From positions 1 through 46,310 of the forward strand of contig JAAYVP010000077.1 in assembly GCA_012517115.1 (NCBI GenBank): 46,310 bases of DNA, in the 5' to 3' direction. Source of the stretch: Brooklawnia sp. Its GTDB lineage: Bacteria; Actinomycetota; Actinomycetes; Propionibacteriales; Propionibacteriaceae. A program made the translations under genes and the position numbers. Of the stretch, positions 1 to 46,310 are shown one piece after another (the first letter of the stretch is position 1; the number at the start of each line of letters is the position of its first letter). The notes beneath the pieces were generated by a model, which had not been told where the DNA came from, made no database searches, and saw only the letters and a program-made list of their open reading frames with translations.

Positions 1-1162
1 ACGCCACTGCGAACTCGTCGATGACCTCAGCGGTGACGATCAGCGGAGGCGCCAACCGCAGCACCGTCGGTCGTGGTGCGTTGATGATCCAGCCCGCGTC
101 CAGCATGGCGTCGGCGACCTGCGGACCGATCTCGGAGGCCAATTCGATGGCACGCAGCAGACCGCGGCCGCGCGCGCCCAGCACCTGCGCGTGCCCCAGC
201 CCGAGGATGGCTCCCGACAGGTAATCCCCCATCGACCGGCTGCGCTCCAGCAGGCCGTCTGCCTCGATCACGTCGAGCACCGCCAGCCCCGCCGCCGCGG
301 CCACCGGATTACCGCCGAACGTGCTGCCGTGGCTGCTCGGCGTGAACAACTCGCCAGCCGGCCCGATCGCGATGCAGGCCCCGATCGGCACGCCATTGCC
401 CAGACCCTTGGCCACGGTGATCAGGTCCGGGTCCAGGCCATCGGCGACCGAAGTGAGCCATTCGCCGCAGCGACCGATGCCGGTCTGCACCTCGTCCACC
501 CACAGCAGCGCCCCGTGCTTGCGGGTCACCTCCCGCACCTGGACCAGATAGCCGTCGGGTGGCACGACCACCCCGCTCTCGCCCTGGATGGTTTCGAGGA
601 CGACCGCGGCGGTGCTGTCGTCCACCGCTGCCGCCAGGGCGTCGGAGTCGCCGTAGGGCACGAAGATGACCTCGCCGGGCAGCGGCTCGAAGGGTTCGCG
701 ATATTTGGCGGTCGAGGTGAGCGCGAGTGAACCCATCGTCCGGCCGTGGAACGATCCGTCCATCGCGACCAGCTTGGTGCGTCCGGTCAACCGGGTGGCC
801 TTGAAGGCTGCCTCGTTGGCCTCCGTGCCGGAGTTGCCGAGGTAGACCCGGGCCGCCTTGGTCGGGTCACCGCCGGTAGCCAGCCGCGCCAGCCGCTCGG
901 CCAGGGCGATCTGCGGCTGCGAAGCGAAGATGTTGCTGGTGTGGCCCAGGGTGGCGAGTTGGTGGGCCACCGCCGCCACGACCGCCGGATGAGCCTGTCC
1001 GAGGCCGGTTACCGCGATACCGCTGAACATGTCGGTGTACTGGTTGCCGTCCGCATCCCACAGATGCACGCCCTGGCCGCGGACGAAGATCCGCTTCGGC
1101 AGGCCGAAGTTGTGCATCATGGTGGCGTCGTAGCGGGAGATCCAATCTTGCTGGTCAGTCAT
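1..1162 (-). CDS. argD: Acetylornithine aminotransferase (partial, 3' end beyond window)
   Basis: PLP-dependent class III aminotransferase that converts N-acetylglutamate semialdehyde to N-acetylornithine in arginine synthesis. The frame stays open from ATG 1162 to the window edge, giving about 387 residues. The family is about 400 long, so only the last few residues are missing. Visible motifs are [10 protein letters not shown] (PLP phosphate site), [13 protein letters not shown], a [11 protein letters not shown] segment with the PLP-contacting Asp, and the [14 protein letters not shown] stretch with the Schiff-base Lys. The start overlaps the argB stop codon (ATGACTGA), so it is translationally coupled as the last visible gene of argCJBD. 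A second ATG at 1165 is possible. Identity is secure from motifs and context. Confidence 0.95.
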
Positions 1163-2066
1163 CATGCTCCTGTGGATGGTTGGTGATCATGGTCCCGGCA
1201 CCCTCGTTGGTGAAGATCTCCAGCAGCAGGGCGTGCTTGACTCGGCCGTCGATGATGGTTGCCCGGTCGACGCCGCCCTCGACTGCGCGCAGGCAGGCCT
1301 CCATCTTGGGACGCATCCCGGACGCCAGACTCGGCAGCATTTCGCGGACCTCGGCTGGGGTGACCTGGGTGATCACCTCTGCCGAGTTCGGCCAGTCCGC
1401 GTACAACCCGGCCACATCGGTCAGCATCACCAACCGCTCGGCGTTCAGCGCCACGGCCAGGGCAGCCGCGGCGGTGTCAGCGTTCACGTTGTAGATCAAG
1501 TCGTCGGGGCCGGGGGCGACGGTGGCGACCACGGGGACGCGCCCGGCCTCGATCAGGTCGAGTACCGCGGCCGGGTTGACCGATGCCACATCGCCGACCT
1601 GGCCGAGGTCGACCTCCTCACCGTCCACCTCGATCAGCTTCGGCACTGCGGTGAACAGGCCAGCGTCCTCACCCGACAACCCGACAGCGAAGGGTGCGTG
1701 GCGGTTGATCAGGTTGACCAGTTCTCTGCCTACCTGACCGACCAGGACCATCCGGACTACGTCCATCGCCTCGGGGCTGGTAACCCGCAGCCCGGCACGG
1801 AACTCGGACTTGATTTCGAGACGACCCAGCATTGAACTGATCTGCGGTCCACCGCCGTGGACCACCACCGGCTTCACCCCCGCCTGCCGTAGGAAGACGA
1901 TGTCTTGGGCGAAGGCCAGCTTCAGTTCGTCATCGATCATGGCGTTGCCACCGTACTTGATCACGACGATCTTGCCCGCGTACTGCATCAGCCAGGGCAG
2001 TGCTTCTATCAGCGTGCCGGCCTTGGCCACCAGTTCGGCGTCGTTGTATACCCGCTGCTCAACCAT
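1155..2066 (-). CDS. argB: Acetylglutamate kinase
   Basis: Phosphorylates N-acetyl-L-glutamate, the second step of arginine synthesis and usually the arginine-feedback step. The 303-residue length is normal for the amino-acid kinase family. The N-terminal [12 protein letters not shown] is the nucleotide-binding Gly-rich strand, followed by [10 protein letters not shown] (substrate loop) and a C-terminal region with [15 protein letters not shown]. An N-terminal helix before KYGG ([18 protein letters not shown]) resembles that of the hexameric, arginine-inhibited kinases, so feedback control is likely but inferred. ATG 2066 is chosen because it overlaps the argJ stop (ATGA). A longer in-frame extension to 2171 would run far into argJ and has no family-like sequence. 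Confidence 0.95.
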
Positions 2067-3220
2067 CAGGAGCTGTACTCCGCGTTCTCTTTGACGTAGT
2101 CGTAGGTGAGGTCGTTGGTCCAGATCGTGGCGGCTGCCTGCCCGGCGTGCAGGTCGACCAACACGTGGCACTCACGTGGGGTGAGGTCGACCAGGGCGCG
2201 GTCATCGCCCAGCCCGCCGCCACGGCAGACCTGGACGCCGTTGATGCTCACGTCGAGTTGATCTGGGTCGAACGCTGCCCGGGTCACCCCGGTCGCCGAC
2301 AACACACGTCCCCAGTTCGGGTCATTGCCGAAGATCGCGCACTTGAACAAGTTGCTGCGTCCGATGGAGCGGGCCACCTCGAGGGCGTCGTCCTCGCTTG
2401 CCGCGCCGACGACCTCAATGGCGATGTCGTGGGTCGCACCCTCGGCGTCGGCGATCAGCTGCCGAGCGAGACTCCAGCAGACCCGCGCCAGGTTCGCGGT
2501 GAACTCACCCGGCTCGGGAGAGATGCCGGACGCGCCGCTGGCCAACAGCAGGACGGTGTCGTTGGTCGACATGCAGCCGTCGGAGTCGATGCGGTCGAAG
2601 GTCAGGCTGGTGGCTTGTTCGAGGCTCGCCTGCAGGACCGGTGAGTCGACGACCGCGTCGGTAGTGAGGACGACCAGCATGGTGGCCAACCCGGGAGCCA
2701 ACATGCCGGCTCCCTTGGCCATCCCCCCGATCGTGTAGCCGCCGGCGCCCTGGGCGGACGCCTGCTTGGGCACGGTATCGGTAGTCATAATGGCGCGCGC
2801 AGCGTCGTCGCCACCATCGGCTGTCAGCGCCCGCTGCGCCAGATCGACGCCGGACAGCAGCGCCTCCATAGGTAGTCGGACGCCGATCAGACCAGTCGAG
2901 CAGACCCCGACGGCGCCCGGCTCGCAGCCGACCACCGACGCGACCCGATCGGCGGTGGCGACGCTATCCAGGTAACCGGGGCGTCCGGTGCAGGCATTGG
3001 CGCCGCCGGAGTTCAACACGACTGCCTGCAGTTGGCCGTCTGCGATCGCCTGCCGCGACCAGGCCACCGGGGCAGCGAAGACGCGGTTCGAGGTGAAGAC
3101 GCCGGCCGCGTCGAAACGAGGGCCCTGGTTGACGACCAGCGCCAAGTCGGGCCGTCCATTGGACTTGATCCCGGCCGCCACGCCAGCGGCCAGGAAGCCC
3201 TGGGCTGCGGTGATGCTCAC
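2066..3220 (-). CDS. argJ: Glutamate N-acetyltransferase / amino-acid acetyltransferase
   Basis: Recycles the acetyl group from N-acetylornithine to glutamate. Many members also make acetylglutamate from acetyl-CoA, but which activity this one has cannot be read from sequence. The 384-residue precursor carries the self-cleavage site [11 protein letters not shown], where the second Thr becomes the N-terminal nucleophile of the beta chain. The oxyanion-hole region [12 protein letters not shown] is also present. The GTG start overlaps the argC stop (GTGA) and the stop overlaps argB, so argC, argJ and argB form a tightly coupled unit. Presence of ArgJ implies the cyclic acetyl route. Confidence 0.95.
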
Positions 3221-4245
3221 GGTGCCACTCCGATCGTTGACAGTCCAGCAGTCTCCGGCAGGCCGAGGGCCAGGTTCATCGCTTGGATGGCACCGCCGGC
3301 GGTGCCCTTGGTCAGGTTGTCCAGCGTCCCGACCGCAACCAGTCGGCCGGCGGACTCATCGACGGTCACCTGCACCTGGAACCCGTTGCTGCCCAGCACC
3401 GACTTCGACGCCGGCCACTGGTCAGCAGGCAGCACGGTGCAGAATGGTTCTTCCGCGTAGGTGTCCCGATACACCTGCTGAACCGCTTCGGCGCCATGGC
3501 CGCTGATCGGCGCCGTGACCACCGCGAGGATGCCCCGCGAGATCGGCGCAAGCATCGGGGTGAAGCTGACTGTCGGCGCTACCGCACCGAGCAGTGCCAT
3601 GTTCTGCAAGATCTCGGGCACATGCCGGTGCACACCGCCAACGCCATAGGCGCTCAAGGAGTTGAATAGCTCGCTGCCCAGCAGGTGGGGTTTGGCTGCC
3701 TTGCCGGCGCCGGAGGTGCCGGACGCGGCAGCGACGGTTACGTCGTGGCCGGTGATCAGCCCGGAAACCAGCGCCGGCAGCAGCGTCAGCGTAACCGTGG
3801 TCGGGTAGCAGCCCGGCACCGCGATGCGCTTGGCCCACCTCAGTTGCTGGCGGGCACCGGGCAGTTCGGGCAGGCCATACGGCCAGGTGCCGGCGTGCTC
3901 GGATCCGTAGAACTTGCGCCACTGGTCAGCATCGCGGAGCCGGAAATCGGCGCCACAGTCGATGACCAGCACATCGTCCGCCAGCTCGGCGGCCACCTTT
4001 GCCGATGCGCCATGCGGCAGCGCGAGGAAGACCACATCGTGGCCTGACAGGTTCTTAGCAGTGCTATCGAGGACATCTCGGTCGCCAAGTTGGGGCAGAT
4101 TCGGCAGGTGGACGCCCAGCTTGGTCCCGGCGTTGGAATGCGCGGTCAGGGCGCCGATGCTGATCTCGGGGTGCCCGGCGGCCAACCGCACGATCTCTCC
4201 GCCCGCGTAGCCGGTGCATCCAGCCACTGCTATCGAATAGGTCAT
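3217..4245 (-). CDS. argC: N-acetyl-gamma-glutamyl-phosphate reductase
   Basis: NADPH-dependent reductase for the third arginine step. It has 342 residues, with an N-terminal Rossmann motif (AVAGCTGYAGGE) and the catalytic Cys146 in VPGCYPTTVTL. The start ATG 4245 matches the family N-terminus and lies exactly 6 nt downstream of a -10-like box, so the mRNA is probably leaderless. A longer in-frame reading to 4269 would consume that promoter. It is the first gene of the argCJBD run. The gap to the upstream tetR stop is only 20 bp and contains a perfect inverted repeat (see 4247..4280). Confidence 0.95.
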   Translation of the reverse strand: MTYSIAVAGCTGYAGGEIVRLAAGHPEISIGALTAHSNAGTKLGVHLPNLPQLGDRDVLDSTAKNLSGHDVVFLALPHGASAKVAAELADDVLVIDCGADFRLRDADQWRKFYGSEHAGTWPYGLPELPGARQQLRWAKRIAVPGCYPTTVTLTLLPALVSGLITGHDVTVAAASGTSGAGKAAKPHLLGSELFNSLSAYGVGGVHRHVPEILQNMALLGAVAPTVSFTPMLAPISRGILAVVTAPISGHGAEAVQQVYRDTYAEEPFCTVLPADQWPASKSVLGSNGFQVQVTVDESAGRLVAVGTLDNLTKGTAGGAIQAMNLALGLPETAGLSTIGVAP

Positions 4246-4246
4246 G

Positions 4247-4280
4247 GCATAACTATGTCGTTGCTTCAATAGTTATGCAA
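4247..4280 (-). promoter_or_regulatory. argC promoter with overlapping inverted repeat, candidate ArgR operator
   Basis: The arms GCATAACTAT (4247-4256) and ATAGTTATGC (4269-4278) form a perfect 10-bp inverted repeat with a 12-nt spacer. On the minus strand a -35-like TTGCAT (4280-4275), a 17-nt spacer and a -10-like CATAGT (457-52 of the 4200 block, i.e. 4257-4252) fall inside the repeat, and argC starts 6 nt later. The arms resemble actinobacterial ARG-box half sites (TGCAT followed by AT-rich sequence). ArgR control is an inference from location and similarity. The repeat also covers the tetR stop codon, so control by the TetR protein is an alternative. Confidence 0.6.
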
Positions 4281-4832
4281 GTTTCGGAGAGTCTCGGCCC
4301 CCTTGACCAACAACTGCAGGCCAAGCTCGAACCCGGCGTCATCCAGCGCCTCCACAGGGGCGGCCAGGACACCCACCCGGAGCAGATTCTGCCGGGTCTG
4401 CTCCTGCATGACATGGCCCAGGACGAAATGGGTAGTCGCGCGGGCAGCCCGTTGCGCGTCCGGCGGCAGCCAGCCCGCAGACTCGAAGACCCGAGCGGCC
4501 GAACCGTCCGGACCGCGCTCCCCCAGTCCGACGGCCAACGTCGCGGCCACCAGTTCGGCCGCGTCCCGATGACCGAGCAGGACGCTTCGCAGGTCACGCG
4601 CCCAGCCGGCCAAGGAACCCCCGAACTCTCCCTTGGGCGGCTCAGCCTGGGCCGACAGAATCGCGTCCGAGACCTCGGCGAGCAGAGTCTGCTTGTTCGC
4701 GAAGTGCCAGTAGATGGTGGCCGCCTGGACGCCCACAGCATCGCCGATTCGGCGCATCGACAAGTCGGCGAGGCCGAATTCGTCGAGGATCCCGAGGGCG
4801 GCCGCAACGATGACTTCCCGGTTGACTGCCAC
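4266..4832 (-). CDS. TetR-family transcriptional regulator
   Basis: A 188-residue one-component regulator. The N-terminal helix-turn-helix spans about residues 8-50, with the family signature LSMRRIGDAVGVQAATIYWHF and NKQTLLAEV after it. The C-terminal ligand domain (about 70-188) resembles the TetR_C class seen near tetracycline-type regulators, and the ligand is unknown. The GTG start at 4832 has no Shine-Dalgarno but sits 6 nt after a -10-like TATCGT (4844-4839), so it is probably leaderless. It is divergent from the alaA-like gene and lies directly upstream of argC, which makes both plausible targets along with its own promoter. Confidence 0.88.
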   Translation of the reverse strand: MAVNREVIVAAALGILDEFGLADLSMRRIGDAVGVQAATIYWHFANKQTLLAEVSDAILSAQAEPPKGEFGGSLAGWARDLRSVLLGHRDAAELVAATLAVGLGERGPDGSAARVFESAGWLPPDAQRAARATTHFVLGHVMQEQTRQNLLRVGVLAAPVEALDDAGFELGLQLLVKGAETLRNLHNY

Positions 4833-4836
4833 ATGC

Positions 4837-4850
4837 CGACGATACCGTCG
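4837..4850. promoter_or_regulatory. tetR -10 box and short inverted repeat (possible TetR operator)
   Basis: CGACG (4837-4841) and CGTCG (4846-4850) are 5-bp inverted arms around ATAC. They overlap the minus-strand -10-like TATCGT (4844-4839) that lies 6 nt before the tetR GTG. The position over its own promoter suits autoregulation, but the arms are short and could arise by chance. Confidence 0.4.
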
Positions 4851-4865
4851 CTGCGCGCAGACAAG

Positions 4866-4871
4866 TACTCT
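4866..4871 (+). promoter_or_regulatory. Probable -10 box for the alaA-like gene
   Basis: TACTCT lies 45 nt before the ATG at 4916, with a ribosome site AAAGGCGG just before the start. No convincing -35 box is visible. It is divergent from the tetR promoter in an 83-bp intergenic region. Confidence 0.4.
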
Positions 4872-4915
4872 TGGGAAGTCGCATCAGACAGAGGCGACGC
4901 TTGAAAGGCGGAAAG

Positions 4916-6130
4916 ATGTCGAAGTACCAGCAGGCGACCCGACTGCAGGGCGTGCGCTACGACGTGCGTGGCCGCAACATGGTTGAGGCGCAGCGCATGG
5001 TGGCCGAAGGGCAACGGGTGCTGCACCTGAACATCGGAAACCTCGCCCCGTTCGGCTTCTCCGCCCCCGAATCGATGGTCCGTAGCGTCGTCGCCCACCT
5101 GAACGAGTCTGACGGATACTCTGACGCCCGCGGCCTCTACTCCGCTCGCACGGCGGTGGCCAACTACTACCAGACCCAAGGTCTGGAGGTCGACGTGCCT
5201 CAAGTACTGATCGGCAATGGCGTCAGCGAGTTGATCTCCATGGTCCTGCAGGCCATGACCAACATCGGCGACGAAATCCTGATCCCGGCGCCCGACTATC
5301 CACTGTGGACCGCTCAGACGAACCTGTCGAGCGGGCGAGCAGTGCACTACCTGTGCGACGAGTCGAACGGCTGGCAGCCCGATATCGCCGATATCAAGGC
5401 CAAGATCACCCCGCGCACCAAAGCGATCGTCATCATCAACCCAAACAACCCCACCGGAGCGGTTTACACACGTGAACTGCTGCAGCAACTGATCGACCTG
5501 GCGCGGGAACACGAGTTGATCGTGCTCGCCGACGAGATCTACGAAAAGGTCATCTACTCTGGCGCGCACGTACACGCCGCCAGCCTGTGCGGGGATGACG
5601 TGCTTTGCTTCACCTTCTCGGGCTTGTCGAAGGCCTACCGCGCGTGCGGTTGGCGGGCCGGTTGGCTAGTGGCGACCGGACCGTTGGACGCCGCGTCCAA
5701 TTTGCTGGAAGGGCTGCAACTGCTGGCGAACATGCGGATGTGCGCCAACGTGCCCGCCCAGCATGCCATCCAGACGGCGCTGGGCGGCTACCAGTCGATC
5801 GACGACATGGTCAAGCCGGGCGGTCGCTTCCACGACCAGTTGGATCTTGCCTATCGCCTGCTCAACCAGATCGAGGGCATCAGTTGTGAGCCAGCACAAG
5901 GCGCGCTTTACCTGTTCCCGCGGCTGAACAACGAACTCTTCGACATCGACGACGACGAAGAATGGGCGCTCGGTCTGCTCAAGTCGAAGAAGATCCTGGT
6001 CAGCCACGGCCGCGGCTTCAACTGGCCGCACCCCGACCACTTCCGACTCGTCGCGCTGCCAGAGGAAGCTGTGCTGCGGGAGGCAATCGGACGGATCGCC
6101 GAGTACTGCGAAGAGACCCGCATCGACTGA
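4916..6130 (+). CDS. alaA: AlaA-type PLP-dependent aminotransferase (alanine transaminase)
   Basis: Class I aminotransferase of 404 residues that matches the E. coli AlaA family along its length. Shared blocks are the KVLHLNIGN/APFGF-like opening, GNGVSELISMVLQAM, APDYPLWTA, KAIVIINPNNPTGAVY and CANVPAQHAIQTALGGYQS. The PLP lysine is K239 in FSGLSKAYRACGWRAGW. Family members make alanine from pyruvate with glutamate as donor, and related substrates are possible. ATG 4916 is chosen for its GGCGGAAAG ribosome site and because homology starts there; the frame extends further 5' to 4871 without family-like sequence. The gene converges on pheT with an 11-bp gap. Confidence 0.92.
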   Translation: MSKYQQATRLQGVRYDVRGRNMVEAQRMVAEGQRVLHLNIGNLAPFGFSAPESMVRSVVAHLNESDGYSDARGLYSARTAVANYYQTQGLEVDVPQVLIGNGVSELISMVLQAMTNIGDEILIPAPDYPLWTAQTNLSSGRAVHYLCDESNGWQPDIADIKAKITPRTKAIVIINPNNPTGAVYTRELLQQLIDLAREHELIVLADEIYEKVIYSGAHVHAASLCGDDVLCFTFSGLSKAYRACGWRAGWLVATGPLDAASNLLEGLQLLANMRMCANVPAQHAIQTALGGYQSIDDMVKPGGRFHDQLDLAYRLLNQIEGISCEPAQGALYLFPRLNNELFDIDDDEEWALGLLKSKKILVSHGRGFNWPHPDHFRLVALPEEAVLREAIGRIAEYCEETRID

Positions 6131-6142
6131 TCGGCTCGGTGA

Positions 6143-8650
6143 TCAGGCCCGCTGCACAGCTCCGCAAACCTGCGCAGCCCGATCAACCGCAGCTTGGCGC
6201 GACTTGGCTGCCTCCGCCTCGGTGAGCGTGCGGTCCGCGGCCCGGAAGCCGAGCGCAAACGCCAGCGACTTCTTGCCGTCGGCGATCTGAGCCCCGGTGT
6301 AAATGTCGAAGAGCCGGACGGATTCCAGCAACTCCCCTCCACCCTCGACCAGCGCCTGCCTCACCGCGGCTGCCGGCATGTCGTCGTCCACGACCAGCGC
6401 AACATCCTGCTTGGTCAGCGGGAACGGCGAGATCGGATGCACCTCACCGCCGCGCGGCGCGGCGGCGATCAGCGCGTCCAGGTCGAACTCGACGGCGCAG
6501 GCCCGCTCCGGCAAACCATAGGCCTTGATCACTTTCGGGTGCAGTTCGCCCGCATGACCGAGGACCACCTCGTCGTCCCCGGAACCCACGAAGAGCTCGG
6601 CGCATCGTCCTGGATGCCACGGCTCTCGCTGGGTGGCCCGCCGACCCAAATCCATCCCCAAGGTGGCCGTGGCGATCTGCGCGAGATACACCGCATGACG
6701 CCAATCCGCCTTCTCAGCTGGCCCCTGCCAACCGGACGGCACCCAGCTGCCAGCCAAGACACCGCCAACCATCCGGGGTTGATCAGGCAGGTTACCGGTC
6801 ACTGCGGCGATCTCAGCCGGGCTGGGGCGCCGGGAGACGTCCGGCATCGGCGCGGCACCCCGGTTGTTGGCCAAGAAAACTGCGCCGCACTCGAAGACGG
6901 CCAGGTCGTCCTGGCTGCGCGAGGTGTTCCGGGCCACCGCGGCGAACAGGCCGGGCAGCAGGGTGGTACGCATGAACGGTTGCGTGTCGGCCAGCGGATT
7001 AGCTAGCCGCACCGTGGCGCGGCGAGGATCATCGGCGGCCAATCCGAGCCGGTCCAACTCATCGGTACTGATGAACGGCAGCGTGAGCAGCTCCACGAAA
7101 CCAGCGGTGGCAAGCGCGTTCAGCACCGAACGCCGAGACCGTTGCGCGAACGTGTATCCGGTGCCTGGCGGAGCGGACGGCACCGATGGCCGTACCACAC
7201 CGAAACCCACCTTGCGTCCGACCTCCTCGACATAGTCGTACTCGTCGACAAGATCGGGACGCCAGGTGGGTGGCACCAGACGCAGCCACTCGCTGCCCGT
7301 GCCTTCGCCCGGTCCGGTAACCCTGACCCCGGACGCCCGCAACACCTCGACTACCTGCTCAGCGCTGATCGGCGCGCCCAGGATACGGGCGGGCAGGTCG
7401 GCACGGATGCGCTGGACGGGCATCGCCGGCGCCTGACCGACCACCGTGTAGGCGTCGGCGACCGTACCGCCGCCGAGTTCGGCCATCAGTCGGGCCGCCA
7501 TCCGGGCAGCGGCCAGCGGCAGCGCCGGATCGACGCCACGCGAGAAGCGAGCGGACGCCTCAGACGGCAACTTGTGCCGACGGAAAGTGCGTCCAATGGA
7601 CACCGGGTCGAAACGCGCCGCCTCAAGGACAATGTTGCGGGTGGTCGGTGTCAACTCGGTGGTCTGCCCGCCCATCACGCCGGCCAGGCCGATAGGCCCG
7701 GAGTCATCGGTGATCAGCAGGTCGTCGGGCGACAGCTTCCGCTCGACATCATCGAGGGTCGTCAATCGCTCTCCCTGCGTGGCCTGCCGGACCACGATCG
7801 GCCCCCGAAGCCGGTCACCGTCATAGGCGTGCAGCGGCTGCCCAGACTCCAGCATCACGTAATTGGTGATGTCAACTTCAAGGCTGATCGAACGCATCCC
7901 GGCAGCCACCAGCCGAGCCGCCATCCAAGTGGGCGTGGGGGCGTTCGGGTCGACATCGTTGATCGTCAGCGCAACGAAGACCGTGCAGTTCTCAGACTCC
8001 AACCTGATCGGGTAGCCACCCTCGGTGGGGCGCACATTGCCGATCAGGTAGGGGTCGGTGAAGGCCACCCCAAACGCTTGAGCGGTTTCACGAGCGACGC
8101 CGCGCATGCTCAGGCAGTACCCGATATCGGGGGTGACATCGATCTCCAGGACCTCGTCGCGGGCCTGTAACACGTCCATGGCATCGGCACCCAGCGTCAG
8201 CGGTTGGCCGTTGACCTGGGCGGGGAGCACCATGATGCCGTCATGGTCGACCCCGAGACCAAGCTCGTCCTCAGCACAGATCATGCCGTCGGAGACTCTC
8301 CCGTAGGTCTTGCGCGCGGTGATCTCGAAGCCGCCAGGCAGCACGGCGCCGGGCAGCGCCACCACCACGTAGTCACCGCTTTCGAAGTTGCGGGCACCGC
8401 AGATGATCCCGCGCGGCGCCAACTCGCCGACGTCTACCTGGCACCAGCGAATCACCTTGCCGTTGCGCTGCGGCTGCTCAGTGAACTCCAGGACGCGTCC
8501 CACCACCACCGGTCCGCTGACATCGGCGCCGGTGACCTCGATGCGTTCCACCTGCAGGCCCGCGCGGGTGAGCGCGTCCGCGACCTGAGCGGTGGTGACG
8601 TTGGCGGGCAGCGTGATCAGTTCACGCAGCCATGACATCGGGACCCTCAT
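6143..8650 (-). CDS. pheT: Phenylalanine-tRNA ligase beta subunit
   Basis: The large subunit (835 residues) of the alpha2-beta2 cytosolic phenylalanyl-tRNA synthetase. Domain order is an OB-fold tRNA-binding domain at about 40-150 (GRVLEFTEQPQRN, GDYVVVALPGAVLPGG), the B3/B4 editing region at about 210-380, the B5 DNA-binding-like domain at about 400-480, a catalytic-like core with TLPFISTDELDRLGL, and a C-terminal ferredoxin-fold anticodon domain (HPISPFPLTKQDVALVVDD). Its ATG overlaps the pheS stop (ATGA), giving coupled translation and stoichiometric subunits. Length and domain set are complete. Confidence 0.97.
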   Translation of the reverse strand: MRVPMSWLRELITLPANVTTAQVADALTRAGLQVERIEVTGADVSGPVVVGRVLEFTEQPQRNGKVIRWCQVDVGELAPRGIICGARNFESGDYVVVALPGAVLPGGFEITARKTYGRVSDGMICAEDELGLGVDHDGIMVLPAQVNGQPLTLGADAMDVLQARDEVLEIDVTPDIGYCLSMRGVARETAQAFGVAFTDPYLIGNVRPTEGGYPIRLESENCTVFVALTINDVDPNAPTPTWMAARLVAAGMRSISLEVDITNYVMLESGQPLHAYDGDRLRGPIVVRQATQGERLTTLDDVERKLSPDDLLITDDSGPIGLAGVMGGQTTELTPTTRNIVLEAARFDPVSIGRTFRRHKLPSEASARFSRGVDPALPLAAARMAARLMAELGGGTVADAYTVVGQAPAMPVQRIRADLPARILGAPISAEQVVEVLRASGVRVTGPGEGTGSEWLRLVPPTWRPDLVDEYDYVEEVGRKVGFGVVRPSVPSAPPGTGYTFAQRSRRSVLNALATAGFVELLTLPFISTDELDRLGLAADDPRRATVRLANPLADTQPFMRTTLLPGLFAAVARNTSRSQDDLAVFECGAVFLANNRGAAPMPDVSRRPSPAEIAAVTGNLPDQPRMVGGVLAGSWVPSGWQGPAEKADWRHAVYLAQIATATLGMDLGRRATQREPWHPGRCAELFVGSGDDEVVLGHAGELHPKVIKAYGLPERACAVEFDLDALIAAAPRGGEVHPISPFPLTKQDVALVVDDDMPAAAVRQALVEGGGELLESVRLFDIYTGAQIADGKKSLAFALGFRAADRTLTEAEAAKSRQAAVDRAAQVCGAVQRA

Positions 8651-9750
8651 CGGGCACCTCCTCGCAGCGAACGGGGAAAGCGGACGTCGCCTTCGACGAA
8701 GTCACGCAGATCTGGGGCGTTGTTTCGGAACATCACCGTACGGTCCACGCCCATGCCGAACGCGAAACCCGAGTAGACATTGGTGTCGATTCCGGCGGCC
8801 TTCAGGACGCGCGGGTTGACCACGCCGCAGCCGCCCCACTCGATCCAGCCCTCCGACTTGCAGGTGCGGCACGGACGGTCGGGGTTGCCGACCGACTCGC
8901 CGTGACAGACGAAGCACTCCAGGTCCATCTCGGCGCTCGGCTCAGTGAACGGGAAGTAGTGCGGGCGCAGTCTGGTACGGACGTCGCCGAACATGGCCTT
9001 GGCGAGGTGATCAAGGGTGCCCTTCAGATGACCCAGATGGATGCCCTTGTCGACTGCCAGTCCCTCGATCTGGTGGAACATCGGCAGATGCGTGGCATCG
9101 TATTCGTCGGCGCGAAAGACCTTGCCGGGGCTCACCATGTAGATGGGCACGTCACGGCTGAGCAGGGTGCGCATCTGAACCGGCGAGGTTTGGGTGCGCA
9201 GCAGTTTGCGGTCGGACGGCGGATCGACGAACAGCGTGTCGGTCAGGCCGCGGGCCGGATGCACCTCCGGCATGTTCAGCGCGTCGAAGTTCAGCCATTC
9301 CGATTCGAGTTCGGGCCCCTCGACGACCTCCCAACCCATCGAGATGAAGACATCCGACATGTCGTTCAGCAGCGCGGTCACCGGATGCAGTGCGCCGACC
9401 GGATGCAGGTCGACCGGCAGCGTCACGTCGACCCGCTCGGCCAGCAGCGTCGCCTCGAGTTCGGCCGCATCCACCTCAGCCTGCCGGGCGGCCAACGCCT
9501 GATTCACCCGCCCACGGGCCTGACCGACCAGTTGGCCGGCGTGCTTTCGCTGGCCCGGTTGGAGTGTCCCGATGGCGCGGTTCGCCAGCGCCAGCGGCGA
9601 CTTCTCGCCCGCATGGTCGATGCGCACCTGCTTGAGCTGCGCGCTGGTCTTGGCGGCGGCGATGGCGTCCAGTGCCGTGTCGACCAGGCCGAGCACGTAC
9701 TCGGTGTCGAGTGGGTCGGGTTGACGATCTGTGATGGTTGAGGCGGTCAT
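8647..9750 (-). CDS. pheS: Phenylalanine-tRNA ligase alpha subunit
   Basis: The catalytic alpha subunit, 367 residues. The N-terminal coiled-coil (about 1-110) contacts tRNA, and the class II core contains motif 2-like FRADEYDATHLPMFHQIEG and motif 3-like GFAFGMGVDRTVMF. A CxxC pair and another (CFVCHGE, CRTCKSEGW) insert after the Glu-rich PSAEMDLE segment, as seen in many actinobacterial PheS. The ATG at 9750 is preceded by GAGGGGAGCC. It has its own upstream gap of 121 bp and probable promoter, so pheST is likely separate from the infC operon. Confidence 0.97.
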   Translation of the reverse strand: MTASTITDRQPDPLDTEYVLGLVDTALDAIAAAKTSAQLKQVRIDHAGEKSPLALANRAIGTLQPGQRKHAGQLVGQARGRVNQALAARQAEVDAAELEATLLAERVDVTLPVDLHPVGALHPVTALLNDMSDVFISMGWEVVEGPELESEWLNFDALNMPEVHPARGLTDTLFVDPPSDRKLLRTQTSPVQMRTLLSRDVPIYMVSPGKVFRADEYDATHLPMFHQIEGLAVDKGIHLGHLKGTLDHLAKAMFGDVRTRLRPHYFPFTEPSAEMDLECFVCHGESVGNPDRPCRTCKSEGWIEWGGCGVVNPRVLKAAGIDTNVYSGFAFGMGVDRTVMFRNNAPDLRDFVEGDVRFPRSLRGGAR

Positions 9751-9871
9751 GGCTCCCCTCGGTTGTCTGTGGTGTCGGCGAGTGCCGCGTCCGCCGTGCG
9801 CGCGGGCATACCGTGGTCAGTCTAGTGAGCCACCACCGATGCGCGAACAAGCACAGCAGTGATGAACACAC
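9751..9871 (-). promoter_or_regulatory. pheS upstream region with -10-like box and ribosome site
   Basis: Reading leftward, TAGACT (9824-9819) is a good actinobacterial -10 candidate followed by a leader of about 60 nt and a strong ribosome site GAGGGGAG just before the pheS ATG. TTGTTC lies 20 nt before the -10, which is longer than ideal. I see no Phe-rich leader peptide or T-box. Confidence 0.45.
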
Positions 9872-10741
9872 CTACCGGCCATCTAATGGGTGCAGTTGTT
9901 GTCGGTCTGAGGCGTTTTCTGCACCCAGTGGGGCCCGGCGCTGAGCAATGGCGGTTGCGTACAGGCAGACGGCGGCAGCAGTCGAGAGATTGAGGCTCTC
10001 TGCGCGCCCCCACATCGGGATCGAGACCACCTGGTCTACCTCGGCCAGCAGCTCGGCAGGCAAACCCCAAGCCTCATTGCCGAAGACCCACGCCGTGGGA
10101 CGTGTCAGCCCGCCAGCAGCAGCAAGTTCGTCCAGATGATCGCCCCCGACATCAGCGGCCAGCACCTGAAGGCCAGCGGCGCGGGCCCAGCCGATGGCAT
10201 CGCCGAACGCCACGCCTTGCGCCACCGGCAGATGGAAGACGCTGCCCACCGAAGCCCGGACGGTCTTGGGGTTGCTTCGTTCGACCGAGCCGTGGGTCAG
10301 CACGACCGCGTTCGCCCCGAACGCGTCCGCACAGCGAATCACCGTGCCGGCGTTGCCGGGATCACGCACCTGCGCACAGATCACCACCAACTGCGGACGC
10401 GACGGCAGGTCGGTGAGGGCAACGGGCAAGTCACGGACAATCGCGAAAACACCCTGCGTAGTGACCGTGTCAGCGAACTGCGAGATCTCGGACGCGGGGG
10501 CCTGCACAACAGGTAGGCCGGTCGCGAGCCGCAGCAAGTGTGCGTGCCGGGACGGATCGTCCACAATGAGCAGCCGCACCAAGCCAGGCTCGGCCAGCGC
10601 CTCCCGCACTGCCTGGGTGCCCTCGACGAGGAACTCGCCGGCCGCCTCGCGTCCCTTGCGCGCCAACAACCGACGGACCGACCGGACCTGCCCCTTTGAG
10701 ATTGGCGCGAGGTCGATCGGCCCGTCGAAGTGGCTAGTCAC
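9872..10741 (-). CDS. SpoU/TrmH-family RNA 2'-O-methyltransferase
   Basis: Transfers a methyl group from SAM to a ribose 2'-OH of rRNA or tRNA. The exact target nucleotide is not decidable here. It has 289 residues. The N-terminal substrate-binding part is at about 15-90 (LLARKGREAAGEFLVEG), and the SPOUT knot is C-terminal, with motif 1 NPKTVRASVGSVFHLP, motif 2 WVFGNEAWGLP and motif 3 SLNLSTAAAVCLY. GTG 10741 is preferred because it sits 4 nt after the rplT stop with TGAGGCA as ribosome site; the ATG at 10780 would overlap rplT. This gene commonly follows rplT in actinobacteria, which suits ribosome maturation. Confidence 0.9.
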   Translation of the reverse strand: MTSHFDGPIDLAPISKGQVRSVRRLLARKGREAAGEFLVEGTQAVREALAEPGLVRLLIVDDPSRHAHLLRLATGLPVVQAPASEISQFADTVTTQGVFAIVRDLPVALTDLPSRPQLVVICAQVRDPGNAGTVIRCADAFGANAVVLTHGSVERSNPKTVRASVGSVFHLPVAQGVAFGDAIGWARAAGLQVLAADVGGDHLDELAAAGGLTRPTAWVFGNEAWGLPAELLAEVDQVVSIPMWGRAESLNLSTAAAVCLYATAIAQRRAPLGAENASDRQQLHPLDGR

Positions 10742-10745
10742 TGCC

Positions 10746-11114
10746 TCAGGCGACGACGGCCGGCTGGTTGGCTTTGGCAACCTCTACCAGGCCAGTGAAC
10801 GCCGCCGCATCGTTGACGGCCAGCTCGGCCAGCATCTTGCGGTCGACCTCGACGCCGGCGTTCTTCAGCCCGTTGATGAACCGGTTGTAGGTCATACCGT
10901 TCTCGCGGCAGGCGGCGTTGATCCGCTGGATCCACAGGCCGCGGAAGTCGCGCTTCTTGGTGCGGCGGTCGCGGTAGGCGTAGGTGCTCGAATGCAGCGA
11001 CTGCTCCTTGGCCTTGCGGTACAGCCGAGACCGCTGGCCGCGGTAACCGGATGCCTGTTCGAGCACCTCGCGGCGCTTCTTGTGTGCGTTGACTGCGCGC
11101 TTGACGCGTGCCAT
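10746..11114 (-). CDS. rplT: 50S ribosomal protein L20
   Basis: A 122-residue large-subunit protein that binds 23S rRNA and is needed early in assembly. The basic N-terminal tail ([17 protein letters not shown]) and the globular part [19 protein letters not shown] are diagnostic. It is third in the infC-rpmI-rplT operon. In some bacteria L20 represses this operon by binding its leader; here a structured leader is present upstream of infC. Confidence 0.98.
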
Positions 11115-11166
11115 TTTCGTGCTCCTCGTGTGGTTCTGTTTGGTGAGGGACTCGCGGAGGTCCCGC

Positions 11167-11385
11167 TCAGCCGCGCTTCGACTTGGGCTTGTAACCGCCC
11201 ATCAGCCGCTTCATCTTCTTCGCGTCGGCACCCTCCAGGACACCGTCCACGCTCAGTCGGCGAGTGCGCCGCGACGGCTTGTGCTCGTTCAGGTGGCCCT
11301 TGCCGGCACGCTTGTGCTTTAGCTGGCCATTGCCGGTCAGCTTGAACCGCTTCTTAGCACCGGAGTGCGTCTTCATCTTCGGCAT
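11167..11385 (-). CDS. rpmI: 50S ribosomal protein L35
   Basis: A 72-residue basic protein. Its opening [15 protein letters not shown] is a family signature, as is [11 protein letters not shown]. It lies between infC and rplT in the standard order. Confidence 0.98.
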
Positions 11386-11464
11386 GGTGCCGCTCCATTC
11401 TCTCAGTCGTCCGGACGCGTACTGGCGCTCCCGGGCAGGGCCTCATTCGCGTGGGCCCGGTGGT

Positions 11465-12148
11465 CTACAGGTCGATATCGGGGTCCATGTTGTCTGACGG
11501 TCCCCGCTTTCTCTTCGGCTGGCCGGCACCCTGCGCGCGCAGTTGCGCCTCGACGCGCCGCTCCTCCGCGGCAGCAGCCAGCCGCTCGGCGGCCTTACGT
11601 TCCCGCTGCGCGGCCTCCTCTGCACGGGCCTCGCTCTTCTTGCGCGTCGGGGCCAGCACCATGTGCATGTTGCGGCCCTCTAGCCGGGGCGCTTGTTCCA
11701 CCACACCATCCGCCGATACGTCTTCGGCCAACTGCTTGAGCAGGTTGACGCCAAGCTCGGGACGCGACTGTTCGCGGCCTCGGAACATGATGGTGATCTT
11801 CACCTTGTCGCCGCCCTTGAGGAAGCGCACGACGTGACCCTTCTTGGTCTCGTAGTCGTGATCGTCGATCTTGGGCCGCAGCTTCATTTCCTTGATGACG
11901 GTGTTGGCCTGGTTGCGGCGCGACTCACGGGCCTTCTGGGCGTTCTCGTACTTGAACTTCCCGTAGTCCATGAGCTTGCAAACCGGCGGCCTGGCGTCCG
12001 GGGCGACCTCGACCAAGTCGAGATCGGCCTCACGGGCAAGCTGCAGTGCTTGCTCCAGCCGAACGATGCCGACCTGCTCGCCCTGCGGCCCGACCAAGCG
12101 CACTTCTGGCACCCGGATCCGCTCGTTGATGCGGAATTCGTTGCTGAT
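11465..12148 (-). CDS. infC: Translation initiation factor IF-3 with an AUC start codon
   Basis: IF-3 checks start-codon and initiator-tRNA pairing on the 30S subunit. The N-domain begins [20 protein letters not shown] and the C-domain holds [18 protein letters not shown] and [12 protein letters not shown] charged, low-complexity C-terminal tail of about 55 residues (Ala/Glu/Arg-rich) follows, as is usual in actinobacteria. No ATG, GTG or TTG fits the family N-terminus. The sequence GGAGGAG (12160-12154), 5 nt and ATC (12148) does, giving 227 residues. infC is known for rare AUU/AUC/AUA starts that let IF-3 repress its own translation, and this gene appears to follow that rule. The open frame continues 5' to 12367 without family-like sequence. 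Confidence 0.93.
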
Positions 12149-12400
12149 GGCTTCTCCTCCAATGCCTGTTGGTTGTGCCGAACGGTTCTCCAACGGACGC
12201 GGTAACCACCCGCCAAAAGAAGAAGGCCTCCGCGGATGCGAAGGCCTGACACACAGCTGTTGCCGGACGACGCTCGTCCGAGCCTCCAGCGAGACGCTGG
12301 AACTGCGTTTACCGACCTGGGGCCTGCTTGATTCGTGCGGCCATAGGTGGAGGGTCAGGGCCCTCACTTCGTTGGAGCCGATCCGTCGGGGACCGATCAG
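12149..12400 (-). ncRNA. Structured 5' leader of infC-rpmI-rplT
   Basis: About 250 nt of untranslated leader on the minus strand. It contains three perfect or near-perfect hairpins: CCAGCG-TCT-CGCTGG (12300-12286), CGGACGA-CGC-type arms at 12280-12264, and the terminator-like stem at 12247-12224. The order of two upstream stems, then a terminator, then the ribosome site resembles ribosomal-protein attenuator leaders such as the Bacillus L20 leader. Control by L20 or IF-3 is inferred by analogy. No open reading frame of interest lies inside it. Confidence 0.6.
12215..12247 (-). terminator. Intrinsic terminator / attenuator in the infC leader
   Basis: On the minus strand AGGCCTTCGC (12247-12238), loop ATCC and GCGGAGGCCT (12233-12224) form a 10-bp stem with one G-T pair. 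TCTTCTTTT follows at once (12223-12215). A uridine-rich tail is rare in this GC-rich window. It lies about 65 nt before the infC start and inside its transcript, which fits conditional termination rather than the end of a gene. Confidence 0.75.
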
Positions 12401-12407
12401 CCCCGTA

Positions 12408-12437
12408 AGCCTAGCCCATCGCTGCTTTCAAGCCCAA
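12408..12437 (-). promoter_or_regulatory. Candidate infC operon promoter
   Basis: Minus strand TTGGGC (12437-12432), 18-nt spacer and TAGGCT (12413-12408). Start of transcription would be near 12401, giving the long leader. The -35 is only a partial match. Confidence 0.45.
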
Positions 12438-12467
12438 CTCGGAGGTTGCCTGTGACAGGCTTTCGCC

Positions 12468-12998
12468 ATGAGTGACACAGTGATCATCAGTCTCGTCAGC
12501 ACCGGTTTGGGGATCATAGCGGCGCTTTGGGCGCTGCTGATGTGGAACTCGCGGCAGAGTCCCCGCTACATCGTCCGAGCGGTGGGCATCGTCCTGGTCG
12601 TGGTCGGGGCCTTCGTCACCGGTCTTTCGGACCTGCTGCTGCAAGGTGTGCGCGGAGTGATCGACTGGGTCCGCCACAAGCCGATGGACACCGTCACCTG
12701 GGTGGGGGTCGGCGTGGGAGTGCTCGGAGTGGTTGCCTTCCTGATCGGCGGTTTCATCAAGGCACCCACCCGCGAAGAGGCCAAACAGCGCCTCGCCGCC
12801 CGGGCCGCCAAGGATCGCGAGCGGCTGGCCGCGCAAGCAGCGAAGATCGACAAGAAGCAGGCCAAACAGGCGCCGACCACGCCTCCGCAGCCCCCGCCAC
12901 TGCCGTCCGCGTCCCAACAAGCCGGGCCCGCCGGCTCGACTCCGGCCAACGCGGACGACGAGGTCACCAACATCTTGAAGAAGCACGGGATCGAGTGA
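12468..12998 (+). CDS. Small membrane protein of unknown function
   Basis: A 176-residue protein that I do not recognise as a named family. Three hydrophobic segments are visible: about 5-25 (VIISLVSTGLGIIAALWALL), about 35-60 (IVRAVGIVLVVVGAFVTGLS) and about 77-98 (VTWVGVGVGVLGVVAFLIGG). A basic Ala/Lys/Arg-rich helical stretch follows at about 100-140 (possible coiled coil), then a Pro/Ala-rich linker and a conserved-looking acidic-basic tail ending ILKKHGIE. A CAGGCT box lies exactly 6 nt before the ATG, so transcription may be leaderless. It is divergent from infC and converges on hisG. Function is unknown. Confidence 0.75.
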   Translation: MSDTVIISLVSTGLGIIAALWALLMWNSRQSPRYIVRAVGIVLVVVGAFVTGLSDLLLQGVRGVIDWVRHKPMDTVTWVGVGVGVLGVVAFLIGGFIKAPTREEAKQRLAARAAKDRERLAAQAAKIDKKQAKQAPTTPPQPPPLPSASQQAGPAGSTPANADDEVTNILKKHGIE

Positions 12999-13028
12999 CA
13001 GGAGCAGCACTCCATCTCGCGGAGCGCA

Positions 13029-13892
13029 TCAAAGACGGCAGGCCGACAACTCTGAGACCAAGATCGCGCGGGCGCCCAAGTCATGCAGGTCGTCCATCAG
13101 CAGCTGGTGGTCTTTCGCCGGCACGAGCGCGCGGACTGCCACCCAACCCGGCTTCGCCAGCGGCGAGACGGTGGGGCTCTCCAGCCCGGGGGTGAGCGCG
13201 GACGCTTGATCCAGCAGATCGGCCGGGATGTCGTAGTCCATCAAGACGTAGTTGCGGGCCACCAGGACGCCGGACAGCCGCTGCAACAAGTGCTCTAGCG
13301 CCACCCGGTCGACGTCACCGCGGCTCGCTGGGCGGCGCACCAAGATGGCCTCCGAGACCAGAATCGCCTCACCGAACAGTTCCAGACCTGCCCTGCGCAA
13401 GGTGGTACCGGTCTCTACCACGTCGGCGATCACGTCGGCGACGCCAAGCCGGATGGACGACTCGACGGCCCCGTCGAGGTGGATCAGGCGGGCGTCCACA
13501 CCTCGCTCGGCCAGGTACGTGCGCAGCAGACCGGGGTAGCTGGTGGCCACTCGCTTACCGGCTAGGTCATCGACCTGGTAGTTGGAGCCGGCGGGTGCAG
13601 CGAAACGGAATCGGCTGCCGCCGAAGCCGAGCGTCATGATCTCTTCGGCGTCGGCACCGGAGTCCAACAGCATGTCTCGCCCGGTGATGCCCAGGTCGAG
13701 CGTCCCCTCGCCGACGTAAACAGCGATGTCGCGGGGCCGCAGATAGTAGAACTCGACCTTGTTGGCCTCGTCAACCAAGACCAGGTCCTTCAGATCGCTG
13801 CGCTGCCGGTAACCGGCCTCGGTCAGCATGGCGGCAGCGGCTTCGGAAAGCGAACCCTTGTTGGGCACGGCGATCTTGAGCAAATCAGGCAC
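13029..13892 (-). CDS. hisG: ATP phosphoribosyltransferase, long (HisG-L) form
   Basis: Catalyses the first step of histidine synthesis, joining ATP and PRPP. The 287-residue length fits the long form, which has a C-terminal ACT-like domain for histidine feedback (about 210-287) and needs no HisZ. The opening LKIAVPNKGSLSEAA, the YVGEGTLDLGITGRDML block and the PRPP loop region ADVIADVVETGTTLR are visible. It lies downstream of hisE with a 36-nt gap and is probably co-transcribed. Confidence 0.95.
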   Translation of the reverse strand: MPDLLKIAVPNKGSLSEAAAAMLTEAGYRQRSDLKDLVLVDEANKVEFYYLRPRDIAVYVGEGTLDLGITGRDMLLDSGADAEEIMTLGFGGSRFRFAAPAGSNYQVDDLAGKRVATSYPGLLRTYLAERGVDARLIHLDGAVESSIRLGVADVIADVVETGTTLRRAGLELFGEAILVSEAILVRRPASRGDVDRVALEHLLQRLSGVLVARNYVLMDYDIPADLLDQASALTPGLESPTVSPLAKPGWVAVRALVPAKDHQLLMDDLHDLGARAILVSELSACRL

Positions 13893-13928
13893 GGTGGGCT
13901 TCCTTGTCGACTCGGGTGCAGTGGCAGG

Positions 13929-14201
13929 TCACAGGTATCGGTAGATGTCGTCGGGGGTGAGGCCGAGCTTCACCATCATGGTCTGCACGTGGTAGATCAG
14001 CTGACTCATCTCTTCGGCGGCCGCCTCAGCGCTCTCGTACTCGGACGCCATCCAGACCTCAGCGGCCTCTTCGACGATCTTCTTGCCGATCGTGTGCACG
14101 CCAGCGTCCAGACGCGTCAACGTGCCCGAACCCTCGGGCCGAGTGGCGGCGATCTCGCTCAGCTGAGCGTACAACTCCTCGAATGACTTGCTCACGGCCA
14201 T
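13929..14201 (-). CDS. hisE: Phosphoribosyl-ATP pyrophosphatase
   Basis: Hydrolyses phosphoribosyl-ATP to phosphoribosyl-AMP, the second step of histidine synthesis. The 90-residue all-alpha MazG-like fold has the metal-binding pattern [14 protein letters not shown] (EExxE type) and a later Glu/His cluster [11 protein letters not shown]. The family-like sequence starts at ATG 14201. An alternative GTG at 14195 lies 7 nt after a TACGCT box (14208-14203), which is the leaderless spacing seen elsewhere in this window. The pair hisE-hisG is a usual actinobacterial arrangement. Confidence 0.93.
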
Positions 14202-14255
14202 CAGCGTAGTGCAGCCCAGGCGACGCCTGGGTCCATGGGTCACCGCCTGAACGGC

Positions 14256-16628
14256 TCAGACGAGGCGGACGGCCTGCTTGATCTCGGCGACCATCCGAGG
14301 ACGCACGCTCAGCTCAGTGACCCCAAAGCCGATCAGCGTCGCGATGGCCGATGGGTCGCTGGCCAGGTCACCGCAGACCGCGATCGGCACGCCCTGCAGT
14401 CCGACACAGGTCGCCTGCACTAGGTCGAGGACGGCCGGGGCGTCCTGCCTGGCAAGGTCTCGGACCGTACCGTTAGTGCGGTCTGCGGCCTGGGTGTACT
14501 GGCTGAGGTCGTTGGTGCCGATGCTGACGAAATCGACCAGTCCGGCAAAGTCCGCAGCCCGGATGGCGGCGGCCGGTACCTCGACCATCATCCCGAGCGG
14601 AATCGGGGACACGCCTAGTTCTGAGCGCACCTGTTCGAAAACGCTGCGCGCCCAAACCACCTCTTCGGGCACCGTGACCATCGGCAGCATCAGGCGAACC
14701 TCGACTTGTCGGGAGGCCAGCAAGACCGCCCGCATCTGGTCGGCGAACAGCTCTGGCAGCCGACGCATCAACCGGATGCCTCGCTCCCCCAGCGCCGGAT
14801 TGTCTTCGAAAACGCGCGGCAGGAACGCCATCGGCTTGTCACCAGCCGGATCCCAGCTCCGCACCGTGATCGGCCCCCCGATCGCCTGACCAACGCGGAC
14901 CAAGATGTCGGTCTGCTCCTCGGTCGACGGTGCACTGGGCGATGCGCCGAACAGCACTTCAGTGCGTACCACGCCGCTGCCTTCGGCACCTTCCCTGGCG
15001 GCGACCACTGCGTCGTCCAACGAACCAACGTTCGCCTCGACCAGGATCCGGCGACCATCGGCGGTGAGGGCCGGCTCGTGGGCGCGCGAACGGGCCTGCT
15101 CGGCGTCGGTCACCCTGGCGTGATTGCGTTTGTCGAACTCGGCGCGCAACTCGGGGGTGACGTCCAGCCACAGTTCCCGGGTGACCGGGTCGAAAGCGAC
15201 CAGCGCCCCGTCCGGAAGCTTCTCCGCCTCCGGCCGCCCGGTCAGGATCGGGATGCCCCTGGCCTGCGCCGCCAGCATGCCGTGCCCCGACGATCCGCCG
15301 GCCAGCGTGATGACACCTAGGCAGGTGCGGGGGTCGAGTCGCACCGCGGTAGCGACATCGAGTTCCTCCAGCAACCAGATCCGTGCCTCGTCGGGCCCCT
15401 GATCGGCCAGCGGCCTACCCATCAGCGCAAGCAGCAGTAGCCGTCGCAGGCTCCGCACGTCCTGGCCCCGCTCCCGCAGGTAGGAATCGGCGAACTGATC
15501 GAACTCGTGGGCACGGTCGGAGAGGTATTTCTCAACCGCGTCCACCGCGCTGAACCCGGCGGTGATCAGCCCGACCACGCCGTGCTGCAGTTCGCGGTCG
15601 GCCAGCATCATCCGTTGGGCATCGACGATGCCGGCGATGCCGGGCCCACTGTCGCCCAGCCCGGCCAGGAACTCGTCGACAACCGCCACCGCCTCGGTGA
15701 ACCGAACCAGTTCCTCCTTCGGTGCGGCGGGCTTGTAGCCGGCGGTGGCAGGACGCGCAGTGCTGCGGTTGATCCGGCCCACCACCGTCTGGTGCTCGGC
15801 CGCAGCTGGCAGCTCCAGCGAATGGGCGCTGACCCGTTCGACCCGCGGGGTTGCCTGCGACCCGGCGCGAACTGGCCTAGGCGTCAGGTCCTCGCCGAAG
15901 TCACGACCGGCCAGCTCCGCCAGCACGTCACGGGCGCGTTCGGCATCCGGACCGGCGAACCGGGCCTCCAGCACCTGCCCCGCCACGATCTCCAACGCCG
16001 TGATCCGGCTCAAGCTGTCGGACGGAGCAGGCCCGCGCCCGGTCGTGGCGTTGCTCAACAACACCTCTGCATCCAGCTCGCGCAGTGCGGCGACGATCGC
16101 CGCCGCGGGACGCACATGGATCCCATGCGGGTTACGCACGGTGGTTCGCCAGACCACGCGGCGCGGCGGCTTGGTGACCTCGGGCGTCGGGCGGACATCT
16201 AGCAGCGGCGGCGCGTCTTGGCCTTCGGCGATGTGCCCGGCCTTTCCGGCAAGCGCATCCCTCGCCTCCCGGTCGACCGCATCCAGCGAGGACCCGGCGG
16301 CCGCAGTGACCACGGCAGCCAGCAGGCCTTCCACCAGTGGCGCCGCGCTGATCCGCACCCGATCGGCCACCTCGTCGTCCAAGAACTCGACAGCCAACTC
16401 CGAGCTGAGCAGAGCGCTGCCCAGGTCAAGGACGACCAGCACCCCGTCAGGCGAGTCGACCTCTCCGATCGCCAGCGCGATCGCGGCGGCGTCGGTACCC
16501 AGACCGCCATCATCGGTACCGGCGGCCACCGCGATCTTCGGGCCTTCGCCGTGGACCATCTGAGTCGCAAAGTCGACTGCGGCTTCGGCGAGCGGACGGC
16601 TATGCGAGACGACAACGATCCCGATCAT
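14256..16628 (-). CDS. dhaM: DhaM-HPr-Enzyme I fusion phosphotransferase of dihydroxyacetone kinase
   Basis: A 790-residue phosphoryl donor for DhaL. Domain 1 (about 1-135) is the mannose-type IIA domain with phospho-His9 in VVVSHSRPLAE. Domain 2 (about 160-245) is HPr, with phospho-His171 in NPHGIHVRPAA. Domain 3 (about 280-790) is a full Enzyme I. Its swivel His449 is in GGSSGHGML, the PEP-binding barrel has GMMVEVPAAAIRAADFA and SIGTNDLSQYTQAADR, and Cys752 is in VCGDLASDP. E. coli DhaM has only a short EI N-terminal piece and needs separate EI and HPr. This protein has every relay site and could take phosphate from PEP itself, which is an inference. Its ATG overlaps the dhaL stop. Confidence 0.9.
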   Translation of the reverse strand: MIGIVVVSHSRPLAEAAVDFATQMVHGEGPKIAVAAGTDDGGLGTDAAAIALAIGEVDSPDGVLVVLDLGSALLSSELAVEFLDDEVADRVRISAAPLVEGLLAAVVTAAAGSSLDAVDREARDALAGKAGHIAEGQDAPPLLDVRPTPEVTKPPRRVVWRTTVRNPHGIHVRPAAAIVAALRELDAEVLLSNATTGRGPAPSDSLSRITALEIVAGQVLEARFAGPDAERARDVLAELAGRDFGEDLTPRPVRAGSQATPRVERVSAHSLELPAAAEHQTVVGRINRSTARPATAGYKPAAPKEELVRFTEAVAVVDEFLAGLGDSGPGIAGIVDAQRMMLADRELQHGVVGLITAGFSAVDAVEKYLSDRAHEFDQFADSYLRERGQDVRSLRRLLLLALMGRPLADQGPDEARIWLLEELDVATAVRLDPRTCLGVITLAGGSSGHGMLAAQARGIPILTGRPEAEKLPDGALVAFDPVTRELWLDVTPELRAEFDKRNHARVTDAEQARSRAHEPALTADGRRILVEANVGSLDDAVVAAREGAEGSGVVRTEVLFGASPSAPSTEEQTDILVRVGQAIGGPITVRSWDPAGDKPMAFLPRVFEDNPALGERGIRLMRRLPELFADQMRAVLLASRQVEVRLMLPMVTVPEEVVWARSVFEQVRSELGVSPIPLGMMVEVPAAAIRAADFAGLVDFVSIGTNDLSQYTQAADRTNGTVRDLARQDAPAVLDLVQATCVGLQGVPIAVCGDLASDPSAIATLIGFGVTELSVRPRMVAEIKQAVRLV

Positions 16629-17239
16629 GCCAAGGTCCGCGCCGCCGCCTGGACGAGCAAAGTGCTGCTGGTGGCCCCCGGATCAGCCACCCCGGCGCTG
16701 CGCTCACCCAGATAGGAGGCCCGTCCCTTGTGTGCCACCATCGGCACGGTCGCGGCACGTCCCGCGTCGGCGGCCGCAGCCGCGGCCGCCCATGCGTCGT
16801 CCGGGTTCGCGTCGAATGCTTCGACTGCTGGCAGCAGCGCGTCGAGCATCGTCTTGTCGCCAGCCGAAGCTTTGCCACGGTCACGGACGCCGTCGACACC
16901 GGCGTGCAGAGCCGCCGACCACCCGGCATGGTCGATGGGGCCGTCGTCCGGCAGCGCTGCGGCCAGACGCAGCAGCAGCGTCCCATAGAGTGGGCCGGCC
17001 GCGCCCCCGACCTTGCCGATCAGCGTCATCGCCGCCTTCTTGGCGTAGTCGCGGGCGTTGGCGAAGTCAGCTGCGTCGAGTTCGGCGACCGCCTTCATAC
17101 CGCGAACCATGTTGCCGCCGTGATCGGCGTCACCGATCTGGCGGTCCAGGTCGGTCAATAATGCTTCGTTTGCCACCACGTCGTCGGCGAAGGCATGCAT
17201 CCAAGCCGCGAACTTCTGGACGGTGAGTTCCGATGTCAC
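16625..17239 (-). CDS. dhaL: Dihydroxyacetone kinase ADP-binding subunit
   Basis: A 204-residue all-helical subunit that holds ADP as a cofactor, which DhaM phosphorylates to ATP for transfer to dihydroxyacetone on DhaK. The metal-binding Asp motif is [13 protein letters not shown] (three Asp), followed by [12 protein letters not shown] and [18 protein letters not shown] near the C-terminus. GTG 17239 overlaps the dhaK stop (GTGA); the longer frame to 17275 would overlap dhaK needlessly. Confidence 0.95.
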
Positions 17240-18228
17240 CACGTCATCCCGGAAGTCGTGACCGGCGCGTCCCAAAGGCGGAGCATCTCGTCGTCTGCGC
17301 GCAGCAGGGTGATCGAGGCGCCGGCCATCTCAAGCGAGGTGATGTAGTTGCCGACCAGACTCCGGGCAACCTGCACGCCGGCAGCGCTGAGCAGGTCGCA
17401 GGTCTCTGCGAACAACCCGTAGAGCTCGATAAGCGGAGTGCCGCCCATTCCGTTGCACAGCACGATGACCGGAGCGCCGGTGAAGTCGAAATCGGACAGG
17501 ATCGGTGTGACCAGCCGACTGGCGAGTTCCTTCACCGGCGCCAACGGTTGGCGTTCGCGTCCGGGTTCGCCGTGGATGCCGATGCCCAACTCGATCTCGT
17601 CGTCGGCGAGCTCGAAGGTGGGACGCCCGGCGGCCGGCACGGTGCACGATGTCAGGGCCAGCCCCATGGAGCGGCCGTTGTCTGCGACGCGCTGCGCAAG
17701 CTCGGCGAGCTTCGCCAGATCGTAGCCTTCCTCTGCAGCCGCGCCCGCGATCTTCTCGACCAGCACAGTGACACCGACGCCACGGCGTCCGGCCGTGTAC
17801 AGCGAATCGGTCACCGCAACGTCGTCGGCGGTCAGCACCGAGGCCACCTCGATACCTTCGGCGCCCGCCAGTTCGGCGGCCATCTCAAAGTTCATCACGT
17901 CGCCGGTGTAGTTCTTCACGATGTGCAGGACCCCGGCCCCGCCGTTGACCGCAACGGTTGCGGCGAAGACCTGATCAGGTGTCGGCGAGGTGAAAACCTC
18001 GCCGCAAGCGGCGGCGTCCAGCATGCCCCGGCCGACGAAGCCACCGTGCATGGGCTCGTGACCCGAGCCGCCGCCCGAGACCAGGCCAACCTTGCCCGGA
18101 CGTGGCGCGTCGGCGCGGACGACAAGACGGTTTTCGTGGTCGACACGCACGGTGTCTGGGTGCGCAAGTTCAACACCGCGCAACGCGTCAGCGAGCACTG
18201 AGCTGGGGTCGTTGATCAGCTTTTTCAT
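17236..18228 (-). CDS. dhaK: Dihydroxyacetone kinase substrate-binding subunit
   Basis: A 330-residue subunit that binds dihydroxyacetone covalently through a histidine. His219 in GIGIHGEPG is the hemiaminal residue, and [19 protein letters not shown] forms the N-terminal substrate loop. It is the first gene of dhaKLM. Together they feed dihydroxyacetone phosphate to glycolysis. The ATG at 18228 has only a weak ribosome site. Confidence 0.96.
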
Positions 18229-18412
18229 GGTGCCCAGTCAATCATCGCGCCGCCGCGTTGCGGGCAGGAAAGCCGCAAGTGAACCGGTGAGGAGGTCAAA
18301 CAGGCACCACAGTCAGAGCTCGCCTGCCCGGTCGTGAATCGGAGCGGTGGTCGTCGCTGACTGGGGCTACGGGCATCCGACTACCATTGACCCGACCAGC
18401 ATGGAGGTATTG
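18229..18412. promoter_or_regulatory. Divergent dhaK / ftsH intergenic region
   Basis: A 184-bp region that must hold both promoters. TACCAT near 18381 is a possible ftsH -10, and ATGGAGGT at 18401-18408 provides the ftsH ribosome site. I see no strong dyad for a Dha regulator. Confidence 0.3.
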
Positions 18413-20551
18413 ATGTCAGATCCCCAGCCGACGCGGAAGGCTGACCCGCCCCCGCCCGGCCGTTCCGCGAGTGACGAGCCCCGGCGTCCGTCCCCTTCCG
18501 AGGCGCCATCTGGGCCACCCCCGCTGGACGCGCCGAAGCCGTGGCGCACCGAGGGCCTGCCCAGGCAGGGAAAGGACGCCGACGGCGAGGACAAACCGAA
18601 GCGAAACAAGAACATCTGGCGCTTCTGGATCATCGCGGGCCTGCTGCTGCTCGCTCTTTGGGGTCTGCTGAGCTGGCAGGACGCGCAGAACGCGCCGCCG
18701 ACCATCCCCTACACCGAGTTCATCACGCAGGTGCAGGACGGCAATGTCAAGGAGATCTACGCCACCGGCGATACCATTCAGGGCGAACTCAGCACCGAAG
18801 CGCAGCTGCCGGACGATGGCAACGACGCCACCACGGAAGGCAAGTACACCAAGTTCACCACCGAGCGTCCGACCTTCGCCCAGGACGACCTGCTGGCCGA
18901 CCTGCAGCAGCACGGTGCAGTGGTGCGGGCCACCCCGGTGGTCGACCAGCGCGGCCCGATCGCGAACTTGATCTCTTCGCTGGTCTTGTGGGGTGTGCTG
19001 ATCGGCGTCATGTTTTGGGCCTTCCGGCGCATCGCCAAGGGCGCCGGCGGCATGGGCGCGTTCGGTATGCAGCGCGAAGTCAAGCCCATCGAGAAGACCA
19101 AAGTGCGGGTCAACTTCTCCGATGTCGCCGGCATCGACGAGGTCAAGGCGCAGGTGGACGAGATCGTCGACTTCCTGCGGAACCCCGAGAAGTACCGGAA
19201 GGTGGGGGCCCGAGCGCCCCGCGGGATCCTGTTGGAGGGCGCGCCCGGCACCGGCAAGACCCTGCTCGCCCGCGCCACCGCAGGTGAGGCGGAAGTGCCG
19301 TTCTTCACCGCATCCGCCAGCGAGTTCATCGAGATGATCGTCGGTGTCGGAGCCCAACGCGTCCGGCAGTTGTTCGACGAGGCGAAGAAGGTGGCGCCGG
19401 CGATCATCTTCATCGACGAGATCGATGCGATCGGACGCGCCCGCGGCTCCAGCCGCGCGTCCGGCAGCAATGACGAGCGTGAGCAGACGCTGAACCAGAT
19501 CCTCACCGAGATGGACGGCTTCGACGGCACCGAAGGTGTGGTGGTGATGGCGGCCACCAACCGATCGGATGTGCTAGACCCCGCGCTGACCCGACCCGGC
19601 CGCTTCGACCGGGTGATTACGGTGAGTGCCCCCGATCAATTGGGCCGCGAGAAAATCCTGGGCGTGCACACCCGGGAGATCCCGCTCGCCCCAGACGTGA
19701 ACCTCAAGACGATTGCCCAATCGACACCAGGGGCGACCGGCGCAGACCTGGCGAACCTGGCTAACGAGGCGGCGTTGCGAGCGGCCCGCCGAAACGACAC
19801 CCTGGTGTACCAGGCGGACTTCACCAACGCATTGGAGCAGATTCAGCTGGGTGTGGAACGCAGCGTGGTAATTCCAGAAGACGAGAAGCGCCGAACCGCT
19901 TACCACGAAGGCGGCCATGCGTTGCTCGGCATGCTGCAGAAGGGTGCCGACCCGGTGCGCAAGGTGTCGATCATCCCGCGCGGCCAGGCTCTCGGAGTCA
20001 CCCTGTCGACCCCGGATACCGACCGATACGGTTACGACGAGCAGTACCTCCGTGGACGCATCGTCGGGGCCCTGGGCGGGATGGCCGCCGAGGCAGTCAT
20101 CTATGGCGTTACCACCACCGGAGCCGAGTCTGACCTGCGTCAGGCAACCGCGATCGCCCGGCAGATGGTCGGCAAGTGGGGCATGTCACCCAAAGTGGGA
20201 CCGGTCACGGTGGTCTTCGACGATATGGATCCACGGCAACTAGGTATCTCGGATTCGACACTGTCGGTGGTGGACCAGGAGGTCAAAGGCATCATCAGCG
20301 ACTGTCACGCGAAGGCAGTGGAGTTGCTGACCCAGCACCGAGAGAAGCTGGAGGCGATCGCCGAGCAACTGCTGCTACACGAGACGCTGGATCAGTCCGA
20401 GGTCTACAAGGCGGCCGGCATCGAACGGCCCGGGCCTGACTCCCCGCAAAACGCTCAAGACCCGATGTCCCCCACGATCCCGTCCGGCGAAGGCCCCGAC
20501 CAGGATGCCGCCGAGGATCGGGGGGCCCGGCGAATCAGCCCGGAAGTCTGA
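18413..20551 (+). CDS. ftsH: ATP-dependent zinc metalloprotease FtsH
   Basis: Membrane-anchored AAA+ protease, 712 residues. A Pro-rich cytosolic N-tail (about 1-60) precedes TM1 ([20 protein letters not shown]), an extracytoplasmic domain, TM2 ([15 protein letters not shown]), Walker A GAPGTGKT (276-283), Walker B FIDEID (Asp335, Glu336) and the zinc site HEGGH (498-502). ATG 18413 is preferred because GGAGG (18403-18407) precedes it by 5 nt; the upstream ATG 18401 overlaps that site. The C-terminal tail is Asp/Pro-rich. The Pro-rich N-extension is common in actinobacterial FtsH. Confidence 0.96.
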
Positions 20552-20599
20552 GCCCGATCACCGGTTGCGCGTAGCTCGGGCGTCTGCGGGCGTCCCGGG

Positions 20600-21859
20600 T
20601 CAGCCGAAACGGACGCCCAGCAAGGCGTCCACCGCAGCGGCAACCTGTCGAGGCGCGTCCGGGTCAGTGCCGTCACCGGCCAGTGCGGCCGATGTCCACT
20701 CGTCCACCTCGGCCAAAGCGCGTGGCGCGTCCAAGTCGTGGCGCAGGGCCCGTCGGAGGTTGTCGATTATCGGGGCGGCCGGGGTGCCGTGGGACGATGC
20801 GAAGGCCGACCGCCAAGCGTCCGCCCGGCGTTGCGCAGAATCGATGTCGGTGGCGAACCACTCCCAATCGTTGCGGTAGTGATGGGCGAGCAGCGCGAGT
20901 CTGATCACCGACGCGTCGACCCCCTGCTGCCGTAGCCGTGAGACGAGTTCGAGGTTCCCTCGGGACTTGCTCATCTTCTCGCCGTCCAACCCGACCATCC
21001 CGACGTGCACGTAGGAGTGTGCGAACCGGGCGCCGTTGGCGACGCCGCGTCCGACAGCCGCGCACATCTCATGGTGCGGGAAGATCAGGTCGCGTCCGCC
21101 GCCCTGCACCGAGAACGTCTCCCCCAGATAGCGCTGGGCGATCGAGGTGCACTCCACGTGCCAGCCGGGCCGGCCGCGTCCATGAGGCGAATCCCAGGCC
21201 GGCTCGTCGGCGCGGGCCAGCCGCCACAGCAGTGAGTCGAGGGCGTCGTCCTTGCCCAGGCGCTCCGGGTCACCTCCCCGCTCGGCGAAGATGGCGATCA
21301 TCTGCTCGCGGGTGAGTTGCGAGATCACCCCGAAGTGTTCGACCGAGGCGCTGCGGAAGTACCAATCGGGGTACTCGTCGTCGGCGACCTGGTAGGCGAG
21401 ATCCTTGCTCCTGAGATCAGTGATGGTGTCGATGACCAGATGCAGCGTTTCGGTGGCAGCCATGTAGTGCCGCGGCGGCAGGACGCGTAGCGCTGCCATG
21501 TCGGTGCGGAACAGTTCGATCTGCTCGGCAGCGAGTTCCTCCCAGTCCTGCCCGGTCTCGGCGGCCCGCTCGAGCAGCGGATCGTCCACGTCGGTGATGT
21601 TCTGCACGTAGTCGACGGCAAGTCCAAGGTCGAGCCAGACCCGGTGCAGCAGATCGAACGTCAAGTAGGTGAACGCGTGGCCGAGATGGGTCGCGTCGTA
21701 AGGGGTGATGCCGCAAACGTACAGACCGGCGGTGCCCTGCTCGGGGCCCACGATCCGCAGCCCGCGGGTCACGGTGTCGAAGACGTGCGCCCGCCCGTCA
21801 AGATCGGGATCGTGACTGGGCGGCAGTATCGGGACCGGGGCGGGGGGCCAAGCATCCAT
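20600..21859 (-). CDS. mshC: Mycothiol synthesis cysteine ligase
   Basis: Joins L-cysteine to glucosaminyl-inositol with ATP in mycothiol synthesis. It is a cysteinyl-tRNA synthetase paralogue of 419 residues. The class I nucleotide motif is GITPYDATHLGHAFTYL and KMSKSRGNL is the second signature. The zinc Cys in LYVCGITPYDA and the WHVECTSIA and FPHHEMCAA blocks fit MshC. It lacks the C-terminal tRNA-binding extension of CysS. ATG 21859 is chosen because a -10-like TAGATT lies exactly 6 nt before it; the GTG at 21865 would begin inside that gap. Its presence marks the host as a mycothiol-making actinobacterium. Confidence 0.93.
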   Translation of the reverse strand: MDAWPPAPVPILPPSHDPDLDGRAHVFDTVTRGLRIVGPEQGTAGLYVCGITPYDATHLGHAFTYLTFDLLHRVWLDLGLAVDYVQNITDVDDPLLERAAETGQDWEELAAEQIELFRTDMAALRVLPPRHYMAATETLHLVIDTITDLRSKDLAYQVADDEYPDWYFRSASVEHFGVISQLTREQMIAIFAERGGDPERLGKDDALDSLLWRLARADEPAWDSPHGRGRPGWHVECTSIAQRYLGETFSVQGGGRDLIFPHHEMCAAVGRGVANGARFAHSYVHVGMVGLDGEKMSKSRGNLELVSRLRQQGVDASVIRLALLAHHYRNDWEWFATDIDSAQRRADAWRSAFASSHGTPAAPIIDNLRRALRHDLDAPRALAEVDEWTSAALAGDGTDPDAPRQVAAAVDALLGVRFG

Positions 21860-21865
21860 GCGCAC

Positions 21866-21871
21866 AATCTA
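21866..21871 (-). promoter_or_regulatory. mshC -10 box, leaderless spacing
   Basis: TAGATT on the minus strand, 6 nt before the mshC ATG, just downstream of the DUF3090 terminator hairpin. No clear -35. Confidence 0.55.
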
Positions 21872-21881
21872 GCCACGAGAC

Positions 21882-21913
21882 ACAACCGGCGAGGCTTGTC
21901 CTGCGCCGGTTGT
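21882..21913 (-). terminator. Hairpin terminator after the DUF3090 gene
   Basis: ACAACCGGCG and CGCCGGTTGT are perfect 10-bp arms around a 12-nt loop, 10 nt past the DUF3090 stop. There is no U tail, which is common for GC-rich actinobacterial terminators. Confidence 0.6.
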
Positions 21914-21922
21914 TGTCGCCCA

Positions 21923-22489
21923 TCATTCGGTGCGGCCTAACAGGGGCTTGCGGTAGCCGTTGCTCCGCGGGCACAAGTGGCCATCAGGGGCAATTGGTTG
22001 TGAGCAGAACGGGCAGCACGGGGCCAGCGTCTTGAGCAGGATCTCGGTTCGGGTGACGAAGTCGCGGGCTTGGTCAGGGGTGATGGTGACTTCGAGCACC
22101 TTGTCGACCGCACAGTTCTCGCCGAGCAGCACGAAATCGTGGTAGACGCCGAATGCATAGAGTTCGACCTGGAGAGACTCGGTTTCCGACAGCCAGGCAA
22201 TAGTCATGGTGCCCGCCCGGAAATCCTCGTCCAGCGGGACGTCGAGCGGTTCGGAATCGAGGGGCCGATTGTGCCGACCGGCCTCCCGCCTGATGCCCCC
22301 GACCTGCTCCAGTTCATCGAGGACGCGTCCCAGATGCTCCGAGAGGGCCTTGATCTGCTGCCGTTCGCAGACCACGCTCGTCATGCGGGATCCTTGCCGC
22401 GCCTGGACGAAGAAGATCCGCCGTTCCGGTTCTCCGATGGCCCCGGAGACGAACCGATCCGGAAAGGCGTACCGGTGGGTCAGCTCCAT
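21923..22489 (-). CDS. DUF3090 family protein
   Basis: A 188-residue conserved actinobacterial protein of unknown biochemical role. Visible blocks are GAIGEPERRIFFVQARQG, EDFRAGTMTIAW and the C-terminal CCPFCSQPIAPDGHLCPRSNGY, which has a CxxC...C arrangement that may bind metal. The family is usually found next to mshC with a histidine phosphatase and an SCO1664-type kinase-like gene; here only mshC and, divergently, uppP remain nearby. TAGATT (22501-22496) lies exactly 6 nt before the ATG, so the mRNA is probably leaderless. Confidence 0.88.
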   Translation of the reverse strand: MELTHRYAFPDRFVSGAIGEPERRIFFVQARQGSRMTSVVCERQQIKALSEHLGRVLDELEQVGGIRREAGRHNRPLDSEPLDVPLDEDFRAGTMTIAWLSETESLQVELYAFGVYHDFVLLGENCAVDKVLEVTITPDQARDFVTRTEILLKTLAPCCPFCSQPIAPDGHLCPRSNGYRKPLLGRTE

Positions 22490-22495
22490 GCACCA

Positions 22496-22501
22496 AATCT
22501 A
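22496..22501 (-). promoter_or_regulatory. DUF3090 gene -10 box, leaderless spacing
   Basis: TAGATT, the same hexamer and the same 6-nt spacing as at mshC. Confidence 0.5.
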
Positions 22502-22659
22502 AGCTCCTGAAGGTCCGCTTGCTGGCAGCGGCGTGCGTCGTGCTGCAATTGAGACCAACCCTGCGGAGGGTCGGCGACAACCCGTTCAATGAGCTAGGAC
22601 GAAGTGCCGGCGATGGCAAACGGTTGACCTTGAAGCTCGGCCCTGCTGCTGGTCGGGAC

Positions 22660-22665
22660 TAGGCT
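22660..22665 (+). promoter_or_regulatory. uppP -10 box
   Basis: TAGGCT, about 33 nt before ATG 22699, which has a strong ribosome site GAGGGGAG. The remaining sequence between 22502 and 22659 shows no gene. Confidence 0.45.
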
Positions 22666-22698
22666 GACGGTCGATCAATTCCACCGAGGGGAGCACGT

Positions 22699-23556
22699 AT
22701 GGGTTGGTTTGAGGCGATCGTGCTGGGCATCGTGCAGGGTCTCACCGAGTTCCTGCCGATCAGTTCCAGCGCGCACCAGCTAATCGTCGGCCAACTCTTC
22801 TTCGCCGGACACGACCCAGGTGCCGCGTTCACCGCGGTCACCCAGTTGGGCACCGAAACCGCAGTGCTGATCTACTTCTGGAAGGACATTGTCCGGATCA
22901 TCAAGCACTGGGCGCTGTCTGTGATCGGCAAGGTGCCCCACTCCGACCCGGACGCCCGGATGGGCTGGTTCGTGATCGCCGGGTCGATCCCGATCGGCGT
23001 GCTCGGCCTATTCTTCCAGGACGCTATCGACACCACGCTCCGCAATCTATGGATCACCGTGGCCACATTGGGCGGCGTCGGGCTGCTGCTCGGGGTCGCC
23101 GATCGAATGGCCCGAGCACACAAAGCCAAGGAGTTGGCCGACCTGAACTGGCGAGATGCCATCATCTACGGCCTAGCACAGGCAGCCGCGCTGATTCCGG
23201 GCGTTTCCCGATCGGGCGGCACCATCTCGGCAGGCCTTTTCCTCGGCTACTCCCACCCCGCTGCAACCCGCTACGCGTTCCTGCTGGCCATCCCAGCGGT
23301 CTTCGCGTCCGGGCTGTTCAAGTTGAAAGACATCGGTTCGGACGCCTGCGTCGCGTGGGGCCCGACGATCCTGGCGACGTTGATCGCCGGTGCTGTCGGC
23401 TACGCCGTGATCGCCTGGTTGCTGCGCTACATCACCACGCATAGCTTCACTCCGTTCGTGGTCTACCGGGTGCTGTTGGCGATCGGTTTGGCGGTGCTGC
23501 TGCTCACCGGGGTTCTGGCCCCGGACGCCGCGCTGACGACAGCCTGCAGCGCCTGA
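22699..23556 (+). CDS. uppP: Undecaprenyl-diphosphatase
   Basis: Integral membrane phosphatase (BacA/UppP, 285 residues) that recycles undecaprenyl pyrophosphate for cell-wall synthesis. Its loss or overuse affects bacitracin response in the family. The signatures [14 protein letters not shown] (catalytic Glu) and [17 protein letters not shown] (catalytic Arg/Ser) are both present with about eight hydrophobic segments. The aldo/keto reductase gene starts 1 nt after its stop, so the two are co-transcribed. Confidence 0.96.
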
Positions 23557-23557
23557 G

Positions 23558-24526
23558 ATGCTCAAGCGAGCGGTGGGGGTCAGCGGGCTGAGCGTTGGAC
23601 GACTCGGCCTAGGAACCATGACCTGGGGTGGCGACGTCAGCCCAGATACTGCTCGACTGCTGCTGCGCGACTTCGTCGCAGCCGGCGGCGACCTCATCGA
23701 CACCGCGCCCGCCTACGGCGGCGGCCGGGCCGAGGAACTCGTCGGGCGCTACCTGCGCTCGGATCTGCGTCGCGACGACCTCGTAATCGCCACCAAGGCC
23801 GGCTTCGGGACGCACGGCGGCGTCCAGACGGTCGACACCTCAAGGCGGGCCATGCTGGACGACCTCACCGATTCGTTGCGTCGGTTGCGCACCGACCACG
23901 TCGACATCTGGCAAGTGCATGCCTGGGGTGACGCGCCGCTGGAAGAGACCCTGGCCGCCCTCGACCAGGCCGTGAACTCGGGGATGGCCCGCTATGTGGG
24001 CGTCTGCAACTACATCGGCTGGCAGTTGGGTACCGCGGCGGCGTGGCAGCGTGCGGTCCCGGGACGCGCCCGGCTGGTCAGTGGCCAGATCGAGTACTCG
24101 CTGCTGGCCCGGCGTGCCGAAGTTGAGGTGCTGCCGGCGTTGGCGCACCACGGCATGGGCTTGTTCCCATGGTCGCCGCTGGGCCGCGGTGTTTTGACGG
24201 GCAAGTACCGTGGAGGCGTCCTTCGTGACTCAAGGGGAGGCCGGGAGCATTTGGCTTGGTTTGTCGAGCCCTACCTGGATGCCAGGTCAACCGCCGTGGT
24301 CGATGCCGTCGCCCGAGCCGCAGACGGATTGGGACTGAGCACCGCTCAAGTAGCACTGCTGTGGGTGCGAGATGCGCCTGGGGTGACCGCTCCCCTGCTG
24401 GGGGCACGGACGACCGACCAACTGGCTTCGCTATTGCAGACCGAGTCGCAGTCGCTGCCGGAGCCGATCGCTGCGGCGCTGGACGACATCACCGGCGGAC
24501 CACACGCGGGACGCGGGCGCGCGTAG
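23558..24526 (+). CDS. Aldo/keto reductase
   Basis: NADPH-dependent (beta/alpha)8 oxidoreductase of 322 residues. The catalytic tetrad is visible as D48, Y53 (LIDTAPAYGGG), K80 (IATKAGFG) and H121 (WQVHAW). The C-terminal ALLWVRDAPGVTAPLLGART holds the cofactor-phosphate region. The substrate is unknown. It follows uppP directly, and its stop TAG forms the first bases of the next gene's -10 box. Confidence 0.9.
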   Translation: MLKRAVGVSGLSVGRLGLGTMTWGGDVSPDTARLLLRDFVAAGGDLIDTAPAYGGGRAEELVGRYLRSDLRRDDLVIATKAGFGTHGGVQTVDTSRRAMLDDLTDSLRRLRTDHVDIWQVHAWGDAPLEETLAALDQAVNSGMARYVGVCNYIGWQLGTAAAWQRAVPGRARLVSGQIEYSLLARRAEVEVLPALAHHGMGLFPWSPLGRGVLTGKYRGGVLRDSRGGREHLAWFVEPYLDARSTAVVDAVARAADGLGLSTAQVALLWVRDAPGVTAPLLGARTTDQLASLLQTESQSLPEPIAAALDDITGGPHAGRGRA

Positions 24527-24529
24527 GAT
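24524..24529 (+). promoter_or_regulatory. Leaderless -10 box overlapping a stop codon
   Basis: TAGGAT begins with the TAG stop of the aldo/keto reductase gene and ends 6 nt before ATG 24536. This allows the lipoprotein gene its own leaderless transcript inside the operon. Confidence 0.5.
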
Positions 24530-24535
24530 CGCTGG

Positions 24536-25183
24536 ATGACAAGCATGCGGGTTCTCGCAGCGACCGGGCTGGTCGTCCTCACGATCGCTGGTTGCGGCAC
24601 GGGCAGCACCGACGGCCCGTCCACAGCTTCGGCGCCGGCCAACAGCGGTTCCGCCACACCGGGCAGCCCAGTGGCGTCCGCCATTGCCACACCCGGGAGC
24701 AGCAGCGCGCCAGTCAACACACCCACAATTGTGTTCGACGATGCGCCGACATCGACGAGCGCGGTGAGCCCGAGCCCAGAACTGGTCATCACCGAGATAC
24801 GCGTCGGCTCGCACTCGGGATACGACCGAGTCGTAATCGAACTCGCCGGAGGATCGACTGATCAAGTGGGCTGGCGAGTCGAGTACGACGAGGAGCCACG
24901 CACGCAGGGCAAGGGCGACGCAGTAGAACTGCCGGGATCGGCCACGCTACGGGTGATCGTCACCGGGCTGACGTATCCACCGACGGGGACGTCCACCCCG
25001 AGCGGGCTGTTGGCGGACAGCGCCCATGGCAAAGTGACCGGCGTCTATGTGGATCCGGTCTTCGAGGGCCAAGCCCAAATCTTCATCGGGTTGGACGCCA
25101 GCCGCGGCATCCACGTGTCCATGCTCGATTCGCCGACCAGGATCGCTGTCGACATTGAGAACACATCGACCACGGCAGACTGA
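24536..25183 (+). CDS. Secreted lipoprotein with AMIN-like domain
   Basis: A 215-residue protein with a signal peptide and lipobox LTIAGC, so Cys20 would be lipid-modified and the protein anchored outside the membrane. A Ser/Thr/Pro/Ala linker (about 21-80) leads to a beta-rich domain (about 82-213) with ITEIRVGSHSGYDRVVIEL and PTRIAVDIEN. This resembles the AMIN-like domain of actinobacterial envelope proteins. Ligand and partner are unknown. A second ATG at 24545 is possible. Confidence 0.82.
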   Translation: MTSMRVLAATGLVVLTIAGCGTGSTDGPSTASAPANSGSATPGSPVASAIATPGSSSAPVNTPTIVFDDAPTSTSAVSPSPELVITEIRVGSHSGYDRVVIELAGGSTDQVGWRVEYDEEPRTQGKGDAVELPGSATLRVIVTGLTYPPTGTSTPSGLLADSAHGKVTGVYVDPVFEGQAQIFIGLDASRGIHVSMLDSPTRIAVDIENTSTTAD

Positions 25184-25397
25184 TGCGGCCGAACTTGACC
25201 TCCACTCCGCCGATAAGTTCTCGTCGCAACGACGACGACGCGATGTGGGTGGTGGGTGGTTCCGTCAGCAGGCCTCGTGAGCTGGGCATCGGATCCGGTT
25301 CCATCGCGCCATGCGGCCAAGACCGCCTTGGTTCGCGTCCAGACCGTTGGGGATGCTATTGTTTCTTGGCGCTCGAGGGATGTTCGAGCACACACCT
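25184..25397. other. Intergenic region before tRNA-Leu
   Basis: I see no gene here. TATTGT (25357-25362), 35 nt before the tRNA, is a possible -10 box for the tRNA; no matching -35 is clear. Confidence 0.35.
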
Positions 25398-25483
25398 GTC
25401 CGGGTGGCGGAATTGGTAGACGCGCTAGCTTGAGGTGCTAGTGCCCGTTATAGGGCGTGGAGGTTCAAGTCCTCTCTCGGACA
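25398..25483 (+). tRNA. tRNA-Leu (GAG anticodon)
   Basis: Class II tRNA of 86 nt. The acceptor arms GTCCGGG and CTCGGAC pair fully with one G-T. The D loop is GCGGAATTGGTAGACGC, and the anticodon stem CTAGC/GCTAG encloses the loop TTGAGGT with anticodon GAG. A long variable arm (TGCCC...GGGCG) and the T loop TTCAAGT complete it. CCA is not encoded. Its 3' end is the likely integration site of the element that follows. Confidence 0.95.
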
Positions 25484-25484
25484 C
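25461..25484 (+). other. Predicted attachment site (attL) in the tRNA-Leu 3' end
   Basis: A tyrosine integrase gene starts 200 bp downstream and foreign-looking cargo follows, which is the usual arrangement for tRNA-targeting elements. The matching direct repeat (attR) is not in this window, so the core limits are inferred. Confidence 0.45.
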
Positions 25485-25490
25485 AGTTGG

Positions 25491-25541
25491 CGGGGTTCGT
25501 CGTTGGAGACGAACCCCGTAGTGGTTCCCGGGGATCACTAC
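25491..25541 (+). terminator. Two consecutive hairpins after tRNA-Leu
   Basis: CGGGGTTCGTC (25491-25501) and GACGAACCCCG (25508-25518) make a perfect 11-bp stem with loop GTTGGA. A second imperfect palindrome (GTAGTG...CACTAC, 25518-25541) follows and is trailed by CAGTTTTGG. Likely termination of the tRNA transcript, or part of the attachment region. Confidence 0.6.
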
Positions 25542-25610
25542 CAGTTTTGGTGTCGTGTCCACGAGCTGGATCGGTGCAGATGTACCCTGAAATCACCCAA
25601 GAAGATCACC

Positions 25611-25656
25611 GATGCTACGCATAGGCTCTGCAGGTTTCGGAGGTCTGCATAGCATC
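25611..25656. repeat. Inverted repeat over the integrase promoter
   Basis: GATGCTACGCA (25611-25621) and TGCATAGCATC (25646-25656) are 11-bp arms with one mismatch. A -10-like TAGGCT (25622-25627) lies directly inside. It may be an operator for the integrase gene or integrase/excisionase arm sites. The integrase ATG is 29 nt downstream with ribosome site GAGGAG. Confidence 0.5.
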
Positions 25657-25684
25657 TCGCACCCTCTCACCCCGAGGAGCTGCC

Positions 25685-26851
25685 ATGAAACGACGCAGCT
25701 TTGGACACACACCCAGGACGCGGAACGGCCGCTACCAAGCACGCTATACCGGTCCGGACGGCGTCATGCACACCGCCGGCATGACCTTCGCGGTCAAGAT
25801 GGACGCCGAGGGCTGGCTGGCCAACGAGGACCGGCTGATCGCCCGCGGCGAGTGGACACCGCCTGCCCAACGCCGAGCAGAGCAGGCCGCCCAGGCGGTG
25901 GCGAGCGTCCTCACCCTGCGGGTCTACGCGGACAGGGTGTTGGACGAACGCTCAACCCGCAACAGAAACCCGCTTCGGCCAAGCACCCGCGATTTCTACG
26001 ACAAGTGCCTGCGCCTGGTGATCCTGCCCGTCCTGGGTGATGTGCCGGTCGCCGCACTCACCCCGGCGATGATCCGGCAATGGCACTCGGACTTGAACCC
26101 GGCCACCCCGACCCAGAACGGCAACGCCTACAACCTGCTGTCCTCGATCCTCAAGGATGCCGTTGACGAAGGCCTGCTCGGCTCAAATCCTTGCCGGTTG
26201 AAGGGCGCGGGGAAACCCGCCCCGGCCCGCGCCGGGGTCGCCCTCACACTGGAGCAACTGGCCGCCTACCTCGCCGCGCTGCCCGAACGTTACAAGTTGC
26301 TGTTGTCGATCGCCGCGCTCGGGGCGCTGCGCTCCGGCGAAGCCAGGGCGTTGCGGCGCTGCGACGTGGATCTGAAGACGGGTGTCGTCCATGTCCGGCA
26401 AGGCGTCACCAGGGTCCGGGAGGGCAAGGGTTGGCGTTGGCACATCGGCCCGCCCAAAACAAGCGCCGGTGTTCGTGACGTGTATCTGCCTACCGCGCTG
26501 CTGCCAGACCTGCGCGTCTTGCTCGCCGCGTTGCCGGCAGGCCGTAGCGATGAGTTGCTGTTCAAAGCGACCAACGGTGACCCGTTGAACGGATCGGTGA
26601 TCCGCGACGCCCACAAGACCGCGCTGGCCGCGGCCGGGCTGCCGGCGGACATCCAGCTCCACGACCTGCGCCGCACCGCCCTGACGTTGGCGTCCGAAGG
26701 TGGCGCCACCACCGCCGAGCTGCAGCGCATGGCCGGCCACACCACCCCCAATATGGCCATGCACTACCAACGCCCGACCCTGGTCCGCGACCAGGCCCGC
26801 GCCGAACGGCTTGGCGCCGCACTCGCGGGCCACCTGACAGGCAGCGAATAG
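25685..26851 (+). CDS. Tyrosine-type site-specific integrase
   Basis: A 388-residue phage-type integrase. The N-terminal arm-binding domain (about 1-60, RNGRYQARYTGPDG) precedes a SAM-like core-binding domain (about 75-170, RPSTRDFYDKCLRLVILP) and the catalytic domain. Catalytic residues are R216 (ALRSGEARAL), H326 and R329 (LHDLRRTALTLA), H352 (AGHTTPNM) and the nucleophile Y361 (HYQRP). It points away from the tRNA. Neighbouring xis, defence genes and relaxase indicate it mobilises this element. Confidence 0.95.
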   Translation: MKRRSFGHTPRTRNGRYQARYTGPDGVMHTAGMTFAVKMDAEGWLANEDRLIARGEWTPPAQRRAEQAAQAVASVLTLRVYADRVLDERSTRNRNPLRPSTRDFYDKCLRLVILPVLGDVPVAALTPAMIRQWHSDLNPATPTQNGNAYNLLSSILKDAVDEGLLGSNPCRLKGAGKPAPARAGVALTLEQLAAYLAALPERYKLLLSIAALGALRSGEARALRRCDVDLKTGVVHVRQGVTRVREGKGWRWHIGPPKTSAGVRDVYLPTALLPDLRVLLAALPAGRSDELLFKATNGDPLNGSVIRDAHKTALAAAGLPADIQLHDLRRTALTLASEGGATTAELQRMAGHTTPNMAMHYQRPTLVRDQARAERLGAALAGHLTGSE

Positions 26852-26920
26852 TCCCTGCCTGCTCGGTTCGGGCTGCACGGGCGGCCAAGGCGTCCACGAG
26901 TAGCGATAGGCGGGCTTGGG

Positions 26921-27181
26921 ATGGGCATGAGTACCCAACAGCGAACAGCCGCCCCCGGTCGAGGGTTGCGCCTGGAATCCCTGCAAGACGCAGCCGACCG
27001 TCTCGGTGTCAGCGTCTCCACCATCCGACGCCTCATCGCCGACGGCAAGCTCACTGGCTACCGCCTCGGCAACCGCATCCTGCGCGTCAACCCCGAAGAA
27101 GTCGACCAAACCCTTCAAACCACCACCGCTTGGGCGAGGCCGGCCAAGCGCGGTGGCAAGCAGCCTGCCTGGGTCGTGTGA
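26921..27181 (+). CDS. Excisionase-like HTH protein
   Basis: An 86-residue small DNA-binding protein with a MerR/excisionase-type winged helix-turn-helix: SLQDAADRLGVSVSTIRRLI, then DGKLTGYRLGNRILRVNPEEV. It probably sets the direction of recombination with the integrase, which lies 69 bp upstream on the same strand. The start could be ATG 26921 or ATG 26927. Confidence 0.85.
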   Translation: MGMSTQQRTAAPGRGLRLESLQDAADRLGVSVSTIRRLIADGKLTGYRLGNRILRVNPEEVDQTLQTTTAWARPAKRGGKQPAWVV

Positions 27182-27224
27182 CCGAGGCCTGCGTTGAAGC
27201 CCACCGGAGGAAGCAACAGGAGCT

Positions 27225-27254
27225 GTCCGCCCAGGCCGCACTCATCGGGCGGAC
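27225..27254. terminator. Bidirectional hairpin between xis and helicase gene
   Basis: GTCCGCCC (27225-27232) and GGGCGGAC (27247-27254) are perfect 8-bp arms, placed between convergent genes. TTGCTCTT follows on the plus strand. Confidence 0.5.
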
Positions 27255-27284
27255 TTGCTCTTGAAGAAAGAATGCTTCGCGTCG

Positions 27285-30053
27285 TCAGGTCAAGGGTCGG
27301 ACGCGGCAGAGCGCCGCAACGTCGCACGTCGCGCATTGGGAGCACCACGTTTCATACCGAGGCAGATTGTTCTCACGCAGCGCCTTGCCTGCGCCCAGAA
27401 CCCGCGCTCGCACTGCGTCCAGCAGCGGGGCCTCGACTTCTTCGCGGGTTGACTTGCCCCGCTCGTCCAGGTTCAGGACCTCAATCAGGTCGGGTTGCTG
27501 CCCGACCAGCTCTTGATACCCGAGGGCGTAGACGTGCAGCTGATCGCGAGTCACCTCCTCGGGCTGTGCTCGCTCGGTGGACTTGAAGTCGACAACGGCT
27601 ACTTCGTCAGTTTCGAGGCGGCGGATGAGATCGATCCGGCCATCGACGACGACACCGTCGCCAAGGTGGACCTGGATCTGCTTCTCGGAGTGCACCGTGT
27701 TGGGGAGTTCGGCCCCGTGGGCGGCGAAGTATCGCTCGATTGCCTGTTGGGCTGATCTGACCAGTTGCTCGCGCAGGGCCGGGTAGGCGTAGGGCGTGTG
27801 GAGGTGTCGGTCGACGAGGTCTGCGGCGTCGGCCTCGGTCATGAGGTGGCCGTCGATCGCTCGTTTGTGCACCTCTGCGAGCGCGTCGTGCAGGCCCTTC
27901 CCATAGCCGAGCGCCTCGTGGATGGGCGGATTGAAGCCGTAGAGGAACCGGATCTTGAACTGGTAGGGGCAGTCGAACAGGTACTTCAGTTCGGAGAACG
28001 TCAGGCTGACCTGAGGCGTCTCGCGGCGCGGCGTCGGGCTGAGCCGGGTGGTGTCCGACGCCAAGGGTGTGGCTCGCGTCGAGACGTACTGGTTGCCCGT
28101 GGCTAGATGCATGAACGGCGATTGCGCCTTGTAGAGCCGATTGCCTCCCGGCGAGTAGCTGAGGGCGAGGTACTTCTGGGCGCGGGTGACCGCGACATAG
28201 AACAGGCGCGTCTCATCCTCGACGGTGCCTCGGTAGCGGTCGGGCGACGGCACCGCCTCCTGCGGAACGACATGGAAGACCCCGAGCCCACCCTGTCGCT
28301 TGGACGGGAAGCGGTTCTTCCGCAAGCAGGGCACGAACACGGCCGGGTACTGCATTCCCTTTGCCTGGTGGACTGTCGAGATCACCACGGCGTCGGGTTG
28401 GGCGTAGCCCACGTCGGCGTCCGATTCGGCGTAGTAGTCGGGCGCCTGGTGCTCGAGCCATTCCCGGAACGCCCGGTACTTGGCGGTGGGTGCGGACGAG
28501 AAGTGGATCTCCTCGAAGTCGGAGATCACTTGGCTGAACTTGCCGAGCTGGTAGAACACGAGTTCGGCTCGCTCGGGAGCACCGGGGATGGTGTCCTCCC
28601 GGACCTCGAGTGCTTCCAGCAACTCGAGGTACAGGCGCTGGATGTTGTAGACGCCCCACCTGCTGCCATCCTTGACTGCGCGCGCGCCTTCAAGGACGGC
28701 GAACGCGTCCGCCCAGTTGCGGCCGGGTGGGACCAGCTCTGCGTCCTCCCAAGCCTGCTGCACCGTCTGGGTGCCGACCTCGCCCACCAAGTAGGCGAAC
28801 ACTGTTACGACGGCCTGGATCTCGGGCGAGTCGAACAGCCGGTTCAGGCCCTTGACCACGTACGGGATGTGTCTGCGGCGGAGTTCCTCGACGAGCGGGT
28901 CTGCGTCGCGGGCGACCGACCGGTAAAGCACAGCGAAGTCCGACCAGGTCAGGCCACGTGGGGCGGCGTCGGGGCTGTCTGTAAACGAGACGCCACGCAA
29001 GGATTCCATGCGGTCGCACATCCACCTGGCCTCGGCCTCAGGGGTGTCGAACGTGAGCGCCAGTAGGTCGCCGCGTTCCCAACCCTGGTGTCCGGCTGCT
29101 GCCATTTCTTTGGGCAGCCTGGCCTCCGCCGGAAGGCTCTCAGCGATGGTGCGACCCAGGTCGACCACTCCTCGGCTGGACCGGAAGTTGTCGGAAAGGA
29201 ACACCTTCTCCACGTCCGGGTACCTATCGGCGAAAGTCAGGATGTTGCCCACGTCGCTGCCGCGCCACTGGTAGATGGTCTGGTCGTCGTCACCCACGAT
29301 GCAGACGTTCGCCCCGTGAGCGGCCAGGGCTCGGATCAGGCGCTCCTGCAGGGGGTTCACGTCCTGGTACTCGTCCACAACGAGGTACTTCAGATCACCG
29401 TGCACGTGCTCGCGGATCATGTCAGCCAGCGGGTCGTCCTCGGACTCCAGGAGTTCGACCGCCAACTGGATCATCGCGGTGTAGTCGAAGTAGGACTTGT
29501 TGGCGAGCAGCCTGATGTACTGGTCGAACGACTCCCACACACCGGCAGGCACCGCGTCACCGACAATGTCGTCCTCGCGAAGCAACGAAAGGACGGACTG
29601 ATACAGCTTGGAGTCGGTAAATCGTCGAAGGTGCGACACCTTGGGCGACGTCACCGGGCACGTGGTTAGTCCCGATTCTTTACTGTGCCGATCGATGAAG
29701 AGCCGGTTCGTGACGTCCGTGAGGACGCGGTAACGGAACGTCTGCGGCACGTGGCGTTGCAGGATGTCCAGGCAGTACGCGTGCATCGTCCCGATGAACA
29801 TCTCGGCCAGCCCGAGTGTCGAGCCGCCTGCGTCCTGGATGCGGCGCAGCACCCGATCCTTCAGCTCGGCTGCAGCCTTGTCCGTGAACGTGAACGCCAC
29901 GATGTTGGCGGGTGTCACGCCCGGGACTCGCAGCAACTCTGCAATCCGCCTGGACACCACGTCCGTCTTGCCCGAGCCTGCGCAGGCGATGATCTGCAGG
30001 TTCCGATCGACGCACTCGATCGCCGCTTGCTGACTGGGGGTGTAGGCGATCAA
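27285..30053 (-). CDS. UvrD/PcrA-type helicase fused to Cys-cluster PD-(D/E)XK nuclease
   Basis: A 922-residue superfamily 1 helicase-nuclease. Walker A is ACAGSGKT (Lys29), Walker B LVVDEYQD (Asp227, Glu228), with later helicase motifs VHQAKGMQYPAVFVPC and ETRLFYVAVTRAQKYLAL. The C-terminal nuclease (about 680-922) opens with SELKYLFDCPYQFK (Cys695). It has D808 and D822-F-K824 as the metal and catalytic residues, and ends with C904, C907, C910 and C916. The four-Cys pattern matches the AddB/Cas4-type iron-sulfur nuclease. Unlike AddAB it is a single protein. TTG 30053 with GGAGGAGC before it is the likely start. It lies 40 bp after the HigA/ImmA gene, suggesting one operon. A role in defence or in element DNA processing is inferred. 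Confidence 0.88.
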   Translation of the reverse strand: MIAYTPSQQAAIECVDRNLQIIACAGSGKTDVVSRRIAELLRVPGVTPANIVAFTFTDKAAAELKDRVLRRIQDAGGSTLGLAEMFIGTMHAYCLDILQRHVPQTFRYRVLTDVTNRLFIDRHSKESGLTTCPVTSPKVSHLRRFTDSKLYQSVLSLLREDDIVGDAVPAGVWESFDQYIRLLANKSYFDYTAMIQLAVELLESEDDPLADMIREHVHGDLKYLVVDEYQDVNPLQERLIRALAAHGANVCIVGDDDQTIYQWRGSDVGNILTFADRYPDVEKVFLSDNFRSSRGVVDLGRTIAESLPAEARLPKEMAAAGHQGWERGDLLALTFDTPEAEARWMCDRMESLRGVSFTDSPDAAPRGLTWSDFAVLYRSVARDADPLVEELRRRHIPYVVKGLNRLFDSPEIQAVVTVFAYLVGEVGTQTVQQAWEDAELVPPGRNWADAFAVLEGARAVKDGSRWGVYNIQRLYLELLEALEVREDTIPGAPERAELVFYQLGKFSQVISDFEEIHFSSAPTAKYRAFREWLEHQAPDYYAESDADVGYAQPDAVVISTVHQAKGMQYPAVFVPCLRKNRFPSKRQGGLGVFHVVPQEAVPSPDRYRGTVEDETRLFYVAVTRAQKYLALSYSPGGNRLYKAQSPFMHLATGNQYVSTRATPLASDTTRLSPTPRRETPQVSLTFSELKYLFDCPYQFKIRFLYGFNPPIHEALGYGKGLHDALAEVHKRAIDGHLMTEADAADLVDRHLHTPYAYPALREQLVRSAQQAIERYFAAHGAELPNTVHSEKQIQVHLGDGVVVDGRIDLIRRLETDEVAVVDFKSTERAQPEEVTRDQLHVYALGYQELVGQQPDLIEVLNLDERGKSTREEVEAPLLDAVRARVLGAGKALRENNLPRYETWCSQCATCDVAALCRVRPLT

Positions 30054-30093
30054 AACGCTCCTCCTGCCGGTCGGGACCGACCCTGTTCAACCT

Positions 30094-31188
30094 TCACTTG
30101 CTCACCCATCCCCTGAGTACGTCATCGGCGTTCGGCAGGCCCTTGGCCAGGGTGGTCTTCCAGGGCACCACGCCGTGATGTTGCAGGTTACCCACGACGA
30201 ACGCCACCGGGACACCAAGCCGCGCAGCCTTGTCCGCGACCGAATGCGCGGACACCGCACCCGAGATGCGCGCTGGCCCACCAAACAACCACGCTTCGGC
30301 TCGGCGATTGGCCTCATCCTCCCGCGCCTTGTTGGCCTCCATCGCTTCCTCGTCCGCCATGTCGTCCAGCGCGACACCGTCGTCGACGTGTCCGGCCACG
30401 ACGTGGCCGCATTCGTGCATGATGGCGAAGAACAGCTTGTCGAACCGCTTTCCTCGTCCCGAGACAGCCACCACAGGGTTCTTGCCCAGCATGAAGGCGG
30501 CGCCATCGATCTTCCCGCCGGGGAAGTGCTCGACGAAGACCAGATGGACACCCACCTGCGCGAACCGCTCGGGAAGCGACGCGAGGTCGCTCGGTTCGGA
30601 GACCTCGCGAGCCAACCGCTCCACGAGGCGCTCGAAACCGGCCCGGTCGTAGTCAGGAAGCATCTGTGTTCGGGCCTGTCGTTGTGCCGCCCACAGCCAG
30701 CCACGCTGAATCAGACTCAGATCATCACCATGGTTGGACCGCTTCGCCGCCATCCCGAAGTGCGGGGAGTCGTCGCGGTGGACCATATTGAAGTCACGTC
30801 TGACCTCGTCCAGCAGGTCAGCGGGGGACTCGTGAGCGCCGATGATCCCCCGCTTCTCCAACAGTGCGAGGGGAATGATCGAAGCAATCTGGGCCCTTGT
30901 GGCCACCCGGGATGCGGTGTCCTGATGCCCGACGTCCTGGCTCAGCCGCCACAGTTGATACTTGGCCTGCAGGCCGAGCCAGGTGGACGCCTCCGAGCCG
31001 AGGGCTGCGGCGATCTGCGCGGCAGACTCGGCGGTCAACTCCTTCTTGGCATTGACGATCTCGGACACGAACTGCACCGGGCGTCCGATGATCTCCGCGA
31101 AGTCGGCCTGGCTCCAGCCACGCTCCTCCAATTCGACCGCCAAATGCTCACCCGGCGGGAAGACCTCGGCCGGCGTCCGATCAGTCAT
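30094..31188 (-). CDS. HigA-like HTH protein fused to ImmA/IrrE metalloprotease
   Basis: A 364-residue protein. The N-terminal Xre-type HTH (about 12-75, GWSQADFAEIIGRPVQFVSEIVN) is HigA/VapI-like. The C-terminal half (about 190-330) is a COG2856/ImmA-type domain with the zinc site HECGH (258-262). In ICEBs1 and phages such proteases cleave a repressor on DNA damage; fused HigA-ImmA forms are found as antitoxins or regulators. It starts 18 bp after the HigB-like toxin gene with ribosome site AGGAGGAGAG. I infer that it binds the toxin and the palindrome in the promoter at 31545-31554. Confidence 0.88.
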   Translation of the reverse strand: MTDRTPAEVFPPGEHLAVELEERGWSQADFAEIIGRPVQFVSEIVNAKKELTAESAAQIAAALGSEASTWLGLQAKYQLWRLSQDVGHQDTASRVATRAQIASIIPLALLEKRGIIGAHESPADLLDEVRRDFNMVHRDDSPHFGMAAKRSNHGDDLSLIQRGWLWAAQRQARTQMLPDYDRAGFERLVERLAREVSEPSDLASLPERFAQVGVHLVFVEHFPGGKIDGAAFMLGKNPVVAVSGRGKRFDKLFFAIMHECGHVVAGHVDDGVALDDMADEEAMEANKAREDEANRRAEAWLFGGPARISGAVSAHSVADKAARLGVPVAFVVGNLQHHGVVPWKTTLAKGLPNADDVLRGWVSK

Positions 31189-31206
31189 CTTGCTCTCCTC
31201 CTCTCA

Positions 31207-31500
31207 TCAGTGGCAGTCGACAACCTCGATCACCACGACCACCCGCCCTTGGGTGTCGGTCCTAAAGTGAACGATCAATCGATCGTCCCCACGTAGCCTC
31301 AGTGACAACTTTCGCGTGCCCTTCACTTGTTCGAGCCTGAGCGACTTGAAGGCTCTCAGCTCCCGGTCGTCGGTCACCTCGTACAGCAGCCCAACGACCT
31401 TGCGATATGCCCGCACGAGCTCGGCGCACATGCGGGGGTGAGGAGTGCCTGCGACCCAGTACAGCGCCTCCAGGTGAGGATCCTCGAACTCGACGATCAC
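31207..31500 (-). CDS. HigB/RelE-type toxin homologue
   Basis: A 97-residue protein of the RelE/HigB mRNA-interferase fold. The core pattern is RELRAFKSLRLEQVKGTRKLSLRLRGDDRLIVHF followed by a beta-hairpin VVVVIEVVDCH. Members cleave mRNA on the ribosome; catalysis here is not proven. It is first in the toxin-antitoxin order typical of higBA, with a GTG start and SD-like AGGGGTG. Confidence 0.82.
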   Translation of the reverse strand: MIVEFEDPHLEALYWVAGTPHPRMCAELVRAYRKVVGLLYEVTDDRELRAFKSLRLEQVKGTRKLSLRLRGDDRLIVHFRTDTQGRVVVVIEVVDCH

Positions 31501-31528
31501 TCAACGACACCCCTTCACCCTTGATGTG

Positions 31529-31560
31529 AATATGGTATGTTGTTTCCCATGGGAGTGCAA
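31529..31560. promoter_or_regulatory. Divergent promoter with palindromic operator (higB-like / 52-aa gene)
   Basis: For the toxin operon, minus-strand TTGCAC (31560-31555), a 17-nt spacer and TACCAT (31537-31532). A perfect 10-bp palindrome TCCCATGGGA (31545-31554) occupies the spacer, an ideal place for HigA-type repression. For the plus-strand small gene, TATGTT (31536-31541) is a possible -10. This 30-bp stretch is clearly more AT-rich than its surroundings. Confidence 0.6.
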
Positions 31561-31599
31561 GCCCCTGGCTTGCCCAATCACGAGGGGAGGTGAGAGACG

Positions 31600-31758
31600 A
31601 TGGCGAAGAACACTGGAAGAGGGCACCGCATTGGTGCCGTGCGTGGTCGCAGCGAGTTCAAGCATCCCAACGGGACGTACGTGAAGCGCGACACGACGAC
31701 CGGTCGCTTCATGAACGTGAGCGACCACCCGCACAAGGGCGTCCGCGACGAGAAGTGA
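31600..31758 (+). CDS. 52-residue basic protein of unknown function
   Basis: ATG 31600 follows a very strong ribosome site (GGGGAGGTGAGAG) and the frame ends at TGA 31758. The product begins MAKNTGRGHRIGAVRGRSEF and continues with the motif YVKRDTTTGRFMN before a charged tail ending VRDEK. It is basic and Gly/Arg/Lys-rich and may bind nucleic acid. I recall similar short proteins beside actinobacterial restriction cassettes, but no function is known to me. A perfect terminator follows. It is divergent from the toxin operon and convergent with mod. Confidence 0.8.
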   Translation: MAKNTGRGHRIGAVRGRSEFKHPNGTYVKRDTTTGRFMNVSDHPHKGVRDEK

Positions 31759-31762
31759 CAAC

Positions 31763-31803
31763 GACTGCGTCCCTGGGCGCCGGTAACACCCAGGGACGCA
31801 GTC
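31763..31803. terminator. Perfect 15-bp hairpin terminator
   Basis: GACTGCGTCCCTGGG (31763-31777) and CCCAGGGACGCAGTC (31789-31803) are perfectly complementary around an 11-nt loop. It starts 5 nt after the 52-aa stop and precedes the end of mod, so it can stop transcripts from both sides. Confidence 0.8.
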
Positions 31804-31845
31804 CCACAACACTCTCACGGCGCAGGCTCTCCCGCGACCCGCATG

Positions 31846-34551
31846 TCAGGGCTCGAACACTTTCATGACCTCGTCGCCGTAGTCGTTGATGACCTTGACC
31901 GCAATCCGGCCCCCCGATGGCCTGGCGAAGGGACGCGAGACCGTCGAGTTGAGCGATGCCCACGCATCCTGGTCAATCTCGGCCTTCAGGGCCGTCTTTA
32001 GTCGCTTGTACGGGTCACCCCCGCCGGTGAAGTAGCAATGCCGGACGAAGAACGACTCCTCGTTGTAGTCGGTGTCGATCATCCAAAGCGCAATGCGACC
32101 CGTGTCGTGCGAGCGCACCTCGCCGGTGGTCGGGTCGTACACGTCCACACCGTGCAGCTCCACGACAACCTGATCCTTGTCGGTGGTGCGCACGTCGATG
32201 TCAGGCTCCCCGAAGACTGTGAACAGGTTGCCGGCACCGGTCTTCTTGAGTTCCTCACCCATGAGCAGGTCGACGTTCATCCTTACCAACAGCACCTTGA
32301 CCCTGCCAAGTTGGCGCTCGCCCGCCACTTGGGCGAAGCCGGCGTCGCCGGTCTCAACCGTCACGCCGTCCTCGAGCGTGACGCCGGTGGCTTGGGGATC
32401 GAAGGCGAAGGCCAACACGCACAGCAGGTCGATGTCTCGGGCCCGGATGGCCTCCTTCGCTGCGGCCTTGATAAACCCGGGCGAGACTGTGCCGTACTGC
32501 GGACCGATCGCCACCCCGACCCGCAAGGACGCCTCGCCGCTGACCCCCTCACCCACCGCCTGCACATACTCCCCCGCATACGGATCAAGGGACGCGAACG
32601 TGATCCGCTCCGCCGTCCTGCCATTCTGGACGCCTGCCCGGCGCAGGTTCTCCAGAATCGTCTGCTCGAATGTCGGCGCCTCGCCGGCCGTGGCCGCCGC
32701 CACCTCGGATGCCGGCTGCTTCTCGTCACCTCCCGCGAACGCCAGCGACCGGTGCGGGGATAGGCTCTCGACGGTGAACGGGCCGGTCACCCGGACAACG
32801 CCCTTGTCCTCGTAGGGGCGGTCGTACAGCAACTCGAAGTCGGCATGCTTCTTGATGGCAGCATCGATCTGCTCGCGGGTCATGCCCTCAACGATGTCGG
32901 GGTTGTTCGCGATGGACTTCAGCGTGATGTGCTGCACGCGCTCGTAGACGAACCCGTGTCGGATGTCATCGGACGTCGGCGCGGGCGGCAGCAGCGAGCC
33001 GGACGCCTCGGCCTCCTTCGCCCGCCCCTTCACGGAGTCAGCGAGCAGGTAGAACGGAAACCTGGCTCCCATCAGACGCTGGCGCGCGAGGGCGAGGGCG
33101 ACCCGGGACGTGTCGATCGTGATCCAGCGCCGCCCCCACTGCTCGGCGACATGGGCTGTCGTTCCCGATCCGCAGGTTGGATCGAGCACAAGATCGCCCG
33201 GATCGGTGGACATCAACATGCAACGCTCGATCACCTTGGAGTGAGTCTGGACAATGTAGATCTTCGGATCACCAAATCCTGACGTGACAGTGTCTTCCCA
33301 GAGGTTTGTGTACGGGAATGCCGGGAAGTCATCGAGGTAGCGCACATATCGGAGCGTATTCCCGATGCCCATGAGGCGATCCGCGTTCAGCAGCCGCTCC
33401 ATCCCCTCTACACTTGTCTTCCACACACCCTTGCCTGGGACGTAAGTCTTCCCTGCAACAGAGACTGGGAAGATGGTCTTTTCAACGCCGCTCTGCGACG
33501 TCATGGCTGTAGGCTGAAACACTCTCGTGCCGGTAGGCGGGCCCTGCGAAGCCGGGAAGGACTTGCGCGTACCGCTCTGGTCCTCGGCCCAAGTGTATTG
33601 GCCGGCACCCGCGCCACCGAGTTCCTTCGGTCGGTATAGCTGGCGGTACTTGACCGCGCGCATGTCCTTTGCGTACCAGACGACATAATCGGTAACGCCC
33701 GCAATTACGTTGGTGCCGCCCGCCAAACTCCCCGCTCCGCTCGTGGTCTTGTAGGCGATCAGTGAGCAGAAACCTTCGACCCCAAAGACTTCGTCCATGA
33801 GTGACCTGACGAGATGAACATTCTCGTCCCCGATCTGGACGAAGCAGCTTCCGGACTCAGTGAGCAGTTCACGCGCAGCCACGAGGCGGTCGCGCATGTA
33901 GGAGAGGTAGGAGTGGATACCGAGTTCCCAGGTGTCGCGGAAGGCCTTGATCTGTTCGGCCTCCCGGGCGGCGTCTTCGATCTTGCCGTCCTTGACGTCG
34001 CGCTTCCGGGCAGACACCTGCCAGTTGGAGCCGAACTTGATGCCGTAGGGGGGATCGATGTAGACCATCTGGACCTTGCCGCGGAGGTCCTCACGTTCGG
34101 CGAGGCTGCTCATCACCTGCAGTGAGTCGCCGAGGATCATCCGGTTCGACCAGTTCGCCTGGTGGCGGTAGAACTCGACGGCGTCCAGTTCGTTGAGGCC
34201 ATCGAACGTTTCGAACAGGGTCAGTTCGGGCTCGTCCGCAGCTTCCTTGGTGGTGCGGCGCAGGTTCTCCACGAGCACGCGAGGGTCGATCTTCTCCTGG
34301 ATGTAGATCGGCGGAGCGTCCACGACGAGGGGCCTGTCGTCTGTCAGGTCGTCCTTGGGATACTTGCCGCGCCAGATCAGTTGGGGATCGAGGGTTGGGT
34401 CGCGGTCGTAGGCGACCTGGCGCATGGCTTCGACCTCGGGTGTGACGAAGTCCTGGGCGGCGTCCGCTGTGGGGATGTTCGAGCGCTTGTCGTCGTGGAC
34501 GATGCTCTCGATCGGGGTCGGTCCGTTGGGTGCGGCAGGCCTACGAGCCAC
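31846..34551 (-). CDS. Type III-like DNA adenine methyltransferase (Mod)
   Basis: A 901-residue beta-class DNA methyltransferase. Motif IV DPPY is at 166-169 (VYIDPPYGIKFG) and the SAM-binding motif I is at about 456-465 (LDPTCGSGTTA, Cys460). This order is typical of type III Mod subunits, which modify adenine N6. The region between them holds the target-recognition part. An N-terminal 140-residue extension and a long C-terminal part (about 560-901) exceed the classic Mod. The GTG start overlaps the res stop by 11 nt, so the two are coupled. Recognition sequence is unknown. Confidence 0.92.
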   Translation of the reverse strand: MARRPAAPNGPTPIESIVHDDKRSNIPTADAAQDFVTPEVEAMRQVAYDRDPTLDPQLIWRGKYPKDDLTDDRPLVVDAPPIYIQEKIDPRVLVENLRRTTKEAADEPELTLFETFDGLNELDAVEFYRHQANWSNRMILGDSLQVMSSLAEREDLRGKVQMVYIDPPYGIKFGSNWQVSARKRDVKDGKIEDAAREAEQIKAFRDTWELGIHSYLSYMRDRLVAARELLTESGSCFVQIGDENVHLVRSLMDEVFGVEGFCSLIAYKTTSGAGSLAGGTNVIAGVTDYVVWYAKDMRAVKYRQLYRPKELGGAGAGQYTWAEDQSGTRKSFPASQGPPTGTRVFQPTAMTSQSGVEKTIFPVSVAGKTYVPGKGVWKTSVEGMERLLNADRLMGIGNTLRYVRYLDDFPAFPYTNLWEDTVTSGFGDPKIYIVQTHSKVIERCMLMSTDPGDLVLDPTCGSGTTAHVAEQWGRRWITIDTSRVALALARQRLMGARFPFYLLADSVKGRAKEAEASGSLLPPAPTSDDIRHGFVYERVQHITLKSIANNPDIVEGMTREQIDAAIKKHADFELLYDRPYEDKGVVRVTGPFTVESLSPHRSLAFAGGDEKQPASEVAAATAGEAPTFEQTILENLRRAGVQNGRTAERITFASLDPYAGEYVQAVGEGVSGEASLRVGVAIGPQYGTVSPGFIKAAAKEAIRARDIDLLCVLAFAFDPQATGVTLEDGVTVETGDAGFAQVAGERQLGRVKVLLVRMNVDLLMGEELKKTGAGNLFTVFGEPDIDVRTTDKDQVVVELHGVDVYDPTTGEVRSHDTGRIALWMIDTDYNEESFFVRHCYFTGGGDPYKRLKTALKAEIDQDAWASLNSTVSRPFARPSGGRIAVKVINDYGDEVMKVFEP

Positions 34552-37500
34552 GGTTCACCTCGGCGTAGTCGAGAAGGTCGGGATCGCCGATGATGGGTCC
34601 GTCGGCGTAGAGGGAGTCGATGGCTTCGCGGAGCCGATCGAGTGCGGTGGTGATGTCGGTTAACTCGACGTAGCCCCAGCGGCCGAAGCCGCCGTGGTTG
34701 TTGACACCGGCGCACCAGGAGTGGCGGGCGGTTTCTGCCTTGGCCTGGACCGAGCCGGGCGCGTGGGCGGACTTCATGCCGCCGGACACTTCGACGATCA
34801 GCGTTCGGTCGACGTCGCCGTCGCGGCGCTTGAGCCGCAGGAGGAAGTCGGGCACGTAGGCGTGGGTGCGCCCCTTGTGAACGTACGGGATGGTGAACCC
34901 GAGGTGATCGTTCTTGACGTATGCGGTCACTGGCAACAAGCCTGACTCGCACAGGTCTGCGACCTTCTCCTCCCATGTGTTGCCGCCCGGGCCGTCCAGC
35001 ACGACATGGCTGACTTCAGACAGGGTCGTGGTTAGGTTGGGCTTACGGGTGACAAACGCCACCGACCCGGTGCTGCCGATGGGGTCGGCCCGCCGCAGGA
35101 TGACCCGCATCCGCTTGCGGCGATCGTCCTGCATGCTGGAGACCGCTTGATAGATCGCTTCGGCTGCGTCCGCCTCGTACTCTGCGTACCTGACAATGGT
35201 GCCGACGTCGAACCCGTCGTCAAGGTCAACGCACTGATCCAGCCACTCCTTGCAGATGTCCACCAGCCGCGGGAACAACCAGGGGCGCTCGTCGCTACCG
35301 ATCACGTATTGGTGGCGCAACAGCCGGCGTGCCAGCCGGAACGCGACGGCCTGTGGCCGCAGCGGACCGGATTCCTCCTCAATACGTTCGACCTCACCAA
35401 CGATCGGGGCGTTCTCAGACCAGGTCGGCACCTTGGACCTTCCAACTCGGTAGCGCGTTGCGCTGGCGGCGTCCAGGTAGAGGTACTCGTCTGGGATCTC
35501 CAGGCGATACGCCTCCACGTTGGGGAAGGTGATGCGCAGGTGCTCACGGCCTGGCACAGTGCGGACCTCGGTGGCCGGTGGGGCCGGCTGAGGGTCGGTG
35601 GGCGGCTTGTCGGAGGGAATGAAAGCGAATGGGACGCCATACACCGACGCGTACTCGGCGTCGAAACGTCCCTGGTCGTTGATGGCGTAGGAGCGGCGGC
35701 GCAGGCCGCGCCCAACGACCTGCTCGCACAGCAGTTGGGAGCGGAAGGCGCGGATGCCGAGGATGTGGGTGACGGTGTTGGCGTCCCACCCCTCGGTGAG
35801 CATGGCGACGCTGACCACGCAGCGGATGGGCTCGCCGAGGCGTCCAGGCTTGCCGACGGTGTTCATCACCTCGCGCAACAGATCTTCATCGGTGATCGCG
35901 TCGACGTCTGCGCCGGGGTTGCGGCGACGGTAGTCGCTCTTGAACAACTCGATCTCGCTGGCGGCCGCAGCCTTGAAGTCGGCCTTGATCGCTTCACCCG
36001 ATTCGAGCTGGGCGGAGTCGATCAAGATCGTGTGCGGTCGGTCCATCATGCGGTCGCCCTGCACGTTGTTGAACAGCGGCAGCTTGCCTGGGACCGTGAC
36101 CGGGCCGTTGGGGCCCTCGACCTGGGTGCCGGCGATCCACTGCCACACCAACCGGGACACCGAGGTGTTGGGGCAGACCACAATGAAGACGGGCGGGGAC
36201 TCGCCGAGCTGTGCGCGGTGCTGCTCCCACTGGACGAAGGCGCGCTCGTAGCTGCGATAGAGGCTTCGGAGGGCACCCTCGAGTTGCGGTGGGATCAACC
36301 ACTGAGTGACGTCGATCTTGTCGAGCTCCCGCTTCGCGAGCGCCCGGCTGGCGCCGATGTGGTCCCAAAGGTTCAGGTAGACGACCTGGTCGTCAGCGGC
36401 GTCATCGTCAACGGGGATGCGCGGCACCTTGACTATGCCGGACTCGATGGCGTCCATGAGGGAGAAGTCGCTGACGGTCCAGGGGAAGATGAAGCCTTCG
36501 TTGTAGCCAGACCCGCGCAGGTAGTAGGGCGTCGCGGACATGTCGTAGATCGCCTTGATGCCGACCTTGTTCGCAACGGCCAGCAAGCCCTTGTACCAGA
36601 CGCGGGCCTCCTCGTTCGCGGCCTTCGCCTCGCCATCCGCCTCGGCGCCGTCGACCTCGACGACACGCTGGGGACGGTCGGCATAGCAGTGGTGTGCCTC
36701 ATCGTTGAACACCACGATCTCAGTTTGCTGCCGCCCGGTGCTGACCCCCCAGCCGCGAAGCACGCGTGACACGACGGCGTCGTCGGTCTCCTTGAAGGGG
36801 TCGACCGACTTGCCAGCCAGCAGGATGTTCTTGGTGAGACGTGCCACGCCCTTGATCTCCTTCGCATCGCGCTTCAGGAAGACGTGGTAGTTGGTGATGA
36901 TGATCTGCGCCTGACCCAGATCGGCCCTGAGCTGCGACGGCACAAGGTCGCGCAGGTCGTAGTAGTTGCCCGGCTCGGACGGATCGAGCACGCGGAGCCG
37001 GTCGCGGATCGTTATCCCGGGAGTGACGACCAGGAACCGCTTGGCGAAGCGCTTGTCGCTGGGTGTTGCCACCTTGTTGAGGGTGTTCCAGGCGATCAAC
37101 ATCGCCATCACGACGGTCTTGCCCGACCCTGTGGCCATCTTGAGGGCAACGCGCGGAAGGCCATCGTTGTGCTCGGCATTTGCGGCGTCCAGTCGCTCGC
37201 GCCAGTCGGCGACCTTGATGGTGGGCCTGCTGGTAGCGCTCAGTTGCTCGGCCACCTGGACGCGGCGCCCAGCAACCTCAGCGAGGTAGATCGCAGTCTC
37301 GGCGGCCTCGCGCTGGCAGAACAGAACGCGGTTCTCCCGCTGCGGGTCTGCCCAATGCAGGAGCAACTTGCGGGTGGTCGGGGTCGCACCCTCGTAGCCG
37401 CGCATGCGCCAAACGTCGACAGCACTGCGGATGTCGTTGATCAGCGTGTTCTTCTCGACCCGCTCATGGGTGAGGTCAAAGTCAAGCGTCTCCTGGACCC

Positions 37501-37684
37501 CAGCGGCCGCCTTCCTGCCGCGCTTCTTGGTCTGAGGCACCGGGATGAACGACTCACTCGGACGCCGCCCAGGAAGCACAGTACCGGTGGGTCCCTTGGG
37601 ACCGATCTCGAAATAGCGTGACGGCGGATCGAACGGTCCGTTCAGTACCGGATCTGCGAGCGCATCTTCCACTCTTGTTCCCAT
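34541..37684 (-). CDS. Type III-like restriction endonuclease subunit (Res)
   Basis: A 1047-residue superfamily 2 ATPase-nuclease. Walker A is MATGSGKTVVMAML (Lys189), motif II DEAH starts at Asp328 (FNDEAHHCY), motif VI VVGRGLRRRSY. The C-terminal nuclease has Asp946 (VPDF) and Glu965 (IVEVSGGMK), where the classical ExK lysine is replaced by Ser967, as I recall for this Res subfamily, with Lys971 nearby. It works with Mod to cut unmodified DNA. ATG 37684 is chosen because family-like sequence (DPVLNGPFDPPSRYFEIGPKG) starts just after it; the frame extends to 37882 with no such features. Confidence 0.9.
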   Translation of the reverse strand: MGTRVEDALADPVLNGPFDPPSRYFEIGPKGPTGTVLPGRRPSESFIPVPQTKKRGRKAAAGVQETLDFDLTHERVEKNTLINDIRSAVDVWRMRGYEGATPTTRKLLLHWADPQRENRVLFCQREAAETAIYLAEVAGRRVQVAEQLSATSRPTIKVADWRERLDAANAEHNDGLPRVALKMATGSGKTVVMAMLIAWNTLNKVATPSDKRFAKRFLVVTPGITIRDRLRVLDPSEPGNYYDLRDLVPSQLRADLGQAQIIITNYHVFLKRDAKEIKGVARLTKNILLAGKSVDPFKETDDAVVSRVLRGWGVSTGRQQTEIVVFNDEAHHCYADRPQRVVEVDGAEADGEAKAANEEARVWYKGLLAVANKVGIKAIYDMSATPYYLRGSGYNEGFIFPWTVSDFSLMDAIESGIVKVPRIPVDDDAADDQVVYLNLWDHIGASRALAKRELDKIDVTQWLIPPQLEGALRSLYRSYERAFVQWEQHRAQLGESPPVFIVVCPNTSVSRLVWQWIAGTQVEGPNGPVTVPGKLPLFNNVQGDRMMDRPHTILIDSAQLESGEAIKADFKAAAASEIELFKSDYRRRNPGADVDAITDEDLLREVMNTVGKPGRLGEPIRCVVSVAMLTEGWDANTVTHILGIRAFRSQLLCEQVVGRGLRRRSYAINDQGRFDAEYASVYGVPFAFIPSDKPPTDPQPAPPATEVRTVPGREHLRITFPNVEAYRLEIPDEYLYLDAASATRYRVGRSKVPTWSENAPIVGEVERIEEESGPLRPQAVAFRLARRLLRHQYVIGSDERPWLFPRLVDICKEWLDQCVDLDDGFDVGTIVRYAEYEADAAEAIYQAVSSMQDDRRKRMRVILRRADPIGSTGSVAFVTRKPNLTTTLSEVSHVVLDGPGGNTWEEKVADLCESGLLPVTAYVKNDHLGFTIPYVHKGRTHAYVPDFLLRLKRRDGDVDRTLIVEVSGGMKSAHAPGSVQAKAETARHSWCAGVNNHGGFGRWGYVELTDITTALDRLREAIDSLYADGPIIGDPDLLDYAEVNRGS

Positions 37685-37727
37685 CAGCCCGAGTTCGCGG
37701 CGCCAGTTGCTGCGACTCCTCCCGCTC

Positions 37728-37733
37728 ACCCTA
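37728..37733 (-). promoter_or_regulatory. Candidate -10 box for res-mod
   Basis: TAGGGT on the minus strand, 43 nt before the res ATG; GGGAGGAG lies between but is about 30 nt from the start, too far to be its ribosome site. The -35 is not clear. Confidence 0.35.
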
Positions 37734-37799
37734 GCCCGCCCCGCAGTCGAAGTCTGGGCACGACCCTTGTCACGCCACAAAGAGCAGCCCTTTCGGCGT

Positions 37800-38138
37800 C
37801 TACTCGGGTAGGTATGTCGTTGTCTTGCCCGGCAAAGCCAGGCCGCCCCCGTCTGCAGCCCGCCGCAGTCGCGCGATCTCACGCGCTGTCAGTCCGACCG
37901 CACACCATTCCTGTACTTCGCGGACGCCGAGCCCGTGCTGGTCGATCATGGCGTTGAGGGCGCAGCCGGCGGCGGCTTCGGCCTCGGCGAGGGCGCGACG
38001 GCCGGCTGCCAGGGATGCGCCGACCTGGATGGCGAGTTCTTCGAGTTGGGTTTCGCGTTCACGTCGCAGGCGGACGCGTTCGGCGTGGGCTTGTTGGATC
38101 GCCTTTCGGGCGGCGATCTTGTCCGGGTTACTGGCCAT
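37800..38138 (-). CDS. Coiled-coil / HTH-like protein of unknown function
   Basis: A 112-residue protein. The N-terminal half is a charged helix rich in Ala, Arg and Glu (IQQAHAERVRLRRERETQ), probably coiled coil. The C-terminal part LGVREVQEWCAVGLTAREIA looks like a helix-turn-helix. GGAG lies 7 nt before the ATG. It is divergent from the zinc-ribbon and relaxase genes, where mobilization accessory proteins are often found, so a role at the transfer origin is possible. I do not recognise the family. Confidence 0.65.
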   Translation of the reverse strand: MASNPDKIAARKAIQQAHAERVRLRRERETQLEELAIQVGASLAAGRRALAEAEAAAGCALNAMIDQHGLGVREVQEWCAVGLTAREIARLRRAADGGGLALPGKTTTYLPE

Positions 38139-38286
38139 CAGAAGGCTCCGTTCCTGTTCGACTTGCCTGTCACCCGACCCAAGAGCAATCGTCGCGTTCT
38201 CGTGGACGTTGCCGACGCCGACGATCGCCGAGAAGTCCCAAGACCAACTCGAGGGGCAACGCGACCTTCAAAACCTGACACACCTC

Positions 38287-38314
38287 TTGCACTCCCGGAA
38301 TAACACGTTAAGAA
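38287..38314 (+). promoter_or_regulatory. Promoter of the zinc-ribbon gene with a dyad
   Basis: TTGCAC (38287-38292), 16-nt spacer and TAAGAA (38309-38314), 7 nt before ATG 38322, so a leaderless transcript is likely. TAACACGTTA (38301-38310) is a dyad (TAAC/GTTA) overlapping the -10. Confidence 0.5.
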
Positions 38315-38321
38315 TGGGGTG

Positions 38322-38738
38322 ATGGGCCACCCCACGAACGCCGAGACAACCGCACCCGCGCGAGGCGTCTGCCCGGTCTGCGGAACGCCCGTGCAACCGC
38401 AGCCCGGTCGCGGCCAGCCGCGCCGGTACTGCTCGTCGAGGTGCAAGAGTCGGGCCGCTCGTGACCGACGCGCCGACGCGGTCACGACCGCCGAACCGAC
38501 CCCGAAACCCGCCGCAGCGGCCGACGATTGGGCGGCCGAGGAGCGACTGCGAGTCACCGGGATCCTGACCCGGGAGGCTGCAGTCGAGCTGGTCGCGACC
38601 GACCCGGATGCCCTGGCCGAGGCGCTGCGCCTGGCCCGGCGGATGGTCGCGTCCCCGACGATGCGAGCAACGTCCTGGCGAGAGGTTTCGGCGCTGATCG
38701 CAGAGTTGGCGGACATGGTGCCAGCAGACATCGACTGA
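38322..38738 (+). CDS. Zinc-ribbon protein upstream of relaxase
   Basis: A 138-residue protein. CPVCGTPV (CxxC) and YCSSRCKSRAARDRR (CxxxC followed by basic residues) form a treble-clef/zinc-ribbon at about residues 16-50. A Pro/Ala linker and a helical C-terminal part (about 70-138) with VTGILTREAAVELVATDPDAL follow. It is 69 bp before the relaxase on the same strand. I recall similar proteins beside actinobacterial MobF relaxases; an accessory DNA-binding role is inferred. Confidence 0.75.
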   Translation: MGHPTNAETTAPARGVCPVCGTPVQPQPGRGQPRRYCSSRCKSRAARDRRADAVTTAEPTPKPAAAADDWAAEERLRVTGILTREAAVELVATDPDALAEALRLARRMVASPTMRATSWREVSALIAELADMVPADID

Positions 38739-38807
38739 CCACCCCGTCCCAGTCCAGACCGACCCGGTGGGCGTCCATGACGCCAGCCGTGGTGGCTTGG
38801 GTTGGGT

Positions 38808-41800
38808 ATGACGGCGTCGTTGCACAAGCTGAGCGCGGGCAACGGCTATGACTATCTGACCCGTCAGGTGGCGGTGCAGGACGCGACGGAACGTGGCTAC
38901 ACCGGGTTGGCGTCGTACTACACCGAGAAGGGTGAGACCCCGGGGGTTTGGGTCGGTTCGGGCTGCGCGGACATCCGTGAGGGGTTCGCAGGATCGGTGG
39001 TTTCCCAGGAGCAGATGCAAGCCCTGTTCGGCACCGGACACAACCCGATCGGGGCGGAGTTGGTCGCCCAACTGGGCCCGGACGCGCCTCCTGACCTGGT
39101 CGCGGCAGCGATGCGGTTGGGTGCGCCGTTCCGCGTCGGTGGCGAGGTTTCGGCGTTCCGGATCGAGGTGGCGCGATGCGTCGGCGAGTTGAACACCGGC
39201 CGCGGACGGCCGCGTGGTGCCGAGGTTTCGGTGGATGACCGGGCCCGGATCCGCACCCAGGTGGCGTCCGAGTTGTTCACCGCCGAGTTCGGCCGCCCGC
39301 CGGACGGGCCGCGGGAGTTGGCCGGTGCGGTCGCCCGCTACTCGCGGACCGGGTCGTCCACGGTCGCGGGTTTCGATCTGACGTTCTCCCCGCCGAAGAG
39401 TGTCAGCTCGTTGTGGGCGTTGGCCGATCCGAAGGTCGCCGCCGGCATCGAGCGCTCCCATCAGCAGGCTGTCAGCGCCGCCCTGGCCTACGTCGAGCAG
39501 CACCTGTTGTATGCCCGGGAAGGCACCCGGGGTATCCGGCAGGTCGATGTGACGGGCATGGTCGCCGCGGCGTTCACCCACCGCGACACGAGGGCGGGTG
39601 ACCCCGATCTGCACACCCATGCGGCGGTGGCGAACAAGGTCCGCACCGCCAACACCGGGAAGTGGTTGTCGATCGACGCGCGGGTGTTGTACCGGGGCAT
39701 GGTGTCGGTTTCGGAGACGTACAACACCACCCTGATGAAGCTGCTGGAGCGCCAGGGGTTCGCGTTCGCCGACCGCCCCCAAACCGTCCGGGACGCCGGG
39801 AAGCGACCGGTGCGCGAACTCGTCGGCGTCCCGGCGGAGTTGAACCAGCGGTGGTCGAGTCGCCGGGTCGACATCGACGGCCGCCACCAGCAGTTGGTGG
39901 CCGCCTTCCAGCGTGAGCATCATCGTCCGCCGTCGACGGTGGAGTCGATCCGGCTCGCCCAGCAGGCCACCCTGGAGACCCGCGACGCCAAACACGAACC
40001 CCGGTCGCTGGCCGAGCAACGGGCGGTGTGGCACCGCCAGGCGGTCGAGGTGCTCGGCGGGGAACGTGCGTTGCGGCGCATGCTGAACGACGCCACCGCC
40101 CCTGCCCGTAGCCGGTTGGTGCATCCGGACGGGGCGTGGTTCGAACAGACGGCCGACCGGATCGTTGCAACCATGGCGGGGCGAGCGGCGACGTGGCAGG
40201 ACTGCCACGTGCGCGCGGAGGCGCAACGGATGGTCCGCTACACCGATCTGCCGCCTGACCAGGTATCGGCTGCGGTTGAGCGGCTGGTGGCTGCCAGCCT
40301 GGGCCGCAGCGTCCGCCTGACGCGACGCGAAACCGGTGAGGAGGTGCCGAGGCCCCTGCGAAGGGCCGACGGCACGAGCGTCTACACCGTCGCCGGTTCG
40401 ACCTTGTTCACGAGCGCCGCGGTGGTCGCCGCCGAGCGTCATCTGGTCGATCTGGCCGGCCGCCGCGACGGCACCCCGGTGCCGGCCGAGCACGTCACCG
40501 CAGCTCTGTCTGCGAGCGCGGCGGACGGGGTGCCGCTGAACCCGGGGCAGGCAGACCTGGTGCGCCAGATGTCCCAGACCGGCGCGCGGCTGCAGCTGGC
40601 GTTGGCGCCGGCCGGTGCCGGGAAGACGACCGCGATGCGGGTACTCGCCGACGCCTGGACTGCCGACGGACGCGCCGTGATCGGGCTGGCCCCGTCGGCC
40701 GCGGCCGCCGCCCAGCTGCGGGAACACACCCACGCCAGCACCGACACGCTGGCGAAGCTGGCGTGGGGCATCACCCATCACGACCTGCCCGACTGGGCCG
40801 AAAACGTCCGCCCGAACAGTCTGGTGATCATCGACGAGGCCGGCATGGCCGACACCCTGACCCTGGACGCGGTGGTGTCGTGGGCGGTCGAACAAGGCGC
40901 CAGCGTCCGGCTGATCGGTGACGACCAGCAACTCGCCGCGGTCGGCGCCGGCGGGGTGCTGCGCGACATCCAGACCAGCCAGGGCGCCAGCGTGTTGACC
41001 GAACTGATGCGGTTCACAGACCCGGGCGAGGCCGCGGCTTCGTTGGCGTTGCGGGACGGCGACGTGTCCGGACTGGGGTTCTACCTGGACACCGGCCGCG
41101 TCCATGTGGGCGACCTGGCGACGATGACCGACGAAGCGTTCCAGGCGTGGCAGTCCGACACCGCGGCCGGGCGCGCTTCGATCATGCTTGCCCCCACCCG
41201 CGACCTGGTCGGCGAGCTGAACCAACGAGCCCGAACTGACCGCCTCGCGCGCGCCGGCGACCTGGACGGACGGGAGGTGCTGCTCGCCGACGGGAACCGG
41301 GCCAGTGTCGGGGACACGGTCATCACCCGCGTCAACGACCGCAGACTGCGGATCTCACGCACCGACTGGGTGAAGAACGGGGACCTCTGGACCGTCCGCG
41401 ACATCACCCCGGACGGCGCCCTGGTGGCGGCCCACCGGGGCAGCGGACGGCTCGTTCGGCTGCCCCGCGACTACGTCACCACCTCGACCGAACTCGGCTA
41501 CGCATGCACGATCCACTCCGCGCAAGGGGTGTCGGTCGACACCATGCACGGCGTCTGCACGGGCACCGAATCGCGGCAGCAGTTCTATACGATGATGACC
41601 CGCGGCCGGCAGGCCAACCACGTCTGGCTCGAAGTCGTCCCCGACCCCGACCCCGGCGTCCTCACCAGACCAGAAGGCCTCAACCCACCAACACCGACAG
41701 ACACCCTCGAGGCCATCCTGCGCCGAGACCAGACACAGACCTCCGCATCCAGCTTCCTGCGCGCACAATCCGACCCGCACCTGCTGCTGGGCCAGGCCAC

Positions 41801-44423
41801 CCAGCGCTACCTCGACGGCCTCGGGGTGGCCGCCGCACACCACCTCGGCACGGCCGCTGTCGCCGACCTCGAAGCCCGCGCCGAGGCGCTGCTGCCCGGC
41901 ATCACAGACCAGCCGGCCTGGCCAACCCTGAACGCCCACCTGCTGCTACTCGGCACCCACGGCGACGACCCGATCCACTCGCTCACCGACGCCCTCGACG
42001 TGCGCACGATCACCGGCGCCCACGACATGGCCGCGGTCCTTTCCTGGCGACTGGACGACACCGGCCTGCGAAGCACCACCCCCGGCCCGCTGCCATGGCT
42101 ACCCGGTATCCCCGCCCCGCTCGCAGCGGACCCCACCTTCGGCGAATGGCTCACCGACCAATCACGACAGGTCACCGACCTGACCGCCCAGGTACGCCGA
42201 CAGGCCTCGCAGGAGACAGCCCCGCCAGCCTGGACGCGGATCGGCGACCAGCAACCCGACCCCGACCTGCTCGCCGCCATCGAGGTGTGGCGGGCAGCGA
42301 TGCAGGTCGACCCGGCAGACACGCGCCCCACCGGGCCACCCCAGATCTCCCGGGCCGCGCACACCTGGCAACGACACCTCGACACCCAGCTACGCCAAGG
42401 ACTCGCACCAGCAATGGCCGAATGGGCACCCTTGCTCGCCCACCTCGACCCTGCGATCGACCGCGACCACTTCACCCACCAACTCGCCGAACACCTCGCC
42501 GGACTGTCCCGCAACGGCATCGACGCGGCCAGGCTCGCCCGCACAGCCGCAGCTCGTGGACCCTTGCCCGACGACCACGCGGCCGCCGCGTTGTGGTGGC
42601 GCATCCACCGACTCCTCCCCAAGACCGACACCGCCACCCAAGGCAGGCTCGTGCCCGGCGAATGGACCTCCCAACTGGCCTCATTCGTCGGCGACGACCA
42701 GGCGGCCCGCATCACCAACAGCCCGCTGTGGCCAGCGCTGATTGCGCAGGTGGACGAGGCGCTGGCCCGCGGGTGGCGACTGCCCGACCTCATCAGTTTG
42801 CCCGATCAGGACGGCGGTCATCCCGACCCGTGTCTGGCCCTGCTGCACCGCACCGCGATCGCCATCGAAGCACCCGGAGACCCTGAACCGCCCGAGCCCG
42901 ACGACGCCGCTGCGGTCGCGAACCCGGATCGCGTCCAGCCAGGCGACGCCGAACTGACCTGGTTGGCAGAGGACGTCGACGCCCGGCTCGGGATCGCGGG
43001 GATGGTCCGGGCGTCCATGGGGCCACCCGAGACCACCGCGGAAGACCTGCGACACATGATCGAACGCGACGACGCGTGGCGCACCTGCCCCGTCGCCCGC
43101 GACCGGCTCGTCCACGTCAACCAGCTCACCCAGGACTTCTACGCCGCCCGATACTCAGGCTCCTGGGCGCAGGAATATCTGACCGGACGGTTCGGCGCCG
43201 ACCTGGCCGGACACCGGATGGTCCAACCCGGTCACGCCCCGCCGGGGTGGACCAACCTGGTCGACCACCTCCGCCAGCTCGGCGTCAGCGACACCGAGAT
43301 GGTCGCCGCCGGCGTCGCCCGCACAGCCTCCACCGGCCGCCTGATCGACCAGTTCCGCGACCGCGTCACCTTCCCAATCACCAACGCCGACGGCGAAATC
43401 CTGGGATTCGTCGCCCGCCGTAACCCCGCATCCGGTGACGACCCGAAAGCCGGACCGAAGTACCTCAATACCGCCCAAACTCCACTGTTCTGCAAGGGCG
43501 ACCAGTTCTACGGCCACCAGGTTCGTAGCACAACTCCCGTGATCGTCGAAGGCCCGCTGGACGCGATAGCCGTCACCCTTGGCAGCCAAGGCCGGTACAG
43601 CGGCCTCGCGCCCCTCGGCACCGCACTGACCAGCCAGCAAGCAGCCCTCCTCGCCGGACAGCCCTCTGTGGTCATCGCCACCGACGCCGACCTTGCCGGC
43701 CACGTCGCAGCTGAACGTGACTACTGGCAACTCAGCCTCCATGGCATCGCCCCGCTGCGAGCCCGGCTCGCCGACGGCAGCGACCCAGCCGACCTGCTGC
43801 ACCAGCACGGCAGCGTCGCACTCACCGACACGTTGGACGCGGCCACGCCGATGGCCAACACGATGATCGACGAACGCGTCGCCAACCTGCCCGCCCCGGT
43901 CGCCGCAGAGCAAGCCGCGCGCATCATCGCCGCCCTACCCCCCGACCGCTGGGACGAACACGCGGCGACCACCGCCACCAGGCTCGGGATGCCCGAGCCC
44001 GACCTGCGTCGCCAACTTCTGGCCCACGTGCTGGCATGGAACACGGACCCCACCCGGGCAGCAGCTGACGCCAACGTCGGAAGCAACGAGGTGCGTCGCC
44101 GTTTGCAGGCCGCGGCCGCGCAAACCCGCTGGCAGCGACTCGCCAACCAGGTGAACCCCCACCTCACCCAACAGCCCGACTGGCCCGCTCTCGAAGCCGT
44201 GATGCAACACGCTCACGACAGCGGCCACGACGTCGAAATGGCCGTCCGCATCCTCGCCGATCTCGATGCAGGCTCGACTCGGCCCGCCGCAGCCCTGAAC
44301 GCACGATTGGTCGCATCACTCGACCTCGCCGAGTCAAAGCCGCCCGCCCAACGTGCCACCCACGCGCCTGAAGATGAACGTCACAGCTTGAGGCGGCACC
44401 ACCCGACGCCCGCAGTGACTTGA
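38808..44423 (+). CDS. MobF relaxase - RecD-like helicase - TOPRIM primase fusion
   Basis: An 1871-residue protein. The relaxase domain (1 to about 400) has tandem tyrosines Y37-Y38 (LASYYTEKG) and the metal-binding histidines H258, H269 and H271 (DLHTHAAVANK). The helicase (about 560-920) has Walker A PAGAGKTT (Lys606) and VIIDEAGMAD. After a 500-residue helical linker comes a DnaG-type catalytic core: a TOPRIM_N-like part (about 1470-1540, GRLIDQFRDRVTFPI), the TOPRIM Glu in VEGPLDAI (Glu1581) and DAD (1626-1628), then a DnaB-interaction-like helical tail. The CHC2 zinc finger of DnaG is absent. It would nick oriT, unwind and prime the transferred strand. ATG 38808 is preferred to a TTG at 38802. 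Confidence 0.9.
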   Translation: MTASLHKLSAGNGYDYLTRQVAVQDATERGYTGLASYYTEKGETPGVWVGSGCADIREGFAGSVVSQEQMQALFGTGHNPIGAELVAQLGPDAPPDLVAAAMRLGAPFRVGGEVSAFRIEVARCVGELNTGRGRPRGAEVSVDDRARIRTQVASELFTAEFGRPPDGPRELAGAVARYSRTGSSTVAGFDLTFSPPKSVSSLWALADPKVAAGIERSHQQAVSAALAYVEQHLLYAREGTRGIRQVDVTGMVAAAFTHRDTRAGDPDLHTHAAVANKVRTANTGKWLSIDARVLYRGMVSVSETYNTTLMKLLERQGFAFADRPQTVRDAGKRPVRELVGVPAELNQRWSSRRVDIDGRHQQLVAAFQREHHRPPSTVESIRLAQQATLETRDAKHEPRSLAEQRAVWHRQAVEVLGGERALRRMLNDATAPARSRLVHPDGAWFEQTADRIVATMAGRAATWQDCHVRAEAQRMVRYTDLPPDQVSAAVERLVAASLGRSVRLTRRETGEEVPRPLRRADGTSVYTVAGSTLFTSAAVVAAERHLVDLAGRRDGTPVPAEHVTAALSASAADGVPLNPGQADLVRQMSQTGARLQLALAPAGAGKTTAMRVLADAWTADGRAVIGLAPSAAAAAQLREHTHASTDTLAKLAWGITHHDLPDWAENVRPNSLVIIDEAGMADTLTLDAVVSWAVEQGASVRLIGDDQQLAAVGAGGVLRDIQTSQGASVLTELMRFTDPGEAAASLALRDGDVSGLGFYLDTGRVHVGDLATMTDEAFQAWQSDTAAGRASIMLAPTRDLVGELNQRARTDRLARAGDLDGREVLLADGNRASVGDTVITRVNDRRLRISRTDWVKNGDLWTVRDITPDGALVAAHRGSGRLVRLPRDYVTTSTELGYACTIHSAQGVSVDTMHGVCTGTESRQQFYTMMTRGRQANHVWLEVVPDPDPGVLTRPEGLNPPTPTDTLEAILRRDQTQTSASSFLRAQSDPHLLLGQATQRYLDGLGVAAAHHLGTAAVADLEARAEALLPGITDQPAWPTLNAHLLLLGTHGDDPIHSLTDALDVRTITGAHDMAAVLSWRLDDTGLRSTTPGPLPWLPGIPAPLAADPTFGEWLTDQSRQVTDLTAQVRRQASQETAPPAWTRIGDQQPDPDLLAAIEVWRAAMQVDPADTRPTGPPQISRAAHTWQRHLDTQLRQGLAPAMAEWAPLLAHLDPAIDRDHFTHQLAEHLAGLSRNGIDAARLARTAAARGPLPDDHAAAALWWRIHRLLPKTDTATQGRLVPGEWTSQLASFVGDDQAARITNSPLWPALIAQVDEALARGWRLPDLISLPDQDGGHPDPCLALLHRTAIAIEAPGDPEPPEPDDAAAVANPDRVQPGDAELTWLAEDVDARLGIAGMVRASMGPPETTAEDLRHMIERDDAWRTCPVARDRLVHVNQLTQDFYAARYSGSWAQEYLTGRFGADLAGHRMVQPGHAPPGWTNLVDHLRQLGVSDTEMVAAGVARTASTGRLIDQFRDRVTFPITNADGEILGFVARRNPASGDDPKAGPKYLNTAQTPLFCKGDQFYGHQVRSTTPVIVEGPLDAIAVTLGSQGRYSGLAPLGTALTSQQAALLAGQPSVVIATDADLAGHVAAERDYWQLSLHGIAPLRARLADGSDPADLLHQHGSVALTDTLDAATPMANTMIDERVANLPAPVAAEQAARIIAALPPDRWDEHAATTATRLGMPEPDLRRQLLAHVLAWNTDPTRAAADANVGSNEVRRRLQAAAAQTRWQRLANQVNPHLTQQPDWPALEAVMQHAHDSGHDVEMAVRILADLDAGSTRPAAALNARLVASLDLAESKPPAQRATHAPEDERHSLRRHHPTPAVT

Positions 44424-44451
44424 GGAACACTCACCAAGGAAGGGAGACCCC

Positions 44452-45093
44452 ATGTTGACCGTCGTCGCCGTCCTGGCCGGCACTTTGGTCGGCTGGGTCC
44501 TCACACGCCTGTTGGCCAGCCTTGGCTACCGGCGTCCAGAGGAAGCCGAGCGGCCGGCCCCGGCGAACCGGTGGTGGCTCATCCCCGCTGTCGGCGCCGC
44601 CTGGGGCTGGATCGTTGTCACCCTGGCGAAACAGCCCGAGGCGGTGATCGTGTTGTGGCTGCCACTCACTGCCGCACTCGGCTGGATTGCTGCGGTCGAT
44701 CTCGATGTCCAACGCATCCCCAACCGCGCCCTCCGCCCCACCGCCATCTGGGTCGGCACATGCCTGATGGCGCTCGCGATCACCGACCACACCACTGCCG
44801 CACTCGTGCATGCCGCGATCGCTGCCGCAGGGAGTCTGGCCGGGTTCACGATCCTCCATCTCGCCAGCCCGGGCTCCCTCGGCTTCGGAGATGTCAAGCT
44901 GGCTACCATCCTCGGCGCCGCAGTCGGTGCCGTCTCGCTGCCCGCGCTGCTCATCGCCCTGCTGTTCGCCTGCGTCCTTGCTCTCAGCTGGGCAGGCGCC
45001 ACCCGCACGAGACAGCTGGCGTTCGGACCTTGGCTGGCTGCCGGTGCCATCCTCGGAGTCGGGTTACCCGGGGTCCAGAACGCTTTGGGATGA
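44452..45093 (+). CDS. Prepilin peptidase, single-domain (A24 family)
   Basis: A 213-residue membrane aspartyl protease with about six hydrophobic segments. The two catalytic aspartates are visible: Asp83 in AAVDLDVQRIPN and Asp147 in the GxGD motif GFGDVKL. The N-terminal methyltransferase domain with its CxxC pairs is absent, as in TadV/CpaA-like enzymes. A ribosome site AAGGGAGA precedes ATG 44452, 28 bp after the relaxase stop. It would process prepilin-like substrates; no pilin gene lies in the window. Confidence 0.85.
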   Translation: MLTVVAVLAGTLVGWVLTRLLASLGYRRPEEAERPAPANRWWLIPAVGAAWGWIVVTLAKQPEAVIVLWLPLTAALGWIAAVDLDVQRIPNRALRPTAIWVGTCLMALAITDHTTAALVHAAIAAAGSLAGFTILHLASPGSLGFGDVKLATILGAAVGAVSLPALLIALLFACVLALSWAGATRTRQLAFGPWLAAGAILGVGLPGVQNALG

Positions 45094-45241
45094 CGACCCG
45101 GCAGCCCAGCACCCCGAATCGCTGATGGTCCGATCCACAAAGGCGCGGAGGGCAAGAGACGGGGTCGAGGGCTGCGGTCCAACTTATCGTTGTGCTGCGT
45201 CAGCCTTGAGGTCGGCCCAGGAGGCTGCCCCGGTCGCGATG
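45094..45241. other. Intergenic region without a visible gene
   Basis: No supported gene. A minus-strand reading from about 45240 to 45184 ends ASWADLKADAAQR and looks protein-like, but has no start or ribosome site and may be a remnant. Confidence 0.3.
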
Positions 45242-45553
45242 TCAGTCTTCTGCGCCGGACCTAGCTTGTTCGATGGCTCGTCTGAGATTAGGGAGCAGTT
45301 CAGCGGCTTCATCCGCACCGATGATGACTGATTGACCCGAGGTTGACTGCAGGACCGCGTGGTCGTGGTTGCGTCGGCCGTGCGCCAAGTCAGCGACCAT
45401 GTTGAGAGCGGCGTCGAGCTCACGGCCGGTGTACTCGCCAGCCGTGTCGAAGTCGTAATCCAGCCGTTTCACGGAGAGCTTCCAGAAGCGGTCATCCAAC
45501 CGCCTCATGCAGACCCACCCCGGTTCAGGGACGTAGACGTCCAGCCACTGCAC
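45242..45553 (-). CDS. Small protein of unknown function
   Basis: A 103-residue protein opening MQWLDVYVPEPGWVCMRRLD with an acidic C-terminal helix (ADEAAELLPNLRRAIEQARS). The GTG start at 45553 lies exactly 6 nt after TAGGCT (45565-45560), which supports it as a real leaderless gene. I do not recognise a family. It could belong to the mobile element cargo. Confidence 0.6.
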   Translation of the reverse strand: MQWLDVYVPEPGWVCMRRLDDRFWKLSVKRLDYDFDTAGEYTGRELDAALNMVADLAHGRRNHDHAVLQSTSGQSVIIGADEAAELLPNLRRAIEQARSGAED

Positions 45554-45559
45554 AGCGGA

Positions 45560-45565
45560 AGCCTA
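45560..45565 (-). promoter_or_regulatory. Leaderless -10 box for the 45242..45553 gene
   Basis: TAGGCT, 6 nt before the GTG start. No clear -35. Confidence 0.5.
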
Positions 45566-45702
45566 CGCCGAGGGCACGAGACCTTGGGAGTTGGGCTGCG
45601 CCGCTCGGGGTGACGTCAGGAAGGCAGCTGAGGAACAGGGCTGTGGAGTCTGTCTCTACTTGTTATGGGCGCATCCCGCGCCAAGGGTGGCAACCCTGCC
45701 GG

Positions 45703-45743
45703 GCACGGTGACTCGGCGCTGGGAACGACCACCGAGTCCGTGC
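45703..45743 (-). terminator. Hairpin at the end of the chimeric ORF
   Basis: GCACGGTGACTCGG (45703-45716) and CCGAGTCCGTGC (45732-45743) pair over 12 bp with small bulges and a 15-nt loop, directly next to the stop at 45744. It is the natural end of the minus-strand reading frame. Confidence 0.5.
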
Positions 45744-46060
45744 TCAGCTGTTGTCGCTGATCAGTTGCACCAGCTCGTCGTGAAGCCTGGGGTCTGTTGG
45801 TTCGAGGCCATCGAGCACCTCTCGGATAGTCACCACCGATTGTCGGACTTCCGCGACCTCCGGGACCTCGATGATCAGGAAGATGTGCGAGTAGTCGGCG
45901 GCTTCTGGGTCTACCGTGCGAGTCGATTTCGGATGCTGTTCATTTGCCCACCAAGCGGAGGGCCCCAAATGCCAGTTCGAGCCGGGGCAGCGCCGCGATC
46001 GGTCCCGGCGGCAGTGTCGAAGTAGACACTCCACTGGGTAGATGCTGGCGAAGTTGAGCT
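45744..46060 (-). pseudogene. Tail of a chimeric reading frame of unknown origin
   Basis: After the transposase-like part the frame continues for about 105 codons and ends VREVLDGLEPTDPRLH-like, QLISDNS. The last 55 residues (from AADYSHIFLIIEVPEV) look protein-like, but the stretch 45930-46060 does not. It is probably the 3' end of another gene joined to the insertion-sequence fragment by deletion. No function assigned. Confidence 0.4.
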
Positions 46061-46310
46061 TGAGCAAGCTGACGTCACCGCCGTGTTGGGACCAGACGTG
46101 AGCGAAGCACGCCTGCGAGATCAGGTCGCGGTAGTCACCGCCGGCGCACCGTTTCAGGGACCGCTTCACCGTGGACAGGTGCACCGGCTCCAAACCGAGT
46201 TCGGCGATCACCCGAAGGCTGTCATGTTTCGAGGTGGGCTCGACCAGCCTGGCCGCGACCAGTTGGAAGAAGGCCTCATCGTTGACCCGGTCGAACCCGA
46301 GCCGTTCCCA
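46061..46310 (-). pseudogene. IS1634-like transposase fragment (runs off the window)
   Basis: The minus-strand frame from the window edge reads FFQLVAARLVEPTSKHDSLR, then VHLSTVKRSLKRCAGGDYRD and FAHVWSQHGGDVSLL. This matches the N-terminal region of IS1634-family transposases as I know them. Right after VSLL the family continues with a catalytic-Asp strand (LYDVTTLYFE), but here the sequence changes abruptly, so the fragment is broken at about 46060 and cannot be active. Its start lies outside the window. Confidence 0.75.

Follow-up and report, generated by a model that had tools for sequence, protein, structure and literature searches.

Genes for a HigB-like toxin, a HigA/ImmA-type protease and a single-chain helicase-nuclease stand in a row on a stretch of 46,310 nucleotides from Brooklawnia sp. 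(contig JAAYVP010000077.1; hereafter the window), and raise the question of whether they are a defence system of their own or parts of a larger locus. A sequence-only reading had favoured the former, with the unit bounded at 27285–31500. The three ORFs were confirmed, all on the minus strand, with gaps of 18 bp (toxin gene to higA-immA) and 40 bp (higA-immA to helicase gene), but the boundaries left out the usual partners of the helicase, Mod and Res, which lie directly upstream at 31846–37882.

Organization of the locus and its element

The locus is flanked on both sides by genes of an element, for which a tRNA-Leu gene is the likely integration site. The features are as follows.

25398–25484, plus strand: tRNA-Leu (gag), found by ARAGORN
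25685–26851, plus strand: tyrosine integrase of the element (PF00589, 1.3e-16)
26921–27181, plus strand: HTH_17 excisionase-like protein (PF12728, 5.7e-10)
27285–30053, minus strand: UvrD helicase fused to a Cas4/AddB-like PDDEXK nuclease with Fe-S type cysteines, 922 aa (Pfam matches)
30094–31188, minus strand: HigA-type HTH fused to an ImmA/IrrE-type metalloprotease (HigA-ImmA), 364 aa (H258, E259, H262)
31207–31500, minus strand: HigB-like toxin, 97 aa (HigB fold)
31501–31845, no strand: intergenic stretch between mod and the toxin gene, measured at 345 bp, the first part of the cargo slot
31600–31758, plus strand: 52-aa ORF of the PDC-S38 family, a defence-gene candidate that diverges from the toxin gene (PADLOC PDLC05010, 5.3e-20; phrog_12550, 5.3e-18)
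31846–34551, minus strand: Mod, type III-like N6/N4 DNA methyltransferase, 901 aa (PF01555, 4e-27)
34541–37882, minus strand: Res, BPTD_3080-family type III-like restriction endonuclease, 1113 aa counted from the first start
38802–44423, plus strand: TrwC-type relaxase-helicase-primase of the element, 1873 aa (PF08751, 6.9e-81, and others)

Adjacent as in type III restriction-modification, mod and res overlap by 11 bp. Mod matches the PADLOC model MTase_III (PDLC03632, 893.6 bits), and Res has a ResIII domain match and scores 1090.4 bits against the family model NF046055 (cut-off 800), the match starting at residue 77; no paper on BPTD_3080 was found in the literature search. A Mod methyltransferase is thus found beside a Res ATPase-nuclease, and site-specific methylation and cleavage are predicted. 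No further exact match of at least 13 bp to the tRNA-Leu 3' end was found within the window.

Purine-rich stretches precede the starts of the toxin, HigA-ImmA and helicase genes. The single promoter proposed for these genes was not recovered: a consensus scan gave no sigma-70-like sites against 1.0 expected, although actinobacterial promoters may escape such a consensus. The stretch 31501–31845 probably holds the promoter of the HigB/HigA-ImmA pair. No minus-strand terminator was found in the scan.

Identity of the three proteins

The helicase-nuclease carries UvrD and PF12705 domains in one chain (PF00580, 3.3e-55; PF13361, 1.3e-29; PF12705, 2.5e-21). Among 78 aligned helicases the residues K29, D227, D808, D822, K824 and C695 are 99–100% identical and C907, C910 and C916 91–92%. 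The four-cysteine cluster suggested earlier stands for these last three and C695, and loses C904, which is only 44% conserved. The single chain, the conserved PDDEXK residues with Fe-S type cysteines and the Mod/Res neighbourhood identify the protein, as judged from its sequence, as the UvrD-Cas4-like fusion described in the available part of PMC5704561. An AddAB/RecBCD identity was rejected, with equivalog scores far under their cut-offs (AddA model, 156.8 bits against 707.65). Four other matches to the UvrD family occur in the genome, which makes this helicase an additional one.

The best PADLOC model for the helicase is GajB. Gabija consists of the OLD nuclease GajA and the UvrD helicase GajB, and OLD-type genes do occur beside the helicase or in the cargo slot of three related loci (L022, L025, L049). 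Here, in contrast, no OLD/TOPRIM match was found among the neighbouring window proteins scanned, on which ground Gabija membership was rejected, and the helicase bears a nuclease domain of its own.

The HigA part of the second protein scores 50.6 bits with TIGR02607 (cut-off 47.7). Its ImmA domain falls below the Pfam cut-off (18 against 22); the assignment rests on the match to PADLOC PD-Lambda-2_B (2.5e-26), on relatives that exceed that cut-off, and on a conserved HExxH motif (H258-E-C-G-H262), present in 47/47 relatives checked. The HExxH and toxin counts omit four of 46 viral loci that were duplicates by eye (L140, L145, L146, L159). The first viral scan, with a single-protein query, gave no match. 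Foldseek returned a weak match to CapP (7t5t; E 4.8e-3, TM 0.25, rmsd 7.6). A HEPN toxin hidden in residues 94–192 was considered on a phmmer E of 0.011; structure searches barely cover this middle region, listing the HigA part and the weak CapP match.

The toxin has a HigB fold (AF2 pLDDT 92.2; Z 12.8 and rmsd 1.9 over 90 residues to Proteus vulgaris HigB). It scores below the HigB-like Pfam cut-off (12.9 against 27), which its relative in L023 clears (31.3), and matches no PADLOC model. The catalytic residues of P. vulgaris HigB are His54, Lys57, Arg73, Asp90, Tyr91 and His92; at these columns the window toxin has E57, K60, R74, D95, C96 and H97 (alignment A2), two of the six differing. Most relatives carry His and Tyr in place of E57 and C96, and the window toxin may be inactive as an RNase. 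Features of HigBA present are a toxin gene ahead of HigA, the HigB fold and the HigA HTH. The domain calls of the sequence-only reading are right, and nearly all the residues it named are confirmed, H258 within the protease motif included.

The pair resembles the first two genes of the defence system PD-lambda-2, a HigB-like gene and a HigA HTH with ImmA/IrrE peptidase, as given in the part of PMC9519451 (2022) available. That system requires a third, P4-antitoxin-like gene; here none was found, PD-Lambda-2_C being absent among the PADLOC matches listed for 12 different window ORFs (the top 25 for helicase and for Mod), and the pair sits inside a restriction locus. Membership was therefore not assigned.

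Partners of the helicase-nuclease and the cargo slot

In the part of PMC5704561 (2017) available, the commonest neighbours of the UvrD-Cas4-like fusion are type III Mod and Res, with Dcm as a second context; WYL/HTH regulators and Schlafen-like ATPases are named as well. The present data agree in both contexts, Mod and Res adjoining the fusion and Dcm accompanying it on two plasmids; HigB/HigA-ImmA and a mod–helicase cargo slot are unmentioned in that text. The trio had been regarded as unnamed, and it is its components that are already described: PMC5704561 covers the single-chain fusion alongside Mod/Res, and PMC9519451 the pair of HigB and HigA-peptidase.

Linkage was surveyed in the best 80 of 146 helicase loci, many of them close kin and some on short contigs. 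Within the fetched flanks a Mod-like gene occurs in 59/80: in 55 by HMM, 51 of these with Res (L030 has a remnant only), and in four of the other 25 by tblastn only (L071, L074, L084, L088), the ORF being cut by a contig end. HigA-ImmA occurs in 3/80. Among 391 genomes of the order to which the window belongs, the helicase (E <= 1e-120) was found in four and HigA-ImmA (E <= 1e-40) in six, the only overlap being the genome of the window; the three other helicase genomes, one probably that of L101, all have Mod and Res. The helicase is therefore linked to Mod/Res and not to the toxin pair. Within the order, the lack of conserved linkage named beforehand as grounds for refuting the trio is largely borne out. 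Of the proposed defence module, a defence role is likely, but the three genes are not conserved as a unit. In a phylum sample the helicase lay near Mod in only one of 10 other Mod-bearing genomes, several on short contigs, which makes it optional to the locus.

HigA-ImmA adjoining Mod nevertheless recurs in five locus groups. L023 has the same trio together with Mod; HigA-ImmA also lies near helicase-nuclease and Mod in L066, L183 and L093, the last of which has no toxin ORF, so a tie to the whole locus is possible. In L202 the pair comes after Res-Mod, and the stretch fetched contains no helicase. Only one of 60 HigA-ImmA loci examined showed Mod, Res or helicase. Short helicase-like pieces in L119 (E 4e-9) and L197 (E 7e-17) were not counted as helicase. 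Among 72,556 plasmid records, HigA-ImmA relatives are on 21 (annotated neighbourhood inspected for two) and the helicase (E <= 1e-100) on two, with no record shared.

Twenty-eight loci have the order mod-helicase, and in 20 the gap is at most 126 bp; seven of the remaining eight hold OLD, SIR2, GmrSD, HigB/HigA-ImmA or TacAT genes. Across relatives this slot contains TacAT (TacA-GNAT in L101 and L180), OLD, GmrSD, SIR2, DUF1016, or nothing. On the helicase tree TacAT is found in the sister of the window and HigB/HigA-ImmA in L023, one branch further out, with support of 100/100 at both forks, and cargo changes at least six times in 28 rows (L086 omitted; L049 and L085 included although their ORFs are incomplete; L040 labelled empty, its 595-bp slot being without a clear gene). 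The HigB/HigA-ImmA pair is an insertion in a restriction locus, at a site where relatives carry other defence genes or nothing. DarTG2 between hsdS and hsdR, in the available part of PMC12255303 (2025), is likewise a toxin-antitoxin pair in a restriction locus, at a site variable among genomes; the present locus differs in being type III-like with a helicase-nuclease, and in its toxin pair and cargo set. The available text of a RelE/ParE survey (PMC11980606) nowhere mentions ImmA, UvrD or helicase. Guilt-by-embedding is reportedly the subject of a 2024 preprint by Payne et al., which PMC12255303 cites; no title or abstract on the mod–helicase slot was found in the literature searched, which did not extend to that preprint.

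Possible functions of the locus

A somewhat better than even chance is given to a type III-like restriction system that works with a helicase able to degrade DNA and harbours a replaceable module for abortive infection (or addiction), the whole lying on an element probably integrated at tRNA-Leu. Gene content and order, folds, linkage and cargo turnover are the observed part of this explanation, the biochemical steps the inferred part. The res-mod operon, with the helicase-nuclease as its optional third gene, would accept defence or toxin-antitoxin cargo in the mod–helicase slot, here HigB/HigA-ImmA. RecBCD degrades fragments after ordinary restriction. In like manner, after Mod had marked self DNA and Res had cut unmarked phage DNA, the helicase-nuclease would load on the cut ends and degrade the fragments. 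Should the phage survive, ssDNA from its replication or from the helicase-nuclease could activate the ImmA-type protease domain, and the pair would then halt growth as a second, abortive layer. Either partner may be the poison: the HigBA rule points to HigB, but in PD-lambda-2 the HigA-peptidase is toxic alone and the HigB-like protein rescues (PMC9519451). The PprI protease, on which the proposed activation is modelled, is switched on by ssDNA (PMC10904395).

Several points count against this explanation: the aberrant active-site columns of the toxin, the missing counterpart of PD-lambda-2C, the helicase near Mod in one of 10 other Mod-bearing genomes, and the single case of Mod, Res or helicase among 60 HigA-ImmA loci. 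The pair may also act for the mobile element and not in defence. It would then be a selfish stabiliser, functionally unconnected with the restriction genes, its presence in the slot reflecting tolerance of insertions at that site. This is doubtful but deserves serious attention: element genes flank the locus, HigA-ImmA relatives travel on plasmids apart from the helicase, and another addiction-type pair, TacA-GNAT, fills the same slot in L101 and L180. The OLD, GmrSD, SIR2 and DUF1016 fillers, however, are defence-type genes and not toxin-antitoxin pairs, and the recurrence of HigA-ImmA beside Mod also speaks against this rival. Rather improbable is a role for HigA-ImmA mainly as a damage-sensitive repressor of the toxin and helicase genes, in the style of CapH/CapP or ImmR/ImmA, raising the helicase-nuclease in infection. 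An HTH fused to an ImmA-type protease, the weak CapP match, the unusual active-site columns of the toxin and the position of the helicase as last gene, 40 bp behind HigA-ImmA, are consistent with it, but in 20 of the 28 mod-helicase loci the short gap leaves no room for such a regulator. A dedicated trio, in which the protease senses and the helicase is a coupled effector, is very unlikely: its close spacing on one strand, its repetition in L023 and the neighbourhoods of L066, L093 and L183 fit, but Mod is also present in all four, L202 has the pair after Res-Mod, and both the scarcity of HigA-ImmA at the helicase loci surveyed and the survey of the order speak against it.

Within the favoured explanation, a bolder and unlikely extension is that the mod–helicase junction is a true exchange site for interchangeable abortive-infection modules, where HigA-ImmA reads ssDNA from the helicase-nuclease of the locus and failing restriction triggers suicide. 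The HigB/HigA-ImmA pairs and the UvrD-Cas4 fusion, both poorly understood, gain a setting here, and a question open to direct test is raised, namely whether ssDNA is the means by which restriction gives way to a suicide module embedded in the same locus. The sister loci, with HigB/HigA-ImmA or TacAT in the same place, offer a natural comparison that is ready to use.

Layout of the locus and its probable mobile setting

The HigB-like toxin gene, the HigA-ImmA gene (a helix-turn-helix and metalloprotease fusion) and the gene for a UvrD helicase fused to a Cas4/AddB-like PDDEXK nuclease lie in a row with gaps of 18 and 40 bp, as the sequence-only reading had measured, and they follow genes for a type III-like restriction endonuclease (Res) and methyltransferase (Mod):

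37882-34541, minus strand, res
34551-31846, minus strand, mod
31600-31758, plus strand, candidate defence ORF of family PDC-S38, 52 aa
31500-31207, minus strand, HigB-like toxin gene
31188-30094, minus strand, HigA-ImmA gene
30053-27285, minus strand, helicase-nuclease gene, 922 aa

The PDC-S38 ORF occupies the 345-bp gap between mod and the toxin gene, is divergent to the latter, and has no copies among the fetched loci beyond the window's own contig. Neither a promoter nor a minus-strand terminator was found by a consensus scan, which may miss actinobacterial promoters, so the scan speaks neither for nor against the proposed transcription of the genes as one unit. Since a tRNA-Leu, an integrase gene and an excisionase-like gene flank the locus on the left and a TrwC-type relaxase (relaxase-primase) gene on the right, the restriction/toxin locus is most likely the cargo of a mobile element integrated at tRNA-Leu, the right end of which falls beyond the sequenced contig. 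The window was searched for a repeat of the tRNA-Leu end, and none was found. The span of the element (25398-46310) also includes a type IV leader peptidase gene (44452-45093), and four further UvrD-family matches occur elsewhere in the genome.

Helicase neighbourhoods and the mod-helicase slot

The helicase-nuclease residues singled out from the sequence (K29, D227, D808, D822, K824) are 99-100% conserved among 78 aligned helicases; within the proposed four-Cys cluster, C695 (99-100%) and C907, C910 and C916 (91-92%) held up and C904 (44%) did not. Among the best 80 of the 146 relatives that came out of a genome scan, HMM searches placed a Mod-like ORF, belonging to either of two families, at 55 helicase loci, 51 of them also with Res (L030 has only a Mod remnant), and tblastn added four in which the ORF is broken by a contig end (59/80), while HigA-ImmA was found at three of the 80 (L023, L066 and L093; tblastn and HMM). 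Other genes adjoining the helicase encode HsdR (L056, L099), DruA (L068), NurA (L077) and an Eco57I-type methylase (L059), with kinases nearby in L055, L056 and L062, and two plasmids carry the helicase with MspI-type and MvaI/BcnI-type restriction systems. These neighbourhoods agree with PMC5704561 on UvrD-Cas4-like fusions, where Mod/Res is the commonest context and Dcm the second. In L014 (2342-10767), a lone C-terminal piece of Mod accompanies the helicase and a sacsin/NOV_C protein. By eye, an rpoC-like gene adjoins this group and EF-G/EF-Tu-like genes lie downstream of it; a sacsin/NOV_C protein also stands next to the helicase in L183.

Of the 28 loci in which the helicase gene comes after mod, 20 have no more than 126 bp between the two and eight have 595-3870 bp. 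The order helicase-mod occurs at 23 loci, seven with identified genes between; the other 16 have no clear gene in 219-729 bp of unmatched space, which is partly unmatched Mod start.

Genes between mod and the helicase gene in fetched relatives (L) and in genomes of the window's order (G)
mod-helicase, L023: HigB/HigA-ImmA
mod-helicase, L022 and L025: OLD-type ATPase
mod-helicase, L049: OLD and GmrSD
mod-helicase, L085: GmrSD
mod-helicase, L030: SIR2 (Mod only a remnant)
mod-helicase, L101: TacA-GNAT, opposite strand
mod-helicase, L040: no clear gene
slot, G622: TacA-GNAT modules; uncharacterised 615-aa ORF
slot, G672: DUF1016/YhcG nuclease
helicase-mod, L066: HigB/HigA-ImmA
helicase-mod, L093: HigA-ImmA alone
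helicase-mod, L070: DUF4062
helicase-mod, L060: AAA and subtilase
helicase-mod, L071: helicase with PLD domain
helicase-mod, L073: exonuclease
helicase-mod, L079: PemK-like toxin

In a helicase tree of 28 rows, L101 with its TacA-GNAT (TacAT) cargo is the sister of the window and L023 with HigB/HigA-ImmA is the next branch out, each fork having support of 100/100. At least six changes are required to explain the cargo labels on this tree and the sister carries a different cargo, and therefore cargo has turned over within close kin.

Other arrangements were seen near this position. The slot of L180 holds a 615-aa ORF (13553-15400) without any Pfam match beside two TacA-GNAT modules, and its helicase is broken into two frames. 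An AAA/OLD-like ATPase and a UvrD-like helicase, a Gabija-like pair, come immediately after Res-Mod in L118 (7166-10338). Directly after Mod in L121 is a 688-aa protein with UvrD domains (11307-13373), the first 100 residues of which are RelE-like by eye with no Pfam match there; it is possibly a toxin-helicase fusion at the same place.

Association of HigA-ImmA with restriction loci

The idea that toxin, HigA-ImmA and helicase form a conserved trio was not borne out in the window's order, where 4 of 391 genomes have the helicase (E <= 1e-120), 6 have HigA-ImmA (E <= 1e-40), and the window's genome alone has both. Mod and Res accompany the helicase in all three other genomes that have it (among these, G395 shares the TacAT genes of L101 and is probably the same genome), and no helicase was seen at the five other HigA-ImmA loci. 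Across 296 genomes of the phylum, HigA-ImmA (E <= 1e-15) is present in the window and seven others, with no helicase near it within the fetched stretches of those seven; the helicase (E <= 1e-90) is present in the window and two others, one with Mod and Res and one with a Mod fragment; and Mod (E <= 1e-80) is present in the window and ten others, one of which has the helicase, several being on short contigs. Among plasmids, 21 records have HigA-ImmA and two different records the helicase (E <= 1e-100).

HigA-ImmA or the whole pair directly adjoins Mod in five locus groups, four with the helicase: window/L023, L066, L093, L155/L183, and L202 with its close relatives L200 and L201, the last two groups coming from viral-contig scans that started with HigA-ImmA. 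L155/L183 is one contig encoding a helicase-nuclease (953 aa, UvrD and PDDEXK, 25% identical), a sacsin/NOV_C protein, toxin, HigA-ImmA, Mod and Res. L202 runs Res, Mod, toxin, HigA-ImmA, with no helicase within the fetched stretch. Three arrangements thus occur: mod-pair-helicase, helicase-pair-mod and mod-pair. In one set of 60 HigA-ImmA loci, Mod, Res or helicase was found at L155 only, and in a second set of 28 (contigs partly shared) at L183 and L200-L202. With five groups beside Mod and few such cases among the loci scanned, the association of HigA-ImmA is rare but recurrent, and tied to the restriction locus rather than to the helicase alone. In L201, the start of Res and the end of Mod form one short fused remnant (8483-9472, 329 aa), and the adjoining HigA-ImmA ORF is still open.

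Proposed working of the locus and the proteins of the pair

On the natural reading of the core, Mod/Res would restrict DNA and the helicase-nuclease would then degrade what has been cut, a parallel to the established role of RecBCD in degradation after restriction. The embedded pair would most likely be a second, abortive layer. Because PprI, an IrrE-type protease, is activated by ssDNA (PMC10904395), its example suggests that failing restriction could trigger the pair through ssDNA. The strongest rival is that the pair serves as an addiction module of the mobile element that probably carries the locus; the recurrence of HigA-ImmA next to Mod speaks against it. The PD-lambda-2 system (PMC9519451) shows that a HigB/HigA-peptidase pair can take part in defence, but a third gene is required there. 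The same account has the HigA-peptidase toxic alone and the HigB-like protein rescuing from it. A toxin pair, DarTG2, also lies within a restriction locus of type I (PMC12255303). Three features of the locus have thus been published separately: the company of the helicase-nuclease with Mod/Res, the pairing of HigB with a HigA-peptidase, and the embedding of a toxin pair in a restriction system. In the literature searched, which did not take in a 2024 preprint by Payne et al. (a reference of PMC12255303 and PMC12988326), no paper was found that describes their combination or the slot between mod and the helicase gene.

The poison at the window locus may be HigA-ImmA, since the toxin columns are altered. 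The toxin model (pLDDT 92.2) matches Proteus vulgaris HigB as the sequence had led one to expect (Z 12.8, 90 residues, rmsd 1.9, TM 0.70-0.77), and its Pfam score of 12.9 is below the curated cut-off of 27, which relatives exceed. The alignment places E57 and C96 of the window toxin where P. vulgaris HigB has His54 and Tyr91, and because these replace the usual residues the window toxin may be altered in function. The L023 toxin has the same E but retains the Tyr; the C-terminus ends in ..YH in 34 of 42 distinct relatives, in HY(E) in five and otherwise in three.

The protease motif proposed for HigA-ImmA was located at 258-262 and HExxH recurs in all 47 relatives examined, 45 with a toxin-sized ORF immediately upstream. 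Its protease domain scores 18 in Pfam, below the curated cut-off of 22 that relatives exceed. The structure model (pLDDT 85.9) resembles HigA across roughly residues 4-104, and it has a weak match to CapP, the CBASS protease (E 4.8e-3, TM 0.25). Residues 94-192, between the helix-turn-helix and the protease, gave a weak phmmer match to the HEPN toxin 8xdj (E 0.011).
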